A stretch of DNA of 64,000 nt, from contig NZ_BLPF01000001.1 in the NCBI RefSeq assembly GCF_011764425.1, positions 2,037,001-2,101,000 of the forward strand, written 5' to 3'. The translations under genes were made by a program, and so were the position numbers. Shown here in pieces: positions 1-64,000 of this stretch (position 1 is the first letter of the stretch; every line of letters begins with the position of its first letter). The DNA comes from Phytohabitans houttuyneae. GTDB taxonomy: Bacteria; Actinomycetota; Actinomycetes; Mycobacteriales; Micromonosporaceae. The notes beneath the pieces are model-generated. The model worked only from the letters and a program-made list of their open reading frames with translations, had not been told where the DNA came from and did no database searches.

Positions 1-834
1 CACGTTGTAGGCGGCGGTGCCGTCCACGACCTTGTCGAGCGCCGGCTGCCAGTCGGCCGCCGCCGACTTGAGGTCCGAGAAACCCAGGATCTTCGTGTAC
101 TTGGTGAGCGTCGCGGTCACCTCGGCCGACTTCCAGTCGGTCGACCCGTTCCACAGCCCGGTGTACTTGTCGGTGCCGAGCTCGCCCAGCAGCACGTTTT
201 CCAGCAGGTGTTCCTGCGTCCAGCCGGGCCCGATGGAGAGCGCGGTGATGTTCTTGGACTTGAGCGTGGCCGCCTGGGTGAGAAACTCGTCCCACGTCTT
301 CGGCGGCGCGCTGATGCCCGCCTTCTGCAGCGTTGCCGGGTTGAACCACAGCAGGTTCGAGCGGTGGATGTTCACCGGCACCGAGTAGATCTTGCCGTCG
401 ACCGTGATGGCGTCGACGAGCCCTTTGGGAAACTTCTCCTTCCAGCCCTCCTGGTCGTACAGGTACGTGATGTCCTCCACGTACCCGGCCTGGATGTCGC
501 TGGCCAGCTCGAGTCCAGCGTGGACCTGGTACGAGTCCGGCGGGTTCTTCGCCTGGAGGCGGGTGGCGAGCACGGTCTTGGCGTTGGTACCCGCACCACC
601 GGCCACGGCCGCGTTGTTGAACTTGATGCCCGAGTTCTTCTTCGCGAAGTCGGCGATCATCGCTTCCAGGCCCTCTTTCTCGCCCGGCCCCGCCCACCAC
701 GAGAAGACCTCGACCTCGGTGTCGCTGCTGCCGCTCGAGCCGCCATCGTCGTTGGCACTGCTGGAGCAGGCGGGCAGCGCGATCAACGCTGCGGCTAAGC
801 CCAGGGCGACAGCGCCCCGTCGGCTGTATCGCAT
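1..834 (-). CDS. Sugar ABC transporter substrate-binding lipoprotein (3' end outside window)
   Basis: The first 278 codons of a solute-binding protein; the rest lies beyond the left edge. The N-terminus MRYSRRGAVALGLAA is a lipoprotein signal with the lipobox LPAC (Cys about residue 23), followed by a Ser/Gly/Asp linker. The mature protein begins EVEVFSWWAGPGEKEGLEAM, typical of family-1 extracellular sugar-binding proteins that deliver carbohydrate to a MalFG-type permease at the outer face of the membrane. The sugar cannot be told from the sequence, and no permease genes are visible because they would lie to the left. The ATG at 834 is the only good start ahead of the signal peptide. Confidence 0.85.
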   Translation of the reverse strand, partial: MRYSRRGAVALGLAAALIALPACSSSANDDGGSSGSSDTEVEVFSWWAGPGEKEGLEAMIADFAKKNSGIKFNNAAVAGGAGTNAKTVLATRLQAKNPPDSYQVHAGLELASDIQAGYVEDITYLYDQEGWKEKFPKGLVDAITVDGKIYSVPVNIHRSNLLWFNPATLQKAGISAPPKTWDEFLTQAATLKSKNITALSIGPGWTQEHLLENVLLGELGTDKYTGLWNGSTDWKSAEVTATLTKYTKILGFSDLKSAAADWQPALDKVVDGTAAYNV

Positions 835-866
835 ACCACCCTCCCAAAGGTCGCGTTTGCCGTCGA

Positions 867-896
867 ACGATCGCCCTCTGAAGACAAGGTTGTCAA
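867..896 (-). promoter_or_regulatory. Candidate promoter and operator of the sugar-binding protein gene
   Basis: On the minus strand a perfect -35 TTGACA (891-896) precedes a weak -10 (GATCGT, 867-872). The -35 overlaps an inverted repeat with arms GACAA and TTGTC (883-894). Inverted repeats of this type are common operators of LacI-family sugar regulators, so substrate-dependent repression is a reasonable guess. No regulator gene is in view. Confidence 0.4.
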
Positions 897-1712
897 CGCC
901 CGGACGCGATACCGTGATCGAGCCGCAACGATGCCGCCCGAACGGGCGGAGAGCGCTCTTCCGCTTGCCCAGAACGCCCTTTCAACCTGCCCATCCGGAC
1001 ACCCGCCGCCCGCGCGCGCCCTCCGCCGCCGCAGGGCCCCAACACTCCAAGATGGACGTCCGCGCTGCAGCGCCCGTCGCGACCGCGGCGTCCCGTCACC
1101 GCCGCGCTCCACCCGCCCGCCGTCCAGAAGGCTTCGCCGGGCGGGCCGCAGGGCAGCCCCACGCGTCACTGCCCGCAGAGGTCCGGCCGAGACCCTCCAT
1201 CACGGAGAGCCCGCCGCGCCGAACCGCTTCCCCTACGCGAGGTGAATCCAGATCAAGCCAGGGCGGCATGAGTCCGGTAGGCGGTCTTGGACGCCGAGGT
1301 CGGTCAGGGCGTGCCGCCGGGCCCGTCCACGGCGGTAGACCAGGGCGTTGCCGGTGATCACGCGTTCGATGGTGGTGATGCCCACGGCGGCGAAGTTGGG
1401 ACGTCAGCCGTGCCGCGCCACGCTTGAGCTGCGTGCGTAGCGCCACCCGGGCTTGCGTTCGGAACCGCGGACCGGCGGTCCGGACCGCAGCGGTCGCTAC
1501 CGGTCGCAGTCACGTATCCCTTGGACGTTCAGCGAGCGGCCATTGACATTTGTACGAGCCGTTCCGTGATTGGAATTCAGCGCATTGGCGCGCCAATTCC
1601 GCGACCCTCGACAATGGAATACCGAGAAGGTTACTGTCGTGACCAGGACACTTTCCCCCATACGAGTTACGAAACGGACAGATGCCCCGAGCCGCCGAGT
1701 ACGCTCTGTGAC
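897..1712. other. Gene-poor spacer
   Basis: About 0.8 kb without a convincing gene. On the minus strand around 1240-1400 there is a short open stretch reading VGITTIERVITGNALVYRRG, ending in a TAG near 1240. It has coding-like base composition but no recognised family and could be the tail of a decayed gene. At 1584-1597 there is a perfect 14-bp palindrome, ATTGGCGCGCCAAT, in a locally less GC-rich stretch upstream of the small membrane protein at 1713. Nothing else is recognisable. Confidence 0.4.
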
Positions 1713-1940
1713 ATGTCCGCCGCTCCCCCGGCACATCGCGCGCGCCGCCCGGATGGTTCCGCCGCCGGTCAGACGATCGCGATGCTCGTCATTCTGCTGC
1801 TGTCACTGCCCTTGCTGCCGTTAGTGCTCATCGTCGTCGCGGTCGTGCGCGTCCGCGATCGGCTCACCACCACTCGGGCGGCGCGCCAGTCGGCGACCCT
1901 CACGCAGCCCGCCACCGCTATTCAGCGACCCGTCGTTTAA
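1713..1940 (+). CDS. Small single-pass membrane protein, unknown function
   Basis: A 75-residue protein, MSAAPPAHRARRPDG..., with one strong hydrophobic segment (about residues 20-45, rich in L, V, I and P) and a basic C-terminal tail. The upstream frame stays open to about 1521 but is Arg/Pro-rich without structure, so the ATG at 1713 was chosen. No family recognised. It lies alone, convergent with the RNA methyltransferase gene. It could be a spurious ORF, but the hydrophobic helix followed by positive charges favours a real type of small membrane protein. Confidence 0.45.
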   Translation: MSAAPPAHRARRPDGSAAGQTIAMLVILLLSLPLLPLVLIVVAVVRVRDRLTTTRAARQSATLTQPATAIQRPVV

Positions 1941-1964
1941 GGCGCAGGTCCCAAACCGCGCCGC

Positions 1965-3176
1965 TCACCCTCCGAGCGGAATGCGCGACAACAGCCCCAC
2001 GCATTCGACGTGGTGCGTCATCGGAAACAGGTCGAACGCCCGCAGCGTCGCGAGCTGCCACCCCCCGTCCCGAAACGTGCGCACGTCCCGGGCGAACGCC
2101 GCCGGGTCGCACGCCACGTACGCGACGGCGCGCGGGTCCGCGGCCATCACAGCCTTGGTCACCGCGGCGCCGGCGCCGGTGCGGGGTGGGTCGAGCACGA
2201 TCAGGTCGACCGGTCCACGCAGCGCCGGCCCGCGCCGGGCGCGGCCACGTCCCGAGCCGACGACGGCGGCCTCCACCGTGGACCGCACCACGCGCAGGCC
2301 GGTGAGGTCGGTGAGGTTGTCGCGCGCCGCGGCCACCGCGGAGTGTGCCGCCTCGACCAGCGTGATGTCCGCGTCCGTGCCGAGCTTGCCGGCGAGGGCG
2401 GCGGCGAAGAGGCCGGCGCCGCCGTACAGGTCCCACGCGGACTCGCCGGGCCGCGGCTCCAGCAGGTCGAGCACCGCACCGGCCAGCGTGTCCGCCGCCG
2501 CGGGGTGCACCTGCCAGAAGGCACCGGCCGGGAGCGTCCACTCGCGGCCGGCGGCCCGCTCGACGATCGGTCCGTCGAAGTCGCCGTCCGGGGCCGCGAC
2601 GGCCGGGCCGGCCGAGGGCGCCACGGCATCCACTGTGGAGGCCGATGGCCACGGCCGCCCGGTCACCGGCAGCTCCTGGATGGCCGGGTGGGCGATCCGG
2701 CACCGGTCGATCGGCACCACCTCGTGCGAGCGGTGCTTGAGCAGTCCGGCGTGGTCGGCGGCGTCGACCGTGTACCGCACCCGCGTGCGCCACCCCAGCG
2801 TCCCGCCGGGCAGCGGCTCCACACGTACCGGAAAGTCGGGCAGGCCGGCCAGCCGCGCCAGCTGCTCACGCACGACGGCGGCCTTCCACGAAAGCTGGGC
2901 CGCCGGTGCCACGTGCTGGAGGTCGCAACCGCCGCAGGCGTCCGGCCGGGCGTACGGGCAGGGTGGCTCCACCCGGTCCGGTGAGGCCTCCAGCACCGAG
3001 ATGGCGTCGGCCCGCAGGTACCCGGGATGCTCCTCGGTGATCTCGGCGACCACCCGCTCGCCCGGCAGCGCGTGCCGCACGAAGACCACCTGGCCGGGCG
3101 GGTCGCCGACGCGTGCCACGCAATGGCCGCCGTGTGCCACCGCTCCCACGGTCAGCGTGACCCGTTCCATGATCAC
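1965..3176 (-). CDS. TRAM-domain 5-methyluridine RNA methyltransferase (RlmD/TrmA family)
   Basis: SAM-dependent RNA (uracil-C5) methyltransferase of about 403 residues. The N-terminus is a TRAM RNA-binding domain. A cysteine cluster CPYARPDACGGCDLQH (about 73-88) fits the iron-sulfur site of this family. The C-terminal Rossmann domain has the motif DPPRTGAG and the catalytic cysteine in YVACDPAAFARDV. The likely substrate is a uridine in 23S rRNA or tRNA; which one is not decidable here. A GTG start at 3176 overlaps the TGA of the upstream permease gene (GTGA), suggesting translational coupling; an ATG at 3170 is an alternative start. The same permease-methyltransferase pair occurs in mycobacteria. 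Confidence 0.85.
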   Translation of the reverse strand: MIMERVTLTVGAVAHGGHCVARVGDPPGQVVFVRHALPGERVVAEITEEHPGYLRADAISVLEASPDRVEPPCPYARPDACGGCDLQHVAPAAQLSWKAAVVREQLARLAGLPDFPVRVEPLPGGTLGWRTRVRYTVDAADHAGLLKHRSHEVVPIDRCRIAHPAIQELPVTGRPWPSASTVDAVAPSAGPAVAAPDGDFDGPIVERAAGREWTLPAGAFWQVHPAAADTLAGAVLDLLEPRPGESAWDLYGGAGLFAAALAGKLGTDADITLVEAAHSAVAAARDNLTDLTGLRVVRSTVEAAVVGSGRGRARRGPALRGPVDLIVLDPPRTGAGAAVTKAVMAADPRAVAYVACDPAAFARDVRTFRDGGWQLATLRAFDLFPMTHHVECVGLLSRIPLGG

Positions 3177-5176
3177 TGCGGGGGCGTCCGGTCACGCGGT
3201 CCGCGCGCGGGCCCGCGGGCCAGGTCGCGGTCGAGGCGGTCGAGGTCCTTCGCGGCGCTGGAGGCGAGCTGCCACGGCACGCTGGTCACCATCACGCCCG
3301 GCTCGAAGAGCAGCCGGCCCTTGATGCGCAGCGCGCTCTGGTTGTGCAGCAGGTGCTCCCACCACCGGCCCACCACGTACTCCGGAATGAAGACGGTGAC
3401 CACGTCCCGGGGTGAGCTGCGGCGGACCGACTTGACGAAGTCCACGATCGGGCGGGTGATCTCCCGGTACGGCGAGTCGACGACGGTGAGCGGCACCGGT
3501 ATCTCCCGGCGCTCCCACTCCTCCTGGATCCGCCGCGTGTCCTTGTCGTCGACGTTGACCGTGACCGCGGTGAGCGAGTCGGGGCGGGTGGCCTGCGCGT
3601 AGGCCAGCGCCCGCAGCGTCGGCAGGTGAACCTTGCTGACCAGCACGACAGCGTGGTTGCGGGCGGGGAGCACCGGGCGGTCCTCGTCCGGCGTGAGCTC
3701 GCGGGAGACCGTGTCGTAGTGCCTGCGGATCGCCAGCATCGTCACGTAGATCACGGCCATCGCGGCGATCGCGATCCACGCGCCGAGCAGGAACTTCGTG
3801 ATCAGCACGATCACCAGCACGGTGCCGGTCAGCGCGGTGCCGAAGGCGTTGATGGCGCGCGAGCGGATCATGCGGCGGCGCTGCTCGGGATCTCGGGTGC
3901 GGGGCAGCAGGCGGTTCCAGTGGCGGATCATGCCGGCCTGCGACAGCGTGAAGGACACGAAAACGCCCACGATGTACAGCTGGATCAGGCGCGTGACCTC
4001 GGCCTGGAACGCGGCGATCAGCACGATCGCGAAGAGCGCGAGCAGCACTATGCCGTTGGAGAAGGCCAGCCGGTCGCCGCGGGTGTGCAGCTGGCGGGGA
4101 AGGTAGCGGTCCTGGGCGAGGATCGAGGCGAGGACCGGGAAGCCGTTGAAGGCGGTGTTCGCGGCCAGGAAGAGGATGAGGGCGGTCGCGGCGGCCACGA
4201 TGTACAGCAGGATCGAGCCGCCGCCGAAGATCGCCTCGCCCAGTTGGGTGGTGACGGTCTTCTGCTCGTACCCGGCCGGGCCCTCGACGATCTGCAGCCC
4301 CGGGTCCTCGACGAACTGCAGATGGGTCAGGCGGGACATCCAGATGATGCCGACCAGCATCGTGACCGCGACGGTGCCGAGCAGCAGCAGCGTGGTCGCG
4401 GCGTTGCGGCTCTTGGGCGGTTTGAACGCGGGCACGCCGTTGGAGATCGCCTCCACGCCGGTCAGCGCCGCGCACCCGGACGAGAAGGTGCGTAACAGCA
4501 GGAACACCATCGCGAACCCGGTCAGGTGGTCGTCTTCGGCCGCGATCAGCAGGTCGGCGCTGGGCGCGCGCAGGTCGTCACCGAGCACGAAGATGCGGAC
4601 CAGGCCGGTCAGGAGCATCCCGATGATGACGATCATGAAGCCGTACGTCGGGATCGCGAACGCCGTGCCCGACTCGCGCAGCCCGCGCAGGTTCATCGCG
4701 GTGAGCACCACCACCGCGGTCACCGCCACGCCCACCTTGTGCTCGGCGACCCAGGGGATGACCGAACCGAGGTTGGCGACGCCGGACGAGGTCGACACGG
4801 CCACCGTGAGCACGTAGTCGACCATCAGCGCGCTGGCCACACCCACGCCCGCCTTGGCCCCCAGGTTGACGGTCGCCACCTCGTAGTCGCCGCCGCCCGA
4901 CGGGTAGGCATGCACGTTCTGCCGGTAGCTCGCCACGACGGTGAGCATCACGACGACGACGGCCAGCGCCACCCACGGCGAGTAGAAGTACGCCCCGGCG
5001 CCGGCGATCGAGAGGGTCAGCAGGATCTCGTCCGGCGCGTACGCCACGCTGGAGAGCGCGTCCGAGGCGAACACCGGCAACGCGATGCGCTTCGGCAGCA
5101 GCGTGTGCTGGAGGCGGTCGGACCGGAAGGGCCGGCCGACAAGAAGCCGCTTCAGCAGGGAGGTGGGACTGACCAC
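3173..5176 (-). CDS. KimA-like potassium transporter (APC superfamily)
   Basis: A 667-residue protein with about 12 membrane segments and a roughly 180-residue cytosolic C-terminal domain. It is co-linear with Bacillus KimA: DALSSVAYAPDEILLTL near residue 40, SYRQNVHAYPSGGGDYEV near 105, FSSGCAALTGVEAISNGVPA near 240, and LLHNQSALRIKGRLL near the end. KimA is a high-affinity proton-coupled K+ importer controlled by c-di-AMP. The gene is divergent from two TrkA/CeoBC-type genes, which supports a role in K+ supply. The start is GTG at 5176, and the 3' end overlaps the RNA methyltransferase gene by 4 nt. Generic annotation would call it an amino-acid permease. Confidence 0.85.
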   Translation of the reverse strand: MVSPTSLLKRLLVGRPFRSDRLQHTLLPKRIALPVFASDALSSVAYAPDEILLTLSIAGAGAYFYSPWVALAVVVVMLTVVASYRQNVHAYPSGGGDYEVATVNLGAKAGVGVASALMVDYVLTVAVSTSSGVANLGSVIPWVAEHKVGVAVTAVVVLTAMNLRGLRESGTAFAIPTYGFMIVIIGMLLTGLVRIFVLGDDLRAPSADLLIAAEDDHLTGFAMVFLLLRTFSSGCAALTGVEAISNGVPAFKPPKSRNAATTLLLLGTVAVTMLVGIIWMSRLTHLQFVEDPGLQIVEGPAGYEQKTVTTQLGEAIFGGGSILLYIVAAATALILFLAANTAFNGFPVLASILAQDRYLPRQLHTRGDRLAFSNGIVLLALFAIVLIAAFQAEVTRLIQLYIVGVFVSFTLSQAGMIRHWNRLLPRTRDPEQRRRMIRSRAINAFGTALTGTVLVIVLITKFLLGAWIAIAAMAVIYVTMLAIRRHYDTVSRELTPDEDRPVLPARNHAVVLVSKVHLPTLRALAYAQATRPDSLTAVTVNVDDKDTRRIQEEWERREIPVPLTVVDSPYREITRPIVDFVKSVRRSSPRDVVTVFIPEYVVGRWWEHLLHNQSALRIKGRLLFEPGVMVTSVPWQLASSAAKDLDRLDRDLARGPARGPRDRTPPQ

Positions 5177-5268
5177 AAGCGCCGATCGTACGGTGGCGGG
5201 GTGGGCTGTGCCCCGCCGGAGCCGATCACGTGGGAGGCTTCACGTGGAAACGAGAGGAGAGTCACGGG

Positions 5269-5934
5269 GTGCACGTGGTGATCATGGGCTGTGGGCGGGT
5301 GGGCTCGACGCTCGCGCACAACCTGGAGGGGCGCGACCACACGGTCGCGGTGATCGACCAAAACGCGGACGCTTTCCGGCGGCTTGGCCCCGAGTTCGGG
5401 GGTATCACGGTCACCGGCATCGGCTTCGACGGCGACGTGCTCCGCGAGGCGGGCATCGAGCGGGCCGACGCGTTCGCGGCGGTCTCCAGCGGTGACAACT
5501 CCAACATCATCTCGGCCCGCCTGGCCCGCGAGACGTTCGGCGTCTCCCGCGTGGTGGCCCGCATCTACGACCAGAAGCGCGCCGAGGTGTACGAGCGGCT
5601 CGGCATCCCCACGGTGGCCACCGTGCGGTGGACCGCCGACCGCATCCTGCGCCAGCTCGTCCCCGAGGGCACCGTCGAGATCTTCCGCGACCCCACCAGC
5701 ACCGTCTCGATCATCGAGGTGCCGCTGCACAAGGACTGGTTCGGCCACCCGGTCAAGCAGCTCGAGGCCACCACCGGCACCCGCATCGCGTACCTGACCC
5801 GCTTCGGCATCGGCACGCTGGCCAGCGGGTCCACCATCCTGCAGGAGGGCGACCAGGTGTTCATGCTGGTCACCGACGACATCACCGAGCGCGTGAGCAT
5901 GGTCGCCAGCACCGCGCCGGAAGGGGGTCGGTGA
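5269..5934 (+). CDS. TrkA-type K+ uptake regulator, first of pair (CeoB-like)
   Basis: A 221-residue cytosolic protein with one RCK_N (Rossmann) domain and one RCK_C domain. The nucleotide-binding motif GCGRVGSTLA is at about residues 7-16 and an acidic residue follows in AVIDQNAD. Such proteins gate Trk/Ktr potassium channels in response to NAD(H) or ATP. The GTG at 5269 is preceded by AGGAG at 5255-5259. The frame is open further upstream, but the extra residues do not belong to the fold. It is followed within a few bases by a second TrkA-like gene, and no TrkH/TrkG channel is nearby; the adjacent KimA-like permease may be the partner (inference). Confidence 0.85.
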   Translation: MHVVIMGCGRVGSTLAHNLEGRDHTVAVIDQNADAFRRLGPEFGGITVTGIGFDGDVLREAGIERADAFAAVSSGDNSNIISARLARETFGVSRVVARIYDQKRAEVYERLGIPTVATVRWTADRILRQLVPEGTVEIFRDPTSTVSIIEVPLHKDWFGHPVKQLEATTGTRIAYLTRFGIGTLASGSTILQEGDQVFMLVTDDITERVSMVASTAPEGGR

Positions 5935-5936
5935 CC

Positions 5937-6626
5937 ATGCGGGTCGCCATCGCCGGAGCGGGCAACGTGGGTCGCTCGATCGCCCAGGAGCTCATCGAAA
6001 ACGGCCATCAGGTGATGCTCATCGAGCGCCAGCCCAAGATGCTGCGCCCCGAGCGGGTGCCGGCCGCCGAGTGGGTGCTGGCCGACGCCTGCGAGCTTGC
6101 CAGCCTCGAGGAGGCGGCGCTGTCCAGCTGCGACGTGGTCGTGGCCGCCACCGGCGACGACAAGGTCAACCTCGTGGTGTCGCTGCTGGCCAAGACCGAG
6201 TTCGCGGTACCGCGGGTGGTCGCCCGGGTCAACCGCGCGGAAAACGAATGGCTCTTCACCGACCAGTGGGGCGTCGACGTGGCGGTCAGCAAGCCTCGCG
6301 TGATGGCCGCGCTGGTCGAGGAGGCGGTCACGGTCGGCGATCTGGTGCGGCTGATGACGTTCCGGCAGGGTGAGGCCAACCTCGTCGAGATCACGCTGCC
6401 GCCCACCGCGCCCTACGTGGGCCATCCGGTGCACGCCGTCCCGCTCCCCCGCGACGCGGCCCTGGTGGCCATCCTGCGCGGCAAGCGGGTGCTCGTGCCC
6501 ACCCCCGACGACCCGATCGAGGCGGGCGACGAGCTTGTCTTCGTGTGCACCGCCGAGGTCGAGGACACCGTGCGCGCGGTAATCCTCGGCGCCGACAGCG
6601 TCGAGCGCACCCGCGGCGGCGTCTGA
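5937..6626 (+). CDS. TrkA-type K+ uptake regulator, second of pair (CeoC-like)
   Basis: A 229-residue RCK protein. Its motif GAGNVGRSIAQEL (residues 7-19) binds the nucleotide, and a second-half RCK_C domain ends in DELVFVCTAEVEDTVRAV. It starts 2 nt after the TGA of the preceding gene; a GTG at 5931 overlapping that stop is an alternative start. The two TrkA proteins are paralogous and probably form a hetero-oligomeric ring, like CeoB/CeoC of mycobacteria. It converges closely with the DUF3159 gene (8 nt between stops). Confidence 0.85.
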   Translation: MRVAIAGAGNVGRSIAQELIENGHQVMLIERQPKMLRPERVPAAEWVLADACELASLEEAALSSCDVVVAATGDDKVNLVVSLLAKTEFAVPRVVARVNRAENEWLFTDQWGVDVAVSKPRVMAALVEEAVTVGDLVRLMTFRQGEANLVEITLPPTAPYVGHPVHAVPLPRDAALVAILRGKRVLVPTPDDPIEAGDELVFVCTAEVEDTVRAVILGADSVERTRGGV

Positions 6627-6634
6627 GCCTCGCC

Positions 6635-7291
6635 CTACGCGGGCGCGGCCTCCGTCTCCGGCGCCGACTTGGTCTCGCGCCGCACGGCCCACACCGTGAA
6701 GGCGAGCAGCAGCAGGTACGGCGGGTAGCCGAGCACGAGCCGGGCGACGCCGAGCGCGGTGTCCTGGTCGGCGACGTAAAGGGCCGCCTGCACGCCGACC
6801 TTGGCCAGCCACACCACGCCCCAGAGCACGGTCAGGCGGCTGAAGAGGCGGATCAGCTTCGGGTCGGTGCGCCACTCGGCCTTGCCGCCGGCGACGATCA
6901 CGGACCAGATCCAGCCGACGAGCGGCTGCCGGACGGCCACCGAGACCAGCAGGGCCAGGCCGTAACCGATCCCGTACAGGATGCCGGGCAGGTAGAAGTC
7001 TTTTTCGTCACCGGTGCGCCACGCGATGAACGCGCCGATGCCCACGCCGAACAGCCCGTTGACCGCGTGGCGGACGGGGCGGCGCTGGATCAGGCGGAGG
7101 GCGGCGATGGCCAGCGCCACGCCGACGGAGGCGATGAGGGCCGGGTTGAGGTCGGCGATGATGTTGACGAACACGAACACCACGACCGGCACGCTCGACT
7201 CGACCAGGCCCCGCCAGCCGCCCAGCTGGTCGGCCATCTGCTCGGCGAAGCTGGGCAGGCGTTCTTCGTCGTCCTCCGGCTGCGTCGTCAT
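6635..7291 (-). CDS. DUF3159 membrane protein
   Basis: A 218-residue polytopic membrane protein with about six hydrophobic segments, including VVVFVFVNIIADLNPALIAS near residue 35 and LYGIGYGLALLVSVAV near 125. A charged N-terminal tail (MTTQPEDDEERLPSFAEQ) precedes the first helix. It matches the actinobacterial DUF3159 family, of unknown function, which usually sits next to the OB-fold protein found just upstream here. The start ATG at 7291 is 3 nt after the stop of that gene, so the two are very likely co-transcribed. Confidence 0.85.
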   Translation of the reverse strand: MTTQPEDDEERLPSFAEQMADQLGGWRGLVESSVPVVVFVFVNIIADLNPALIASVGVALAIAALRLIQRRPVRHAVNGLFGVGIGAFIAWRTGDEKDFYLPGILYGIGYGLALLVSVAVRQPLVGWIWSVIVAGGKAEWRTDPKLIRLFSRLTVLWGVVWLAKVGVQAALYVADQDTALGVARLVLGYPPYLLLLAFTVWAVRRETKSAPETEAAPA

Positions 7292-7294
7292 AGG

Positions 7295-7675
7295 TTATCG
7301 AGGCGCTTCCAGCTCGTAGTACGGGTTGTAGATGACTTTACGGTCATCGCGCACCGCGACGCGACCGCGCGCCGTCAACTGCCGGCCGGGCTCGATTCCG
7401 GCGATGTGCCGGCGGCCGAGCCACACAAGGGTGACGACGTCACTGCCGTCGTACAGGTCCGCCTCCAGGGTGGGCAGGTTGGTCCGTGGAGTGTAGACCA
7501 CCGTACGCAACCGGCCGGACACCGATACGAGCTGTCCCCGGCGGCACATGCCCGCCAGGGTGGACCCGGACTCCGCGCTCTCCCGCTGCAGCTCCTCCGC
7601 GTCGAGCTCCGCCTCGCTGGCGGTGAGGCGCTGGAAGAACCGGCGTACCGAAGATGAGGATTGGTCGGTCGCCAT
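7295..7675 (-). CDS. OB-fold nucleic-acid-binding domain protein
   Basis: A 126-residue protein whose C-terminal two-thirds is an OB-fold (RGQLVSVSGRLRTVVYTP to GRVAVRDDRKVIYNPYYEL), the single-domain type known in actinobacteria beside DUF3159. The fold suggests binding of RNA, DNA or a small ligand; the function is unknown. The ATG at 7675 (MATDQSSSS) is preceded by AAGG; an in-frame ATG at 7702 would add 9 residues. It is tightly coupled to the DUF3159 gene downstream. Confidence 0.75.
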   Translation of the reverse strand: MATDQSSSSVRRFFQRLTASEAELDAEELQRESAESGSTLAGMCRRGQLVSVSGRLRTVVYTPRTNLPTLEADLYDGSDVVTLVWLGRRHIAGIEPGRQLTARGRVAVRDDRKVIYNPYYELEAPR

Positions 7676-7781
7676 GACCTTGGGTCTCAGCCTCCTCGAC
7701 ATGCCGGCACCCGCCTGCCGGCTCTAGCCAGCGTACGCGCAGACGGGCAGCACGTCGATCGACGTAGGTCGAAACAGGACC

Positions 7782-8540
7782 CTAGGTACGGCGAGGGCGG
7801 GGCGAGGGCTTGCGGCGGGGCGGCTGGCTCGGGCCCGAGCCGTTGACCGGCGGCGGCGCGTCGTCGACCTCCACCACCGGCTCCTGTGCCCCGGCTGCGC
7901 CCTCCTGGGCCTGCGCGGCGAGCTCCTTCGGCAGGCGCAGCGGGAGCGGCTCGCGCACCGGCTTGGCCTCCTGCCCCCGGTCGACCACCAGGCCGTGCAG
8001 GCACTCCACCAGCGGGCCGGCGCCGGCCGGGTCGACCGCGGCGCCGCCCTGGTAGACACCGCGGACCATCCACCGCGGCCCGTCGATGCCGACGAAGCGC
8101 AGGTCGGTCAGGCCCTCCGGCGTGCGCACGCGGGCGCGCAGCTCCACCCCGTACTCCCCGTCGATCTCCTCGGCGGCCACGCCGTCGTCGAAGAGCGACT
8201 TGCGGATCTCGGCGCGCACTTCCTCCCAGATGCCCTCGGACCGCGGCGCGGCGAAGACACCCAGCTGGAGGGCGTTTTCCCCGTGGACCAGCACGACCTG
8301 CTGCACCGCCCCGTCGGGGTTGGCCTGCACCCGCACCTCGACGCCGTCGATCGCCGGGATCTTGAGGCTGCCCAGGTCGAGCCGCTGCACGCCATCCGGC
8401 GCCTCGGACACGTCGAACGGCCCGACGCTCGGCACGGCCGGCTCGTCGCCGGCCGGCGGCTCGTTGTGCTGCTCAGCGCGGGCGCGGCGCTGGCTGTTGT
8501 CCCGCGCGTGCCGCCCGCCCTCTCGCCGTCGCGAGAACAT
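7782..8540 (-). CDS. DUF3710 protein
   Basis: A 252-residue soluble protein of the actinobacterial DUF3710 family. The conserved core runs from about residue 38 (VGPFDVSEAP) to 190 and includes RLDLGSLKIPAIDGVEVRV and GIDGPRWMVRGVYQGGAA. The tail is Pro/Arg/Ala-rich and low in complexity. Function unknown. Its ATG shares one base with the TGA of dut (TGATG), indicating an operon with dut as in M. tuberculosis. Confidence 0.85.
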   Translation of the reverse strand: MFSRRREGGRHARDNSQRRARAEQHNEPPAGDEPAVPSVGPFDVSEAPDGVQRLDLGSLKIPAIDGVEVRVQANPDGAVQQVVLVHGENALQLGVFAAPRSEGIWEEVRAEIRKSLFDDGVAAEEIDGEYGVELRARVRTPEGLTDLRFVGIDGPRWMVRGVYQGGAAVDPAGAGPLVECLHGLVVDRGQEAKPVREPLPLRLPKELAAQAQEGAAGAQEPVVEVDDAPPPVNGSGPSQPPRRKPSPRPRRT

Positions 8541-9010
8541 CAGCGCACCTCCCCAACCAGACCGGCGTGCCCGCCCGTCGAACCGTGCCCACCCGCGCCC
8601 CGGCTGGAGTCGGGCAGCTCGTCGACCAGCTGGAACACGGCCCGCTCCACCCGCTGCACCACAAGCTGCGCGATCCGGTCACCCCGCGAGATCTTGGCGG
8701 TGGCGGCGCGGTCGTGGTTGACCAGGTTGACCTTGATCTCGCCCCGGTACCCGGCGTCGACCGTGCCGGGCGCGTTGAGCACCGTCACGCCCAGCCGCGC
8801 GGCCAGCCCCGAACGCGGGTGCACCAGCCCCACGAACCCGTCCGGCAGCGCGATCGCCACGCCGGTGCCGACAAGGGCACGCTCACCCGGCGCGAGCTCC
8901 ACGTCTTCGGCCGCCACGAGGTCGGCGCCCGCGTCCCCCGGATGGGCGTACGCGGGGAGCGGCAGGTCCGGGTCGAGCCGGCGCACCGGTACGGGCACAG
9001 CGTCGGTCAC
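8540..9010 (-). CDS. dut: dUTP diphosphatase
   Basis: A 156-residue trimeric dUTPase that hydrolyses dUTP to dUMP and PPi, keeping uracil out of DNA and feeding dTMP synthesis. The family motifs are in order: PGDAGADL (motif 1), [12 protein letters not shown] (motif 3 type), [18 protein letters not shown], and a C-terminal Gly-rich tail [16 protein letters not shown] that closes over the active site. The GTG at 9010 ([19 protein letters not shown]) is preceded by GAAAGAGA; the open frame further upstream is not dUTPase-like. It is the first gene of the dut-DUF3710 operon, divergent from the DUF3093 gene. Confidence 0.95.
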
Positions 9011-9091
9011 GTCTGTCTCTTTCGTTCGCGTGGGCGTTACCGGGTCCATCCTGCCGTGTCCGGGTAACGGCGTGGGACGTACCCTCACCCC

Positions 9092-9571
9092 GTGGAGGAG
9101 TATGCCGAACGCCTGACCGTCCCGTGGTGGCTGTGGCTGCCGGGTCTCGGCGCCGCGGGCCTCCTCGCGGCCGAGATCTGGATGGGCTCCTCGGGGGTGC
9201 GCTCGTGGCTCCCGTTCGTCGTGCTGCTGCCGCTGGCGGTGGCCGGCCTGTGGTGGGTGGGCCGCATCCGGATCCGGGTGGCCGGTGGCGAGCTGTACGT
9301 CGACGACGCCCACCTCCCGGTGCGCTTCGTCGCGGACGCGGTGCCGCTCGACGTCGCCGGCCGGCGCGAGGTGCTCGGTGTGGGTGCCGATCCGCTGGCC
9401 TTCGTCGTGCAGCGGCCGTGGATCGGCGGGGCGGTGCAGGTGGTGCTCGACGACCCCGCGGACCCCACGCCGTACTGGGTGGTCAGCTCCCGCCACCCCA
9501 CGCTGCTGGCCGCCGCGCTGCTGGCCGCCCGCGACGCGGTCCGCACGCCGGACGAAGCCGGCACGTCCTAG
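9092..9571 (+). CDS. DUF3093 membrane protein
   Basis: A 159-residue protein with two N-terminal membrane helices ([20 protein letters not shown] and [18 protein letters not shown]) and a soluble beta-rich C-terminal part. It matches the actinobacterial DUF3093 family, found next to dut. Function unknown. The start is GTG at 9092. The last 4 nt overlap the 3' end of the convergent gene at 9568-10341. Confidence 0.85.
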
Positions 9572-10341
9572 TCGACGACCCGGCCCTCGATCGCTCCGCG
9601 GCCGCGCTGTCGCAGGTCGTCGCGGATCCGGTCGCCGAGGAGCTGCGTCGCCCTCCGGTTCAGGTAGCCGGCGACCGCGGCGCCGGTAAGCAGCGGCCCG
9701 AGCGTGGTCAGGTTGCGCCCGAAGCGGCGCAGCAGGCGGTCGCGCAGTTCCTTGCGGGCGGCAGTGCCGAGGACGGCGCCCACGCCGACGCCCGGCATCA
9801 GCGGGTTGAACCCGCGCTGCTGCGACCACGCGTGGATCAGGTGCATCGCGCGCTGCGGCCCGGTGCCGGGCACCGGGTTCCCGTACACCTCGTGCAGCTC
9901 GCCGATCAGCTTGATCTCGACGGCCACCACGGCGACCGTCTCGGCGGCGAGGAGCACGGGCGCGGTCAGCAGGGTGGGCGTCGCCGCCCACTCGACCGCG
10001 GCGATACCGCCGCCGGCCGCACCCACACCGGCCGTCACGCGGCTGGCGTTGCGGACGAGCCGCTCGGCGAGCGCGTCGCCCTCCAGGCCGTCGTGGTGGC
10101 GGCGGAGCGTCTCCAGGTCGCGGACCGGAATGTACGGCGCGACGTCGGCCAACGTGTCGGCCATCCATCTGACGACCGTCTTGGGCCGGAACATCGTGCC
10201 GATCCGGCGCACGGGCACCGCGCGGGCGACGCGGCGCAGCAGCCGCTTTCGCTCGGACTCGGGCACGTCCTCCCGGCTGAGCTCGGCGATGGCCTTGCTC
10301 AGCTCGGGGTCTACTCCGGACTCCGGAACTCCGTCCGTCAC
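9568..10341 (-). CDS. Conserved actinobacterial protein, possibly EcsC-like
   Basis: A 257-residue protein with a charged N-terminal half ([20 protein letters not shown]) and a central Ala/Thr/Val-rich stretch (about 108-145, [20 protein letters not shown]) that could insert into or lie on a membrane. The segment [17 protein letters not shown] resembles EcsC-family proteins, but I cannot confirm this. A GTG at 10341 starts the gene. It converges with the DUF3093 gene with a 4-nt overlap and is followed upstream by the DUF4193 gene on the same strand. Confidence 0.65.
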
Positions 10342-10354
10342 GGCGTCGACCTGG

Positions 10355-10651
10355 TCAGGCGCACTCGGTGCAGATCAGCTCGCCATTGCGCTCGTATGCC
10401 AGCTGGCTCCGGTGGTGCACCAGGAAGCAGCGTGCGCAGCGGAACTCGTCCTGCTGCATCGGCAGCACCTTGACGGTCAGCTCTTCGTCGGCGAGGTCGG
10501 CTCCGGGCAGTTCGAAGCTTTCGGCTACCTCGGCTTCGTCCACGTCCACGGCGCCCGACTGTGAGTCGACACGCCGTGCCTTGAGCTCCTCCAGGCTGTC
10601 CTCGCCGAGGTCGACCTCGTCGCGACGCGGTGCGTCGTAGTCGGTGGCCAT
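10355..10651 (-). CDS. DUF4193 zinc-ribbon protein
   Basis: A 98-residue acidic protein ending in a four-cysteine zinc site: FRCARCFLVHHRSQL then ELICTECA. It matches the small actinobacterial DUF4193 family (Rv2699c type), strongly conserved and of unknown function. The acidic N-terminal half and the zinc ribbon suggest a protein-protein or RNA polymerase contact role, which is inference only. It starts at ATG 10651 with GGGAG upstream. The next gene on the right is divergent. Confidence 0.85.
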   Translation of the reverse strand: MATDYDAPRRDEVDLGEDSLEELKARRVDSQSGAVDVDEAEVAESFELPGADLADEELTVKVLPMQQDEFRCARCFLVHHRSQLAYERNGELICTECA

Positions 10652-10944
10652 CGGTTGTCACTCTCCCGTTCGTGTGTCGCTTCCGGATGTAACCCGGACG
10701 ACGATGTTTCTGTGCCCAACTGTGGGCGGCGTACCTTACCGCCCCGCGAGCGAGGCATGTATACCGCCCCTGTGGGATGCATGTACGCCCCCGCGCGCGA
10801 AGTTGTTCCCAATGTGACTCAGGCGACACGAAGATAGGGGTACCCGCTCCCGACACACGGGCAACACACCGGCGACTCGACCTGTTTCGCGGCATTGCGT
10901 GCCACCGTCCGCGCGACCGGCCACCAGGCGCTAACCTCACCGGC

Positions 10945-11481
10945 ATGACCTTTGCCCGAGTGCGAGCGCTCGTCGTCGTCGGCGTACTGGTCGTGTTCGC
11001 GCTGGTCTTTGTCGGGGTCGCGCTCGTGCGCGACTCGCAGGGTGGCGAGGTCGCGGCGGCCAGCTGCCCGGAGGGTTGGCCGAAGGGCGACCTGGTGCTT
11101 CGCGAGGCGAAAGACATCAAGATCAACGTCTACAACGCGACAGACACCGTCGGCCTCGCCGACTCCGTTGCCCAGGACTTCACCGGCCGCGAGTTCCAGG
11201 TGAAGAAGAAGGGCAACGACCCGTCGAAGAAGGCGGTCGAGGGTGTCGCCCTCCTGCGGTACGGGCCGAAGGCCATCGGGTCGTCCCAGGTGATCCAGGC
11301 GTTCTTCCTCGGCAAGGCCGACACGCAGTACGACCCGAAGCGCGAGGACGACCTCGTCGACGTGGTGCTCGGCGACCAGTTCCAGCAGCTGGCCACGCCC
11401 ACCGAGGTCAACCAGTCGCTCGTCGACCTCGGCAGCCCGCAGCTGCCGCCCGGCACCTGCGCGGCCAAGACGGAGGCCTGA
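10945..11481 (+). CDS. Cei-like envelope protein (LytR_C domain)
   Basis: A 178-residue protein with an N-terminal membrane anchor (VRALVVVGVLVVFALVFVGV, residues 6-25) and an extracytoplasmic domain of LytR C-terminal type (KINVYNATDTVGLADSVAQD). It corresponds in position and type to mycobacterial Rv2700/Cei, needed for envelope integrity. The ATG at 10945 was chosen because it places the basic MTFARVRA segment directly before the helix. It stands between DUF4193 and suhB, as in mycobacteria. Confidence 0.75.
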   Translation: MTFARVRALVVVGVLVVFALVFVGVALVRDSQGGEVAAASCPEGWPKGDLVLREAKDIKINVYNATDTVGLADSVAQDFTGREFQVKKKGNDPSKKAVEGVALLRYGPKAIGSSQVIQAFFLGKADTQYDPKREDDLVDVVLGDQFQQLATPTEVNQSLVDLGSPQLPPGTCAAKTEA

Positions 11482-11520
11482 GCGGCGACTCAGGGGCCCC
11501 CGCGAGGGTCCACGGTGGCC

Positions 11521-12317
11521 TCAGGGACCCCCGGCGGCGTCCAGCTCGGCCAGGCGGTCGTGGAGCGGCTTGAAGAGCGCCGGCGGTGCGGCGACCACCA
11601 TGTCCACCCCGGGCGGTGCGCCGCCGAGGCCGGCGACCACGAGACCCGCCTCGGTGGCGACCAGGCCGCCCGCGGCGTGGTCCCAGGGGTTCAGCCCCTT
11701 CTCGTAGTACGCGTCGAGCTGCCCGCCCGCCGCCGCGCACAGGTCGAGCGCGGCCGAGCCGAAGCGCCGGATGTCCCGCACGTGCCCGAGCAGGCCGTGC
11801 AGCACGCCGGCCTGGTGCACGCGGCGGGCCGGGTCGTACCCGAACCCGGTGCCGACCAGCGCCTGGGCGAGCTCGGTCTGCGGCGAGCCGTGCAGCCGCT
11901 CGCCGTCCCGGAAGGCGCCACCCCGAGCGTCGCCGTCCACTCCACGCCGGTCGCCGGGTTTCGCACGACACCGGCCACCACACGCCCTTCCACCTCGGCG
12001 GCGAGCGACACCGCGTACTGCGGGAGGTCGTAGAGGTAGTTCACCGTGCCGTCGATCGGGTCGAGGATCCACCGCACCTCACCCCGGGCGCCGCTCGCCC
12101 CGTACTCCTCGCCGAGCACCACGTCGCGCGGCCGCCGTACCCGCAAAACGTCGACCACCTGGCGCTCGACGGCGCGGTCCGCCGCGGTCACGACGTCGGT
12201 GTCGGTGCTCTTGGTGGCGATGCCGGAGACCCCCTCGACGCGCATCCGGCGGGCGGTCTCGCCCGCCTCTCTGACGATTTCCACAGCGAGCACGAGCAGC
12301 TCGGCCGCGTCCGGCAT
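11521..12317 (-). pseudogene. suhB: Inositol-1-monophosphatase (SuhB family), frameshifted
   Basis: Two overlapping minus-strand frames together encode a full-length (about 265-residue) Mg2+-dependent inositol monophosphatase. The first frame has the metal-binding motifs LGEEYG and WILDPIDGTVNY; the second has WDHAAGGLVATEAG. The switch is at the run CCCC (11921-11924 on the plus strand). One extra G on the coding strand would give TLGGGAFRDGERLH and a total length divisible by 3. A sequencing or assembly error is the likeliest cause, since the rest is free of other damage. The enzyme would supply inositol for phosphatidylinositol and mycothiol. Confidence 0.85.
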
Positions 12318-12588
12318 CCCTGACCCCCTAGAAACCGCGGTCGGCCCGTATCATCCTGTCAGAGCTTAGAAAAGACCGTTTGCGGCGGCCCCCGGAGCCG
12401 CTCCCCCGGCGTGCGCCGCGGGATGATCGCCGCAGACAGCGTTACAATTCACGCTGCCCACCGCGACGCGGACCGCCACCGCCCGGACGGCCCGCGAGAC
12501 GGGGGCTCCCACAAAACCGGCCAGCTCGTCACCTCGTGCTGTGCTGGCTGGTTGGCCGCGTTCGTACATCGCCTCCGGAAGGTCATTC

Positions 12589-14217
12589 GTGACAGAGCCT
12601 CGCCACACCGGCGCCGACGTTCGTTCGATCACCGACTCACTGATCGCCCACGCCGAGCGCGCCGGTGGCCAGCTGACCTCGGCGGAGGTCACGCAGACCG
12701 TGGAGGCCGCCGCGGTGACGCCGGCCGAGGCCAAGAAGATCCTGCGGGCTCTTGCCGAGCGTGGCGTGACCGTGGTGTGGGACGGCTCCGTCAGCACCCG
12801 CCGCCGCGTCTCCGCGGCGCGGTCCGCGACCCCGGCGTCGAAGGCGACGACCGCCAAGGCGACAAAGACCGCGGCCAAGAAGGCGCCGGTGCCCAAACCG
12901 GCACCCGGCGAGGAGGCCACCGTGACTCCGCTGAAGAAGGCCGCGCCCGCGGCCGACGCCTCGGCCCGCCCCGCGAAGGCCGCCAAGGCCGCGAAGGCGG
13001 CGCCCAAGCCCGCTGACCCGGACGCCGCGCCGACCACCGGCCCGGCCAAGGCGGCGAAGGCCACGAAGGCCGCGCCCGGCGAGCAGCCCGCCGACGGCAC
13101 CCCGCCCGAGGGCGAGGTCGAGGACATCGATCCCGAGGCGCTGGCCGCCGAGATCGAGGACGTCGTCGTCGAGGCCGAGCCGGCCGAGCTGGCCGAGGCC
13201 GCGCAGGCCGACGCCACCGCCGACAGCAACGACTTCGAGTGGGACGACGAGGAGTCCGAGGCGCTCAAGCAGGCGCGCCGCGACGCCGAGCTCACCGCCT
13301 CCGCCGACTCGGTCCGTGCCTACCTCAAGCAGATCGGCAAGGTCCCCCTGCTGAACGCGGAGCAGGAGGTCGAGCTCGCCAAGCGCATCGAGGCCGGGCT
13401 GTACGCGGCGGAGCGCCTGCGCGCCGCCGAGGAGGGCGAGGAGAAGCTCCCCACCCAGATGCACCGCGACCTGAGCTGGATCGGGCGCGACGGCGAGCGG
13501 GCGAAAAACCACCTGCTCGAGGCCAACCTGCGGCTCGTCGTGTCGCTCGCCAAGCGGTACACCGGTCGTGGCATGGCCTTCCTCGACCTCATCCAGGAAG
13601 GCAACCTCGGCCTCATCCGCGCCGTCGAAAAATTCGACTACACCAAGGGCTACAAGTTCTCCACATACGCCACCTGGTGGATCCGCCAAGCCATCACCCG
13701 CGCCATGGCCGACCAAGCCCGCACCATCCGCATCCCAGTGCACATGGTCGAAGTGATCAACAAGCTCGGTCGCATACAGCGCGAGCTGCTCCAGGACCTG
13801 GGCCGCGAGCCCACCCCGGAGGAGCTGGCCAAGGAGATGGACATCACACCGGAAAAGGTGCTGGAGATCCAGCAGTACGCCCGGGAGCCCATCTCGCTCG
13901 ACCAGACCATCGGCGACGAGGGCGACAGCCAGCTCGGCGACTTCATCGAGGACTCCGAGGCCGTGGTGGCGGTCGACGCGGTGAGCTTCTCGCTGCTGCA
14001 GGACCAGCTTCAGCAGGTCCTCCAGACGCTCTCCGAGCGGGAGGCCGGCGTGGTCCGGCTGCGCTTCGGCCTCACCGACGGCCAGCCGCGCACGCTCGAC
14101 GAGATCGGCCAGGTCTACGGCGTGACACGCGAGCGCATTCGCCAGATCGAGTCGAAGACGATGTCAAAGTTGCGACACCCGTCGCGGTCCCAGGTGCTCC
14201 GCGATTACCTCGATTGA
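12589..14217 (+). CDS. rpoD: Principal sigma factor (RpoD/HrdB/SigA)
   Basis: A 542-residue group-1 sigma-70 factor. After a short N-terminal domain comes a long Ala/Lys/Pro-rich low-complexity stretch (about 78-170, with repeats of AAKAAKA) and an acidic segment. Region 1.2 begins near 240 ([16 protein letters not shown]), region 2 near 305-385 ([33 protein letters not shown]), and the region 4 helix-turn-helix near 505-537 ([20 protein letters not shown]). The start GTG at 12589 has GGAAGG 6-7 nt upstream. Bases 13,547-13,751 are identical to the second sigma gene at 36,560-36,764. Confidence 0.93.
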
Positions 14218-14251
14218 GGGACGTTCGTCAACAGAGCGTGTCGCTTTGAAC

Positions 14252-14275
14252 ACCACGCGTACATCACGGCGTGGT
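14252..14275 (+). terminator. Hairpin after rpoD
   Basis: A 7-bp perfect stem (ACCACGC / GCGTGGT) with a 10-nt loop starts 35 nt after the rpoD stop. It lacks a U-tract, as is usual for actinomycete terminators. Confidence 0.45.
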
Positions 14276-14463
14276 CATCTCGCCGTTGCCCAGATGTGAT
14301 CGTTGACGTGGCACCCTTGTCGCACGGCACACTGTCGGTACCCGGGTGTGACCTCGGTCCCCAGAGGGCACTCCGGGAAGGCAGCACCCCCCAAGGGTGT
14401 TGGACGATAGGTGAGCAAGGACCGAAGAACGTGTTCATCGGTGACGACCAGAGGAGGAAGGCG

Positions 14464-14703
14464 ATGACCCCGACCCTCACGCCGCCGCCCGAAACGGCGG
14501 CCCCGCCAGCCGCCGATGAACGGTGCGACCGCTGTAGCGCGGCTGGCAAGCTGCGAATCACCCTGGCGGGTGGAAGCGAGCTGGTGTTCTGTGGGCACCA
14601 CGCGAACAAGTACGCCGAGGATCTCGTGAAGATCACGGTCCAGTTCGTGTCCGACCCGGAGTTCAACTGGCGAGGCGCCGACCTGATGGCCAACTCGAAC
14701 TAG
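14464..14703 (+). CDS. DUF7455 zinc-binding small protein
   Basis: A 79-residue protein with a Pro-rich N-terminus and a small metal-site domain: ERCDRCSAAGKLRI then ELVFCGHHANKYAEDL, i.e. CxxC paired with CGHH. This is the conserved actinobacterial family downstream of sigA (Rv2708c type), function unknown. The ATG at 14464 is preceded by GAGGAGGAAG at 14451-14460, an excellent ribosome-binding site. A very strong hairpin terminator follows. Confidence 0.85.
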   Translation: MTPTLTPPPETAAPPAADERCDRCSAAGKLRITLAGGSELVFCGHHANKYAEDLVKITVQFVSDPEFNWRGADLMANSN

Positions 14704-14721
14704 CCAGGTTCAACAACCGCA

Positions 14722-14773
14722 CACACAGACGCAAACCGGCCGGAGGAGGTGTGCCTCCGGCCGGTTCTGTGTG
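14722..14773 (+). terminator. Strong rho-independent-type terminator
   Basis: A 13-bp perfect stem (AACCGGCCGGAGG / CCTCCGGCCGGTT, 14734-14766) with a 7-nt loop. It is extended by an outer 7-bp stem CACACAG / CTGTGTG with a 5-nt bulge on the left side. It lies 19 nt after the DUF7455 stop. Confidence 0.85.
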
Positions 14774-14921
14774 CTCTGACGGGTTCCGCTCTAAGCGAAC
14801 GCTCCTCGGCCGTCCCATCCCGATCCGGGCGTTTCCCACCTCACTGGGGTGAGTCGCCGTTTTCGCGGGATAGCTGCGGCCCGCGCAGCGGGCCTCGCGG
14901 GCCGGCGCGACCGACCGGCCC

Positions 14922-16631
14922 CTACAGCGTCTGCACCGTGGCGATGCGCTCTTCGAGCTGCTCGATCGTTGCCTGGGCGCTCGGCGGGCCGCCGCACAGG
15001 CGGCGCAACTCTGCGTGGATCTTGCCGTGGGGCAGGCCGGTGCGGTGGTGGTGGGCGTTCACCAGGGAGTTGAGCTGGCGGCGCAGCGCGATCCGGCGCT
15101 CGCCCGCCGTGCGTGGCCCCGCGGGCTGCGCGGGCACGCCGCCGGCCGGTGCGGGTGCCTTCGTGCGGCGCTGGGCGGCCATCTGGTCGGCCTGGCGCTT
15201 GTTGAGCAGCAGGGCCACCTGCTCGGCCGTGAGCAGGCCGGGAAGCCCCAGGTACTCCTCCTCCTCGGGCGTGCCCGCCTGCGCGCCCGTGCCGAACGAG
15301 GCGCCGTCGAAGATGACCTGGTCGAGCTCGGCCGTGGCGGAGAGCGCCTCGAACCGCTTTTCCAGCTCGCCGCTCGCCTTCTCGGCGCGCTGCGCGCGCT
15401 CGAAGAGCTCCTCTTCCTCGGAGGCGCGCCGCTCGCCGAGCACGTGGTCGCGCTCGGCCTCCATCTCGCTCGCCAGGCCCAGCAGGTGCGGCACGCTCGG
15501 CAGGAAGACCGAGGCGGTCTCGCCGGGGCGGCGGGCGCGCACGAACCGGCCGATCGCCTGCGCGAAGTAGAGGGGCGTGGAGGCGCTCGTCGCGTACACC
15601 CCGACGGCCAGGCGCGGGATGTCGACGCCCTCGGAGACCATCCGAACGGCCACCAGCCAGCGCTGGTCCGACGCGGCGAACTGGGCGATGCGCGCCGAAG
15701 CGCCCTGGTCGTCGGAGAGCACCACGACCGCCTTCTCGCCGGTGACCCGCTCGATCAGCCGCGCGTACGCCCTCGCGGCCTGCTGGTCGGAGGCGATCAC
15801 CAGCCCGCCCGCGTCGGCCATGCCGCCGACCCGCAGCACCTGCAGGCGCGCGTCGGCCGCCCGCAGCACCTGGGGCATCCACTCGCCGGTCGGGTCGAGG
15901 GCGGTGCGCCACGCCTGTGCCACGAGGTCCTGCGTCATCGGCTCGCCGAGCCGGGCGGCCAGCTCGTCGCCGGCGCTGGTGCGCCACCTGGTCTCGCCGG
16001 AGTACGCCAGGAAGATCACCGGCCGCACCACGCCCTCGCGGAGGGCGTCGGAGTAGCCGTACACCGAGTCGGAGCGGGACCGCTGGAGCCCGTCAGAGCC
16101 CCGCTCGTACGTCACGAAGGGGATGGGGTTGTCGTCGGACCGGAACGGGGTCCCGGTGAGCATGAGGCGGCGTACGGCGGGCTCGAAGGCCGCCCGCACA
16201 CCCTCGCCCCACGAGCGCGAGTCGCCGGCGTGGTGGATCTCGTCGAGGATCACCAGCGTGCGGCGGGTCATCGTGCGGCGGCGGTGCACCTGGGGAGCGA
16301 TGCCCACCTGCGCATACGTCACCACGGCGCCGTGGAAGTCGGTCGAGGAGTGGATGTCCGCATTGCGGAACGAGGCGTCCAGCTGGATGCCCACCCGCGC
16401 CGCCGAAGCCGCCCACTGGATCTTCAGGTGCTCGGTCGGCGCCACCACGGTGACCGCCTCGACCGTGCCGTCGACGAGCAGCTCGGCCGCGATGCGCAGC
16501 GCGAAGGTCGTCTTTCCGGCGCCGGGCGTGGCCACCGCCATGAAGTCCTCGCTGCGACGCCGCAGGTACTCCACCATCGCCTTGCGCTGCCAGGCCCGAA
16601 GCGGTGGAAAGTCGTCCAACGCCAGTCGCAC
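14922..16631 (-). CDS. DEAD/DEAH-box superfamily 2 helicase
   Basis: A 569-residue ATP-dependent nucleic-acid helicase or translocase. Motifs are in order: Q-type RAWQRKAM (about 14), Walker A ATPGAGKTT (about 34-42), VVAPTEHLKIQW, DEAH-type LVILDEIHHAGDS (about 128), LTGTPFRSDD (motif III), and the second RecA domain with MVSEGVDIP and IGRFVRARR (motifs V and VI). The C-terminal 150 residues form an acidic coiled-coil-like region and a helical tail. The GTG at 16631 is chosen because AAGGGGG lies 6-7 nt before it; a GTG at 16649 is less well placed. Homologues are single-gene and widespread in actinobacteria; the substrate is unknown. Confidence 0.85.
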   Translation of the reverse strand: MRLALDDFPPLRAWQRKAMVEYLRRRSEDFMAVATPGAGKTTFALRIAAELLVDGTVEAVTVVAPTEHLKIQWAASAARVGIQLDASFRNADIHSSTDFHGAVVTYAQVGIAPQVHRRRTMTRRTLVILDEIHHAGDSRSWGEGVRAAFEPAVRRLMLTGTPFRSDDNPIPFVTYERGSDGLQRSRSDSVYGYSDALREGVVRPVIFLAYSGETRWRTSAGDELAARLGEPMTQDLVAQAWRTALDPTGEWMPQVLRAADARLQVLRVGGMADAGGLVIASDQQAARAYARLIERVTGEKAVVVLSDDQGASARIAQFAASDQRWLVAVRMVSEGVDIPRLAVGVYATSASTPLYFAQAIGRFVRARRPGETASVFLPSVPHLLGLASEMEAERDHVLGERRASEEEELFERAQRAEKASGELEKRFEALSATAELDQVIFDGASFGTGAQAGTPEEEEYLGLPGLLTAEQVALLLNKRQADQMAAQRRTKAPAPAGGVPAQPAGPRTAGERRIALRRQLNSLVNAHHHRTGLPHGKIHAELRRLCGGPPSAQATIEQLEERIATVQTL

Positions 16632-16732
16632 CCGACACCCCCTTGACACACGAAATCGCCCCCGCGCGGAGCGCGAAGGCGGCCCTCAGCATAACCGCGC
16701 GGAGCCTCGGTGGCTGCCACGCGCCACACGCG

Positions 16733-17335
16733 TCACACCGCGGTCGGCGGGAGTGGCGCGGACCATTTGCGGAGGAGTGCGACGAGACGTACCCCGAAAA
16801 TGAGCGCGGCGGGGACCAGCAGCACCACGTTGTGGTGCATCTCGGCGCGCTCCAGCGCGACCACCGCGACCGCGCCGGCGAGCGCGGCGACCGCGTAGAT
16901 CTCGCGCCGCAGGACGACCGGGATCTCGCCGGTGAGCAGGTCGCGCCCGAGGCCGCCGCCGATGCCCACGAGCATGCCGATCAGGCAGGCGCCCACGGCG
17001 GGCACGCCCGCGTCGAGCGCCTTGAGCGTGCCGGTGACGGTGAAGAGGCCGAGCCCGGCGGCGTCGAGCACCAGCACGGTGCGGCGGAGCCGGGCGAGCT
17101 GAGGGTGGAGCCAGAAGGTGGCGGTGGCGACGACGGCGGCGACCGCGGCGTAGCGCCAGTCCTCGAAGGCGAGGGGTGGCACCACGTCGATCACGAGGTC
17201 GCGGAGGATCCCGCCGCCGAGCGCGGCGACGAAACCCACGAAGATCACGCCGAACAGGTCGAGGCGCTTGGCCACCCCGGCCGACGCCCCGGAGGCGGCG
17301 AAGACCGCCACCCCCACGAGGTCAGCGACGAGCAA
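16733..17335 (-). CDS. TRIC-type cation channel family protein (UPF0126)
   Basis: A 200-residue protein with seven hydrophobic segments arranged as two repeats. Each repeat carries the glycine-rich kink motif followed by RD: LGGGILRDLVID (about 41) and IGGGLGRDLLTGE (about 126). This is the signature of prokaryotic TRIC (YicG/UPF0126) homotrimeric cation channels. Its physiological ion is unknown; K+ is likely by analogy. It starts at TTG or an ATG-like codon near 17335 and is 9 nt downstream of the DUF3039 gene on the same strand. Confidence 0.8.
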   Translation of the reverse strand: MLVADLVGVAVFAASGASAGVAKRLDLFGVIFVGFVAALGGGILRDLVIDVVPPLAFEDWRYAAVAAVVATATFWLHPQLARLRRTVLVLDAAGLGLFTVTGTLKALDAGVPAVGACLIGMLVGIGGGLGRDLLTGEIPVVLRREIYAVAALAGAVAVVALERAEMHHNVVLLVPAALIFGVRLVALLRKWSAPLPPTAV

Positions 17336-17344
17336 TTCGACCTG

Positions 17345-17563
17345 TCATTCGGACATCGACTCGTAGATCTCCTTGCACTGCGGGCAGACCGGCGAGCCCT
17401 TCTTGGGCACCTTGGTCACCGGAAAGGTCTCCCCGCACAGCGCGATCACGAAGGTGCCCATGACCGCACTCTCGGCGATCTTCTCTTTACGGACATAGTG
17501 GAACATCTCAGGACCGGTATCGGCGTCCTTGAGATCGGGAAGCTCAAGAACCTCAGTGCTCAC
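17345..17563 (-). CDS. DUF3039 zinc-binding protein
   Basis: A 72-residue protein, STEVLELPDLKDADTGPE..., with FHYVRKEKIAESAVMG and a cysteine pair CPQC near the C-terminus plus a single ALCGE cysteine. It matches the actinobacterial DUF3039 family; function unknown. The GTG at 17563 has GGAGGTG 8 nt upstream. The frame is open further upstream but reads as Arg-rich noise. It is divergent from psuG. Confidence 0.8.
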   Translation of the reverse strand: MSTEVLELPDLKDADTGPEMFHYVRKEKIAESAVMGTFVIALCGETFPVTKVPKKGSPVCPQCKEIYESMSE

Positions 17564-17631
17564 GTGATGACACCTCCAGCCGGTAAGTTTTCCACCTCGG
17601 CGTCGGGCGGTCCAACGCGCCACATACGGTA

Positions 17632-18543
17632 GTGATCGTGACAGACCTTCACATCCGGGTCGGCCCCCATGTCGCCGAGGCGCTGCGCACCGGCCAGCCC
17701 GTCGTGGCCCTCGAGAGCACGATCGTCTCACACGGCCTGCCCCGCCCGGACAACCTTCGGGTGGCCCGCGAGATCGAGCGGGCGGTCCGCGCCACAGGCG
17801 CCGTACCAGCGACGATAGGCATGATCGAGGGCGCGCTCACCGTGGGCCTCGACGACGAGCAGCTGACCCGCCTCGCCACCGCGGACGGCGTCGCCAAGCT
17901 CTCCGTGCGCGACCTCGCCGTCGCGGCCGCCGCCGGCGCGGACGGCGCCACCACGGTCGCCGCCACCAGCGCGGTCGCGGTCGCCGCCGGCATCGGGGTC
18001 TTCGCGACCGGCGGGCTCGGCGGGGTGCACCGCGAGGCCTTCGACGAGTCGAACGACCTCATCACGCTCGCCCGCACCCCCATCACCGTGGTCTGCGCCG
18101 GCGTGAAGTCGATCCTGGACGTGGGCGCCACCCTGGAGCGGCTGGAGACGCTGGGCGTGACCGTCGTCGGGTACGGCACGCGCCGCTTCCCCGGCTTCTA
18201 CATCACCGACGCCGGCTTCGACCTGGACTGGTCGGTGGAGACGCCCGAGCAGGTGGCGGCCGTGATGGCGGCGCGGCGCGCGCAGGGCGTGCACGGCGGC
18301 GGCCTGGTCGTGGCCAACCCGCTCCCGCTCGACGAGCAGCTCGACCCGGAGCTGCACGACCGTACGCTCGCCGAGGGGCTGGAAAAGCTGCGCGGCGAGG
18401 GGATCACGGGCAAGGCGGTGACGCCGTTCCTGCTCGCGCACTTCCACGCCGCGACGGAGGGGCGGAGCCTCGCTGTCAACGTGCGGATCATCCTGCGCAA
18501 CGCCGAGCTCGCCGGCCGCATCGCGGTGGCGGCAGCAGCTTGA
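17632..18543 (+). CDS. psuG: Pseudouridine-5'-phosphate glycosidase
   Basis: A 303-residue enzyme of the PsuG/IndA family that cleaves pseudouridine 5'-phosphate into uracil and ribose 5-phosphate. Conserved stretches include [16 protein letters not shown] (about 26), [20 protein letters not shown] (Lys/Asp chemistry region), and [20 protein letters not shown] (about 153) with the Schiff-base lysine. The start is GTG at 17632 or 17638. Its stop overlaps the start of the PfkB-type kinase (TTGA), which provides the substrate, so the pair is a complete pseudouridine-salvage operon. Confidence 0.92.
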
Positions 18544-19439
18544 TCATCGTCGTCGGAGACCTCGTCACGGACGTGGTTGCGGCGCTCGACGGGGCGCCCG
18601 CGGCGGGCACCGACACGGGCGCGCGGATCCGCTTCGCCGGCGGCGGGCAGGGCGCCAACACCGCCGCGTGGCTGGCCGCCGAGGGCGCACCCGTCACGCT
18701 GGTCGCCGCGGTCGGCGACGACGAGCCGGGCCGGACCCGGGTGGCGGAGCTGGCGGCCGCCGGGGTGCGCTGCGCGGTCCGCGCCCACTCCGGCACGCCC
18801 ACCGGTACCGTCATCGTCCTCAGCCACGACGGCGAGCGCACGATGATCAACGACCGCGGCGCCGGCCTGCTGCTCTCCCCCGCCGACATCGACGCCGCGC
18901 TGGCCGCCGCGCCGGGCGCGCGGCACGTGCACGTCTCCGGGTACCCCCTGCTGGACCCGGCCTCCCGCGGCGCCGGCCTGCGCGCGCTGGCCGCGGCCCG
19001 CGAACATGGGCTGACCACCAGCGTCGACGCGGCGTCCGCGGGCCCGTTGCGGCGCGCGGGCGCCGCCTTCCTGGGTTGGGTACGAGCCATCGACCTCGTC
19101 CTCGCGAACGCCGACGAAGCCGCCGTGCTGGCCGGCGGCACCGACCCGGTCGCGCAAGCTCGCACGCTCGCCACGGTCGCGGTGCACGCGGTGGTGAAGC
19201 GCGGCCCGGCGGGCGCCGTCTGGGCCGGCCCGGACGGCGTGCACGAGGCACCCGGCCGCCCCGCGCACACGGTCGCCGACCCGACCGGTGCCGGCGACGC
19301 CTTCGCCGCGGGCCTGCTCTCCGCCTGGCTCGGCGGCGCGGAGCCGCGGGAGGCGCTGGACCGCGCGGTAGCCCTGGGCACGAAGGCGGTCGGCCTGCTC
19401 GGCGCCCGCCCGCCGCTTGAGGGCCGGGGTTCGCGTTAA
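18540..19439 (+). CDS. psuK: PfkB-family kinase, probable pseudouridine kinase
   Basis: A 299-residue ribokinase-fold sugar kinase. It has the N-terminal GGG motif [15 protein letters not shown] (about 33) and the anion-hole/catalytic motif [12 protein letters not shown] (about 243-254). Linkage to psuG points to phosphorylation of pseudouridine; sequence alone would only give PfkB. The start is TTG at 18540, overlapping the psuG stop by 4 nt, which implies translational coupling. Confidence 0.85.
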
Positions 19440-19443
19440 GTCC

Positions 19444-19791
19444 TTAGCCGTCGGCGTCGATGGTGCGGGGCGGGGGTTTGCTCGGCAGCGCCTGCCGAGG
19501 GCCTTCCTCCGCTTCGGGCGGCTTGTGCCGGAAGCGGTACTGCTCCTTGGGCGGGCGGTCGTTGGCCAGGATCACGGCCAGCCATGGGATCAGGACCATG
19601 CCCAGCAGGCAGAGTGGCAGCCAGAGCCAGAGCAGCGGTGCCTTCGTGCCCACCAGGACCGCGGCGACCAGCAGGCAGACGCCTCGGATGGACATCATGA
19701 CGACGTACCGCACCTGGCGGCTGCGCAACTGCTCCGCCTGGCTGCGGTCAGCGCCGGTGATCAGGATCGGCCGCTGGGCCTTTCGCTTCAC
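19444..19791 (-). CDS. DUF3099 membrane protein
   Basis: A 115-residue protein with two hydrophobic helices (YVVMMSIRGVCLLVAAVLVG and LWLWLPLCLLGMVLIPWLAV) between basic termini. It matches the small actinobacterial DUF3099 family; function unknown. It starts at GTG/ATG 19791 and converges with psuK (4 nt between the stops). Confidence 0.8.
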   Translation of the reverse strand: MKRKAQRPILITGADRSQAEQLRSRQVRYVVMMSIRGVCLLVAAVLVGTKAPLLWLWLPLCLLGMVLIPWLAVILANDRPPKEQYRFRHKPPEAEEGPRQALPSKPPPRTIDADG

Positions 19792-19839
19792 CCGTCCATC
19801 CTTCCACTCGCTTCACCGTCCCGATTTTTGGCCGCCGTC

Positions 19840-19861
19840 GCGTATTACGCGCGTGGTACGC
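19840..19861 (+). promoter_or_regulatory. Tandem palindromic operator in the toxin-antitoxin promoter
   Basis: Two directly adjacent 11-bp units, GCGTATTACGC (19840-19850) and GCGTGGTACGC (19851-19861), differ at two bases, and each has GCGT/ACGC arms. The second overlaps a -10-like TACGCT (19857-19862) only 7 nt before the toxin GTG. This suggests a leaderless mRNA and autorepression by the ribbon-helix-helix antitoxin (inference). Confidence 0.6.
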
Positions 19862-19869
19862 TCTGGCGC

Positions 19870-20157
19870 GTGGGGAGCAGGTTCAGCTTCACCGAAGAGG
19901 GCCTGGCCAACCTGCGGCTCTACGAGGTGAGTCCGGGCGAGGTCTGGGAAGCCCTCCACAGCACGCGCCGGATCATCCGGCACCTGGGCGACGACGTCAT
20001 GGTCGTCTACGCGGCGACCGGTCGCGGGCGGCGGCTCGCGATCCTGCTCATCGAGGCGGACCGCGGTGACAACGACTGGGACGTCCTGTCCGCCCGCGAT
20101 CTGACCGACGTCGAGTCCAAGCGGTACGACGAGGCACAGCAGGGGTGGCGACGATGA
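19870..20157 (+). CDS. BrnT-like toxin of a type II toxin-antitoxin pair
   Basis: A 95-residue protein, VGSRFSFTEEGLANLRLYEV..., with a central beta-rich stretch RRIIRHLGDDVMVVYAATGR and WDVLSARDLTDVESKRYDEA near the end. The length, the phrase WDVLSAR and the location directly upstream of a ribbon-helix-helix gene resemble BrnT-type RNase toxins, where toxin precedes antitoxin. Family assignment is by resemblance only. GTG at 19870 begins within 8 nt of a -10-like element, so the transcript may be leaderless. It overlaps the antitoxin gene with ATGA. Confidence 0.6.
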   Translation: MGSRFSFTEEGLANLRLYEVSPGEVWEALHSTRRIIRHLGDDVMVVYAATGRGRRLAILLIEADRGDNDWDVLSARDLTDVESKRYDEAQQGWRR

Positions 20158-20465
20158 ACAGAAACGACGCGCTCAAGCAGTTCCACGAGGGTGGCGACCG
20201 GCTCGCCGAGCTCATCGACGAAGGTCAGCCGGCAGAGCTGCCCGCCCCCGACAGCGACGTGCCGATGGTCAGCCGGTCCGTGCGGCTGCCGGTCGATACG
20301 TACGAGCGGGTGCGGGAGGCCGCCGAGGCGCGCGGCATCGGAGTCACCACCCTGATGCGGCAGTGGATCGAGGCGGGCTTAGCCGACCTCGACGAGTCCG
20401 CGACCGTCTCGCTCGCCGACGTGCGGCGGGCCATCGCGGCGCTCGCGCACCCGCGCGCCGCCTGA
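20154..20465 (+). CDS. Ribbon-helix-helix/CopG-type antitoxin
   Basis: A 103-residue protein. The N-terminal part (NDALKQFHEGGDRLAELIDE) is likely the toxin-binding region. The C-terminal half has SRSVRLPVDTYERVREAAEA followed by GIGVTTLMRQWIEAGLADLD, a ribbon-helix-helix DNA-binding pattern with a beta-strand then two helices. The ATG at 20154 overlaps the toxin stop by 4 nt; a GTG at 20145 is an alternative. Its 3' end lies inside a 43-bp tandem duplication. Confidence 0.7.
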   Translation: MNRNDALKQFHEGGDRLAELIDEGQPAELPAPDSDVPMVSRSVRLPVDTYERVREAAEARGIGVTTLMRQWIEAGLADLDESATVSLADVRRAIAALAHPRAA

Positions 20466-20527
20466 GCGCTACTTCTTCGCGGCGCTCGCGCACCCGCGCG
20501 CCGCCTGAGCGCTACTTCTTCGCGGCG
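20434..20527. repeat. 43-bp tandem duplication across two convergent gene ends
   Basis: The sequence from 20434 repeats exactly with period 43 until 20527 (about 2.2 copies). Each unit holds TGA (antitoxin stop) and, on the other strand, TAG (stop of the HhH-GPD remnant). It is probably a recent slippage or recombination event. Confidence 0.9.
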
Positions 20528-21012
20528 GCAGCGGCCTTGGCGTCCGCCTTGGCCTGCTGCTTGTACTCGCGCACCTTCACCAGTGCCGCGGCGTCGACGA
20601 TGTCGGCCACCGACTTGTAGGCGTCGTCCGGCCCGTACGCCCCGGCGGCCTCGCGCCACCCCGCAGGCCGCACGCCGAAGCGCTTGCCGAGCAGCGCCAC
20701 GAAGATCTGCGCCTTCTGCTTGCCGAAGCCGGGCAGCGCGCTGACCCGCTTGAAGAGCTCCTTGCCGTCGCCCGCGGTGGTCCAGATGCTTTCTGCCTCG
20801 CCACCGTACGTATCCACCACGATGCGGCACGCCTCCTGCACCCGAGCGGCCATCGCCTTCGGAAAGCGGTGCAGCGCGGGCGGGGTGGCGAAGATGGCGG
20901 TCAGCGCCTCCGGATCGAAGTCGGCGAGCTCCTCCGCGGTCGGCTCGTGTCCGAGCCGGCGGCTCAGCTCGTACGGCGCGGAAAACGCACGCTCCAGCGG
21001 AAACTGCTGGTC
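20512..21012 (-). pseudogene. 3' part of a host HhH-GPD DNA-repair gene split by the element
   Basis: The reading frame begins without any ATG, GTG or TTG at DQQFPLERAFSAPYELSRRL and runs to AKAAAAAKK-stop. It is homologous to residues 29-191 of the intact gene at 21038-21613. It contains the helix-hairpin-helix LPGFGKQKAQIFVALLGKRF. The missing first 29 codons are found at 30767-30855, and joining them restores an uninterrupted frame. Only MAARVQ (20853) could serve as an internal start, which would lose the first half of the fold. The family corresponds to the uncharacterised actinobacterial HhH-GPD group thought to act in base-excision repair. Confidence 0.88.
21005..21012. other. Left attachment junction (attL)
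   Basis: TGCTGGTC. To its left lies host repair-gene sequence; to its right, element sequence. The right junction reads TGGTGGTC (30764-30771). The shared core TGGTC (21008-21012) is GACCA in the gene sense, within the codons for L-D-Q-Q. Confidence 0.75.
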
Positions 21013-21037
21013 GCAATAGGCAGCCGGATGTATGTAC

Positions 21038-21613
21038 CTACTCCTTGGCAGCCTTCGCGGCGGCCTTCATCTCCTTCTTGTACGCCCGCACCTTGAGCAG
21101 CGACGGCTCGTCCACGATGTCGGCCACCGACTTGTACGTGCGGTCCGGCCCGTAGTCGCCCGCCGCCTCGCGCCAGCCCTTCGGACGCACCTCGTACCGC
21201 TTGCCGAGGAGCGCGATCAGGATCTGCGTCTTCTGCTTGCCGAAGCCGGGCACCTCGGAGATCCGCTTGAACAGCTCCTGGCCGGTCTTGGCCTCACCCC
21301 ACAGCCGCGCGGCGTCACCGTCGTACTTGTCGACCAGGAGCTGGCAGACCTCCTGCACCCGCTTCGCGTTGGCCTTCGGGAAGCGGTGCAGCGCCGGCGG
21401 CGTGGCGAAGATGACGGTCAGCGCCTCCGGGTCGAAGTCGGCCAGCTCCTGCGCGGTGGGCTCGTGCCCGAGCCGCCGCACCAGCTCGTACGGCGACGAG
21501 AACGCCTTCTCGAAGGGGATCTGCTGGTCGAGCGTCATCCCGATGAGGAGCGCAAGCGGGTTGCGCTGGAGCAGGGCGTTCGCCTCTGCGTCGATGGGCA
21601 GCGTAATCGCCAT
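21038..21613 (-). CDS. HhH-GPD base-excision repair protein, element-borne intact copy
   Basis: A 191-residue protein, MAITLPIDAEANALLQRNPL..., of the uncharacterised actinobacterial HhH-GPD family. Features are LLIGMTLDQQIPFEKAFSSP (about 22-41), the helix-hairpin-helix VPGFGKQKTQILIALLGKRY (about 120-139) and a Lys/Ala-rich tail. It is probably a DNA glycosylase-like repair protein; the substrate is unknown. The ATG at 21613 has GGAGG 8 nt upstream. Its stop lies about 25 nt inside the left junction of the element. It is clearly homologous, but not identical, to the host gene the element interrupted, so it probably substitutes for it. Confidence 0.85.
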   Translation of the reverse strand: MAITLPIDAEANALLQRNPLALLIGMTLDQQIPFEKAFSSPYELVRRLGHEPTAQELADFDPEALTVIFATPPALHRFPKANAKRVQEVCQLLVDKYDGDAARLWGEAKTGQELFKRISEVPGFGKQKTQILIALLGKRYEVRPKGWREAAGDYGPDRTYKSVADIVDEPSLLKVRAYKKEMKAAAKAAKE

Positions 21614-21744
21614 GGCGGCCTCCGGAGGTAGCGGGCTACGCCCTACATCCTGCACTGCCTCCCCGCAGGAGTGCGCAGCCGCACTGCCGGCGCCCGCCAA
21701 CGACGTTTGTCCGGCGGGTGGCAGCTCGACCGCGAATGGGTTGG

Positions 21745-21769
21745 CGCAAACTCGCGCACAAGCCTTGAG
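21745..21769 (+). promoter_or_regulatory. Shared regulator motif, copy 1
   Basis: A 25-bp motif beginning CGCAAACTCGCGCACA and ending TTGAG. It matches copy 2 (23428-23452) at 21 of 25 positions. It lies about 65 nt before the first regulator operon of the element, so it is a candidate binding site or promoter for the HTH/DUF5753 regulators. Confidence 0.55.
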
Positions 21770-21834
21770 GCCATTGCCGCGCGCCCCACAAACTCGGAGG
21801 CGCCGACAATTCTTATCGCGGAAGGATCGTCAAC

Positions 21835-22062
21835 ATGGCACTCCGGTTCCTGGGGAAAGATCCCGACAGCCCGAACGGCGAGTCGCCTACGCTCTACTAC
21901 GACGAAGATCGGGACACGTACGTATTCCAAGGCTGGAAGGTCACCGACGCCGAGCGCTTGGCGCAGTTGGACATCCCGGCTCACGAGACCGTGATCGAGT
22001 TTCCGAAGCGCATGATGCGTTTCTTTCCGGAGGTGAGTGGTGGCGGCGGAGCCGACGCTTGA
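21835..22062 (+). CDS. Small hypothetical protein of the regulator operon
   Basis: A 75-residue acidic protein, MALRFLGKDPDSPNGESPTL..., with YYDEDRDTYVFQGWKVTDAE and a C-terminal Gly stretch. No family is recognised with confidence. It opens a three-gene operon with a DUF6879 protein and an HTH/DUF5753 regulator. The start ATG has GGAAGGA about 8 nt upstream. The next gene starts inside its last 25 nt, implying coupling. Confidence 0.65.
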   Translation: MALRFLGKDPDSPNGESPTLYYDEDRDTYVFQGWKVTDAERLAQLDIPAHETVIEFPKRMMRFFPEVSGGGGADA

Positions 22063-22558
22063 GGATCTGATGCGCTCCTGCGAGCGGTCCGCGGTTCATC
22101 TGGAGCTGCGGGACGGCTACACGCGAAACGATCCGATGCTCGACGACTGGCTTGCCGGCGTCCGGCTCGATCCGGCCGATCGGGCGTCGTGGTGGCATCC
22201 GTGGCTGGAGCTCGTGGAGGAAACGATCGGGCGCGGCGTCAGCGTGCGCCGCGCCCGGATCGTCTCCACGCCGGTCAGCGAGTACATCCGGTACGAGTAC
22301 GACGTCACGTTCCGAAACATCCTCGTCGGCGAAGAAGTGCGCTGGCTGTCGCGGCGCGATGCCACCGACATTCCGTTGCCTGGCAACGACTTCTGGCTCT
22401 TCGACGACCGTCTCCTGCTGGTGTACCACTTCGATGGCAAGGACGACCTGGCGGCTCGGGAGGTCACCCGCGAGCCTGGCGTGGTCAAGCTCTGCGGGTC
22501 GGCGTTCGAAGCGGTGTGGGAGCGCGCCACGCCACACGACGACTTCCGGCTCGACTGA
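22040..22558 (+). CDS. DUF6879 family protein
   Basis: A 172-residue protein, VAAEPTLEDLMRSCERSAVH..., with the family patterns SVRRARIVSTPVSEYIRYEY and GNDFWLFDDRLLLVYHFDGK. DUF6879 proteins are coupled to HTH/DUF5753 (Scr1-type) regulators across actinomycetes, and a toxin-antitoxin-like or signalling role has been suggested. The molecular function is unknown. The GTG at 22040 follows GGAGG (22029-22033); a GTG at 22037 is also possible. It overlaps the upstream gene and lies 12 nt before the regulator gene. Confidence 0.75.
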   Translation: MAAEPTLEDLMRSCERSAVHLELRDGYTRNDPMLDDWLAGVRLDPADRASWWHPWLELVEETIGRGVSVRRARIVSTPVSEYIRYEYDVTFRNILVGEEVRWLSRRDATDIPLPGNDFWLFDDRLLLVYHFDGKDDLAAREVTREPGVVKLCGSAFEAVWERATPHDDFRLD

Positions 22559-22570
22559 CACACTCGTCTC

Positions 22571-23422
22571 GTGGCGTCCCCGTCGTCCAGCGCACAGCAG
22601 GCGCTCGAAGCGCTCGGCACGCGGCTGCGCGAGATCCGCATCGACGCGGGCCTGACCGGGCGCGACCTCGGCCAGCTGGCCGGCTGGCACTCCTCGAAGG
22701 TCAGCCGCATCGAGCACGCCCGGCAGACCCCGTCCACCGACGACATCACCGCGTGGTGCAAGCATTGCGGCGCCGTCGACCAGGCGGCCGACCTCATCGC
22801 GTCGCTGCGCGCGGCCGAGGGCATGTACGTCGAGTGGCGCCGCATGGAACAGAGCGGCCTACGCGTGGCGCAACAGGCGGTCGTGACGCTCTGGGAGCGG
22901 ACGCGCCACTTCCGCATCTACTCCCCTCGCCTGATCCCCGGCCCGGTCCAGACACGCGCCTACATCGCGGCGATGCTTGAGGGTGTACGCGCTCGCCGCG
23001 AAGTACCGGACGATGTGGACGCCGCGGTGCGGGTCCGAGTGGAGAAGCAACGCGTCATCCACGAGGGCGCCCATCGGTTCGCCATCCTCCTTGAGGAGAG
23101 CGTGCTACGGCACCCTATCGGTGACACGGAGACGATGGCCGGCCAACTCGGCTATCTGCTGACCGCCAGTGCCTTGCCTTCCGTGTCGCTGGGCGTCATC
23201 CCACTCGGCGCCGACCGCTCCGGCCAACTCGCCGTCGAGGGCTTCTGGCTCTTCGATGAGAAACAGGTCAATGTGGAGCTGGTCTCCGGGCATCTCACCC
23301 TCACACAGCCAAGCGAGATCACCATGTACGCCGAGGTCTTCGCTCGACTCGCCGATCTCGCCGTGTACGGCTCCGCCGCCCGCACTCTGATCACGGCAGC
23401 GATCAACGGGCTAAGCGATTGA
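22571..23422 (+). CDS. HTH regulator with DUF5753 domain (Scr1 family)
   Basis: A 283-residue protein. The N-terminal Xre-type helix-turn-helix covers about residues 13-70 (LGTRLREIRIDAGLTGRDLG, WHSSKVSRIEHARQTPS). The DUF5753 domain follows at about 90-275, including RHFRIYSPRLIPGPVQTRAY and RFAILLEESVLRHPIGD. Scr1-type regulators are numerous in Streptomyces and relatives and are linked to development or antitoxin-like pairs. The start is GTG at 22571. It is the last gene of the first regulator operon and may act at the 25-bp motifs upstream of both operons. Confidence 0.85.
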   Translation: MASPSSSAQQALEALGTRLREIRIDAGLTGRDLGQLAGWHSSKVSRIEHARQTPSTDDITAWCKHCGAVDQAADLIASLRAAEGMYVEWRRMEQSGLRVAQQAVVTLWERTRHFRIYSPRLIPGPVQTRAYIAAMLEGVRARREVPDDVDAAVRVRVEKQRVIHEGAHRFAILLEESVLRHPIGDTETMAGQLGYLLTASALPSVSLGVIPLGADRSGQLAVEGFWLFDEKQVNVELVSGHLTLTQPSEITMYAEVFARLADLAVYGSAARTLITAAINGLSD

Positions 23423-23427
23423 GGCGT

Positions 23428-23452
23428 CGCAAACTCCCGCACATTCATTGAG
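23428..23452 (+). promoter_or_regulatory. Shared regulator motif, copy 2
   Basis: Begins CGCAAACTCCCGCACA and ends TTGAG, matching copy 1 at 21 of 25 bases. It begins 5 nt after the stop of the first HTH gene and about 60 nt before the second regulator operon. Confidence 0.55.
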
Positions 23453-23512
23453 CCGCGTTCGGCGCCGTACCTAGCGTCCTCCGGCAAGCGCTCAGCGCGG
23501 GAGGTGATTGGT

Positions 23513-23689
23513 GTGGGCCAGATCGTGATGGTCGCGGTCGCGTTGGTGGTGGGCTTCCTCGCCGGCCTGTTGGCGTTCAAGCGGTCAAACCGTTGGTGCC
23601 CTTCGTGCGGCTACCCGCTGGCCTGCGTGCGTTGCCACCGATCTCGCGCGGACGCGGTTCCTGATGGTCCGACGCGCCGGGCTGCCTGA
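23513..23689 (+). CDS. Small membrane protein with CxxC pairs
   Basis: A 58-residue protein with one N-terminal hydrophobic helix (IVMVAVALVVGFLAGLLAF) followed by CPSCGYPLACVRCHRSRA, two CxxC pairs that could bind zinc. Function unknown. The GTG at 23513 is preceded by GGGAGG; a GTG at 23504 would add three residues. It opens the second regulator operon. Confidence 0.6.
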   Translation: MGQIVMVAVALVVGFLAGLLAFKRSNRWCPSCGYPLACVRCHRSRADAVPDGPTRRAA

Positions 23690-23717
23690 CACCCGGCCGT
23701 AACGAGGAGGTTCGGCG

Positions 23718-24644
23718 GTGCCGACCAAACGAGAGCAGTTTCAGCACTCCATCCGTGCTCGCTATCTGGGCGAGCGGATGCGCAGCCTGCGGGAGGAGCG
23801 CGGCCTGACGTTGAAGTACATCGCCGCGTTCCTCGGCGTGGAGTTCTCCACCCTGGCCCGGTACGAACGGGCGGAGTGGCCGTTCCGCGCCGACCACGTG
23901 ACGGCGCTGCTCGACGTGTACGGCGTGTACGGGGAGCGCCAGCGCGAGGAGCTGGTGGCGCTGGCACGCAACGCGTGGCGGGTGTGCGGCTGGGAGGTCG
24001 CCGGCGTCAAAGACACCGGCACGGCTGGGGTCAACGAGCAGCCGATCATCGACCACTGGTGGATCCAGTCCAGGGCCGAGGAGTTGTGCGTCTACTCGCC
24101 CGCCCTGGTGCCGACGTTGTTGCGCGCCCGCGACTACGCCGAGGCGCTGATCCGCTTTCGCGACCCGAACACGCCGGTGATGAAGGTCGAGGCGGAGGTC
24201 CGCGAGCTGGTGGAGCGGCAGCAGGTGTTGGACGCCCGGCCACCCATGCGGCTCACGGTGATCCTGGAGGAGGCGGCGCTGTCCCGCCGCATCGCCGGGC
24301 CGGCCGTGACCCTGGCACAGTGGGAGCACTTGGTCCGCGCGGTCGAACGGCCGCACGTCACCGTCCTGGTCCTGCCCAGCAGCGCCGCCCTGCATCACGG
24401 CATCGACGGTGGCTTCACCCTCTGTCGGATGCACGCGCCGTACCCGCCGGTGGCGCTGCTCGACCAGCTCACCGGTCGCGCGGTGGTGGAGGCCGACGCG
24501 GCAGAGCGGTACAGCGTCGCGTTCGACAAGTTGAAGGAGGCGGCGCTCAACCCGGCGCATTCGATGGCGCTGATCGAGCAGGAGATCAACGACCTCGGCA
24601 CGCTGGGACGGACGCCGGCCACTCGTGAGGCGGCGACCGCATGA
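23718..24644 (+). CDS. HTH regulator with DUF5753 domain, second copy
   Basis: A 308-residue protein. The Xre-type HTH lies at about residues 17-75 (LGERMRSLREERGLTLKYIA, LGVEFSTLARYERAEWPF). The DUF5753 domain runs from about 110 to 285 (EELCVYSPALVPTLLRARDY, MRLTVILEEAALSRRIAGP). It is only distantly similar to the regulator at 22571, so the two are not a recent duplication. GTG at 23718 has GAGGAGG upstream. The last 4 nt overlap the following small gene (ATGA). Confidence 0.85.
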   Translation: MPTKREQFQHSIRARYLGERMRSLREERGLTLKYIAAFLGVEFSTLARYERAEWPFRADHVTALLDVYGVYGERQREELVALARNAWRVCGWEVAGVKDTGTAGVNEQPIIDHWWIQSRAEELCVYSPALVPTLLRARDYAEALIRFRDPNTPVMKVEAEVRELVERQQVLDARPPMRLTVILEEAALSRRIAGPAVTLAQWEHLVRAVERPHVTVLVLPSSAALHHGIDGGFTLCRMHAPYPPVALLDQLTGRAVVEADAAERYSVAFDKLKEAALNPAHSMALIEQEINDLGTLGRTPATREAATA

Positions 24645-24853
24645 CGATCCCGTTCGACTCTGACGCTAACCGTGCTGCGGTAACGATGGCGGCGCAACGG
24701 ATCTCTGCCTATGCTGACGCACACGGCATCGTCATCGACGAGGTGCACTGCGAGGACATCGCCCAAGCCGTCGTTCAGATCTATCAGGCATTCCATGCCG
24801 GCCTCCTACACAGGCCGCAAGTCGACGACGCACCGCAATCGATCACCTCGTAA
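24641..24853 (+). CDS. Small hypothetical protein coupled to the second regulator
   Basis: A 70-residue protein, MTIPFDSDANRAAVTMAAQR..., rich in Ala and acidic residues and probably helical (ISAYADAHGIVIDEVHCEDI). No family recognised. ATG overlaps the TGA of the regulator gene by 4 nt, which argues that it is a translated partner. A strong hairpin follows 10 nt after the stop. Confidence 0.6.
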   Translation: MTIPFDSDANRAAVTMAAQRISAYADAHGIVIDEVHCEDIAQAVVQIYQAFHAGLLHRPQVDDAPQSITS

Positions 24854-24862
24854 CGCTTCGGT

Positions 24863-24900
24863 CCTGGGTTCGTCTCTACACCTTCGGCGGCGAACCCGGG
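24863..24900 (+). terminator. Terminator hairpin after the second regulator operon
   Basis: A 10-bp stem CCTGGGTTCG / CGAACCCGGG with one T-G wobble and an 18-nt loop. It separates the regulator operon from the reverse transcriptase gene. The roughly 220 nt that follow contain no gene and are lower in GC. Confidence 0.6.
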
Positions 24901-25122
24901 CCCGCGCCTCGTGGCAGGACTTGCAAGCGGCGACCGACTGTCTACGTGGATCGACCAAGACGCACGCACCGTTCCACAAGCCCGGGCCGGATTCTACTCA
25001 TAACCCCGATCTCCTATTATTGTCGCGCCCTCTTTGCCTGCATAACGGTGTGACGACCCGACCACCGGTGGCATATCGTTAACCTCTGGCAAACTGGCGG
25101 GAGCGCACGCGAGGGGTACAAG

Positions 25123-26648
25123 ATGGACTGGGAGACAGTCGTAGACATAGACCAAGCCTTGATTAACTGCCACATTGAGTTGATCGGAGATTGGTACAGG
25201 GATCCATGGGATGGCCCGAATTGGATTGGGTCGCCAAGAAACACAAAGAATTAGTGTTTGCACGATTAAAGGCATCGGGCGCCCGAAGCGTTTCACCAAT
25301 CGATGTTCCCAAAGAGAATTTCATGATCAGGCCAGCGGTTGTTATCGACCCAGTGGATAGACTGGCATATCAAGCCTTAACAGATCGTTTGAGCAAGAGC
25401 GTGATCGGCGAGATGCACCGTCAAGCCTACGGATGGCGCCTTCATGTTAAGGACCCGAAGCCCGGCGCCTATTCGACCAACGACGCCCAGTGGGAACTCT
25501 ACCGTAATCACCTCAGCGCACTAGTCGCTAACTTTGAGGTCGCACTGAAGACAGACGTTGTGTCATGCTTCGCAAGTCTTCGACTTGACGTCATAGCGGA
25601 TGAATTTTACGCCCGAGCAGGAAGCAGCGCGGTCGTGGAGCGCACCCTCTCGATGCTCGAGTCGTGGGAAAAGGCACCCAATCGCTCAGGAATCCCTCAA
25701 CGATCGCTCGCTTCAGCAGTCCTCGGAAACATGGTCCTTTCGCGTATTGACGATATCCTCAAGTACCATGCCAAACCCATGTCTCCGGCCGAAGCGGGCC
25801 TAAGTTTCGCTCGATGGATGGACGATATTTGGCTCTTTGGGTCCGACGCAGGCGACCTCCGATCTGCCCAGATCGAGATTCAGGATGGCTTGCAAGCACT
25901 CGGTTTGCATATCAATACTGGAAAAACCAAGTTGCTTGAAGGATCTGAAATTGCAGATCACGCCCTAAACGTCGCGCACAGTGCAGTAGACGACGGATTC
26001 CTAAGTCTTATCGCCGGCAAACCAGCGGATACTGGGCCGCTCGATGAGTTGGTCGAGAAACTCTTGGCAGAGAAAGAAGAAGCTAGCAGAACTAGCATAA
26101 AGTTTGCAACGAAGCGCATGCGAGAGCACAAGCACTTCTCCAAGGTGGACGGCTTCGTGGACGTGGCTCCGCGCATGCCTCATGCCGCCGATGCGCTCGC
26201 GCGCCTATTTAGAGATGCCGATCGAGCGAACGAACTGGCAAGCTGGTATCTCGAATATCGTTCAACCCCATGGGCCAAGTTACAGTGGTCTAGCGCGCAG
26301 CTTGGGACTATGTTTTCGTCCAGTGTTCGGCCACAGGTCGAGGTAGTCGACCACTTTGCAGAGATTCTTTCGGCAGGTGGTCTGTCGCTCCCAATGGCGG
26401 CCTTAGCAGCCCAACGTCTGGCAAGCTGGGATGCCTCGAAAGCCCGTGCTGTCATATCTGAAGCCGTCAAGAAATCCGACAGCGCTCTGCAACGCAGAGT
26501 TTTAGCCTTGGCCGCCCTCCATGCTGACCACAACCGGACGATTATCAAGAAGTGGCTAAACGACTTCGAAGAAAACTCACTAACCCTAGAAATGCTGAAG
26601 GAAACCAACTTCAAGAAACCCAAACTCAAGCCAGATTTTGAAGGGTGA
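25123..26648 (+). pseudogene. Reverse transcriptase of the Abi/DRT (defence) type, frameshifted near the start
   Basis: About 508 residues if one G is added to the run at 25208-25210. The first 29 codons (MDWETVVDIDQALINCHIEL to RDPW) then join GWPELDWVAKKHKELVFARL. RT motifs in reconstructed numbering: RPAVVIDPVDRLAYQAL (about 70), motif A LKTDVVSCFASL (about 142), GIPQRSLASAVLGN (about 190), catalytic FARWMDDIWLF (DD about 234-235), and LGLHINTGKTKLL. The last 200 residues are alpha-helical, like the repeat domain of Abi-type RTs. No maturase, integrase or protease domain is present. Base composition is far less GC-rich than its neighbours, a sign of transfer. GAGGGG precedes ATG 25123. As sequenced, translation could begin only at TTG 25191 or ATG 25206. 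Confidence 0.82.
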
Positions 26649-26663
26649 CCTCATGGCTCGCCC

Positions 26664-26809
26664 CCATCCCGTGTGCCGTCGACCCGCACGTACGTGGAGC
26701 GGGCCGCCGCCCGGGGCGCCACGTCAAGCGGACCTTGACGGTAAAACGGCGGCTGGCGCCCCGGGCGGGGGTCTGCTCGGCTCGCCCGGGTCGACGGCGC
26801 ACGGGATGG
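26664..26809. repeat. 146-nt nested inverted repeat downstream of the reverse transcriptase
   Basis: Outer arms of 23 nt (26664-26686 and 26787-26809) match with one mismatch. Inside are perfect 15-bp arms CCGCCCGGGGCGCCA (26707-26721) and TGGCGCCCCGGGCGG (26754-26768), and inside those a 7-bp hairpin CGTCAAG / CTTGACG (26722-26740). A 10-bp palindrome CACGTACGTG sits just inside the left outer arm. Such a fold suits a single-strand origin of a rolling-circle replicon or a structured RNA for the adjacent reverse transcriptase; the sequence does not decide. The whole 26,649-27,144 spacer appears to be non-coding. Confidence 0.8.
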
Positions 26810-27020
26810 CTCAGCGCCCACCCACGGACCGCAACACGCGCGCGGAGCGAGACGATCCCGGAGCCGGAGCGCCCCCGCCGGAGGCGCCCTGACCGCAAGA
26901 GACGCGACGAGTGCCAGCGCAACGCCTCCTGGGCCAGGCACCACGCCGTCGCCTTCTCGCTCCTTGCGGAGAGGCGCCGTTGACATCCGGTGCGGGCGCT
27001 GCCGTAGCTGCGCGGGCTTG

Positions 27021-27114
27021 CCCCGGCCCGCGTCGCCGGAGGCGTAAGCGGGCCGGGGGCGCTTGCGCCCCGCCCTGAGCCGGCGGGCGCCACGGTGCGC
27101 CGCGTCAGCGGCGC
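27021..27114. repeat. Hairpin cluster between the reverse transcriptase and rep genes
   Basis: An 11-bp inverted repeat CCCCGGCCCGC / GCGGGCCGGGG (27021-27058) encloses CGCC-GGA-GGCG. Next to it are GGGGCGC-TT-GCGCCCC (27056-27071) and GCGCCGC-GTCA-GCGGCGC (27097-27114). The last lies 31 nt beyond the rep stop and may terminate rep; the others may belong to a replication origin. Confidence 0.7.
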
Positions 27115-27144
27115 CTTGACCCCGTATAGAAACTCGTAACCAGC

Positions 27145-28512
27145 TCACCCAGACCGGAAGTGCCGTTGCCGGGCCCGAATGGCGTCCACGATGGGCGCCT
27201 CCCCGTGCGCGAGTCCGGAGCGCATGAACCTCCACTTGGCATCGATGACGATGTTGCGACCGTCGAGCGGAGGTAGTCCCTGAGAGTGGCGGCGCTCAGC
27301 CTGCTGGTGGTCGCGGCGCTCCTGCTGGAGCCGGCCGTAGGTGGTCGAGTAGGCGAGGCTCTTCGTGGCGGCATGACCGCGGTAGCCCAGCATGTGCGCC
27401 CAACGAGCAAACGCGATGTCGCGGTGCGCTGGGTCGAGGTCCAGGGCGAAGCACTCCCGCACCATGCGTTCGGCATGCGCGGGCAAGTGGAGCCAGTACA
27501 GGTCATCGACGCTCTTAATCCTGCGTGGTGGCAGGCCGGCAATCTCGGCGCCCTTCGTGACGTACTTGGCGATGTACAGCGCAGCTCGCGGGCCGCTGAT
27601 GCCGTCGCCGGCCTGGCTCACCGGCTGCACGTCGAGCTGAGAACCGAAGCGCACCGTCCGCGAGAAAAGATCGACATACACCGCCGCTGCGGCATGACGT
27701 AGGCCGGACTCCAGCAGCTCCACACGCGCCCACGAGGGCGGAGCCGAGGACGGACCGGACGGGCCGTCGATGCGAATCACGACGTGGAAGTGGATGACTC
27801 CCCTGGCCTGATACTCGGCGACCTTGAAGAAGGACACCTTGGCCACCTTGCCGAGGCTCGTCCGGCTGGTCCCGACACGCGCTGCGATCTCGCGGCGCAG
27901 GTAGATGGTGAGCCGCTTCCACAGCTCGCCCGCGTACGCGTTGAACAGCACCGCGCCGGTGTAGTCGTAGCACTCCAGGCACATCGCCTGACCGACCCGA
28001 GGATCACCCTCACCATGCCGCTCCCGGCACGACATCACCACACCGTGCGGGCACGGCTCCGCGTCACGGCGGACGCGACAGCGCAACGGCTTCCCGTCCT
28101 TGCCGAGCTGCTTATGCCTACTGTGGACCGCGCCGAACGATGGGGCCGTCAGCGTGGCGAAGATGGCCGGATGCTCGGCCACCGACTCCGGCACGCCCTT
28201 GCCGCCGACCAGGCCGGCGCGCCCGATCTGAAACGTGTCGTCCTTCTTGACCTGGGCGCACGACGGGCAGATGACCGCCCGCCGGTTGCCGCACCGGACG
28301 AGGCGGTAGCCGGTCGGCTCGTCGTCGGTGCAGTAGTGGTCCAGCACCTCGCCGGTGCCGGCGTCGACCACGGTCCGGTAGCCACGCAAGCGGATCGGGT
28401 TCGCGCACGCGCCTGTCAATCTAACTTGACGTTCCCAGGCCGGAAAGTCCGGCATGGCCATACGACTTGCCGCCGCTCGAACGTCCTCGGGCAGGTTCTC
28501 GAATCTGTTCAA
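27145..28512 (-). CDS. RepSA-like HUH replication initiator
   Basis: A 455-residue protein similar in length and layout to RepSA of pSAM2. The N-terminal zinc-ribbon-like cysteines are in CGNRRAVICPSC (74-85), with more Cys/His at 145-182. The HUH metal motif is GVIHFHVVIRIDG (His 241, His 243). The catalytic tyrosine region is ALYIAKYVTKG (Tyr 313, Tyr 317). Such proteins nick the double-strand origin and drive rolling-circle replication of the excised element. The start is TTG at 28512, overlapping the stop of the small upstream ORF (TTGA), so translation is probably coupled. Confidence 0.88.
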   Translation of the reverse strand: MNRFENLPEDVRAAASRMAMPDFPAWERQVRLTGACANPIRLRGYRTVVDAGTGEVLDHYCTDDEPTGYRLVRCGNRRAVICPSCAQVKKDDTFQIGRAGLVGGKGVPESVAEHPAIFATLTAPSFGAVHSRHKQLGKDGKPLRCRVRRDAEPCPHGVVMSCRERHGEGDPRVGQAMCLECYDYTGAVLFNAYAGELWKRLTIYLRREIAARVGTSRTSLGKVAKVSFFKVAEYQARGVIHFHVVIRIDGPSGPSSAPPSWARVELLESGLRHAAAAVYVDLFSRTVRFGSQLDVQPVSQAGDGISGPRAALYIAKYVTKGAEIAGLPPRRIKSVDDLYWLHLPAHAERMVRECFALDLDPAHRDIAFARWAHMLGYRGHAATKSLAYSTTYGRLQQERRDHQQAERRHSQGLPPLDGRNIVIDAKWRFMRSGLAHGEAPIVDAIRARQRHFRSG

Positions 28513-28682
28513 GCGGCCGCTCCGAAGTCGGAACGACAGACCCTTTCACCATCCGACGGTGCGGGCGGCTCGGCCAGGTCCAGGCCGAGTGTCGCGCAGA
28601 TGCGACGCCATTTCCGTTCAGACCAGGCGGGCGCTTCAGCAGCCTTTCGGCGTCCCCATTCCCGCGCGCTGATCGGGTCCAA
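28509..28682 (-). CDS. Small ORF coupled to the replication initiator
   Basis: A 57-residue basic protein reading (TTG start) LDPISAREWGRRKAAEAPAW, SERKWRRICATLGLDLAEPP and a short tail. It is too short for most ORF callers. The support is its stop overlapping the rep start by 4 nt, AAGGGAG upstream of the TTG, and a coding-like composition. The Trp/Arg pattern resembles small proteins seen before rep genes in other actinomycete elements (from memory). Role unknown, possibly control of rep. Confidence 0.6.
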   Translation of the reverse strand: MDPISAREWGRRKAAEAPAWSERKWRRICATLGLDLAEPPAPSDGERVCRSDFGAAA

Positions 28683-29141
28683 GATTGGGCGGCTCCCTTC
28701 CTCGATTCCAGGAAAAGAGCGCGCGAGATCGCCACACCGGCATCCAGCGTCCGACGTGCGAATACAGAAGAGAGGTTGCTACGGAAGCACAATCATGGAA
28801 TCGAAGAAGGTGTGGCCTGTATGCGTCTGCCTACCGCCAGCAAAATTGTAGGTCCGGGTGAGTCCTACGACAGCGGTCCCCATGCGGCAAATCCCGGTCA
28901 GCTTGTAAAGGCAGAGGGCGCGTGCTTCCGTATTCGGTTGTGGCGATGTCTCGCGGCTCTGCAATCGAGAGTAGCCACGCCATCCGACAGTCTCAGCGAA
29001 TAAAAGCGGCCACCAATATCGACTTCCACCGAGCGTCACGGTGAAGGCCGGTCACAGCCGTCACCAGTCGGTACCCGCGGGTACACGCTGACAACCAATG
29101 ACAAACGCTGACCGAAGTGACGCAGACCACAAACGTCACTC
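28683..29141. other. Non-coding stretch upstream of the rep operon
   Basis: About 460 nt without a supported gene, between the 3' end of the recombinase gene and the rep operon, both on the minus strand. It must hold the rep promoter. The part next to the recombinase contains the phased TGAC/GTCAC repeats annotated separately. Confidence 0.5.
29051..29139. repeat. Helically phased TGAC/GTCAC repeats (iteron-like)
   Basis: TGAC occurs at 29089, 29099, 29109 and 29118, i.e. at spacings of 10, 10 and 9 bp, with CGCTGAC twice 20 bp apart. Opposed GTCAC copies lie at 29051, 29060 and 29135. The phasing suggests binding of a protein to one face of the helix, such as Rep or a regulator. Confidence 0.55.
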
Positions 29142-30739
29142 TCAGTCCTCGCGCCAGATTGGCTCCAACCGCTCCGGGTTCCAGCCGCGCTTTCCGCCCG
29201 CCGGGTACACCAGCACCGCCGCGAGCACGTCCTCGATGTAGGCCCGCTTCTCCGCCAGCCCAAGCTTCGGCCACTTGGCCCGAAGGTCAACCGGCCTGCC
29301 CGCCGCGGCGTACTGCTTGGCGAGCCAGGCGTCGCGCTCCCCGCTCAAGGTCTGCTCCTCGCGCTCCAGCTCAGGCAACATCGCGAAGTAGCGACTGCTC
29401 GAAATCCGCTGGGGACGCGCCCGCCAAGCCGCAGTCAGGTCGGCGATGTCCTGGCGGATCTGGGCCAGCTCAGCTTCTCGCGCCCACGGCGAAGGAGCGC
29501 TCCTCGCCTCGCGCCGCTGCGCCTCCAGCTCGTACTTCGCGATGACCGCTTCCGCGATGAACTCATCGGTCTTGCCGCCCGGGATGCTCACCCCACCACA
29601 GCCGCCCTTGGCACGGCTCTCACAGGCGTAGTAGAAGAGCCCCGGCGTCTTCACCCGACTCTCGTGCGCCTTGATCGCCCGCAGCTTGTGGCCGCAGTCC
29701 GGCTTGCCGCAGCGCAAAGTGCCGGTCAGCAGGTAGATACGCGCATTCGTACCTCGTCCACGGACGGCGTTCGACCCGATGATCGCCGTGACAGCCTGCC
29801 ACTCCCCGACCGTCAGGATCGGCTCGAACTGACCGATCACCGGCTCCCCCGACGCATCACGCACCACCTCCATGCGCACGTGCTCCTTGCCGGTATCGGG
29901 GTCGACCTCCCGCACGTGACGCGAGCGGTAGCCGCAGATGCGCGGGTTACGCAACACCTGCTTGACCGACTCGGCCACCCACTCCTTGCCGAGCGGCGTC
30001 TGGAGACCTGAGGCCCGCCATTGGGCTACGACCGCAGCGAGCGGCGCGCCCTCCAGGAGGCGCTGCGCGGCCTTCCTCACCGCGTCCGCTTCCAAAGGCT
30101 CCAGCGTGCGCAGATCCCGCTTCCACCCGAATGGACGCCGGCCGCCGGTGGGGTTCCCGCCTGCTCCATCGCCCGGTGCTTGCGGCGCACCCGGCGCGCC
30201 GCGTCCACCGACTGCTTGTGGTAGGTCGCCACTACGATCCGGGCGACAGTCCGGCCGTTGTCGGTAAGCAGGTCGAGGGTGCCGGTGATGTCCAGGATGG
30301 GGCGGCCGAAGTGCTCGACCACCTCGATGCAGTCTTCGAGGTGGCGGTTGTCGCGTGTGAGCCTGTCGATGTCGTAGACGATGAGGCCGTCAAGCCGCTG
30401 CCCATCAGGCGTCAGCCCGCGCTTGAGATCCTCCAGCGCGCCCTCGAAGACCGGGCGCACCACCCGGTACGCCATCCGCCCGTCCGGCAGCCGCACCCGC
30501 TTGCGCTTGTAGGCGCTGGTGTCCGGTTCCTCGTACGTGAAGACGTAGTTGCCCTTGCGGCCCTCGACGTAGCCGCGACAGTCCTTGGTCTGCTCGTCCC
30601 GGCCCTTGATGTCCCGGCCGGTCATGTACGGCGAGCCTGCGCGCTGCCCTTCAAATTCGAACGACAGCCGGACGAGTCCGGCGAGGTTCAGACCCTCCAG
30701 GTCACCCCAGTGCGCCCGTTGTACCAGCTCACCGCCCAT
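29142..30739 (-). pseudogene. Large serine recombinase (integrase) of the element, frameshifted
   Basis: Two overlapping frames reconstruct a protein of about 532 residues. The N-terminal resolvase-type domain has LAGLVRLSFE (catalytic Ser near residue 26), RDIKGRDEQTKDC and DGLIVYDIDRLTRDNRHLED. The second frame holds the recombinase domain (EADAVRKAAQRLLEG, TPLGKEWVAESVKQVLRNPR), a zinc-ribbon stretch LRCGKPDCGHKLRA with FYYACESRAKGGCGG, a coiled coil and a C-terminal tail. The break is at GGGG 30150-30153; one more base gives the canonical GGRRPFGWKRDLRTLEPLEA. It is probably an assembly error. It integrates the element into the HhH-GPD gene; the right junction lies 25 nt upstream of its start. 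Confidence 0.85.
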
Positions 30740-30855
30740 GCATCAAACATACGTTCGCCTGTGTGGTGGTCCAGAATCATGCCGACCAACAGAGCCAACG
30801 GGCTCCGCTGGAGCAGCTCGTTGGCTTCGGCGTCGATGGGCAGGTTGAGCGTCAT
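30688..30855 (-). pseudogene. 5' part of the split host HhH-GPD gene, fused to element sequence
   Basis: From ATG 30855 the frame reads MTLNLPIDAEANELLQRSPL then ALLVGMILD, which is host-gene sequence, and leaves homology at the core (30767-30771). It then continues 26 codons into the element (HHTGERMFDAWAVSW...) and stops at 30688. It thus makes a 55-residue chimera that overlaps the recombinase start (30739) in another frame. Joined to 20512-21012, it forms a complete gene of the same family as 21038-21613. Confidence 0.85.
30764..30771. other. Right attachment junction (attR)
   Basis: TGGTGGTC; host repair-gene sequence lies to its right and the element with its recombinase to its left. 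The core TGGTC (30767-30771) is shared with the left junction. Confidence 0.75.
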
Positions 30856-31077
30856 AGCCCCATCCTGCCCGATCCGCGCGGCGGCCGGGTGCGGGTGCGC
30901 GGCGCGCTCCACTATGGAAAGCGGCGGAGAGCGCACGATTGCCGATCTCGGGGAGGTAATCTCACGCCGTCGACATATGTGGCAGGTCGTCCCACCGAGG
31001 ATGTTGCGGGGCGCCGCAGGCGTACGGGGGCGCGGCGGTCGGGCGCGGATGGCGGACCCACTGGACAGGAGGCTCCC

Positions 31078-31614
31078 GTGAGTAGGTACGTCATCACCAT
31101 CACGCCCGACGACGGCGGCGCCGCCGCCGGCGCCGCGGCACACACCACCGTGCGAGTGGACATCTCCACCGGACAGACGCGAATCACCGAGCTCACCGTG
31201 CGCGCGGCCAGCGGCGGTGGCCTCGCCCCGGCCGACCTGCCACCGGTCGACCTCGACCTGCTGGTGCGCGCACTCACCGCACCCGCACCACCGGCCGCTC
31301 TGCCACCCGTCGCCGAGACCGTCGATGAAGAGGTCGCGCCCGCACCGCGCCGCCGCGCCCGCAAGACCGCGGCCAAGAAAGCGACGGCCAAAGCCACCAC
31401 CCGGTCCGCCGCGAAGAAAGCCACCAAACGCGGCGCCGAAAACACCGGCACCCGCGCGTACCGGCGGATGCCCGAAGCCGACGAGGTCATGGACGTGTAC
31501 CGGCAGACCGGCTCGATCACCGCGGTCGCCGAACACTTCGGTGTACCCCGCCACACCGTCGCCGGGTGGGCCCGCCGCCTGCGCTCACTGGGACACGCCA
31601 TCGGCCGGCAGTAA
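31078..31614 (+). CDS. HTH protein with histone-like Lys/Ala linker
   Basis: A 178-residue protein with three parts: a beta-rich N-terminus (VSRYVITITPDDGG, VRVDISTGQTRITELTVRAA), a basic Lys/Ala/Arg tract about 95-125 (RKTAAKKATAKATT) resembling histone H1 tails, and a C-terminal helix-turn-helix (DEVMDVYRQTGSITAVAEHF then VPRHTVAGWARRLR). It is likely a nucleoid-associated or regulatory DNA-binding protein of actinomycetes; its targets are unknown. GTG at 31078 has AGGAGG 5-6 nt upstream. It is divergent from the interrupted HhH-GPD gene, which may have shared its promoter region. Confidence 0.7.
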   Translation: MSRYVITITPDDGGAAAGAAAHTTVRVDISTGQTRITELTVRAASGGGLAPADLPPVDLDLLVRALTAPAPPAALPPVAETVDEEVAPAPRRRARKTAAKKATAKATTRSAAKKATKRGAENTGTRAYRRMPEADEVMDVYRQTGSITAVAEHFGVPRHTVAGWARRLRSLGHAIGRQ

Positions 31615-31692
31615 TCTCCGCACGGCTAGTCTTTCCTCGGGCTTTCGCCCCGTTCTGGTGCGATCGGGACAGCCGACGAGAGGGGCACAACC

Positions 31693-32820
31693 GTGCGGAA
31701 ATCCATGGTGGCTCTGGCTGCGGTGGCGGCGCTGACCGCCTGCTCGGGCGACGACGGGGGCGACAGCGGCGGTGGCGAGCCGACGCAGCCGGCGGCCACC
31801 GTGCCCACACCGACCGGCTCCGGCGCGAGCAGCACCCCCGGCGGCCCGCCGGACCTCGGTGCGCCGCAGCAGGTGGCGAGCGGGCTGGATGTGCCGTGGG
31901 GCCTCGCGTTCCTGCCGGACGGCAACGCTCTCGTGGCGGAGCGCGACACCGGCCGCATCCTCCAGGTCTCGCCCGGCGGGCAGGCGCGCGAGGTGTACGA
32001 GGTGCCCGGCGTGGACGCGGGCGGCGAGGGCGGCCTGCTGGGGCTCGCGGTGTCACCCGGCTACGCGCAGGACCGCTGGGTGTACGCGTACCACACGGCC
32101 GACTCGGACAACCGCATCGTGCGTTTCCGGCTGGACGGTGACGCCCGGCCCGAGGTCGTCTTCCGGGGCATCCGCAAGGCGGGCAACCACAATGGAGGGC
32201 GCATCAAGTTCGGGCCGGACGGCATGCTGTACGCCGGCACGGGCGATGCCGCAAACACCGCCTCCTCGCAGGATCCGGACAGCCCCAACGGCAAGATCCT
32301 GCGCCTGACGCCGGAGGGCGACCCGGCGCCGGGCAACCCGCGGGCGGACTCCCCGGTCTACACGATGGGCCACCGCAACGTGCAAGGGCTGGCGTGGGAC
32401 AGCGCGGGCCGGATGTACGCGACCGAGTTCGGCCAGAACCGCCTCGACGAGGTCAACCGCATCGAGGCGGGCAAAAACTACGGCTGGCCCGATGTGGAGG
32501 GCGAGGGCGACACGGACGGCGGGCGGTACACCAACCCGATCGTCACCTGGCCGACCGACGACGCCTCCCCCTCCGGCGCGGCAATCGCCGGCGACACGCT
32601 CTACGTGGCGGCGCTGCGCGGCGAGCGGCTCTGGACGGTACCCCTGAATGACGGCGAGGCCGGCGAGCCGCGCGCCGAACTGCGCGACCGCTACGGCCGC
32701 CTGCGCACCGTGGAGATCGCGCCCGACGGCGCGCTGTGGCTGGCCACGTCCAACCGCGACGGGCGCGGCGACCTCCGGGACGGTGACGATCGCGTCCTTC
32801 GCCACCCCGCGCGACCCTGA
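31693..32820 (+). CDS. PQQ-type sugar (glucose/sorbosone) dehydrogenase lipoprotein
   Basis: A 375-residue secreted protein. It has a lipoprotein signal VRKSMVALAAVAALTACSGD (lipobox LTAC), a Gly/Pro/Thr linker to about residue 55, then a six-bladed beta-propeller of the GSDH family. Typical segments are LDVPWGLAFLPDGNALVAER (about 66), GEGGLLGLAVSPGY, IRKAGNHNGGRIKFGPDGML and GHRNVQGLAWD. It probably oxidises aldose sugars with PQQ at the cell surface, but several homologues are not proven enzymes. The start is GTG 31693 with GAGAGGGG upstream. Confidence 0.85.
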   Translation: MRKSMVALAAVAALTACSGDDGGDSGGGEPTQPAATVPTPTGSGASSTPGGPPDLGAPQQVASGLDVPWGLAFLPDGNALVAERDTGRILQVSPGGQAREVYEVPGVDAGGEGGLLGLAVSPGYAQDRWVYAYHTADSDNRIVRFRLDGDARPEVVFRGIRKAGNHNGGRIKFGPDGMLYAGTGDAANTASSQDPDSPNGKILRLTPEGDPAPGNPRADSPVYTMGHRNVQGLAWDSAGRMYATEFGQNRLDEVNRIEAGKNYGWPDVEGEGDTDGGRYTNPIVTWPTDDASPSGAAIAGDTLYVAALRGERLWTVPLNDGEAGEPRAELRDRYGRLRTVEIAPDGALWLATSNRDGRGDLRDGDDRVLRHPARP

Positions 32821-32837
32821 GACGCCAGAATGGCCGG

Positions 32838-33251
32838 ATGAGTTCACCCCGACCGCCGCTCGCCGAACAGCTCGACCTCGCCCCCCACCCGGAGGGTGGG
32901 TGGTTCCGGGAGACGTGGCGCAGCGACCACGCGTTCGAGCCGGCCGGCTACGACGGGCCGCGCCGCGCCGCCACCGCGATCTACTTCCTGCTCCACCCGG
33001 GCGAGGAGTCGCGGTGGCACATGGTGCGCTCGGACGAGCTGTGGCTGTGGCACTCCGGCGGCCCGCTGGAGCTGCGCATGCGCAACCACGAGACCGCCAT
33101 CCTGGGCGACGACATCGCCGCCGGCCAGGTCCCGCAGGTGCTGGTGCCGGGCGGGGTGTGGCAGGCCGCCGCGCCCGCCGGCGACCAGCATGTGCTGGTC
33201 AGCTGCGTGGTGGCGCCGGGCTTCGACTTCGCCGACTTCCGGATGGACTGA
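32838..33251 (+). CDS. Cupin-fold DUF985 protein
   Basis: A 137-residue single-domain cupin. The family pattern HPEGGWFRETWRS (about 17-29), TAIYFLLHPGEESRWHMVRS and DELWLWHSGGPLELRM are all present, with the histidines that could hold a metal. DUF985 proteins are of unknown biochemical function. It starts at ATG 32838 and its stop is 1 nt before the start of the methyltransferase gene, so the two form an operon with dtd. Confidence 0.85.
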   Translation: MSSPRPPLAEQLDLAPHPEGGWFRETWRSDHAFEPAGYDGPRRAATAIYFLLHPGEESRWHMVRSDELWLWHSGGPLELRMRNHETAILGDDIAAGQVPQVLVPGGVWQAAAPAGDQHVLVSCVVAPGFDFADFRMD

Positions 33252-33252
33252 G

Positions 33253-34713
33253 ATGCTTTTCACCGACAAGGGCGTGGAGCAGCTGCGCACGGCCCTCCGC
33301 GAGTACACGGCCAGCGGCATCGCCGACCGCCTCGGCGAGGTGGCCACCGCCGCCGTGTCCCGCAACGACTTCCGCGCGGCGCTGCGCGCCACCGCCGACC
33401 GCGACCCGCTGGCCACGCTGATCCGGCTCTTCGTGTGCGGGCAGACCGAGTCCACCGCCGCGGTGGAGGCCGCGCTCGCGCCGCTCCCCCTCGCCGACGC
33501 GCTCGCCGCCGGGCTTGTCGTGCCCGACGGCGACGGGTTGCGGCAGGGGCTCGACCTCGAGGCGTACGGCGACTCGTGGTGGGTCCTCGCCGACCTGCCC
33601 GCCACCGCCCACCCGGGCGTGCCGCTGGCGCCCGACCACGTGCTCGGCGTGGGCGGCGCCTCCACCACGCTGGCCGGCGCCACGATCCGCCGCCCGGTGG
33701 GTTCGGCGCTGGACCTGGGCACCGGCTGCGGCGTACAGGCTTTGCACCTCGCCCAGCACGCCACCACCGTGACCGCCACGGACGTGAGCGAGCGGGCGCT
33801 CAGCTTCGCCGCCACCAACGCCGCGCTCAACGACCTCTCGTGGGAGCTGCTGCGCGGTGACATGGTCGCGCCGGTGGCGGGGCGCCGCTTCGACCTGGTG
33901 GTGAGCAACCCGCCCTTCGTGGTGGGTCCGGGCACGGCCACCCACGCGTACCGCGACTCCGGCCGCGCCGGCGACGGCATCAGCGCCGAGCTGGCCGCCG
34001 CCGCGCCGGGGCTGCTGACCGAGGGCGGCACGATGCAGTACCTGGCCAACTGGGCGCACGTGGCCGGCGAGGAGTGGGGCGACCGGGTGGCCGGGTGGGT
34101 CGCCGGCACGGGCCTTTCCGCCTGGGTGATCCAGCGCGAGGTGGCCGACCCAGTGTCCTATGTGGACCTTTGGCTGACCGACGCGGGCGAGCCGCACGAC
34201 CCGGCCCGCAGGGCGGCGTGGCTCGACTGGTTCGACGCCCACAAGATCGAGGCGGTGGGCTTCGGCCTGATCACCCTCCGCCGCGCCGGCGCCGACGACC
34301 CGGTGGTCCGGGTCGAAGACCTGCGCCAGCAGGTGGCGGGCCCGCTCGGAGCGCAGGTCGCGGCCTGGTTCGACCGCCAGGATTTCCTTCGGGTACGCGA
34401 CGCGGCCGCCATCCTCGCCGGACGGTACCGGGCGGCCGACGGTCTCCAGCTGCGGCAGGAGGCCACGATGGGCCCCGAAGGCTGGGCGGTGGACCGCCAG
34501 GTGCTGGCGATGCCACAGGGCCTGCGCTGGAGCGAGGAGGTCGACCCGCTCGTGCTCGCGCTCGTCGGCGGCTGCGACGGCCAGGTGCCGCTGCGCGACC
34601 AGATCGCCGTCCTGGCGGTCGCGCACGAGGTGGCGGAGCAGGATCTGGCCGAGGCCGCGGTGCCGATCGTCGCGCACCTTGTGGAGCGCGGCGTGCTGCT
34701 CCCGGAGGGCTGA
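33253..34713 (+). CDS. HemK-like class I methyltransferase (DUF7059/DUF7782 type)
   Basis: A 486-residue protein. A helical N-terminal domain ([20 protein letters not shown]) precedes the SAM-binding domain with [18 protein letters not shown] (about 156) and the NPPF motif [12 protein letters not shown] (about 216), the latter typical of N5-glutamine and nucleobase amino methyltransferases. The C-terminal third is helical and actinobacteria-specific. The true substrate is unknown; a ribosomal or release-factor protein is possible. ATG 33253 begins 1 nt after the previous stop, and dtd follows after 5 nt. Confidence 0.8.
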
Positions 34714-34718
34714 GCGGG

Positions 34719-35141
34719 ATGCGCGCGGTGGTACAGACCGTCGGCCGGGCGAGCGTGACGGTCGAGGACGAGGTGGTCGGCGCGATCCAGGACGGCCTCC
34801 TGGTGCTGCTCGGTGTCACGCACACCGACACGCCCTCGACCGCGGAGACGATGGCCCGCAAGGTGTGGGAGCTGCGGATCCTGGACGACGAGCGCTCGGC
34901 CTCGGACGCCGGCGCGCCCGTCCTGGTGGTCAGCCAGTTCACCCTCTACGGCGACGCCCGCAAGGGCCGGCGACCGTCGTGGAGCGCCGCCGCGCCGGCG
35001 GAGGTGGCCGAGCCGCTGGTGACCGCGTTCGTCAAGGCGCTGGAGTCGCGCGGGGCCACGGTGGCCACGGGCCGCTTCCGCGCCCACATGCTCGTGGAGA
35101 GCGTCAACGTGGGCCCTCGCACGATCCTGCTCGACGTCTAG
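34719..35141 (+). CDS. dtd: D-aminoacyl-tRNA deacylase
   Basis: A 140-residue dimeric DTD that removes D-amino acids (and glycine mischarged on tRNA-Ala) from tRNA. Both active-site motifs are present: SQFTLYGD (77-84 region) and, near the C-terminus, NVGPRT carrying the Gly-cisPro pair. ATG at 34719 lies 5 nt after the methyltransferase stop with GCGGG before it. A palindromic repeat follows the gene. Confidence 0.93.
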
Positions 35142-35156
35142 GCGGCGGACCTCAGA

Positions 35157-35217
35157 GTTGATCAGGGACCTCGTGGGTGGACGCCGGGCGCCGGCGCTCA
35201 CGAAGTCCCTGATCAAC
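35157..35217. repeat. Dispersed palindromic repeat, copy 1
   Basis: 19-nt arms starting GTTGATCAGGGAC and ending GTCCCTGATCAAC, with one mismatch, around a 23-nt GC-rich loop. It lies between the convergent genes dtd and spo0M and probably works as a bidirectional terminator. Confidence 0.85.
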
Positions 35218-35232
35218 TTGGGTGGGTCGGTT

Positions 35233-36021
35233 TTAGAAGAACAGGCCCCTACGTTGAGCCGACTGGCGGAGCCAGGCGTCCAGTTGGCCGGCCCAGTCGG
35301 CCTGCTCGGCCCCCGCGTAGTCGACCGTGAAGCGGCCGAACGTGTCGCGGCCCTCGGTGAAGACGCCACCCCGCTTGTCCAGCTCCAGCACCACCTGGAG
35401 CTGGTGCGGCGTCGGCAGGAAGGTGACCTCGAGCTGGTTGAACGCCCGCGCGTACTGCGGGGCGGGGTAGAACTCGATCTCCTGGTAGAAGGGCAGCGAC
35501 TGCTGCACGCCGTGGATGCGGCCGCGCTCGACGTCGGCCTTGCTGAAGCGGAAGCCCAGCCGCAGGAACGCGTCCAGGATGCGCTCCTGTGCCGGCAGCG
35601 GGTGCACCGCCACCGCGTCCAGGTCACCCTTGTCGACCGAGCGGGCCACCTCGAGCTCGGTGCGCAGGCCCATGGTCATGCCGTGCAGATGCTGGCCGTA
35701 CAGCTCGGTGATCGGGGTCTCCCACGGCACGTCGAAGCGGAACGGCACGTCGTGGCGCCCGCCCGGAGCCAGCCGGAAGGAGCCGGTCAGCCGCTGGCGG
35801 TGGAACTCCTGCGTCGTGTCGTACTCCGAGTCCCCGCTCTCCACCTCGACGCGGGTGACCAGGCCGACAGCCAGATATTCGATATCGACCGGGTGGTCGC
35901 CACCGACCACGTGCACCTGACCCTCCAGGTAGCCGCCCGGCCGGCAGTTTGGGTTGCTGAGCACTGTCTCCACCGACGGGCCTCCCACACCCATCGCCTG
36001 CAACATGCGCTTGAAGACCAC
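35233..36021 (-). CDS. Spo0M-like arrestin-fold protein
   Basis: A 262-residue protein of the Spo0M family, with VGGPSVETVLSNPNCRPGGY near the start and VHVVGGDHPVDIEYLAVGLV following. The arrestin-like beta-sandwich continues through PFRFDVPWETPITELYGQHL. In Bacillus, Spo0M modulates sporulation and cytoskeletal processes; in actinomycetes the role is unclear. GTG 36021 has GGGAGG upstream. Two inverted repeats lie in its promoter region (arms GGGGTTAG/CTAACCCC at 36039-36075 and CTAATC/GATTAG at 36119-36138). Confidence 0.85.
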   Translation of the reverse strand: MVFKRMLQAMGVGGPSVETVLSNPNCRPGGYLEGQVHVVGGDHPVDIEYLAVGLVTRVEVESGDSEYDTTQEFHRQRLTGSFRLAPGGRHDVPFRFDVPWETPITELYGQHLHGMTMGLRTELEVARSVDKGDLDAVAVHPLPAQERILDAFLRLGFRFSKADVERGRIHGVQQSLPFYQEIEFYPAPQYARAFNQLEVTFLPTPHQLQVVLELDKRGGVFTEGRDTFGRFTVDYAGAEQADWAGQLDAWLRQSAQRRGLFF

Positions 36022-36118
36022 GTCGTCCTCCCGGATCGGGGGTTAGAGCTATCGCAACCTCAGCACACTAACCCCACGCAGCAACCGGCGACATTTCCCC
36101 TAAAAGGTATACCCCGGG

Positions 36119-36138
36119 CTAATCAACTACCGGATTAG
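36119..36138. promoter_or_regulatory. Operator-like inverted repeat between spo0M and the second sigma gene
   Basis: CTAATC, 8 nt, GATTAG. It lies in the 246-nt divergent promoter region; no protein can be assigned to it. Confidence 0.3.
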
Positions 36139-36267
36139 TGCCACCCGGCGCTCGCCTCACTCCCGCTTCACGCCCCGACCGCCAAGCTTTTCTCACCAGC
36201 GCCACTCGGGCAGCTGGGACGCGTGCCATCTGTCGACGCGGGGAGGCGACTAAAGGTGGTCCTGCAC

Positions 36268-37233
36268 ATGAACGACAACGAGCTCACCCTCGATGCCGAC
36301 CTCGACGCCACCGACGAGCGGGGAGTGTCGGCCGATCTGGTCCGGGCGTATCTGAACGGTATCGGACGGACCAAACTGCTCACCGCCGTTCAGGAAGTCG
36401 AGCTTGCCAAGCGCATCGAGGCCGGGCTCTTCGCCGAGGAGAAGCTCGCGGACGCGGCGCTTCCCCCGGCCGTACGGGAGGACCTCGCGACCATCGCGGT
36501 CGAGGGTCGCGCGGCAAAGGACCACCTGCTGGAGGCCAACCTGCGGCTCGTGGTCAGCATCGCCAAGCGGTACACCGGTCGTGGCATGGCCTTCCTCGAC
36601 CTCATCCAGGAAGGCAACCTCGGCCTCATCCGCGCCGTCGAAAAATTCGACTACACCAAGGGCTACAAGTTCTCCACATACGCCACCTGGTGGATCCGCC
36701 AAGCCATCACCCGCGCCATGGCCGACCAAGCCCGCACCATCCGCATCCCAGTGCACATGGTCGAGCAGGTCAACCGCATGGTGCGCGCCCGCCGCGACCT
36801 GAGCACCACGCTCGGCCGCGAGCCCACGATCGCCGAGATCGCCAAGGCGATGGTCGTGCCGGAGTTCCAGGTGATCGAGCTGATCTCGTACGACCGGGAG
36901 CCGGTCAGCCTCGACCAGGCGGTCGGCGAAGACGGCGAGAGCGCGCTCGGCGACTTCGTGGCGGGCGTCGACCCGCGCGAGGAGCCGGCCGACAGCGTCG
37001 CGCAGGGCGAGCTGCGCAGCGAGGTCGAGATCGTGCTCGCCACGCTCTCGCAGCGGGAGCAGGCGGTCATCCGCCTCCGCTTCGGCCTCGACGACGGCCG
37101 CCAGCGCACGCTCGACGAGGTGGGCCGCGAGTTCGGCCTTTCCCGCGAGCGGATCCGCCAGATCGAAAAGGTCACCCTGCTGAAGCTGCGCCACCCGTCG
37201 CGGGCCAAGCGCCTGGAGGCCTACGCCTCCTGA
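36268..37233 (+). CDS. sigB: Principal-like (group 2) sigma factor, SigB/Hrd type
   Basis: A 321-residue sigma-70 factor lacking the long N-terminal extension of RpoD. Region 1.2: [16 protein letters not shown] (about 24). Region 2: [20 protein letters not shown] and [13 protein letters not shown] (about 110-165). Region 3: [19 protein letters not shown]. Region 4 [26 protein letters not shown] 36268 has AAAGGTGG upstream; GTG 36256 with GGGAGG is an alternative. A 205-bp block (36,560-36,764) is identical to rpoD. In mycobacteria the corresponding SigB serves stress and stationary phase. Confidence 0.88.
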
Positions 37234-37240
37234 CGGCACG

Positions 37241-38035
37241 TCAGGCCCGACAGAGCACCTCGCCGTGGAGGATGGCAAACCAGCCGTCCTCCACGGCGCC
37301 CCATTTCCGCCACCCTTCGGAGATGCGGTCCAGCTCCACTTGGGGGTACCCCGCGGCGAGCGCCTGCCCGGCGATGGCCGAGTGCGTGATCCGGTCCGCC
37401 CACATGCCGCTCCACCAGGCGCGGTCCTCCTCCGAGGCGAAGCACCACACCGACGCCGACGCGGTCACCTCGGCAAAGCCCGCCTGCCGCGCCCACGCGT
37501 GCAGCCGCCGGCCGGCGTCCGGCTCGCCGCCGTTGCGCCGGGCCACGTCGCGGTAGAGGTCGAGCCACGCGTCAAGCTCGGGCACCTCCGGGTACCACGT
37601 CATCGCCGCATAGTCGGAGTCCCGTGCGGCCACGATCCCGCCGGGCCGGCACACCCGCCGCATCTCGCGCAGCGCGGCCACCGGGTCGCCGACGTGCTGG
37701 AGCACCTGGTGGGCGTGCACGACGTCGAACGAGTCGTCGGGAAAGTCGAGCGCGTGCACGTCGGCGACGGCGAACCCGACGTTTGTGACACCCCGCTGGG
37801 CGGCCTCCTGGCGCGCCTCGTCCAGCGCCGCGTCGGAGCTGTCGACCGCGGTGACCTGACCCGGCGCCACGCGCACGGCGAGGTCGGCGGTGATCGTGCC
37901 GGGACCGCAGCCCACGTCGAGCACGGTGAGGCCGGGTGCCAGGTGGTCCAGGAGGTACGCAGCGGAGTTTTCCACGGTACGCCAGCGGTGCGAGCGCAGG
38001 ACCGACTCGTGATGCCCGTGCGTGTACGTCGCCAT
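37241..38035 (-). CDS. Class I SAM-dependent methyltransferase (UbiE/Methyltransf_11 type)
   Basis: A 264-residue protein, MATYTHGHHESVLRSHRWRT..., with SAM motif I LTVLDVGCGPGTITADLAVR (about 39), AVDSSDAALDEARQEA (motif II acid), and FDVVHAHQVLQHVGDPVAAL. Small-molecule methyltransferases of this type occur singly in many actinomycetes; the substrate is unknown. ATG at 38035 is preferred over the GTG at 38044. It converges with sigB, 7 nt apart. Confidence 0.85.
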   Translation of the reverse strand: MATYTHGHHESVLRSHRWRTVENSAAYLLDHLAPGLTVLDVGCGPGTITADLAVRVAPGQVTAVDSSDAALDEARQEAAQRGVTNVGFAVADVHALDFPDDSFDVVHAHQVLQHVGDPVAALREMRRVCRPGGIVAARDSDYAAMTWYPEVPELDAWLDLYRDVARRNGGEPDAGRRLHAWARQAGFAEVTASASVWCFASEEDRAWWSGMWADRITHSAIAGQALAAGYPQVELDRISEGWRKWGAVEDGWFAILHGEVLCRA

Positions 38036-38086
38036 GACCAGCACATTAACGCGGGCTGTCCATAATCTGGGAGATCTATCCCAGTA

Positions 38087-40612
38087 TCAGAGACTGCGCG
38101 GCGCGGTGTCGGGACGGTCGGCGGGCGGGCCGAGCACCACCTCGGCGTGCAGCACGGAGACGCCGTCGGGGCGGGCCAGCACCGGGTTGAGCCGCAGCTC
38201 GCGTACCTCCGGCCGCTCGTCCGCGAGCCGGCCCACCCGGATCAGCAGCTGGGCCAGCGCTTCACGGTCGACCGGCTCGGCGCCCCGGTACCCGCGCAGC
38301 AGCGGCGCGGCCCGCGGCTCGTCGACCATCGCGGCGGCGTCCCGGTCGGTCAGCGGCGCCGGCCGCCACGCGCGGTCGCCGAGCAGATCCGTGGCCACGC
38401 CGCCCAGCCCGAATCCCACCACCGGCCCGAAAGCCGGGTCCTCGACCAGCTCCACGACGCAGGCGACGCCCGGCGGCACCATCGCCTGCACCAGCACGCC
38501 GGGCCCGAAGCGCTCGGCCATCTCGGCGTACGCCCGGGCGACCGCTGACTCGTCGGTCAGGTCCAGGCGCACCGCGCCGAGGTCGAGGCGGTGGCGCAGC
38601 TCCTCGCCGGCCGACTTGAGCGCCACCGGGTAGCCCAGCCGGTCGGCCGCCGCGACCGCCTCGTCCGCCGACTCGGCCGGCAGGGAGGGCGCGACCTCGA
38701 TGCCGTACGCCGTCAGGACATCGAAGGAGTCCACTGTGGCCACCTCGGGCACCGTCCCGGGAGGACGCCGCAGCCAGTCGGCGTATCCGCAGGCCCGGGA
38801 CAGCGCGCGCACCGCTTCCTCCACCGACGGGTACGCGGCCACGCCGGCCGGCATCTGGTCCACAAGGGAGGTGACGACGGTCGGCTTGTCACCGGCCAGC
38901 GCTACGCTCGCCAGCGCCGCGGCGAAGTCGGCGTCCTCATCGGACAGCTGACCCGGAACGGGTGGCGCAACGGCCACGACGAGCGCGTCCACTCCCGCGT
39001 CGGTGGCCGCCTCGGCGAGCACGTCGCCGAAGTCGTGCGCGCCCGCCTGCGGCGGCACGTCCCGCGGGTACCCCTCGGCGACCGCCAGCCCGCCGTCGGC
39101 GCAGGCGGCCGCCGCGAGCCGGGTCAGCGCGGTCGAGTTGCCCACGATCCCCACCCGCCGGCCGGTCGGCAACGGCTGGTGGGCCAGCAGCACGCCCACG
39201 TCGAAGAGCTCGGCCACCGTCTCCACCCGGATCACGCCGGCGTGCGCGAAGAGCGCGGCCACCCCGGCCCGGTCCGGACCCGCGGCGCCGGCCGCGCGGG
39301 CTGCCGAGGCGACCGCGACGATCGGCTTGGTGCGACCGATCCGGCGGGCCAGCCGGGCAAACTTGCGCGGGTTGCCGAAGGTCTCCAGGTACAGCAGGAC
39401 CACGTCGGTCGCCGGGTCGTCCTCCCAGTACTGGAGCAGGTCGTTTCCGGAGACGTCGGCGCGGTTGCCGGCCGAGACGAAGCTCGACAGCCCCAGCCCG
39501 CGCCGGTCCGCCTCGGCGAGCAGTGCCACGCCCAGCGCGCCCGACTGGCTGAAAAAACCCGCCCGCCCGCGCCGCGGCATCCAGGGTGCCAGCGTGGCGT
39601 TGAGGCGTACCTCCTCGTGGGTGTTTGCCACGCCGAGGCAGTTGGGGCCGACGACCCGCATGCCCGCGGCGTGGGCCGCACGGATGAGCTCGCGCTCGGC
39701 GGCGATCCCGGCGTCGGTACCCGTCTCGCCGAACCCGGCCGAAACCACGACGAGGCCGTGCACGCCGGCGGCGGCCGCGTCGTCGACCACGCCGCGCACC
39801 CCCGCCGGTGGGACCGCGACCACGGCGAGGTCGATGTCCTCGGCGAGGCGCGCGGAGCGGAGGGCGGGCAGCCCGCCCACGGTGTCGGCGCTGGGGTGGA
39901 TCGGGTGGACCGCGCCGGTGAAGCCGCCGTCCCGCAGGTGCCCGAGGATAGCCGCGCCGATGCCGTGGCCGCTGGCGCTCGCGCCGTACACCGCGACGCC
40001 GCGCGGGCTGAGCAGCCGGGCGATCGACCGCGCCTCGGCCCGCTGCTCCCGCCGCCACTGCACCTCAAGTGACTGCTCAGTCAGCGCGATCGGGAAGGTG
40101 AGGTGCACGACGCCGTCCGCGTACTGCCGCTGCACCTGGTACCCCGCGTCGGCGAACACCCGCAGCATCGCCGAGTTTTCCGGCAGCACCTCGGCCACGA
40201 AACGGCTGATCCCGGCGTCCCGCGCCGCGGCGGCGAGGTGCTCCAGCAGCACCGACCCGATCCCGCGCCCCTGGTAGGCGTCCTCCACCACGAGCGCCAC
40301 CTCGGCGTCGGCCGCCTCCGGACCGAGCCGCTCGTACCGGCCGACCGCGAGGATCCGGCCACCCGTCTGGATGACAAACGCCTCCCGCGCGTCGTGGTCG
40401 ACGTTGACGAAGCGCTGCAGGTCGCGCTCGGGGATCCGGGGGTACGGCGAGAAGTAGCGCAGGTAGCGCGTGCGCTCGGAGAAGCGCGAGTGCATCGCGA
40501 CGATCCCCTCCGCGTCACCCGGCTGGATCTGTCGCAGGTGGACGGTGGTGCCGTCGGTCAGCAGCACGTCGGCGGATCGGTCCCGCACTTGTGGCGTCAC
40601 GCCTCCCATCAT
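38087..40612 (-). CDS. Bifunctional GNAT acetyltransferase / NDP-forming acyl-CoA synthetase (PatA-like)
   Basis: An 841-residue protein. Residues about 18-175 are a GNAT domain (VEDAYQGRGIGSVLLEHLAA binds acetyl-CoA). It is followed by the CoA-binding Rossmann domain (RGVAVYGASASGHGIGAAIL, about 208), the ligase CoA domain (GFFSQSGALGVALL) and an ATP-grasp domain (LPAESADEAVAAADRLGYPV). The GNAT-first order is that of Streptomyces SlPatA, a protein lysine acetyltransferase acting on acyl-CoA synthetases; in enteric Pat the order is reversed. The acuC-type deacetylase gene lies 3.4 kb away. Confidence 0.88.
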   Translation of the reverse strand: MMGGVTPQVRDRSADVLLTDGTTVHLRQIQPGDAEGIVAMHSRFSERTRYLRYFSPYPRIPERDLQRFVNVDHDAREAFVIQTGGRILAVGRYERLGPEAADAEVALVVEDAYQGRGIGSVLLEHLAAAARDAGISRFVAEVLPENSAMLRVFADAGYQVQRQYADGVVHLTFPIALTEQSLEVQWRREQRAEARSIARLLSPRGVAVYGASASGHGIGAAILGHLRDGGFTGAVHPIHPSADTVGGLPALRSARLAEDIDLAVVAVPPAGVRGVVDDAAAAGVHGLVVVSAGFGETGTDAGIAAERELIRAAHAAGMRVVGPNCLGVANTHEEVRLNATLAPWMPRRGRAGFFSQSGALGVALLAEADRRGLGLSSFVSAGNRADVSGNDLLQYWEDDPATDVVLLYLETFGNPRKFARLARRIGRTKPIVAVASAARAAGAAGPDRAGVAALFAHAGVIRVETVAELFDVGVLLAHQPLPTGRRVGIVGNSTALTRLAAAACADGGLAVAEGYPRDVPPQAGAHDFGDVLAEAATDAGVDALVVAVAPPVPGQLSDEDADFAAALASVALAGDKPTVVTSLVDQMPAGVAAYPSVEEAVRALSRACGYADWLRRPPGTVPEVATVDSFDVLTAYGIEVAPSLPAESADEAVAAADRLGYPVALKSAGEELRHRLDLGAVRLDLTDESAVARAYAEMAERFGPGVLVQAMVPPGVACVVELVEDPAFGPVVGFGLGGVATDLLGDRAWRPAPLTDRDAAAMVDEPRAAPLLRGYRGAEPVDREALAQLLIRVGRLADERPEVRELRLNPVLARPDGVSVLHAEVVLGPPADRPDTAPRSL

Positions 40613-40678
40613 TCCCTCTGAGTCATGTTTCCATCACGACCTTGACCCGTCCGGTGCCGCTGCGGAACGTGTACGCAC

Positions 40679-43600
40679 ATGCCGCTCTCCCCCTGGGCGC
40701 TCGCGCCCACCCCGACCGCACCGCCCGGGCAGTCCGCCGGCGGAGTGCCCGTCGATGTGGTGGTCGCCCTCATCGCCCTCGCCGGCGTGCTGGTCAGCGC
40801 GGCCCTCGGGTTCTGGCAGTGGCGGCGCTCCCAGGCGGCACAGCGGGCGCTGGAGGCGGAGCGGGCCGAGCGCGAGCGGGATCGGCTGCGGTACGAGGAC
40901 CAGCTCTCCCGGGAGCGGGCCCTGTGGGACGACAGCCGGCAGGCCGCCCGCGAGGTCGAGCGCGTGGAGGAGGCGGCGCTGCACGAGGCGCGCCGGGCCG
41001 CCGCGAAGGCGAGCGACCTGCGCCAGTCCGCCGAGCACTACCGCACCCTCCTGGTCGAGGAGCTGCGCCGACTCAAGATCCTCGACATGTCCAAGCCGCT
41101 CGACCTCGAAGCGCTGTACGTGCAGCTCCAGGTGCGCGAGGAGGCCACCCGCTTCGCCAGCCAGGAGGAGATGGAGGCGCTCGCGCAGGGTACGCCCGAG
41201 CGCCTGCTCGAGCTGTCCGCCAAGCACGCCAAGGACGCGCAGGCGACGGCCATGCGGCCCGAGGACGCGGTACGCCGCTTCGGGCGCTTCGTCGTGCTCG
41301 GCGACCCCGGCGCGGGCAAGACCACGATGCTGCGGCACCTCGCGCTGCGTACCGCCCGGGGTGAGATCACCCCCGCCCTCACGCTGCCGATCTACGTCGA
41401 GCTGCGCGAGTTCGTCGACAGCGGCATGGGCGACGTGATCGCGTACGCCGCGCACAGCTGCGAGCACCGGTACGGCTTCACCGGCGCCCTCGACCACCTG
41501 CACGAGCAGCTCGCCACGGGTCGGGCCGCGCTGCTGCTGGACGGCCTGGACGAGGTGCTCGGCGGCGGCTCGGCCGACGAGGCGGAGCGGGCGTACCAGC
41601 TCGTGGCCGCCGAGGTGGACCGCATCGCCACCCGCTTTCCGGGCGCGCCGATCGCGGTCACCTGCAGGCGGGCCGGCTGGCGGGGTGGGCTGCGCGCGTT
41701 CCAGGTGCTCGACGTGCTGGACTTCGCGTGGCCGCAGATCGTGACGTTCGTCGAAAACTGGTTCGCCGCCGACCGCACCCGCGCCGCCGGGCTCAAGGGC
41801 GCGCTGCAGGCGAACGTGCGGATGAGCAGCCTGGCCGCCAACCCGCTGATCCTGTCGCTGGTCGCCATCGTGTACGAGCGCGACCTCGAACTGCCCGAGC
41901 GCCGTGCCAAGCTCTACGACCGCTGCGTCGAGGTGCTGCTCAAGGAGTGGGACTCGCACCGCGGGATCCGCCGCTTCGGCCGCTTCACCACGGACCGCAA
42001 GCGCGACCTGCTGGAAGAGATCGCCTGGCACTTCCACGGCCTCGGCCTGCGCTACTACCCCGAGCGCGACCTGCTCGCCGTCATCGAGGACTTCCTGCCG
42101 ACGATCGACATCGAGCCGGCGCACGCGCGGGAGATCCTCGACGAGATCGCCGCGCAGTACGGCCTGCTGAAGATCCAGGCCACCGGCTGGTACGGCTTCC
42201 TGCACCTCACGCTCCAGGAGTACTTCGCCGCCGTATCGGCCAGCGAGCGCGGCCCGGACGCGGTGGCGGCCGTGGTGGCGCACCGGCACGACCCGTGGTG
42301 GGAAGAGGTGTTGCTGCTGCTGGCCGGCCGCGCCGCCGACGCGTCGGGCCTGCTGCTGGGTGTGCTCGGCCGTGACCCCACCGACCTGGAGCCGCCGGCG
42401 GCGGGCGAACCGCTCGCGGCGGACGACGACATCCTGCGCCAGGACCTGATGCTCGCGGCGCGCTGCCTGATCGGCACCCCGAAGGTCAACCTGCGCTGGC
42501 TGCGCCCCGCGATCATCGACGCCACCTACGACTGGATGCTCAGCACACCGTCCGAGTCGGTCGCGATGGACGCCGCCCGCGTCCTTGTCTCGATCGGCGG
42601 CCGGATGCTGCACGACCGCCTGCTGGACTGCCTGGCCGACCGCGAGGTCGCGATGCTACGCCGGGCGTGGATCGCGGACGCGCTTGGCGACTCGGGCTCG
42701 GTCCGGATCGCCGCCGCCCTCACCGGCATGCTCGCCAGCTGGGATCTGGACCGCGACGAGGACGATGCCTACCCGGCGACCTACATGGTCCGCGCCATCC
42801 GCCGGATTGGCTACGCACCCGCTGGCGACGTCTTGGTCGGCCTGCTGTCCGGACCCCGTGTCGACTACAACTACAACTGGTCCAGCACCCTGGCCGAGGC
42901 CATCGCCACGCTCGCCGGCGCCAGCGGAGCACAGCGGCTGCTGGAGGTCAGCGACAACGTTCCGGAGCCGACCCGATACACCCGCAACGACCTCATCAGA
43001 GGTCTCAAACACTCCCGGGACGTGGCCACGGGCGAGCGGCTGCTGGCCCGCATACCGAGCGCACCTCCCGAGGACGTGGGGGCCTACGTCACCGCCGCGC
43101 TCGGCATCCTGGGTCCGGCGGCCGCGCGACACGTGCTGGACAGCCTGCTCAAGCGAAGCGACACCGGCTGGTTGGAGGCGGACCCTGCCGCGCTCTCCGC
43201 GTTTACGGCAAAGCCGTCGCCCGACCTCGTCGTCCCCCTGACCGAGGCGATCTCCGACCGGCGGCGGGCGCCCGAACTCCGCTGGGCGCTGGTCTCGGTG
43301 CTGGAGGCGCTACCTGAGTCGGTCCCCACCCTGTTGGAGATCATCTCGCGCGACGCCGTGGACCTCTGGACCCGCCTGTGCGCCGCCACCGCCCTCGGCA
43401 GCCTCCAGCACGACGCCGGACGGCCGGCCCTGCGCGAGGCACTCGACGAGCTCGCCGACGGCAGGCTCGACGGCCTGTGGGCGCTGGGCGATTACGCGAT
43501 CGCGCCGAGGATCGCTTCCGCCATGGTGGAAATCGGCGACGAGGCGCTCGTGCAACGCAAGCTCGTGTCAATGGTGCAGGAGGTCCTCTCCTCAGCCTCC

Positions 43601-44011
43601 GATCGCTACGATCTCGACCAGTTCCGCCTCGACACGCTGCTGCCTGCTCTGGCCCTGACCAACCTCGGGCGGATTTCCAAGACGGTGAACGATCTGATAC
43701 AGGCCGCCGTGACCGCCGACGGGATCCTGGGCACGACCTGGGCGGAACACATCGCCCGCGCGGACAGCGTGCCTGTCCTGCTGGGCATGCTGCGGCCGGA
43801 GACGCATGACAAGGTCTACGCGGGCCACCTCCTACGGATCGTCGCGCGGGTCGTCGACGACGTACAGCACGTGCCCCAACTGCTCACGCTGCGCCAGGAC
43901 CCTGTCCACCGCGGCCGCGTCGACGACGTCTTCGCGGCCCTCTCCCGGCGGTGCCAGGTCCGGATCTTCGAGGATGGCCGTGTCGTCGAGGTGAGGCAGC
44001 CGCCCGCCTAA
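40679..44011 (+). CDS. Membrane-anchored NACHT (STAND) NTPase with HEAT-like repeats
   Basis: A 1110-residue protein. Residues 26-48 are a membrane helix (VVVALIALAGVLVSAALGFW), followed by a charged coiled coil to about 110. The NACHT domain starts at FVVLGDPGAGKTTMLRHLAL (Walker A, about 202-221), with Walker B AALLLDGLDEVLGGG (about 283), a sensor stretch IAVTCRRAGWRGG and the NACHT-associated helix HLTLQEYFAAVSASE (about 508). From about 620 to the end are helical HEAT-like repeats, likely the sensor. Such NLR-like proteins act in phage defence or in signalling; no separate effector domain is seen, so membrane association may be the output. It diverges from the PatA-like gene and ends 3 nt from acuC. 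Confidence 0.85.
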   Translation: MPLSPWALAPTPTAPPGQSAGGVPVDVVVALIALAGVLVSAALGFWQWRRSQAAQRALEAERAERERDRLRYEDQLSRERALWDDSRQAAREVERVEEAALHEARRAAAKASDLRQSAEHYRTLLVEELRRLKILDMSKPLDLEALYVQLQVREEATRFASQEEMEALAQGTPERLLELSAKHAKDAQATAMRPEDAVRRFGRFVVLGDPGAGKTTMLRHLALRTARGEITPALTLPIYVELREFVDSGMGDVIAYAAHSCEHRYGFTGALDHLHEQLATGRAALLLDGLDEVLGGGSADEAERAYQLVAAEVDRIATRFPGAPIAVTCRRAGWRGGLRAFQVLDVLDFAWPQIVTFVENWFAADRTRAAGLKGALQANVRMSSLAANPLILSLVAIVYERDLELPERRAKLYDRCVEVLLKEWDSHRGIRRFGRFTTDRKRDLLEEIAWHFHGLGLRYYPERDLLAVIEDFLPTIDIEPAHAREILDEIAAQYGLLKIQATGWYGFLHLTLQEYFAAVSASERGPDAVAAVVAHRHDPWWEEVLLLLAGRAADASGLLLGVLGRDPTDLEPPAAGEPLAADDDILRQDLMLAARCLIGTPKVNLRWLRPAIIDATYDWMLSTPSESVAMDAARVLVSIGGRMLHDRLLDCLADREVAMLRRAWIADALGDSGSVRIAAALTGMLASWDLDRDEDDAYPATYMVRAIRRIGYAPAGDVLVGLLSGPRVDYNYNWSSTLAEAIATLAGASGAQRLLEVSDNVPEPTRYTRNDLIRGLKHSRDVATGERLLARIPSAPPEDVGAYVTAALGILGPAAARHVLDSLLKRSDTGWLEADPAALSAFTAKPSPDLVVPLTEAISDRRRAPELRWALVSVLEALPESVPTLLEIISRDAVDLWTRLCAATALGSLQHDAGRPALREALDELADGRLDGLWALGDYAIAPRIASAMVEIGDEALVQRKLVSMVQEVLSSASDRYDLDQFRLDTLLPALALTNLGRISKTVNDLIQAAVTADGILGTTWAEHIARADSVPVLLGMLRPETHDKVYAGHLLRIVARVVDDVQHVPQLLTLRQDPVHRGRVDDVFAALSRRCQVRIFEDGRVVEVRQPPA

Positions 44012-44014
44012 CGT

Positions 44015-45211
44015 TCAGTCCCTCGGGTCGTGCGGGTCCAGGCCGTGCAGGGGAAAGACGGCCTTGCGCGTCGCCATGATGGCGCGGTCGATCGTGTCCG
44101 GCTCGCTCTCTGGCTGCCACGGGCGGTACGACACGTCGGCGTCGTCGGTCATGCGCAGCGGCACGTCGCGGCCGGGGCGGCGGCGCTTGGCCAGGTCGCG
44201 CCAGCCCAGCGGGGTCAGCGCCGCGGGGTCGATCGGGTCGCCCGTGGCCGTGGCCAGCAGGTGGGTCCAGGTGCGGGGCACGACCTCGACAAGCGCGTAC
44301 CCGCCGCCGCCCGTCGCGATCCACCGCCCCTCGCACAGCTCGTCGGCCAGGTCGCGCAGGGCCAGGTGGGCGGCGCGCTGGCCGTCGACGGACAGGCGGA
44401 GGTCGGCCAGCGGGTCGAGGCGGTGGCTGTCGGCGCCGCACTGGGTGAAGAGCACCTGCGGGCGGAACGCGCGTACCACCGACGGCACCACCGCGTGGAA
44501 GGCGCGCAGCCAGCCGGGATCGGACGTGCCGGGCGGCAGCGCGATGTTGACCGACGTACCCTCCGCGCCCTCGCCTCCCGTCTCCTCCGGAAAACCGGTG
44601 CCGGGAAAGAGCGCGAGCGGCGTCTCATGCAGGCTGACCGTGAGCACGCGCGGGTCGCCGTAGAAGACGGCCTGCACGCCGTCGCCGTGGTGGACGTCGA
44701 TGTCGATGTACGCCACGCGCTCCGCACCCAGGTCGAGCATGCGGGCGATGGCGACCGCCGGGTCGTTGTAGACGCAGAAGCCGGCCGCCCGCGCGGGCAT
44801 CGCGTGGTGCAGCCCGCCGGCCACGTTGACCGCTCGCCGCGCTTCACCGCGCCACACCGCCTCGGCGGCCGCGAGCGTGGCGCCGCAGACCAGCGCGCTC
44901 GCGTCGTGCATGCCGTCGAAGACGGGGTTGTCCGGCGTGTTCAGCCCCCATCCGCTGAAGAACGGGTCATCGGGAGCGGCCCGCACCGCGTCGATGTAGT
45001 CGGCGCGGTGCACGCGGGTGAGCGCGGCGTCGTCGGCCGGCTTGGGCGCGACGACGCGGACGCCGGGCCGGTCGAGCACGCCAAGCTCGCGGGCGAGCGC
45101 GATGGTCAGCTCCACGCGGACCGGGTCGAGGGGGTGGTCGCCCATGTCGTACGCCAGCAGGGCCTCGTCCCACACCACCACGGTGCCGTCCGCAGGAGTC
45201 ATGCGACTCAT
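44015..45211 (-). CDS. acuC: Acetoin utilization / class I deacetylase family protein
   Basis: A 398-residue zinc-dependent deacetylase. Active-site features are AGGLHHAMPARAAGFCVYND (His-His pair and tyrosine/Asp region, about 132-151), YIDIDVHHGDGVQAVFYGD (zinc Asp/His) and TQCGADSHRLDPLADL (zinc Asp). AcuC proteins remove acetyl groups from acetyl-CoA synthetase and so would oppose the PatA-like enzyme encoded nearby. The start ATG 45211 overlaps the stop of the P450 gene (ATGA), so it is the last gene of a three-gene run. Confidence 0.88.
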   Translation of the reverse strand: MSRMTPADGTVVVWDEALLAYDMGDHPLDPVRVELTIALARELGVLDRPGVRVVAPKPADDAALTRVHRADYIDAVRAAPDDPFFSGWGLNTPDNPVFDGMHDASALVCGATLAAAEAVWRGEARRAVNVAGGLHHAMPARAAGFCVYNDPAVAIARMLDLGAERVAYIDIDVHHGDGVQAVFYGDPRVLTVSLHETPLALFPGTGFPEETGGEGAEGTSVNIALPPGTSDPGWLRAFHAVVPSVVRAFRPQVLFTQCGADSHRLDPLADLRLSVDGQRAAHLALRDLADELCEGRWIATGGGGYALVEVVPRTWTHLLATATGDPIDPAALTPLGWRDLAKRRRPGRDVPLRMTDDADVSYRPWQPESEPDTIDRAIMATRKAVFPLHGLDPHDPRD

Positions 45212-46452
45212 CGTCGCACGCGTAGCAGCAGCGGCACGCCGTAGCGGGGACGCAGCGTGATCAACGGTTGCGGCACGACAGGACGTCCGCCGGGCGCGGG
45301 CGTGAACGTCCACGTCGCGCAGACCGCCTCGGTCACCCGGACCGATTCCAGCTCGGCGAACTCGTTGCCCACGCACTGGCGAGGTCCGCTGCCGAACGGG
45401 AAGTACGCGTACCGCGCGGGTGGCGGCCCGTCCAGCCACCGCTCCGGCCGGAACCGCTCGGGCTCGGGCCACCACGCGGGGTCGCGGTGCATCACCCACG
45501 GGCTGAGGATGAGCGTCGCGCCGGCGGGCAGCCGCCGCCCACCGACCTCGCGTGGCTCCGTGAGGTGGCGCCAGATCGCCCAGGCCGGCGGGTAGAGGCG
45601 CAGCGACTCGCGCACGACCGCGGTGGTGAACTCCCGGTCGCCGGCCGCGATCCGCTCCTGCGCCGCCGGGTCGTGCGAGAGCAGCGCGAACGTCCACGCC
45701 AGCGCGTTGGCCGTCGTCTCGTGCCCGGCCAGCAGCAGCGTGAGCGCCTCGTCGCGGATGCGGCGGTCCGGCATGCCGGTAGCCAGCAGCAGGCTCAGCA
45801 GGTCGCTCCCGCCCGGCGCGGCGCGCCGCGCCTCGATCAACCCGTAGACCACGGCGTCGACGGCCGCGCTGTCCGCACGCCACCGCCGGGTCGCGGGGAG
45901 GGGCAGGCGGTCCAGGAGGGTACCGCCGGGAAGGATCTCGCGCCGCAGCGCGCGCTGGTTGCGGGCGAGCGCGCGGCTGACCGTGGTGACCGCCGCGTCA
46001 CCCACGTCCGCGTCGAACACCGTGCGCGCGACGATCGCCAGCGTGAGCGCGGTCATGTCGCGGTGCAGGTCGCGTACCTCGCCGTCGCGCCACCCCGCCG
46101 CCGCGGCCGTGGCCAGCGCGGTGAACGTCTCCGCGTACCCGGCCACCCGCTCGCGGTGAAAGAGCGGCTGCACCAGCCGCCGCTGCTGCCGGTGCAGGTC
46201 GGGCGGGCTGGTCAGCAGGCCGTCGCCGAGCACCCGCTTGAGTGGTTCACGGCCGCGGCGGCCGACGCCCTTCGCGTACTCCCGCTGGGTGCGGGTGAGC
46301 GCCTCCTGGATCGCGATGGGGTCGCTGACGAGGTAGGCGCGGGCGCCCGGCACCGGCAGCCGGGCCACCGCGCCACGGCGGCGGGCCCGCGCCAGGAGGG
46401 CGAGAGGGTTCAGGCCACGGGGCGGTCGGGGTCCGTGATCCACTCGCTCCAC
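45208..46452 (-). CDS. Cytochrome P450
   Basis: A 414-residue soluble P450 monooxygenase. The I-helix oxygen-binding motif is LLAGHETTANA (about 245), the ExxR motif is VRESLRLYPPAW, and the heme-thiolate loop is FPFGSGPRQCVGNEFAELE (Cys about 361). The substrate is unknown; the family looks like bacterial fatty-acid or terpenoid-type P450s. The start overlaps the upstream sulfurtransferase gene by up to 43 nt; a GTG at 46443 would shorten it slightly. No ferredoxin gene is next to it. Confidence 0.9.
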   Translation of the reverse strand: MERVDHGPRPPRGLNPLALLARARRRGAVARLPVPGARAYLVSDPIAIQEALTRTQREYAKGVGRRGREPLKRVLGDGLLTSPPDLHRQQRRLVQPLFHRERVAGYAETFTALATAAAAGWRDGEVRDLHRDMTALTLAIVARTVFDADVGDAAVTTVSRALARNQRALRREILPGGTLLDRLPLPATRRWRADSAAVDAVVYGLIEARRAAPGGSDLLSLLLATGMPDRRIRDEALTLLLAGHETTANALAWTFALLSHDPAAQERIAAGDREFTTAVVRESLRLYPPAWAIWRHLTEPREVGGRRLPAGATLILSPWVMHRDPAWWPEPERFRPERWLDGPPPARYAYFPFGSGPRQCVGNEFAELESVRVTEAVCATWTFTPAPGGRPVVPQPLITLRPRYGVPLLLRVRR

Positions 46453-47234
46453 GACCCCACATAGAGCGCGGCGTCCGTCCTGCCGGCCAGGTGGAGCGCC
46501 AGCACGGTGTGCGCGGCGGTGATTCCGGAGCCACAGTACGCACCGACGGGTACCAAATCGTCGACGCCGACCGCCGCGAACCGCGACCGAAGGGCAGCGG
46601 CGGCGCGCAACCGGCCATCAGCCTCGAGATGGTCGGTGGTCGGGAGGTTGACCGCGCCCGGAATGTGTCCCGCGACCGGGTCGATCGGCTCGACCTCGCC
46701 CCGGTATCGGGGTGCCGCCCGCACGTCGATCAGCACGCCCTCGGTGGCGAGGTGGCCGGCCGCCGCCGCGTCGAGCACCGGCAGGGCGCCGGGCCGCACG
46801 GTGAAGTCGCCCGGCGGCGGGTCGGGCACCTCGGTGGTCACCGGGAGGCCGGCTGCCACCCACGCGGGGAACCCGCCGTCGAGCACCCGCACCGCCGCGT
46901 GCCCCGCCCAGCGGAGCGTCCACCAGGTGCGGGCGGCGGGGAGGCCGTCGCCGAGGTCGTACACGACGACGGGGCGATCCTCGCGCACACCGGCCGCCCG
47001 CAGCACCCGCTGGAGGTCGTCGGGGTCGGGCAGGGGATGGCGCCCGCGCTCACCCGGCGGACCGCAGAGATCGGCGTCAATGTCCAAGTGGACCGCGCCG
47101 GGCACGTGGCCCGCGTCGTAGTCGTCCCGCCCGGGCGGACCGGCCAGGCGCCAGCGGACGTCGAGGACGGTGGTCTCCGCCAGCTTCGCAGCGAGGTCAG
47201 AGGGGTCCACGATAAGATCGTCGGGTACGGCCAC
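46410..47234 (-). CDS. Sulfurtransferase (two-domain rhodanese)
   Basis: A 274-residue protein with two rhodanese domains. The first (TTVLDVRWRLAGPPGRDDYD) is catalytically inert. The second carries the active-site loop AYCGSGITAAHTVLAL (Cys about 235), the sequence type seen in thiosulfate or 3-mercaptopyruvate sulfurtransferases. It moves sulfane sulfur to thiols or cyanide. It starts at GTG/ATG 47234 and is the first gene of the rhodanese-P450-acuC run; divergent from ideR. Confidence 0.88.
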   Translation of the reverse strand: MAVPDDLIVDPSDLAAKLAETTVLDVRWRLAGPPGRDDYDAGHVPGAVHLDIDADLCGPPGERGRHPLPDPDDLQRVLRAAGVREDRPVVVYDLGDGLPAARTWWTLRWAGHAAVRVLDGGFPAWVAAGLPVTTEVPDPPPGDFTVRPGALPVLDAAAAGHLATEGVLIDVRAAPRYRGEVEPIDPVAGHIPGAVNLPTTDHLEADGRLRAAAALRSRFAAVGVDDLVPVGAYCGSGITAAHTVLALHLAGRTDAALYVGSWSEWITDPDRPVA

Positions 47235-47321
47235 GGGGTCAAGTCAACCACCCTTCGGGGCCGCACTGCGGTACGGGTTGCGCCGTTTCGCGGGGTAGCA
47301 TGGTGCAGGGAGGGCTGCACT

Positions 47322-48008
47322 GTGAACGACTTGGTCGATACCACCGAGATGTACCTGAAGACCATCCTCGAGCTCGAAGAGGAGGGTGTGCCGCCGCTGC
47401 GTGCCCGGATCGCCGAGCGGCTGCACCAGAGCGGCCCCACCGTAAGCCAGACCGTCGCCCGCATGGAGCGCGACGGCTTGCTCACCGTGGAGGGCGACCG
47501 GCACCTGGCGCTCACCGATTCGGGCCGCTCCCACGCGGTTTCCGTGATGCGCAAGCACCGCCTCGCCGAGCTGCTGCTCGTCAACGTGATCGGCTTGCCC
47601 TACGAGGAGGCCCACGAGGAGGCCTGCCGCTGGGAGCACGTCATGAGCGACACGGTGGAAAAGAAGGTCTACGAGCTGCTCAACCGCCCCACCCGCTCGC
47701 CGTACGGCAACCCGATCCCCGGCCTGGACGCGCTCGGCAACGGCGCGACCGCCACGTCCGGCGGCGAGGAGGGTGGCGAGCGCAACCTCGCGTTCCCGGG
47801 CCTGACCGGCCAGGTGGTGGTGCGGCGCATCTGCGAGAGCGTCCAGACCGACGCCGACGTGCTCCGCCAGCTCCACGCCGCGGGCGTCGACCCCGGCGTG
47901 ACGGTGACGGTGGCCCAGGAGCGCGACGCAGTGACGATCGACCGCTCCGGCGACAAGATCCGCCTCCCCCGCGAGGTGGCATCCCGCGTCTTCGTGGCGG
48001 CCCGCTAG
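47322..48008 (+). CDS. ideR: DtxR/IdeR-type metal-dependent repressor
   Basis: A 228-residue regulator. The winged HTH is at the N-terminus (IAERLHQSGPTVSQTVARME). The metal-binding and dimer domain has HRLAELLLVNVIGLPYEEAH and EEACRWEHVMSDTVEKKVYE, including the cysteine that marks iron-responsive DtxR/IdeR rather than MntR. A C-terminal SH3-like domain ends in KIRLPREVASRVFVAAR. It represses iron uptake genes when Fe2+ is bound. The GTG at 47322 has GGGAGGG 8 nt upstream. Confidence 0.88.
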   Translation: MNDLVDTTEMYLKTILELEEEGVPPLRARIAERLHQSGPTVSQTVARMERDGLLTVEGDRHLALTDSGRSHAVSVMRKHRLAELLLVNVIGLPYEEAHEEACRWEHVMSDTVEKKVYELLNRPTRSPYGNPIPGLDALGNGATATSGGEEGGERNLAFPGLTGQVVVRRICESVQTDADVLRQLHAAGVDPGVTVTVAQERDAVTIDRSGDKIRLPREVASRVFVAAR

Positions 48009-48315
48009 CGCGCTCCCAGGGCGGCCTCGGCTCGGTGCGATGCGTGTGTGACGCACACTGAGCTTGAGGCCGCGCGGGGAAACGGGCGCTGCGGAGACCG
48101 TGGCGCAACCCGCGGCTGATCCGCGCCACGATCCCTCCGGAGGCCGACTGGCCGTGGAGGGTGAGGCCCCGGGAACGCCTCACGCACCGGCACCGACCAC
48201 GATGGCTGATCCGTGCCGCAATCCGAGGTCGCCCGAAGCCGGTTGGGCTCGAAGCGGGCCGGGTCGAGCCGCGCGGTAGCAGCTTAGTGGGCGCCGCAAG
48301 CCTCATCCGACCGTC

Positions 48316-48377
48316 GTTGATCAGGGACTTCGTGGGTGGAAACGCCGGCCGACACGCCCACCAACTCCCTGATCAAC
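48316..48377. repeat. Dispersed palindromic repeat, copy 2
   Basis: Begins GTTGATCAGGGACTTCGTGG and ends CAACTCCCTGATCAAC; the arms pair with a few mismatches. It lies between the convergent ideR and lipoprotein genes. Confidence 0.82.
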
Positions 48378-48448
48378 TCCCAGGGATCGTGCCGTGGTCA
48401 GCCGGCAGGACGTGCGGGTGGTGAGGCCGTGGAACGGCCCGCGCCCTG

Positions 48449-48519
48449 AGCTGGCCCAGCGCGGAGGGTGAGGCCGCGGGAGCAACGGTCTGGACCACCG
48501 CGGACATCGCGGTAGCCCG
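48449..48519 (+). repeat. Second repeat family, copy A
   Basis: Contains GAGGGTGAGGCCGCGGGAGC, then GGTCTGGACCACCGCGGACA and GCGGTAGCCCG. Copies B and C at 52350-52421 (inverted) and 52642-52705 share most of this order. Confidence 0.7.
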
Positions 48520-48562
48520 CGTCTGGTTGGGTTTGGTTTTCGGCGGGCGTCGGGCGGCGCGC

Positions 48563-49115
48563 CTAGACGCTCGTTTGGTTGATTTCCTTTGCGAGCTCTA
48601 CCAGCTTGGGAGCGAGCGCGTCCGCCGCCGTGCGTGGCTGGCCGGGTGCGAAGGTGTAGCGGAGGATGATCAGCCGGGCGTCGGCGGTCAGCCAGCCCAC
48701 CTCGACGCCCGGGCCGGCGGAGCCGCCGGCGCCGCGGATCTGGCGGTAGGCGGCCTTGCCCAGGCCCTTGACGCTCGCGCCGCCCTCGGGGACGAGCTCC
48801 TCCTGGAAGACCTCGGCGTCGGCGGTCGTCACCGTCACGGACAGCACCAGGTCGGGGCGGGCGGCGCCCATCGACTGGACGGCGCAGGAGTAGGTCTTGT
48901 CGACCTTCTGCGCGCCGGCGATGTCGAACTTGACGCCCACGATCCGCTCGATCAGCACGTAGTCGAGCAGCTGGCACACCCCACCCGCGGCGGCCGCGGG
49001 ATCTCGGGCGCCACCGGCGCGGGAGGGCGGGCGTGTCGGCGGCGGCCTCCGCTCCGCAGCCGGCGAGGAGCAGCAGCAACAGGCTGGCGCTGAGGCGTCG
49101 CGCACGCGTCCGCAC
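48563..49115 (-). pseudogene. Secreted lipoprotein (DUF3558-like), frame disrupted
   Basis: The signal peptide VRTRARRLSASLLLLLLAGC (lipobox LAGC) is read from GTG 49115 in one frame. The mature domain (GGVCQLLDYVLIERIVGVKF to APKLVELAKEINQTSV) is in another. Between them, at about 48990-49060, the third frame reads a plausible linker PPAPVAPEIP. Two single-base losses in GC runs would join all three parts into about 184 residues. The cysteine pattern resembles DUF3558 lipoproteins; function unknown. AGGAGG lies upstream of the GTG. An assembly error is likely, but true decay is not excluded. Confidence 0.6.
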
Positions 49116-49179
49116 GGTCGTGGGTCCTCCTGATCGGCGACGGCCTTGCCGGATCCGGTCCGTCGGCCACGATAGGGCC

Positions 49180-50379
49180 TCAGGCGGCGGCAGGAAAGCC
49201 CGGAAGGTGCGACACGATGTGTTTTGCGATCTCGAGGGAGCTGGTGGCGGCCGGCGAGGGGGCATTCAGCACGTGTACCTGCCGCTCGCTCGCCACGATC
49301 AGGAAGTCGTCGACCAGCGAACCGTCCGGCGCGATGGCCTGTGCCCGCACGCCCGCCTCGGTGCGCACAAGGTCGCCCTCGGTCACCTCCGGCACCAGGC
49401 GGGCGAGGCTCTGCGCGAAGCGGCGGGTGGAGAGCGAGCGGCGCACCTCGGTCAGGCCGTGGCCGAGGTGGCGCCTCGCCAGCCGCCACAGTCCGGAGTA
49501 GACGGCGAAGTCGGCGATGTCGCGGGGGTTGACGCGACGCCAGCTGTACCCCTCGCGGGCGAGCGCGAGCACGGCGTTGGGTCCAGCGTGGACGGTGCCG
49601 TCGACCATGCGCGTGAGGTGCACGCCCAGGAACGGGAACTGCGGGTCGGGCACCGGGTAGATCAGGCCGCGCACCAGGTCACGCCGCTCGGGGCGAAGCT
49701 CGAAGTACTCGCCGCGGAACGGGATGATCCGCGCCGGCGGGTCCACCCCGGCCAGCCGTGCGACGCGGTCGGCGTGGAGGCCGGCGCAGTTCACCAGGAC
49801 GTCGGCGCGGATGTCGCCCGCCGTCGTCTCGATGATCTGCCGGTCGTCGCGGGCCACGATGCCGGTCACCTTGGTGCCGAAGCGCACCTCGGCACCCGCC
49901 TTCTCGGCGAGCGCGGCGAGCGTGTTGCACACCGCGGCGAAGTCGGCAATGCCGGTCGAGGCGACGTGGAGGGCTTGTACGCAGTTGACGTGCGGCTCGT
50001 ACTCCGTCGCCTCCTCCCTCGTCAGCAGGCGCACCGGCAGGCCGTTGGCCACCGCCCGCTCGTGCAGCGCGCGCAGGCGGGGAAGCTCCTCGGCGTCGGT
50101 GGCGACGATCAGCTTGCCGCACACCTCGTGGCGGATGCCGTGCTCGGCGCAGAACTCCACCATCGACCGCGAACCCGCCCGGCAGAGCGTCGCCTTGAGG
50201 CTGCCCGGCTTGTAGTACACGCCCGCGTGGATCACGCCGGAGTTGTGGCCGGTCTGGTGCGCCGCCGCGCGGTCCTCCTTCTCCAGCACGGTCACCTGCG
50301 CATCCGGGAAGTCCTGGGTGATCCGGTGCGCGACGGCGAGGCCCACGATCCCGGCCCCGACCACGACAAACTTCGCCAT
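49180..50379 (-). CDS. lhgO: L-2-hydroxyglutarate oxidase
   Basis: A 399-residue FAD-dependent oxidase. The N-terminal dinucleotide motif VVGAGIVGLAVAHRITQDFP and the family signature HQTGHNSGVIHAGVYYKPGS (about 41-60) are diagnostic of LhgO/L2HGDH. It oxidises L-2-hydroxyglutarate to 2-oxoglutarate, a metabolite-repair step. The C-terminus GLWRLARRHLGHGLTEVRRS continues the family pattern. ATG 50379 was chosen because the fold begins there; the upstream open frame is Arg/Pro-rich noise. Confidence 0.9.
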   Translation of the reverse strand: MAKFVVVGAGIVGLAVAHRITQDFPDAQVTVLEKEDRAAAHQTGHNSGVIHAGVYYKPGSLKATLCRAGSRSMVEFCAEHGIRHEVCGKLIVATDAEELPRLRALHERAVANGLPVRLLTREEATEYEPHVNCVQALHVASTGIADFAAVCNTLAALAEKAGAEVRFGTKVTGIVARDDRQIIETTAGDIRADVLVNCAGLHADRVARLAGVDPPARIIPFRGEYFELRPERRDLVRGLIYPVPDPQFPFLGVHLTRMVDGTVHAGPNAVLALAREGYSWRRVNPRDIADFAVYSGLWRLARRHLGHGLTEVRRSLSTRRFAQSLARLVPEVTEGDLVRTEAGVRAQAIAPDGSLVDDFLIVASERQVHVLNAPSPAATSSLEIAKHIVSHLPGFPAAA

Positions 50380-50438
50380 GGCCGGACAGTACCCTCCGCC
50401 CGGCGCTCCCGGTCCTGGCCAGTCGGCCTGCCGACGCT

Positions 50439-50681
50439 TCAGCCGGCGGGGTCGCCGTCCACGTACGGGCAGTGGCGGCACCCGCGCCCGCAGCACGAGC
50501 CGCGCTTGGCGTGGAAGGCGGCGGTCAGCACGAAGAGGCCCGTGTCCGGGTCGAGGTAGCCCGCCTCTCCGGCCGCGAGCGCCGCGTCGTGGGCCGCGAT
50601 GATCTCGGCGCGGCGGGGGTGCTCGGGGGACAGCCGGGACGGGTGTGGCTCGTGCAGGGTTCGGGGCGCGAGCCGGTCCAC
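50439..50681 (-). CDS. DUF5522 cysteine-rich small protein
   Basis: An 80-residue protein with a conserved helical middle (HPRRAEIIAAHDAALAAGEA) and a cysteine-rich C-terminus RGSCCGRGCRHCPYVDGDPA. It fits the DUF5522 family; the cysteines may bind metal. Function unknown. It is followed by lhgO and preceded by the EamA gene, all on the minus strand. Confidence 0.75.
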   Translation of the reverse strand: MDRLAPRTLHEPHPSRLSPEHPRRAEIIAAHDAALAAGEAGYLDPDTGLFVLTAAFHAKRGSCCGRGCRHCPYVDGDPAG

Positions 50682-50702
50682 GCCCCGAACCCTATCGCCG
50701 GC

Positions 50703-51596
50703 CTACGTCACCGCCGGCTCGTAGGCCGACTCGGTGACGAGCAGGGCGGCCACCGCGCCGAGCAGTACCACCGTGCCGGCCATCGCCGCGGTCGAGAGCC
50801 GCTCCCCCAGCAGCGCCACCGCGATCCCGGCCGCCACCACCGGCTCGAGCAGCGCCACGACCGAGGCGGTCGCCGCGCGCACGTGGGCGAGGCCTGCGAA
50901 GAAGAGGCCGTACGCCAGCGCGCTCGGCACAGCACCGAGGTAGAGCAGCCACGCGAGCGTGCCGGCACTGTACGTGACGGTGGCCGGCAGGAGCCCTTCC
51001 ACCAGCGCGAACGGCAGCAGGCACACCCCACCCACCACAAAGCCGGCGAACGCGGTGTCGTACGCCTGCCCCGAGGTGCCCCGGGCGCGGGTCAGGAGCG
51101 TGACGCCCGCGTAGCCGCACGCGGACAGGAGCGAGAGGGCAAGGCCGAGCGCGGGACGGGTACCGGTGCCGCCTGATCCGCTGGTCAGCAGGGCGAGGCC
51201 GGCGAGCGCGAGCACGACGGAGACCGCGCCGGCCCGGCCGAGGCGCTCGCCCATCGTGACCCGCGCGCCGAACGCGATCAGCACCGGACCCGCGCCGAGC
51301 GTGACGACCGTGGCGACGGCGAGCCCGACGTAGGCGACCGCGCCGTAGAACGCGGTCTGGTACACGGCCAGCCCGAGACCGATCGCGACGAGGTCGCGCC
51401 TTCTCGCGCGGCGCGGCGCGGGGGCGGCCCGGCGGCGGCGGAATGCGAGCACCGCGCCGAGGATGGCGACGCCGATGACCATCCGCCACCAGGAGACGGC
51501 GATGGGGCCGAGACCGCTGTCCCGGTAGAGGATGGCCGCGGCCGCTCCGCCCGAACCCCAGGCGGCAGCGGCGACGGCGATGAAGAGGAAAGGCAT
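50703..51596 (-). CDS. EamA/DMT-superfamily exporter
   Basis: A 297-residue membrane protein with ten hydrophobic segments in two EamA halves, e.g. [20 protein letters not shown] in the first and [20 protein letters not shown] in the second, where the E-P pair of the family is seen. Such proteins export amino acids, nucleobases or other metabolites; the substrate is unknown. The ATG at 51596 is about 7 residues before the first helix. Confidence 0.85.
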
Positions 51597-51829
51597 GCGA
51601 AGACTCCACTGTGGATGGCTGACGGGACCGCGGGGATGCGGGCGGCAGCCATCGGCCGCGGGACCTCAGGACCGGTCCGGCGGCGTGGGCTCAGTGGAGA
51701 AGCCGCCCGCTAGCGGACGGGTGGAGGAAGCACGCCAAGATGCACGCCCACAAACCTAGCCGGCCGCCACGAAAACGTCGCCGGAATTCCTGCCACAGGC
51801 TGTCAGTCGCCACCCCGCATGATGCCCGC

Positions 51830-52297
51830 ATGAACAATTTCGACTTCCTCATCGGCACCTGGGACGTCACGAACCGCTACCTGACCAAGCGGTTGGCTGG
51901 CAGCGACGAGTGGGAGGAGTTCCCCGGGCGCGCGGCGTCACGGGCGTTCTTCGAGGGCGCCGGCAACTTCGACGAGATCGTCTTCCCCACGAAGGGCTGG
52001 CGCGGCGCGACGGTCCGCACGTACGACCCGGCGACGGAACTCTGGTCGCTCTACTGGGTCAGCAGCCGCACGGGCCGCATGGACCCGCCGGTGGTGGGGC
52101 GGTTCGTGGACGGCGTGGGCGAGTTCACGGGCACAGACGTGTGGGAGGGGCAACCGGTGCGGGTGCGCTTCATCTGGTCCGACATCACCGCGGACGGGGT
52201 GCACTGGCAGCAGGCCTTCGCGACCGGGGACGGCGCGTGGGAGACCAACTGGCACATGTACTTCACCCGCGTGTCCGACGGCCCGGAAAGACTCTAG
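51830..52297 (+). CDS. Conserved hypothetical protein, probable calycin-like fold
   Basis: A 155-residue protein, MNNFDFLIGTWDVTNRYLTK..., beginning with the FDFLIGTWDV pattern of small beta-barrel proteins (DUF1579-like or lipocalin-like). It is rich in aromatic residues (LWSLYWVSSRTGRMDPP, HWQQAFATGDGAWETNWHMY). No signal peptide or membrane segment. Function unknown. The ATG at 51830 was chosen; the frame is open upstream but basic and unstructured. Confidence 0.7.
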   Translation: MNNFDFLIGTWDVTNRYLTKRLAGSDEWEEFPGRAASRAFFEGAGNFDEIVFPTKGWRGATVRTYDPATELWSLYWVSSRTGRMDPPVVGRFVDGVGEFTGTDVWEGQPVRVRFIWSDITADGVHWQQAFATGDGAWETNWHMYFTRVSDGPERL

Positions 52298-52998
52298 GCG
52301 GGGGTGCGACCGTGGTAGCCGTTTCAGACGATCCAATTAGAAGCAGATCCGGGCTACCGCGGCGTCCGCGGTGGTCCGGACCGTTGCTCCCGCGGCCTCA
52401 CCCTCCGCAGTCCCCCAGCTCACCCCAAAGAGCCCGCTCCCGCGAATCCAGGGGGTGATCTCGAAGCTCACGGTCCCGCAGGACGGGCCGCGCGCGGCCT
52501 TACCCTCGGCGGTCGACCAGCCCTTCAGGCCGAAGATCGGACCGTGATATGGATCCGCCCTTGTGGGGGCGCAGCCCTACAACTATCTGCCCGGCTCCGG
52601 CCACAATCCCGGACCCGTCGGCGGCCGCACGGGGCGCCTGAGCACCGCGGAGGGCAAGGCCGCTGGAGTAACGGTCCGGACCACGGCGGACATCGCAGTA
52701 GCCCGCCATCTCGTCGGGGGTTGAACTTTCCAGAAAAGGCTCACCCCGACCGCGAACGTCTCTAGGTCCGCCTCCGCGGTTGGCCGACCAGTCCCGACCC
52801 GACCCACGCCCAGGGGGCTCTCAAGCTGGGCGCAGCAATGCGCCCAGCTTGAGACGTGCGTTCACTGGCGCCGGTCGGCCGCGAAGGCGGGGCATCAGGC
52901 CGGTCCGGGAGCCACGCGAGCGCGCCTCCCGTGCACGCGACCGCGCCCGACAAAACACAGCGCCCGCCCGATCTCGCGATCGGGCGCCGGGGTGTCGC
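52298..52998. repeat. Gene-free region with copies of the second repeat family
   Basis: 700 nt without a gene. It holds inverted copy B (52350-52421), partial inverted copy D (about 52471-52516) and direct copy C (52642-52705) of the family described at 48449-48519. A short inverted repeat CAAGCTGGGCGCA / TGCGCCCAGCTTG (about 52822-52854) lies towards the nrdJ end and may terminate nrdJ transcription. Confidence 0.65.
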
Positions 52999-55829
<2,831 letters not shown>

Positions 55830-55876
55830 AGTCAAATGCCCCCTCGGAACCCAAAACCTAAAGATCAAAAACCAAA

Positions 55877-56401
55877 CTATTGGGTACGGCCGACGGCCGG
55901 CTCAGGCATCGGAGAGCGACTTGCGCTCTCCACTCGCCCAGCGCCGTCACGGGCCACCGCGGCGGCGCGCAGTGACGCGATCTCCCGCTCGAAGTCGCCC
56001 AACGACTCAAACGACCGATACACGCTCGCAAACCGCAGGTAGGCCACCTCGTCCAGCTCGCGCAGCGGCCCAAGGATGGCCAGGCCGACCTCGTGGCTGG
56101 GGATCTCGGCGGCGCCGCGGGCCCGGACGGTCTCCTCGACCTTCTGCGCGAGCAGCGCGATCGCGTCCTCGTCGACCGGCCGCCCCTGGCACGCCTTGCG
56201 CACCCCGCCACTGATCTTGGTGCGGCTGAACGGCTCGGTCACCCCGCTGCGCTTGACGACGGCCAACACCGCCTCCTCGACGGTCGTGAACCGCTTGCCA
56301 CACTCGGGACAGGCCCGGCGGCGGCGGATCAACTGACCGTCGTCTGCCTCGCGCGAGTCGACGACCCGGGAGTCGGCGTGCCGACAATACGGACAGCGCA
56401 T
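55877..56401 (-). CDS. nrdR: Transcriptional repressor NrdR
   Basis: A 174-residue repressor of ribonucleotide reductase genes. The N-terminal zinc ribbon [20 protein letters not shown] with [13 protein letters not shown] is complete. The ATP-cone follows ([20 protein letters not shown]), sensing dATP/ATP. ATG 56401 has GGGAGGTG 5 nt upstream. It precedes nrdJ with a 47-nt gap; co-transcription and autoregulation through the box at 56566-56581 are likely. Confidence 0.93.
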
Positions 56402-56565
56402 CGACACACCTCCCTTCAGCACCCAAGGCTATGCCCGCCGTATGACAACTTCCGCGCACGCCGATGCCCAGCCGACCGCCACGACCTGTGGACACGGCTG
56501 TGTATGACGTGTGGGAAAGCTGTGTGGAGCGAACCCCAACCTGTGGACGACTTACACCCTTGTAA

Positions 56566-56581
56566 CTACTACATCTAGGGG
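56566..56581. promoter_or_regulatory. Candidate NrdR box
   Basis: The core CTACATCTAG (56569-56578) fits the NrdR-box core CwAtATaTwG at the conserved positions. It lies 165 nt upstream of nrdR. Between it and nrdR are two DnaA-box-like CTGTGGAC motifs (about 56490 and 56541). A second NrdR box at the usual spacing was not found. Confidence 0.4.
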
Positions 56582-56659
56582 TTCGACGTTAGGCCAGCGG
56601 ACGCCCTGACGCAAGCTCAACGCCACTCCTGCCGCTTGGGTGTCGCAGTGGCGTGCCTC

Positions 56660-57015
56660 TCAGCACCCGTCGACGGGGTCAGCAGGGCAGGTCGGCGGCG
56701 GGCAGGCGCCCGGCCACAGGTAGTCGGTGACCGCCGCGCGCGTGCACTCGCTCGCCTGGCCGCTCAGCAGCGGGACGTGCGTCCGGCGGTCGACGGCGAC
56801 GAGCCGGGCACCGCGGATGGCGTCGCGGGTGGCCACCGCGCTGGACAGCGGCACCGAGGCGTCCCGCGTGGCCGTGAGCGAGCTGGAGCGGCAGCGGCAC
56901 GCCGGGCTCGCCCGGCCCGCCGCCGGTGGTGACGAGCACGCCCCTGCGCTTGGCCGGATCGGCGGCCGCGAGCCGGGAAACGGTCACCGTGATCGCCCGG
57001 CCGCCGGGGTGGGCG
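56660..57015 (-). pseudogene. Remnant of a secreted alpha/beta-hydrolase (tripeptidyl aminopeptidase type)
   Basis: An N-terminal piece reads ITVTVSRLAAADPAKRRGVL and VTTGGGPGEPGV, the oxyanion region of S33-type aminopeptidases. After about 56900 a different frame reads VPLSSAVATRDAIRGARLVA, VDRRTHVPLL (catalytic His region) and YLWPGACPPPTCPADP-VDGC before the stop, the TAP-like C-terminal domain. The central part with the catalytic Ser and Asp is missing, so this is an internally deleted gene of which about 110 codons remain. Confidence 0.7.
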
Positions 57016-57025
57016 TGATAGCCGA

Positions 57026-57457
57026 TCAGCCGGGGAGCTTGAGCTCCTGACCGGCGTAGACCGTGTAGCCCTCCAGCGCGTTGAGCCGGCGGATCTCCTC
57101 GATCACCACCCGCGTCTCGCCTTTGAGGTGGTGGCGGTCGGCGATCGACCAGAGCGTGTCGCCCTGCTGCACGACCGTCGTCGCGGCGGGGCCGGACGGG
57201 TCCGCGGCACGGGAGGCGGTGGCGGCGAGCGTGACCGCCAGCGCGGCAAGCAGGAGGAAGAACGCGAAGATGACGACCCGCCCCCGCCGGGTGAGCCGCA
57301 GCCTCGGCCGGGCGGCACGGGTGCTGGAGCGGGTGGGCACCACACCGGCCGCGGTCGCCAGCTCCAGCAGGCCGGGCACGGCTGGCGCGCTCGGCACGGC
57401 CCGGGTGCGGCTCATGCCGCGGGCACCCATCGCGACCTGTGCTTCCATCGTGTGCAT
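57026..57457 (-). CDS. LysM-domain membrane protein, probable SOS division suppressor
   Basis: A 143-residue protein. A cytosolic basic N-terminus is followed by a membrane helix (VVIFAFFLLLAALAVTLAAT, about 61-80) and an extracytoplasmic LysM domain (VVQQGDTLWSIADRHHLKGE to YTVYAGQELKLPG). The gene is divergent from lexA and shares its SOS boxes, the arrangement of YneA, DivS and mycobacterial Rv2719c, which halt division or act on the wall after DNA damage. Function is inferred from that context. Starts at ATG 57457 or 57448. Confidence 0.8.
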   Translation of the reverse strand: MHTMEAQVAMGARGMSRTRAVPSAPAVPGLLELATAAGVVPTRSSTRAARPRLRLTRRGRVVIFAFFLLLAALAVTLAATASRAADPSGPAATTVVQQGDTLWSIADRHHLKGETRVVIEEIRRLNALEGYTVYAGQELKLPG

Positions 57458-57487
57458 ACCGGCCCCATCGATTGGAACGACCCTTGG

Positions 57488-57519
57488 TCGAACGGCAGTT
57501 CGATCGAACGGACGTACGA
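57488..57519. promoter_or_regulatory. Tandem LexA (SOS) boxes
   Basis: TCGAACGGCAGTTCGA (57488-57503) is a perfect actinobacterial SOS box (TCGAAC-N4-GTTCGA). Directly next to it, TCGAACGGACGTACGA (57504-57519) has one mismatch. They lie 31 nt from the LysM gene and 215 nt from lexA. Confidence 0.88.
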
Positions 57520-57733
57520 TGGTCTACCAGAACATCTGTGCGATGTCGAGAGTCGACGCGCGACACGCCGACACGCAGGTCGTACAGATGTTTGAAACTG
57601 GCCAATCTTGCCGTTACGGTGAGTCCACCGATCCGGGGCACCGCGGCACTATCCCCACAAAGAGGCGGCCGGTCGGGGCGACGAGCACCACTGCGCACCG
57701 CGACGCAGCACCGCGACCAGGGAGGACAGACCC

Positions 57734-58534
57734 GTGGCCACCGACGAGCGAGGCGGGCGGCAAGCGCCGACCCAGCAGAAAAGCGCCAAGGCGACAGCGA
57801 CGGCGGGTGCGCGGCGGCGCAGCCCGGCCCGTTCCCGGAGCGCCGACGCGCCTGCGCTGCGCGCCGTCACACCGGTGGTGAGCTCCTTCCCCGACCTTGT
57901 CACCGCCGACCTCACCGCGCGGCAGCGCCGCATCCTCGAGTTCATCCGCGACTGGGTGGAGCGCTACGGCTACCCGCCGAGCGTGCGCGAGATCGGTGAG
58001 GCCGTAGGGCTCGTCTCCCCGTCGAGCGTGGCCTACCAGCTCAAGGAGCTGGAGCGGAAGGGCTTCCTGCGCCGCGACCCCAACCGTCCCCGCGCCGTCG
58101 ACGTGCGCCCGCCCAGCGACCTTGTCGACGACGAGACCGCGCGCGCGGCCCGCCCCACACCGGCCTACGTGCCGATGCTGGGCCGCATCGCCGCCGGCGG
58201 GCCGATCCTGGCCGAGCAGGCGGTGGAAGACGTCTTTCCGCTGCCGCGCGAGCTGGTCGGCGAGGGCGAGGTCTTCATGCTCCAGGTCAAGGGCGACTCG
58301 ATGGTCGAGGCGGCGATCTGCGACGGCGACTGGGTGGTCGTGCGCCAGCAGCCCACGGCCAACGCGGGCGAGATCGTGGCCGCGATGATCGAGGGCGAGG
58401 CGACCGTCAAGACGTACCGCCGCAAGGACGGGCACGTGTGGCTGATGCCGCAGAACCCGGCCTTCGACCCGATCCCCGGCGACGACGCCACGATCCTCGG
58501 CCGCGTCGTGGCCGTGCTCCGGCGCGTGAAGTGA
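57734..58534 (+). CDS. lexA: SOS repressor LexA
   Basis: A 266-residue LexA with an unusual Ala/Arg/Ser-rich N-terminal extension of about 55 residues. The winged HTH follows ([40 protein letters not shown]). The self-cleavage site is in [14 protein letters not shown], the catalytic serine in [14 protein letters not shown] and the lysine in [13 protein letters not shown]. RecA-ssDNA filaments trigger its cleavage. GTG 57734 has GGAGG upstream. It is autoregulated by the tandem boxes and converges with the next gene (16 nt). Confidence 0.93.
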
Positions 58535-58550
58535 CCTCGCGCCAGCTCAG

Positions 58551-60080
58551 TCAGTAGCCCTCGTCGGGCGGGTACATGCCGCCGGCCGGTGGACGGCCGT
58601 AGACACCGCCCGACGAGTAGGTCCCGCCGCCGTTGGGGGGCGGACCCTCCTGCGGCGCCCGGCCCTGGCCGCCGCCGTAGACGTTGCCGCCGCCACCGCC
58701 GTACACACTTCCGCCGCTCTTCTTGGCGCCGCCGCCGTAGACACCGCCGCCCGAGGACGATGGACGGGCCGGCCCGTATGACGTACCGGCGGGCTGGTAG
58801 TCGTCGTCGGGGCGCCCCGACCGGTAGCCGTCGTCGTAGCCGCCCGGCCTGCGGTCCCAGCTCGCCTCGTCGTACCCGAACGCCTTGTCGACCGGCGCGG
58901 ACGCGGCGGCCACGCCCGAGGCGCCGGGCACCGGCTGGCGGCCGATCGAGCCGGACGGGGTGTCGCGCAGGCCGCCCTTGAGCGGAGGCTCGGAGGCCAT
59001 GCGCTTGCGCGCGCGCAGGATGCCGAAGACGCCGGCGCCCACCATGATCGCGCCGATCACGCCGATGGCACCCACCATGTACGTGATGTCGCCGATCGTC
59101 AGGTCGTCGGTCCACGAACGGCCCGTGTCACCGCCTCCACCGCCCTGCACCCCGGCGGTGACGGGCTCCTTCGGCTTGCTGGCGGACGGCGTGTACCGGA
59201 ACATGTCGTTGCTCGCGTCCTGGCCGAGGTTGCCCAGGTCGGAGACGGTCAGGAAGGTCTTGCCATCCGGGCTGTACGCAATGGCCTCGCCGAACTGGTC
59301 GTTGGTGAGTGGGGTCGCCCGCGCCTCGCCGGTGGTGAGCGCCTTGACCACGTCGCCGTCGGTCACGTCGTACTCGAACGCGTCCGCGTAGGTCCGCAGC
59401 ACCACCCGGCTGCCGTCGGGCGCGCGGGCCGCGCCGGTGACCGTGAGCCGGCCGATCGCGCCGAACGGGTTGTCGGTCTCCGTCTTCGGCAGCGCCACCT
59501 CGCCGACCTTCTTGAGCGGCACGGGCGTCTCGTTGTCGGCCTTGAGCGCCGCGGCGGGGCTGTAGAGCTCGGCCTTGCCCGCCGCCTTGGTGATGATGAT
59601 CGGCGCGTTGCCGGCACCGATGAGCAGCGCCTCGGCGTCGTGGTGCTTGCCACCCGGGTACGCCACGCGGTGCAGCACCGGCCGGGTCCCGCCGCCGATC
59701 GGCATCGTCCACAGCGCCACGCTGCTGCGCCGCTCGCTGGCGTCCGGGTTGTCACCCGTGTCGGCGATCCACAGCGTCTTGCCGTCGGGCGAGACCGCGA
59801 GGTCCTCGGTGTCGCGCGGGCCACCCCCGGTGTACTGCACGTTTTTGGTGATGGCGCACTTGCCGCTGAGGTAGAAGACGCGCTTGCGGCTGGAGGAGTC
59901 GGTGCTGTCGTTGATCGTGATGTAGCCACCGCTGGTGGCCACGAGACCCGACAGCTCGTCGAGCTTGGAGTCCTCGATGGTGCAGACCTTCTTGCCAGCC
60001 GCCATTGCGGGCGCCGGGAAGGCGAGGCCAGTGCCGACGAGGCCCAGCGCAACCACCACCGAGGACACCAAACGACGCAT
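58551..60080 (-). CDS. Secreted beta-propeller protein with membrane anchor and Gly-rich tail
   Basis: A 509-residue protein. The signal peptide MRRLVSSVVVALGLVGTGLA with AMA-A cleavage is followed by a propeller-like domain (about 28-340) with repeating SPDGKTLWIADTGDNPDASE and YSPDGKTFLTVSDLGNLGQ blades. A membrane helix (YMVGAIGVIGAIMVGAGVFG, about 350) leads to a cytosolic tail rich in Gly, Tyr and Pro with imperfect repeats of GGGVYGGG. Function unknown. ATG 60080 is the start in front of the signal peptide; the preceding open frame is not signal-like. Confidence 0.75.
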   Translation of the reverse strand: MRRLVSSVVVALGLVGTGLAFPAPAMAAGKKVCTIEDSKLDELSGLVATSGGYITINDSTDSSSRKRVFYLSGKCAITKNVQYTGGGPRDTEDLAVSPDGKTLWIADTGDNPDASERRSSVALWTMPIGGGTRPVLHRVAYPGGKHHDAEALLIGAGNAPIIITKAAGKAELYSPAAALKADNETPVPLKKVGEVALPKTETDNPFGAIGRLTVTGAARAPDGSRVVLRTYADAFEYDVTDGDVVKALTTGEARATPLTNDQFGEAIAYSPDGKTFLTVSDLGNLGQDASNDMFRYTPSASKPKEPVTAGVQGGGGGDTGRSWTDDLTIGDITYMVGAIGVIGAIMVGAGVFGILRARKRMASEPPLKGGLRDTPSGSIGRQPVPGASGVAAASAPVDKAFGYDEASWDRRPGGYDDGYRSGRPDDDYQPAGTSYGPARPSSSGGGVYGGGAKKSGGSVYGGGGGNVYGGGQGRAPQEGPPPNGGGTYSSGGVYGRPPAGGMYPPDEGY

Positions 60081-60130
60081 CAGATCAGTGTCGCACGCCG
60101 CGCGCACCATGTGTGTAACGCTATGTTTCG

Positions 60131-61582
60131 TCACTCAGCGTGCACGAACGGCGCCAACTCCGCAGCGAGTGCCTGGTCGACCCGCACGTGCAGCTCCGTG
60201 CCGCGGTCGGTGTGGCTCGCCGAGAGCACCTCACCCCGTCGATGGATGCGGGCCACGAGCTCTCCCCGCTCGTACGGCACGACGACCGACAGCTCGACCG
60301 CCGGCACCGGCAGCCGCGCCTCGATCGCAGCGCGAAGGTCGTCGATGGCCCGACCGGTGCGCGCGGAGACGAAGATGGCGTCCGGCCACGTGCGCTTGAG
60401 GCGCAGCAGCGTCTCCTCGTCGGCCGCGTCGATCTTGTTGACCGCCAGCAGCTCGGGCACCGTGTCGGCACCCACCTCGGCGAGCACCTCACGCACCGCC
60501 CGCACCTGCTCCTCGGGGTCGGGGTGTGCCCCGTCGACCACGTGCACGACGAGGTCGGCCTCGGCCACCTCTTCCAGCGTGGAGCGGAACGCCTCGACGA
60601 TCTGGTGCGGCAGGTGCCGCACGAACCCGACCGTGTCGGAGAGCGTGTAGACCCGCCCGTCGGGCGTCTCGGCCCGCCGCGTGGTCGGGTCGAGCGTGGC
60701 GAAGAGTGCGTCCTCGACCAGCACGCCCGCACCGGTCAGCCGGTTGAGCAGGCTCGACTTGCCCGCGTTTGTGTATCCGGCGATGACGATCGCGGGGATC
60801 GAGTTGCGGGCGCGGCTGGCGCGCATCGTCTGCCGCACCGTGCGCATGCCCTTGATCTCACGCCGCAGACGCGAGATGCGGGTGCGGATGCGCCGGCGGT
60901 CGGTCTCGAGCTTGGTCTCACCGGGACCGCGCAGGCCCACGCCACCGCCGGCCCCGCCGCCACGGCCGCTGCCGCCGCTCTGGCGGGACAGCGCCTCACC
61001 CCAACCGCGCAGGCGGGGAAGCAGGTACTCAAGCTGGGCGAGCTCGACCTGCGCCTTGCCCTCCTTGCTCTTGGCGTGCTGGGCGAAGATGTCGAGGATC
61101 AGCGCGGTGCGGTCGATCACCTTGACCTTGGTGCGCTGCTCAAGGTTGCGCAGCTGGGACGGGGAGAGCTCGCCGTCGCAGATCACCGTGTCGGCGCCGC
61201 TCGACTCGACCACGGAGCCCAGCTCGTCGACCTTGCCCCGGCCGATGTAGGTGGCGGGGTCTGGGCGGCCGCGCCGCTGGATGACCCCTTCGAGCACCTG
61301 CGAGCCGGCGGTCTCGGCGAGCGCGGCAAGCTCGGTGAGCGAGTTTTCCGCGTCGGTGACCGAGCCCTCGGTCCACACGCCGACCAGCACTACGCGCTCG
61401 AGTCGCAGCTGCCGGTACTCCACCTCGGTGACGTCGGCGAGCTCGGTCGAAAGGCCGGCGACACGGCGCAGTGCGTTTCGGTCCTCAAGCTCCAGCTCGC
61501 CGGTCGTGGCGTCTTCGCTCATGAGAACGACGTCCTGCAAGCTGGTCTCCCTGGTGAGTGTCCGATTGGTCCGGCCTTCCAT
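60131..61582 (-). CDS. hflX: GTPase HflX
   Basis: A 483-residue ribosome-associated GTPase that splits stalled or heat-damaged ribosomes. The HflX N-domain (TYIGRGKVDELGSVVESSGA) and glycine-rich linker ([20 protein letters not shown]) precede the G domain: G1 GYTNAGKSSLLNRL, G2/G3 LFATLDPTTRR and SDTVGFVRHLP, G4 NKID, G5 SARTG. ATG 61582 (MEGRTNRTLTRETSLQDV) was chosen over 61609. No clear ribosome-binding site precedes it. It lies near dapF, as in other actinomycetes. Confidence 0.92.
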   Translation of the reverse strand: MEGRTNRTLTRETSLQDVVLMSEDATTGELELEDRNALRRVAGLSTELADVTEVEYRQLRLERVVLVGVWTEGSVTDAENSLTELAALAETAGSQVLEGVIQRRGRPDPATYIGRGKVDELGSVVESSGADTVICDGELSPSQLRNLEQRTKVKVIDRTALILDIFAQHAKSKEGKAQVELAQLEYLLPRLRGWGEALSRQSGGSGRGGGAGGGVGLRGPGETKLETDRRRIRTRISRLRREIKGMRTVRQTMRASRARNSIPAIVIAGYTNAGKSSLLNRLTGAGVLVEDALFATLDPTTRRAETPDGRVYTLSDTVGFVRHLPHQIVEAFRSTLEEVAEADLVVHVVDGAHPDPEEQVRAVREVLAEVGADTVPELLAVNKIDAADEETLLRLKRTWPDAIFVSARTGRAIDDLRAAIEARLPVPAVELSVVVPYERGELVARIHRRGEVLSASHTDRGTELHVRVDQALAAELAPFVHAE

Positions 61583-61650
61583 GGTGTCACGCCCGCGCGC
61601 CGAACGCACCTGGGTTAAATACCCACCCGCCGCCGGAGTAAAAAGGACGC

Positions 61651-63045
<1,395 letters not shown>

Positions 63046-63051
<6 letters not shown>

Positions 63052-63112
63052 TCAGGGAGCGGTTGATCAGGGAGTAGGTGGGCGTGGCGCCACACCAAGT
63101 CCCTGATCAACC
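63046..63112. repeat. Dispersed palindromic repeat, copy 3, with extra half unit
   Basis: A half unit GGTTGATCAGGGAGC (63046-63060) is followed by a full palindrome from GGTTGATCAGGGAG (63061) to CCCTGATCAACC (63112). The TGA of the malic enzyme gene is inside the half unit. It lies between convergent genes, as do copies 1 and 2. Confidence 0.85.
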
Positions 63113-63123
63113 GAGCGATGAGA

Positions 63124-63651
63124 TCAGGCGGAGGGGCACTGGTTGGACGACTTGCGCTTGGCGATCGCCGCGTCGGCACCGCCCGCGTACTCGACCAGCG
63201 TGTCGCCCGCCGGCTCGTAGAGCCACTTGCCGCCGGTCAGCCGCAGCGAGCTGTGGCCGACCTTTTCGCCCTGGCGCCAGGTGAGCTCGACAAGCTCCAT
63301 GCTGACCGGGCGGACGTCCTGGAGCTCGATCTTCTGCCCCTTCTGGACCGGGCAGGCCTTGTTGACCGCCTCGAACGCTTTCTGCGGTACCTCTTTCTTG
63401 GCCGCCTCGGTCCACTGGCCCCACGCGCTTGCCCAGTTGCCCTCGGCCAGCAGCGTGAACTGCTTGTTGGCCACGTCGAGCGCCTCCTGCACGTTCGGAC
63501 CGTTGGGCACGGGCGTGCCTTCGACCGGGGCGGGGGCGGACGTTCCGGAGGTGCCGCCGGGCGGGCCGGCGTTGTCCCCCTGCGGGCCGTTGCAGCCGGT
63601 GGCGAACGCCAGCACAGCGACACCGAGCAGCACACCGCTGGTCCAGCGCAT
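63124..63651 (-). CDS. Secreted lipoprotein, unknown function
   Basis: A 175-residue protein. The signal MRWTSGVLLGVAVLAFATGC has the lipobox ATGC. A Pro/Gly/Thr linker to about residue 45 leads to a globular domain (VQEALDVANKQFTLLAEGNW, NKACPVQKGQKIELQDVRPV) that resembles NTF2-like folds in layout; this is uncertain. A cysteine pair (CPVQ and the C-terminal QCPSA) may form a disulfide. ATG 63651 was chosen because the signal peptide starts there. Convergent with the malic enzyme gene. Confidence 0.75.
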   Translation of the reverse strand: MRWTSGVLLGVAVLAFATGCNGPQGDNAGPPGGTSGTSAPAPVEGTPVPNGPNVQEALDVANKQFTLLAEGNWASAWGQWTEAAKKEVPQKAFEAVNKACPVQKGQKIELQDVRPVSMELVELTWRQGEKVGHSSLRLTGGKWLYEPAGDTLVEYAGGADAAIAKRKSSNQCPSA

Positions 63652-63741
63652 CGGTAGACCTCCACGAACGAGATAGATCAGGGTCAGTGGGAGCGTTCCC
63701 AAGCGTGCAGTCTGGCACCTGGACCAACATCGATCAAGAGG

Positions 63742-64000
63742 TCACTGCAAAAGGTCGCCCGAAGCCACGATCACCGCGGGTCCGGCGAGGTGGCACTCCG
63801 CACCGTCGAACGTCACCGTCAGCCGCCCACCCGGCACGTCGACGGTCACGGCCCCGGTATCCCGTCCGGAAGCGGCGAGCGCGACGGCCGCCACGGCCAC
63901 CGCTCCGGTGCCGCACGACAGGGTCTCCCCCGAGCCGCGCTCGTGCACCCGCATCCGGACGTGCGCCTCATCCACGGGAACGTAGAACTCGACGTTGACC
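63742..64000 (-). CDS. dapF: Diaminopimelate epimerase, C-terminal part (start outside window)
   Basis: The last 85 residues of DapF, which converts LL- to meso-diaminopimelate for lysine and peptidoglycan synthesis. The visible part includes VNVEFYVPVDEAHVRMRVHE and the second catalytic cysteine in RGSGETLSCGTGAVAVAAVA. It ends GPAVIVASGDLLQ. The first catalytic cysteine lies beyond the right edge. Confidence 0.92.
   Translation of the reverse strand, partial: VNVEFYVPVDEAHVRMRVHERGSGETLSCGTGAVAVAAVALAASGRDTGAVTVDVPGGRLTVTFDGAECHLAGPAVIVASGDLLQ

Follow-up and report, generated by a model that had tools for sequence, protein, structure and literature searches.

An element integrated in the 64,000-nucleotide stretch of Phytohabitans houttuyneae DNA analyzed here (the window) splits a resident HhH-GPD gene, a DNA-repair gene, and carries an intact second copy of it, by which the cell probably keeps the function. 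The junction sequences support integration by a serine recombinase at a TGGTC core within a protein gene. We propose that the insert, which encodes a RepSA-type replication initiator and a large serine recombinase, is an integrative element that entered the resident TIGR03252 HhH-GPD gene at its conserved Leu-Asp-Gln-Gln codons. The resident copy is broken, and the complete copy near the left end of the element would be expressed and would take over its function. Because the element carries a complete gene copy, it appears to replace what integration breaks. In most such spare copies, a recoded target may lower attack by the element's own integrase.

RESULTS

The resident HhH-GPD gene lies in two parts with a TGGTC core at each junction, and the spacing of the cores, like the length of the insert, is 9,759 bp (Table 1). 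Joining the outer flanks yields a 194-amino-acid open frame without a frame change, and the joined sequence aligns gap free over the junction in all five congeners, each of which has the whole gene (L007, L008, L010, L005, and L006, with 115, 113, 111, 92, and 90 identical nucleotides, respectively, among the 120 around the join). Genes flanking the insert on both sides also have counterparts in the congeners. Moreover, the 15-base pattern of the left junction, CTGYTGRTCGCAAYA, occurred once in the window and not at all in 100 shuffles. A first-pass annotation had read here a split gene with both halves legible and joinable at TGGTC in frame, and had advised looking in actinomycete genomes for the uninterrupted gene and for the same junctions with related recombinases. 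The whole genes of the congeners agree with the joined product and confirm that reading, and together with the similar junction arms of related elements, they support the attL, attR, and expected attB that it proposed. RNA and tRNA were rejected as targets, as none was found by Rfam on positions 18000 to 34000 or among the tRNAs in the window.

TABLE 1 Features of the insert and its junctions (window coordinates)
Feature	Position	Strand	Evidence
Displaced 3' part of resident HhH-GPD gene	20512..21012	-	G005 congener gene 96% identical
attL core TGGTC, left junction	21008..21012	.	Pattern count, relatives' junctions, congener join
Left element arm, ATGTATG at 21028-21034	21013..21037	.	Similar arms in relatives
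Intact spare HhH-GPD gene	21038..21655	-	TIGR03252, 256.1 bits (cut-off, 136.5)
DUF6879 protein	22037..22558	+	PF21806, 2.8e-54
Helix-turn-helix/DUF5753 regulator	22571..23422	+	Pfam
Helix-turn-helix/DUF5753 regulator, second	23718..24644	+	Pfam
Reverse transcriptase, class RT_UG33, DRT candidate	25191..26648	+	RT_UG33, 4.1e-177; RVT_1
RepSA replication initiator	27145..28512	-	PF20199, 4.6e-143
Recombinase piece, Recombinase and zinc ribbon domains	29142..30095	-	PF07508, PF13408
Recombinase piece, Resolvase domain, different frame	30077..30739	-	PF00239
Right element arm, CATACG at 30748-30753	30740..30766	.	Similar arms in relatives
attR core TGGTC, right junction	30767..30771	.	Relatives' junctions, congener join
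5' stub of resident HhH-GPD gene	30767..30855	-	In-frame join with 20512-21012

That the element merely splits the HhH-GPD gene was not borne out, as the first-pass annotation had missed an intact copy within the insert. The spare lies about 25 bp inward of the left junction, and its score places it in TIGR03252, above the curated cut-off. The frame is open up to 21655, and the likely start is the ATG at 21613 (21038-21613). Among pairs of such genes, dN/dS was 0.08 to 0.26 in the four usable of seven, the other three being saturated, and the spares are apparently under purifying selection.

Related large serine recombinases occupy the same codon in nine other actinomycete species, with both gene parts readable, which refutes the earlier proposal that target and core are specific to this element. 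The common layout is 5' stub, integrase, spare, and 3' part, and in 8 of 10 elements, an intact extra copy stands between the integrase and the 3' part; that is, a complete copy of the broken gene is carried in the window and in 7 of the 9 others, as expected of target-replacing elements. The junctions sought with related recombinases were found, and their arms are similar to those of the window, an agreement partly built in because the junction searches required part of the reported motif. L. indica was counted by its stub, spare, and 3' fragment, and its left junction is unlike the TTGC pattern of the junction search; D. siamense (L086, with the contig edge at the integrase) and G761 (scattered over several contigs) stand outside the ten. 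Two elements, those of L. fradiae and A. atramentaria, lie in genomes from which an intact copy is absent, which counts against replacement, and a nested insertion in Actinokineospora sp. NBRC 105648 counts for it. In a Frankia-like genome, 5' stubs ending at the same codon adjoin more distant serine recombinases, with an integrase beside three of the six stubs; the integrase tree was built without two Frankia integrases. Finally, five other loci have a 5'-rebuilding arrangement at the same site, by which the gene is kept without a full copy.

Gene trees, built without the G750 spare, give spare and displaced fragment clearly different ancestries in three elements, not in all. In the window, L. 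indica, and Lentzea NEAU-D7, the fragment falls among the host's relatives and the spare elsewhere; the window fragment clusters with G002, G003, and G005 (support, 100/99), and the spare lies outside that group. In A. terrae, spare and fragment cluster together, and in Saccharothrix S26 the fragment lies outside the resident Saccharothrix genes and the spare near them, both of which count against replacement. The tree does not place the two clearly in Actinokineospora sp. NBRC 105648.

A second target gene has a similar arrangement. In Streptomyces, related integrases interrupt a sirtuin gene, and a spare sirtuin is present in three of four such elements. The G965 sirtuin copy, which a 3' fragment adjoins, was left out of the spares; its target is not recoded.

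At the integrase target, synonymous codons ending in A or T are enriched in 6 of 8 HhH spares and 3 of 3 sirtuin spares. The idea of recoding was drawn from seven spares and tested on those plus L135 and the sirtuin set, and because the rows share ancestry, the p-values are optimistic. Low GC of the spares was rejected as the cause, as a within-gene comparison still shows recoding. However, a 17-codon window ranks the target with the most A/T-rich stretches in only a few of the HhH spares (0.036 in Saccharothrix S26, 0.053 in G750, and 0.11 to 1.0 in the rest), and the lowest-GC 15-codon window of the spares is usually not at the target. Counting against recoding, the spares of our element and of Labedaea are not recoded, and the occupied site of L. 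fradiae itself has the recoded letters. Among ten intact copies not classed as spares, all three target codons end in A or T in L144, and two do in L141 and L148. Where present, recoding of the target suggests, short of proof, that the spare is protected against the integrase of its own element.

The Resolvase, Recombinase, and zinc-ribbon domains of a large serine recombinase are all present in the window, spread over two separate open frames. The first-pass annotation had ended the element with a recombinase gene at the right junction; the position stands, and the single gene does not, being two out-of-frame pieces. An intact 530-amino-acid relative is encoded in L040. Because the frame is broken, the window's copy of the element may now be fixed in place. 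The RepSA product scores under the NCBIfam RepSA cut-off (431.6 of 700). The RT_UG33 profile covers residues 6 to 484 of 485 of the reverse transcriptase, as expected of a DRT candidate. The reverse transcriptase gene lies in a low-GC patch (GC, 0.53 to 0.61). PADLOC analysis of the cargo of seven elements found a candidate defense gene in six, and thus the site may also be a place of defense-cargo exchange. A phage origin was rejected: eight pattern matches in viral_contigs gave no confirmed relative, and 54 phage records at E <=1e-20 were all below 60% identity, with the ten listed of the 54 at 29 to 32%. Two records of a plasmid collection matched at 34 to 36% identity.

DISCUSSION

Why an intact copy sits beside a broken one might be explained without replacement. 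The copy could be a chromosomal tandem duplicate that adjoins the insertion by chance and would not move with the element, and indeed, the two copies in the window are adjacent and alike (77% DNA identity), G884 has two intact copies near each other, and spare and fragment of A. terrae share a cluster. The position of the copy between both junctions in most elements argues otherwise, however, as does the clustering of the window fragment, and not the spare, with congener genes. Moreover, each of the five congeners has one close copy, and more than one close piece was found only in the window's genome and G032 among 41 genomes. From the copy counts and the tree, we judge a tandem duplicate unlikely.

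We regard as rather doubtful that the spare came along from an earlier host as passive baggage and has no part in tolerating integration. Two elements do without a spare, the 5'-replacing arrangements keep the gene without a full copy, and the gene is missing from some genomes (in one family, 27 of 297 genomes have no match). Those absences, with the lack of an intact copy alongside two elements, indicate that the gene is not essential everywhere. Retention of the spare in 8 of 10 elements with apparent purifying selection, and the same arrangement at the sirtuin target in three of four, nonetheless speak against baggage. Simple disruption, with loss of the gene at a site used by this element alone, would hold for L. 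fradiae and A. atramentaria, but the intact TIGR03252 gene in the window and the sharing of the target with other elements make it very improbable here.

We retain as probable the reading that the element replaces the gene it breaks. If so, integrative elements can land in conserved protein genes without the host losing the gene, and a checkable signature is predicted, namely, a spare gene with a silently recoded integrase target. Such elements would also offer a serine recombinase family with readable attB and attP for actinomycetes and a route for swapping resident genes for other alleles. More tentatively, and somewhat short of an even chance, the element lineage may make a safe harbor of conserved protein genes, otherwise costly targets, by means of complete, self-immunized (synonymously recoded) replacements, kept across at least two targets (HhH-GPD and sirtuin), and may spread foreign alleles between genera.

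A literature search turned up neither a spare protein target gene nor an HhH-GPD target, which is weak evidence, as subscription papers mostly fell outside the search. A survey of large serine recombinases likewise groups recombinases by disrupted protein gene; "HhH" and "glycosylase" are absent from its main text, and its accessible parts describe no spare copies, unlike the window element (PMC10083194). Accessible parts of an account of AICEs report that 19 of 144 use a serine recombinase and that AICE Faln2929 disrupts a "putative endonuclease" gene, with excision detected (PMC3218068). Our element resembles AICEs in RepSA replication and has both an integrase, in pieces, and a replication initiator; no FtsK-type transfer protein was found among eight element proteins run on Pfam, small frames excluded, and an FtsK_SpoIIIE protein occurs in one relative, L084. 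Those parts of the AICE account do not mention a spare target gene, whereas the window element has one (PMC3218068). As with gene-rebuilding genomic islands, the host would retain the target gene, but the islands, as far as the accessible descriptions go, rebuild the gene at the junction, and the window element carries a separate full copy (PMC12884075, PMC4383910).

The closest known system is the tRNA-dependent lysogeny of actinobacteriophages, in which, according to the accessible part of its report, the phage brings a complete tRNA gene that replaces the broken one (PMC10865867). Need for the carried copy was shown there (PMC10865867), whereas for the HhH spare we infer replacement. Both systems have a short common core, leave the target unrebuilt at the junction, and carry a complete replacement gene (PMC10865867). 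As there described, a phage with a tyrosine integrase enters a tRNA gene, whereas in the window the target is a protein gene and the intruder is a RepSA element with a serine recombinase.

RESULTS

As the first-pass annotation had reported, the element splits one HhH-GPD gene at TGGTC. Both parts lie on the minus strand, and joining the outer flanks of the insert restored a single in-frame product of 194 amino acids. The uninterrupted gene was found in congeners, where 5 of 5 copies matched the joined product without a gap over the junction, sharing 90 to 115 of the 120 surrounding nucleotides; counterparts of the genes flanking both sides of the insert were found there as well. In a gene tree of 48 rows, the displaced 3' fragment (96% identical to the gene of congener G005) formed a clade with G002, G003, and G005 (support, 100/99), and the genes of the window's organism and Dactylosporangium siamense fell in one 13-row clade (100/99), which points to the Micromonosporaceae. 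A 43-bp sequence in two tandem copies (positions 20437 to 20522) spans the ends of a CopG-like gene and the displaced fragment.

Features of the window element and of the gene that it interrupts
Feature	Window position	Strand	Remark
HhH-GPD gene, 3' part	20512-21012	-	displaced fragment
TGGTC core at both breaks	21008-21012 and 30767-30771		9,759 bp apart
Intact HhH-GPD spare	21038-21613, frame open to 21655	-	TIGR03252
Reverse transcriptase, class RT_UG33	25191-26648		low-GC stretch of element
RepSA initiator	27145-28512		
Large serine recombinase	30077-30739 and 29142-30095		two frames
HhH-GPD gene, 5' part	30767-30855	-	stub
Two HTH/DUF5753 regulators and a DUF6879 protein			within element

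While the split itself stands, the annotation overlooked a second, unbroken member of this gene family within the insert. This spare lies roughly 25 bp from the left core, on the strand of the split gene, and scores 256 bits against TIGR03252 (cut-off, 136.5). It falls outside the fragment's clade, its nearest row being the gene of congener G004 (78%). Matches to HhH-GPD were present in 34 of 41 genomes searched; besides the window's genome and G032, second matches occurred in G002, G025, and G028 and were merely 25 to 29% identical. The dN/dS ratio was 0.21, 0.11, and 0.08 between spares and 0.26 when the window spare was compared with the gene of G004, three other pairs being saturated; the spare is, judging by sequence, kept as a gene. 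In G032 (L038, L039), a 3' fragment that shares the left-junction motif is followed after about 0.65 kb by a second copy cut at a contig end, and no integrase was seen near either. The recombinase annotated in the window element is indeed a large serine recombinase, but its coding is split over two frames, which may reflect mutation or sequencing error. A Pfam search of eight element proteins of the window gave no FtsK-type gene.

The target had been thought peculiar to this element, a view that related elements contradict. With the Actinokineospora sp. NBRC 105648 integrase (L040/L079), which is intact, as query, the genome collection returned 30 loci, 8 of which, the query's own included, adjoin HhH-GPD pieces and have integrases 67 to 100% identical to the query; G750 (L135; 76%) gave a ninth. 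Both gene parts are readable in all nine and in the window element. An intact copy lies between integrase and 3' part in 8 of these 10: the window, NBRC 105648, A. terrae, Saccharothrix sp. S26, Lentzea indica, Lentzea sp. NEAU-D7, Labedaea rhizosphaerae, and G750. No intact copy was found anywhere in the genomes of the other two, Lentzea fradiae and Actinomadura atramentaria. A nested order is seen in NBRC 105648, which combines one intact copy with two 5' stubs and two 3' fragments, as would be expected had a second element entered the first's spare. At Streptomyces loci with integrases 53 to 57% identical, adjoining HhH-GPD pieces did not exceed chance level. In one family of 297 genomes, 24 had more than one match at an E value of 0.01 and 27 had none; the 24 are not an element count, as some second matches are remote or come from a single gene divided between two contigs, and 5' stubs often fall below the cut-off.

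The search patterns, which themselves fix part of the motif reported, located ten right junctions and nine left ones. Outside the fixed part, TGTTGC stands in 8 of 9 left arms (ATTGC in the window), and 6 of 9 have CATACAT slightly deeper in the element. On the right, GCACAC or GCACAG precedes a TGATGTATG-like motif in most arms.

Most spares are recoded at the target. Asp-Gln-Gln is GAC CAG CAG in 33 of 45 resident genes. At least two of these codons end in A/T in 6 of 8 spares versus 3 of 45 residents (Fisher P = 9e-5), and all three do in 5 of 8 versus 1 of 45 (P = 1e-4); these and the other P values for recoding are optimistic because the rows share ancestry. Over Leu-Asp-Gln-Gln, 22 of 32 spare codons end in A/T, where the remaining four-codon runs of these spares would predict 8.2 (0 of 20,000 draws). 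Within spares, A/T-ending Asp/Gln codons number 17 of 24 at the target versus 41 of 151 elsewhere (P = 5e-5). Counter to recoding, however, the attacked site of L. fradiae bears the recoded letters, and 3 of 10 other intact copies (L141, L144, L148) have two or three A/T-ending codons. The window and Labedaea spares (2 of 8) lack recoding, and few spares show a GC dip at the target in a 17-codon window.

Sirtuin genes are a second target. At four Streptomyces loci, a related integrase adjoins a stub that represents the beginning of a sirtuin gene, and in three (G922, G924, and G925, the last with only a piece of integrase) an intact sirtuin lies between the integrase and a 3' fragment starting at residue 14 to 17; G923 has none there. 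In the three sirtuin spares, 22 of 51 codons near the target end in A/T versus 99 of 654 elsewhere (P = 5e-6). None of 26 resident sirtuins reaches this excess, and as a group they show a mild one of their own (60 of 439 versus 359 of 5553). In a midpoint-rooted integrase tree, the clade with other targets arises from within a grade of HhH-GPD elements. At L095, a stretch adjoining another related integrase (about 9880 to 10000) recurs some 7.5 kb on (17487 to 17729) with 86% protein identity, and may be a third target behaving alike.

Spare and fragment clearly differ in ancestry in three elements (window, L. indica, and NEAU-D7), whose fragments group with the host genus's resident genes and whose spares fall elsewhere in the gene tree. 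The L. fradiae fragment likewise clusters with Lentzea. The spares of L. indica, NEAU-D7, and S26 group with a single resident gene, L121 (94/89), in a set that adjoins resident Saccharothrix genes; this brings the S26 spare close to its own genus, and the S26 fragment pairs with that of Labedaea (100/99), apart from Saccharothrix. The Labedaea spare pairs with L124 within the Actinokineospora set, in a tree containing no resident Labedaea gene. Spare and fragment of A. terrae cluster with each other (95/82), and neither of the pair from NBRC 105648 groups clearly. Comparable sets appear in the integrase tree (Lentzea-Saccharothrix-G750, Actinokineospora-Labedaea, and the window separate), consistent with spares travelling along with their integrase.

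Other arrangements occur at the HhH-GPD site. In L137 to L141 (G869, G861, G831, G863, and G792), a 5' stub is followed after about 0.7 to 1.9 kb by an intact gene; these look like small integrase-less cassettes replacing the gene's 5' end. A 253-aa protein is common to L137, L138, and the cassettes that lie between double 5' stubs in L079 and L082; in L080 and L085, a Fic protein is encoded between double stubs. The Frankia-like G399 (C1, 2987138 to 3029223; L066, L068, and L078) has one intact gene and a run of six 5' stubs. A serine recombinase gene lies about 100 bp or less from three of these stubs, which suggests serial integration with the 5' end supplied by the element. L145 (G773) and L146 and L147 (G761) have the left-junction motif and a 3' fragment with no integrase nearby, the intact gene of G773 lying 83 kb from its fragment, and may be large islands that occupy this site. 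L142 (G224) has 5' stubs and right-junction motifs only, and neither intact gene nor 3' part was found in that genome at E values up to 1.

PADLOC, applied to the cargo of seven elements (the window element, L079, L080, L081, L083, L085, and L102), matched six: RT_UG33 in the window element, PDC-S21 in L081, PDC-M55 A, B, and C in L083, HEC-04 in L102, PDC-S35/TIR in L085, and a weaker, partial phosphorylase match in L079. The NACHT protein of L080 had no match.

DISCUSSION

That a target gene is rebuilt at the junction is well known. Our search, which mostly lay outside subscription journals, found no published account of target recoding, nor of a protein target gene carried as a spare. According to PMC3218068, AICEs with serine recombinases are found in protein genes, and one sits in a "putative endonuclease" gene, with excision detected. 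Element-borne complete replacement of the target is known for tRNA genes, as described in PMC10865867; that case resembles the window element in carrying a complete replacement, but the target there is a tRNA gene.
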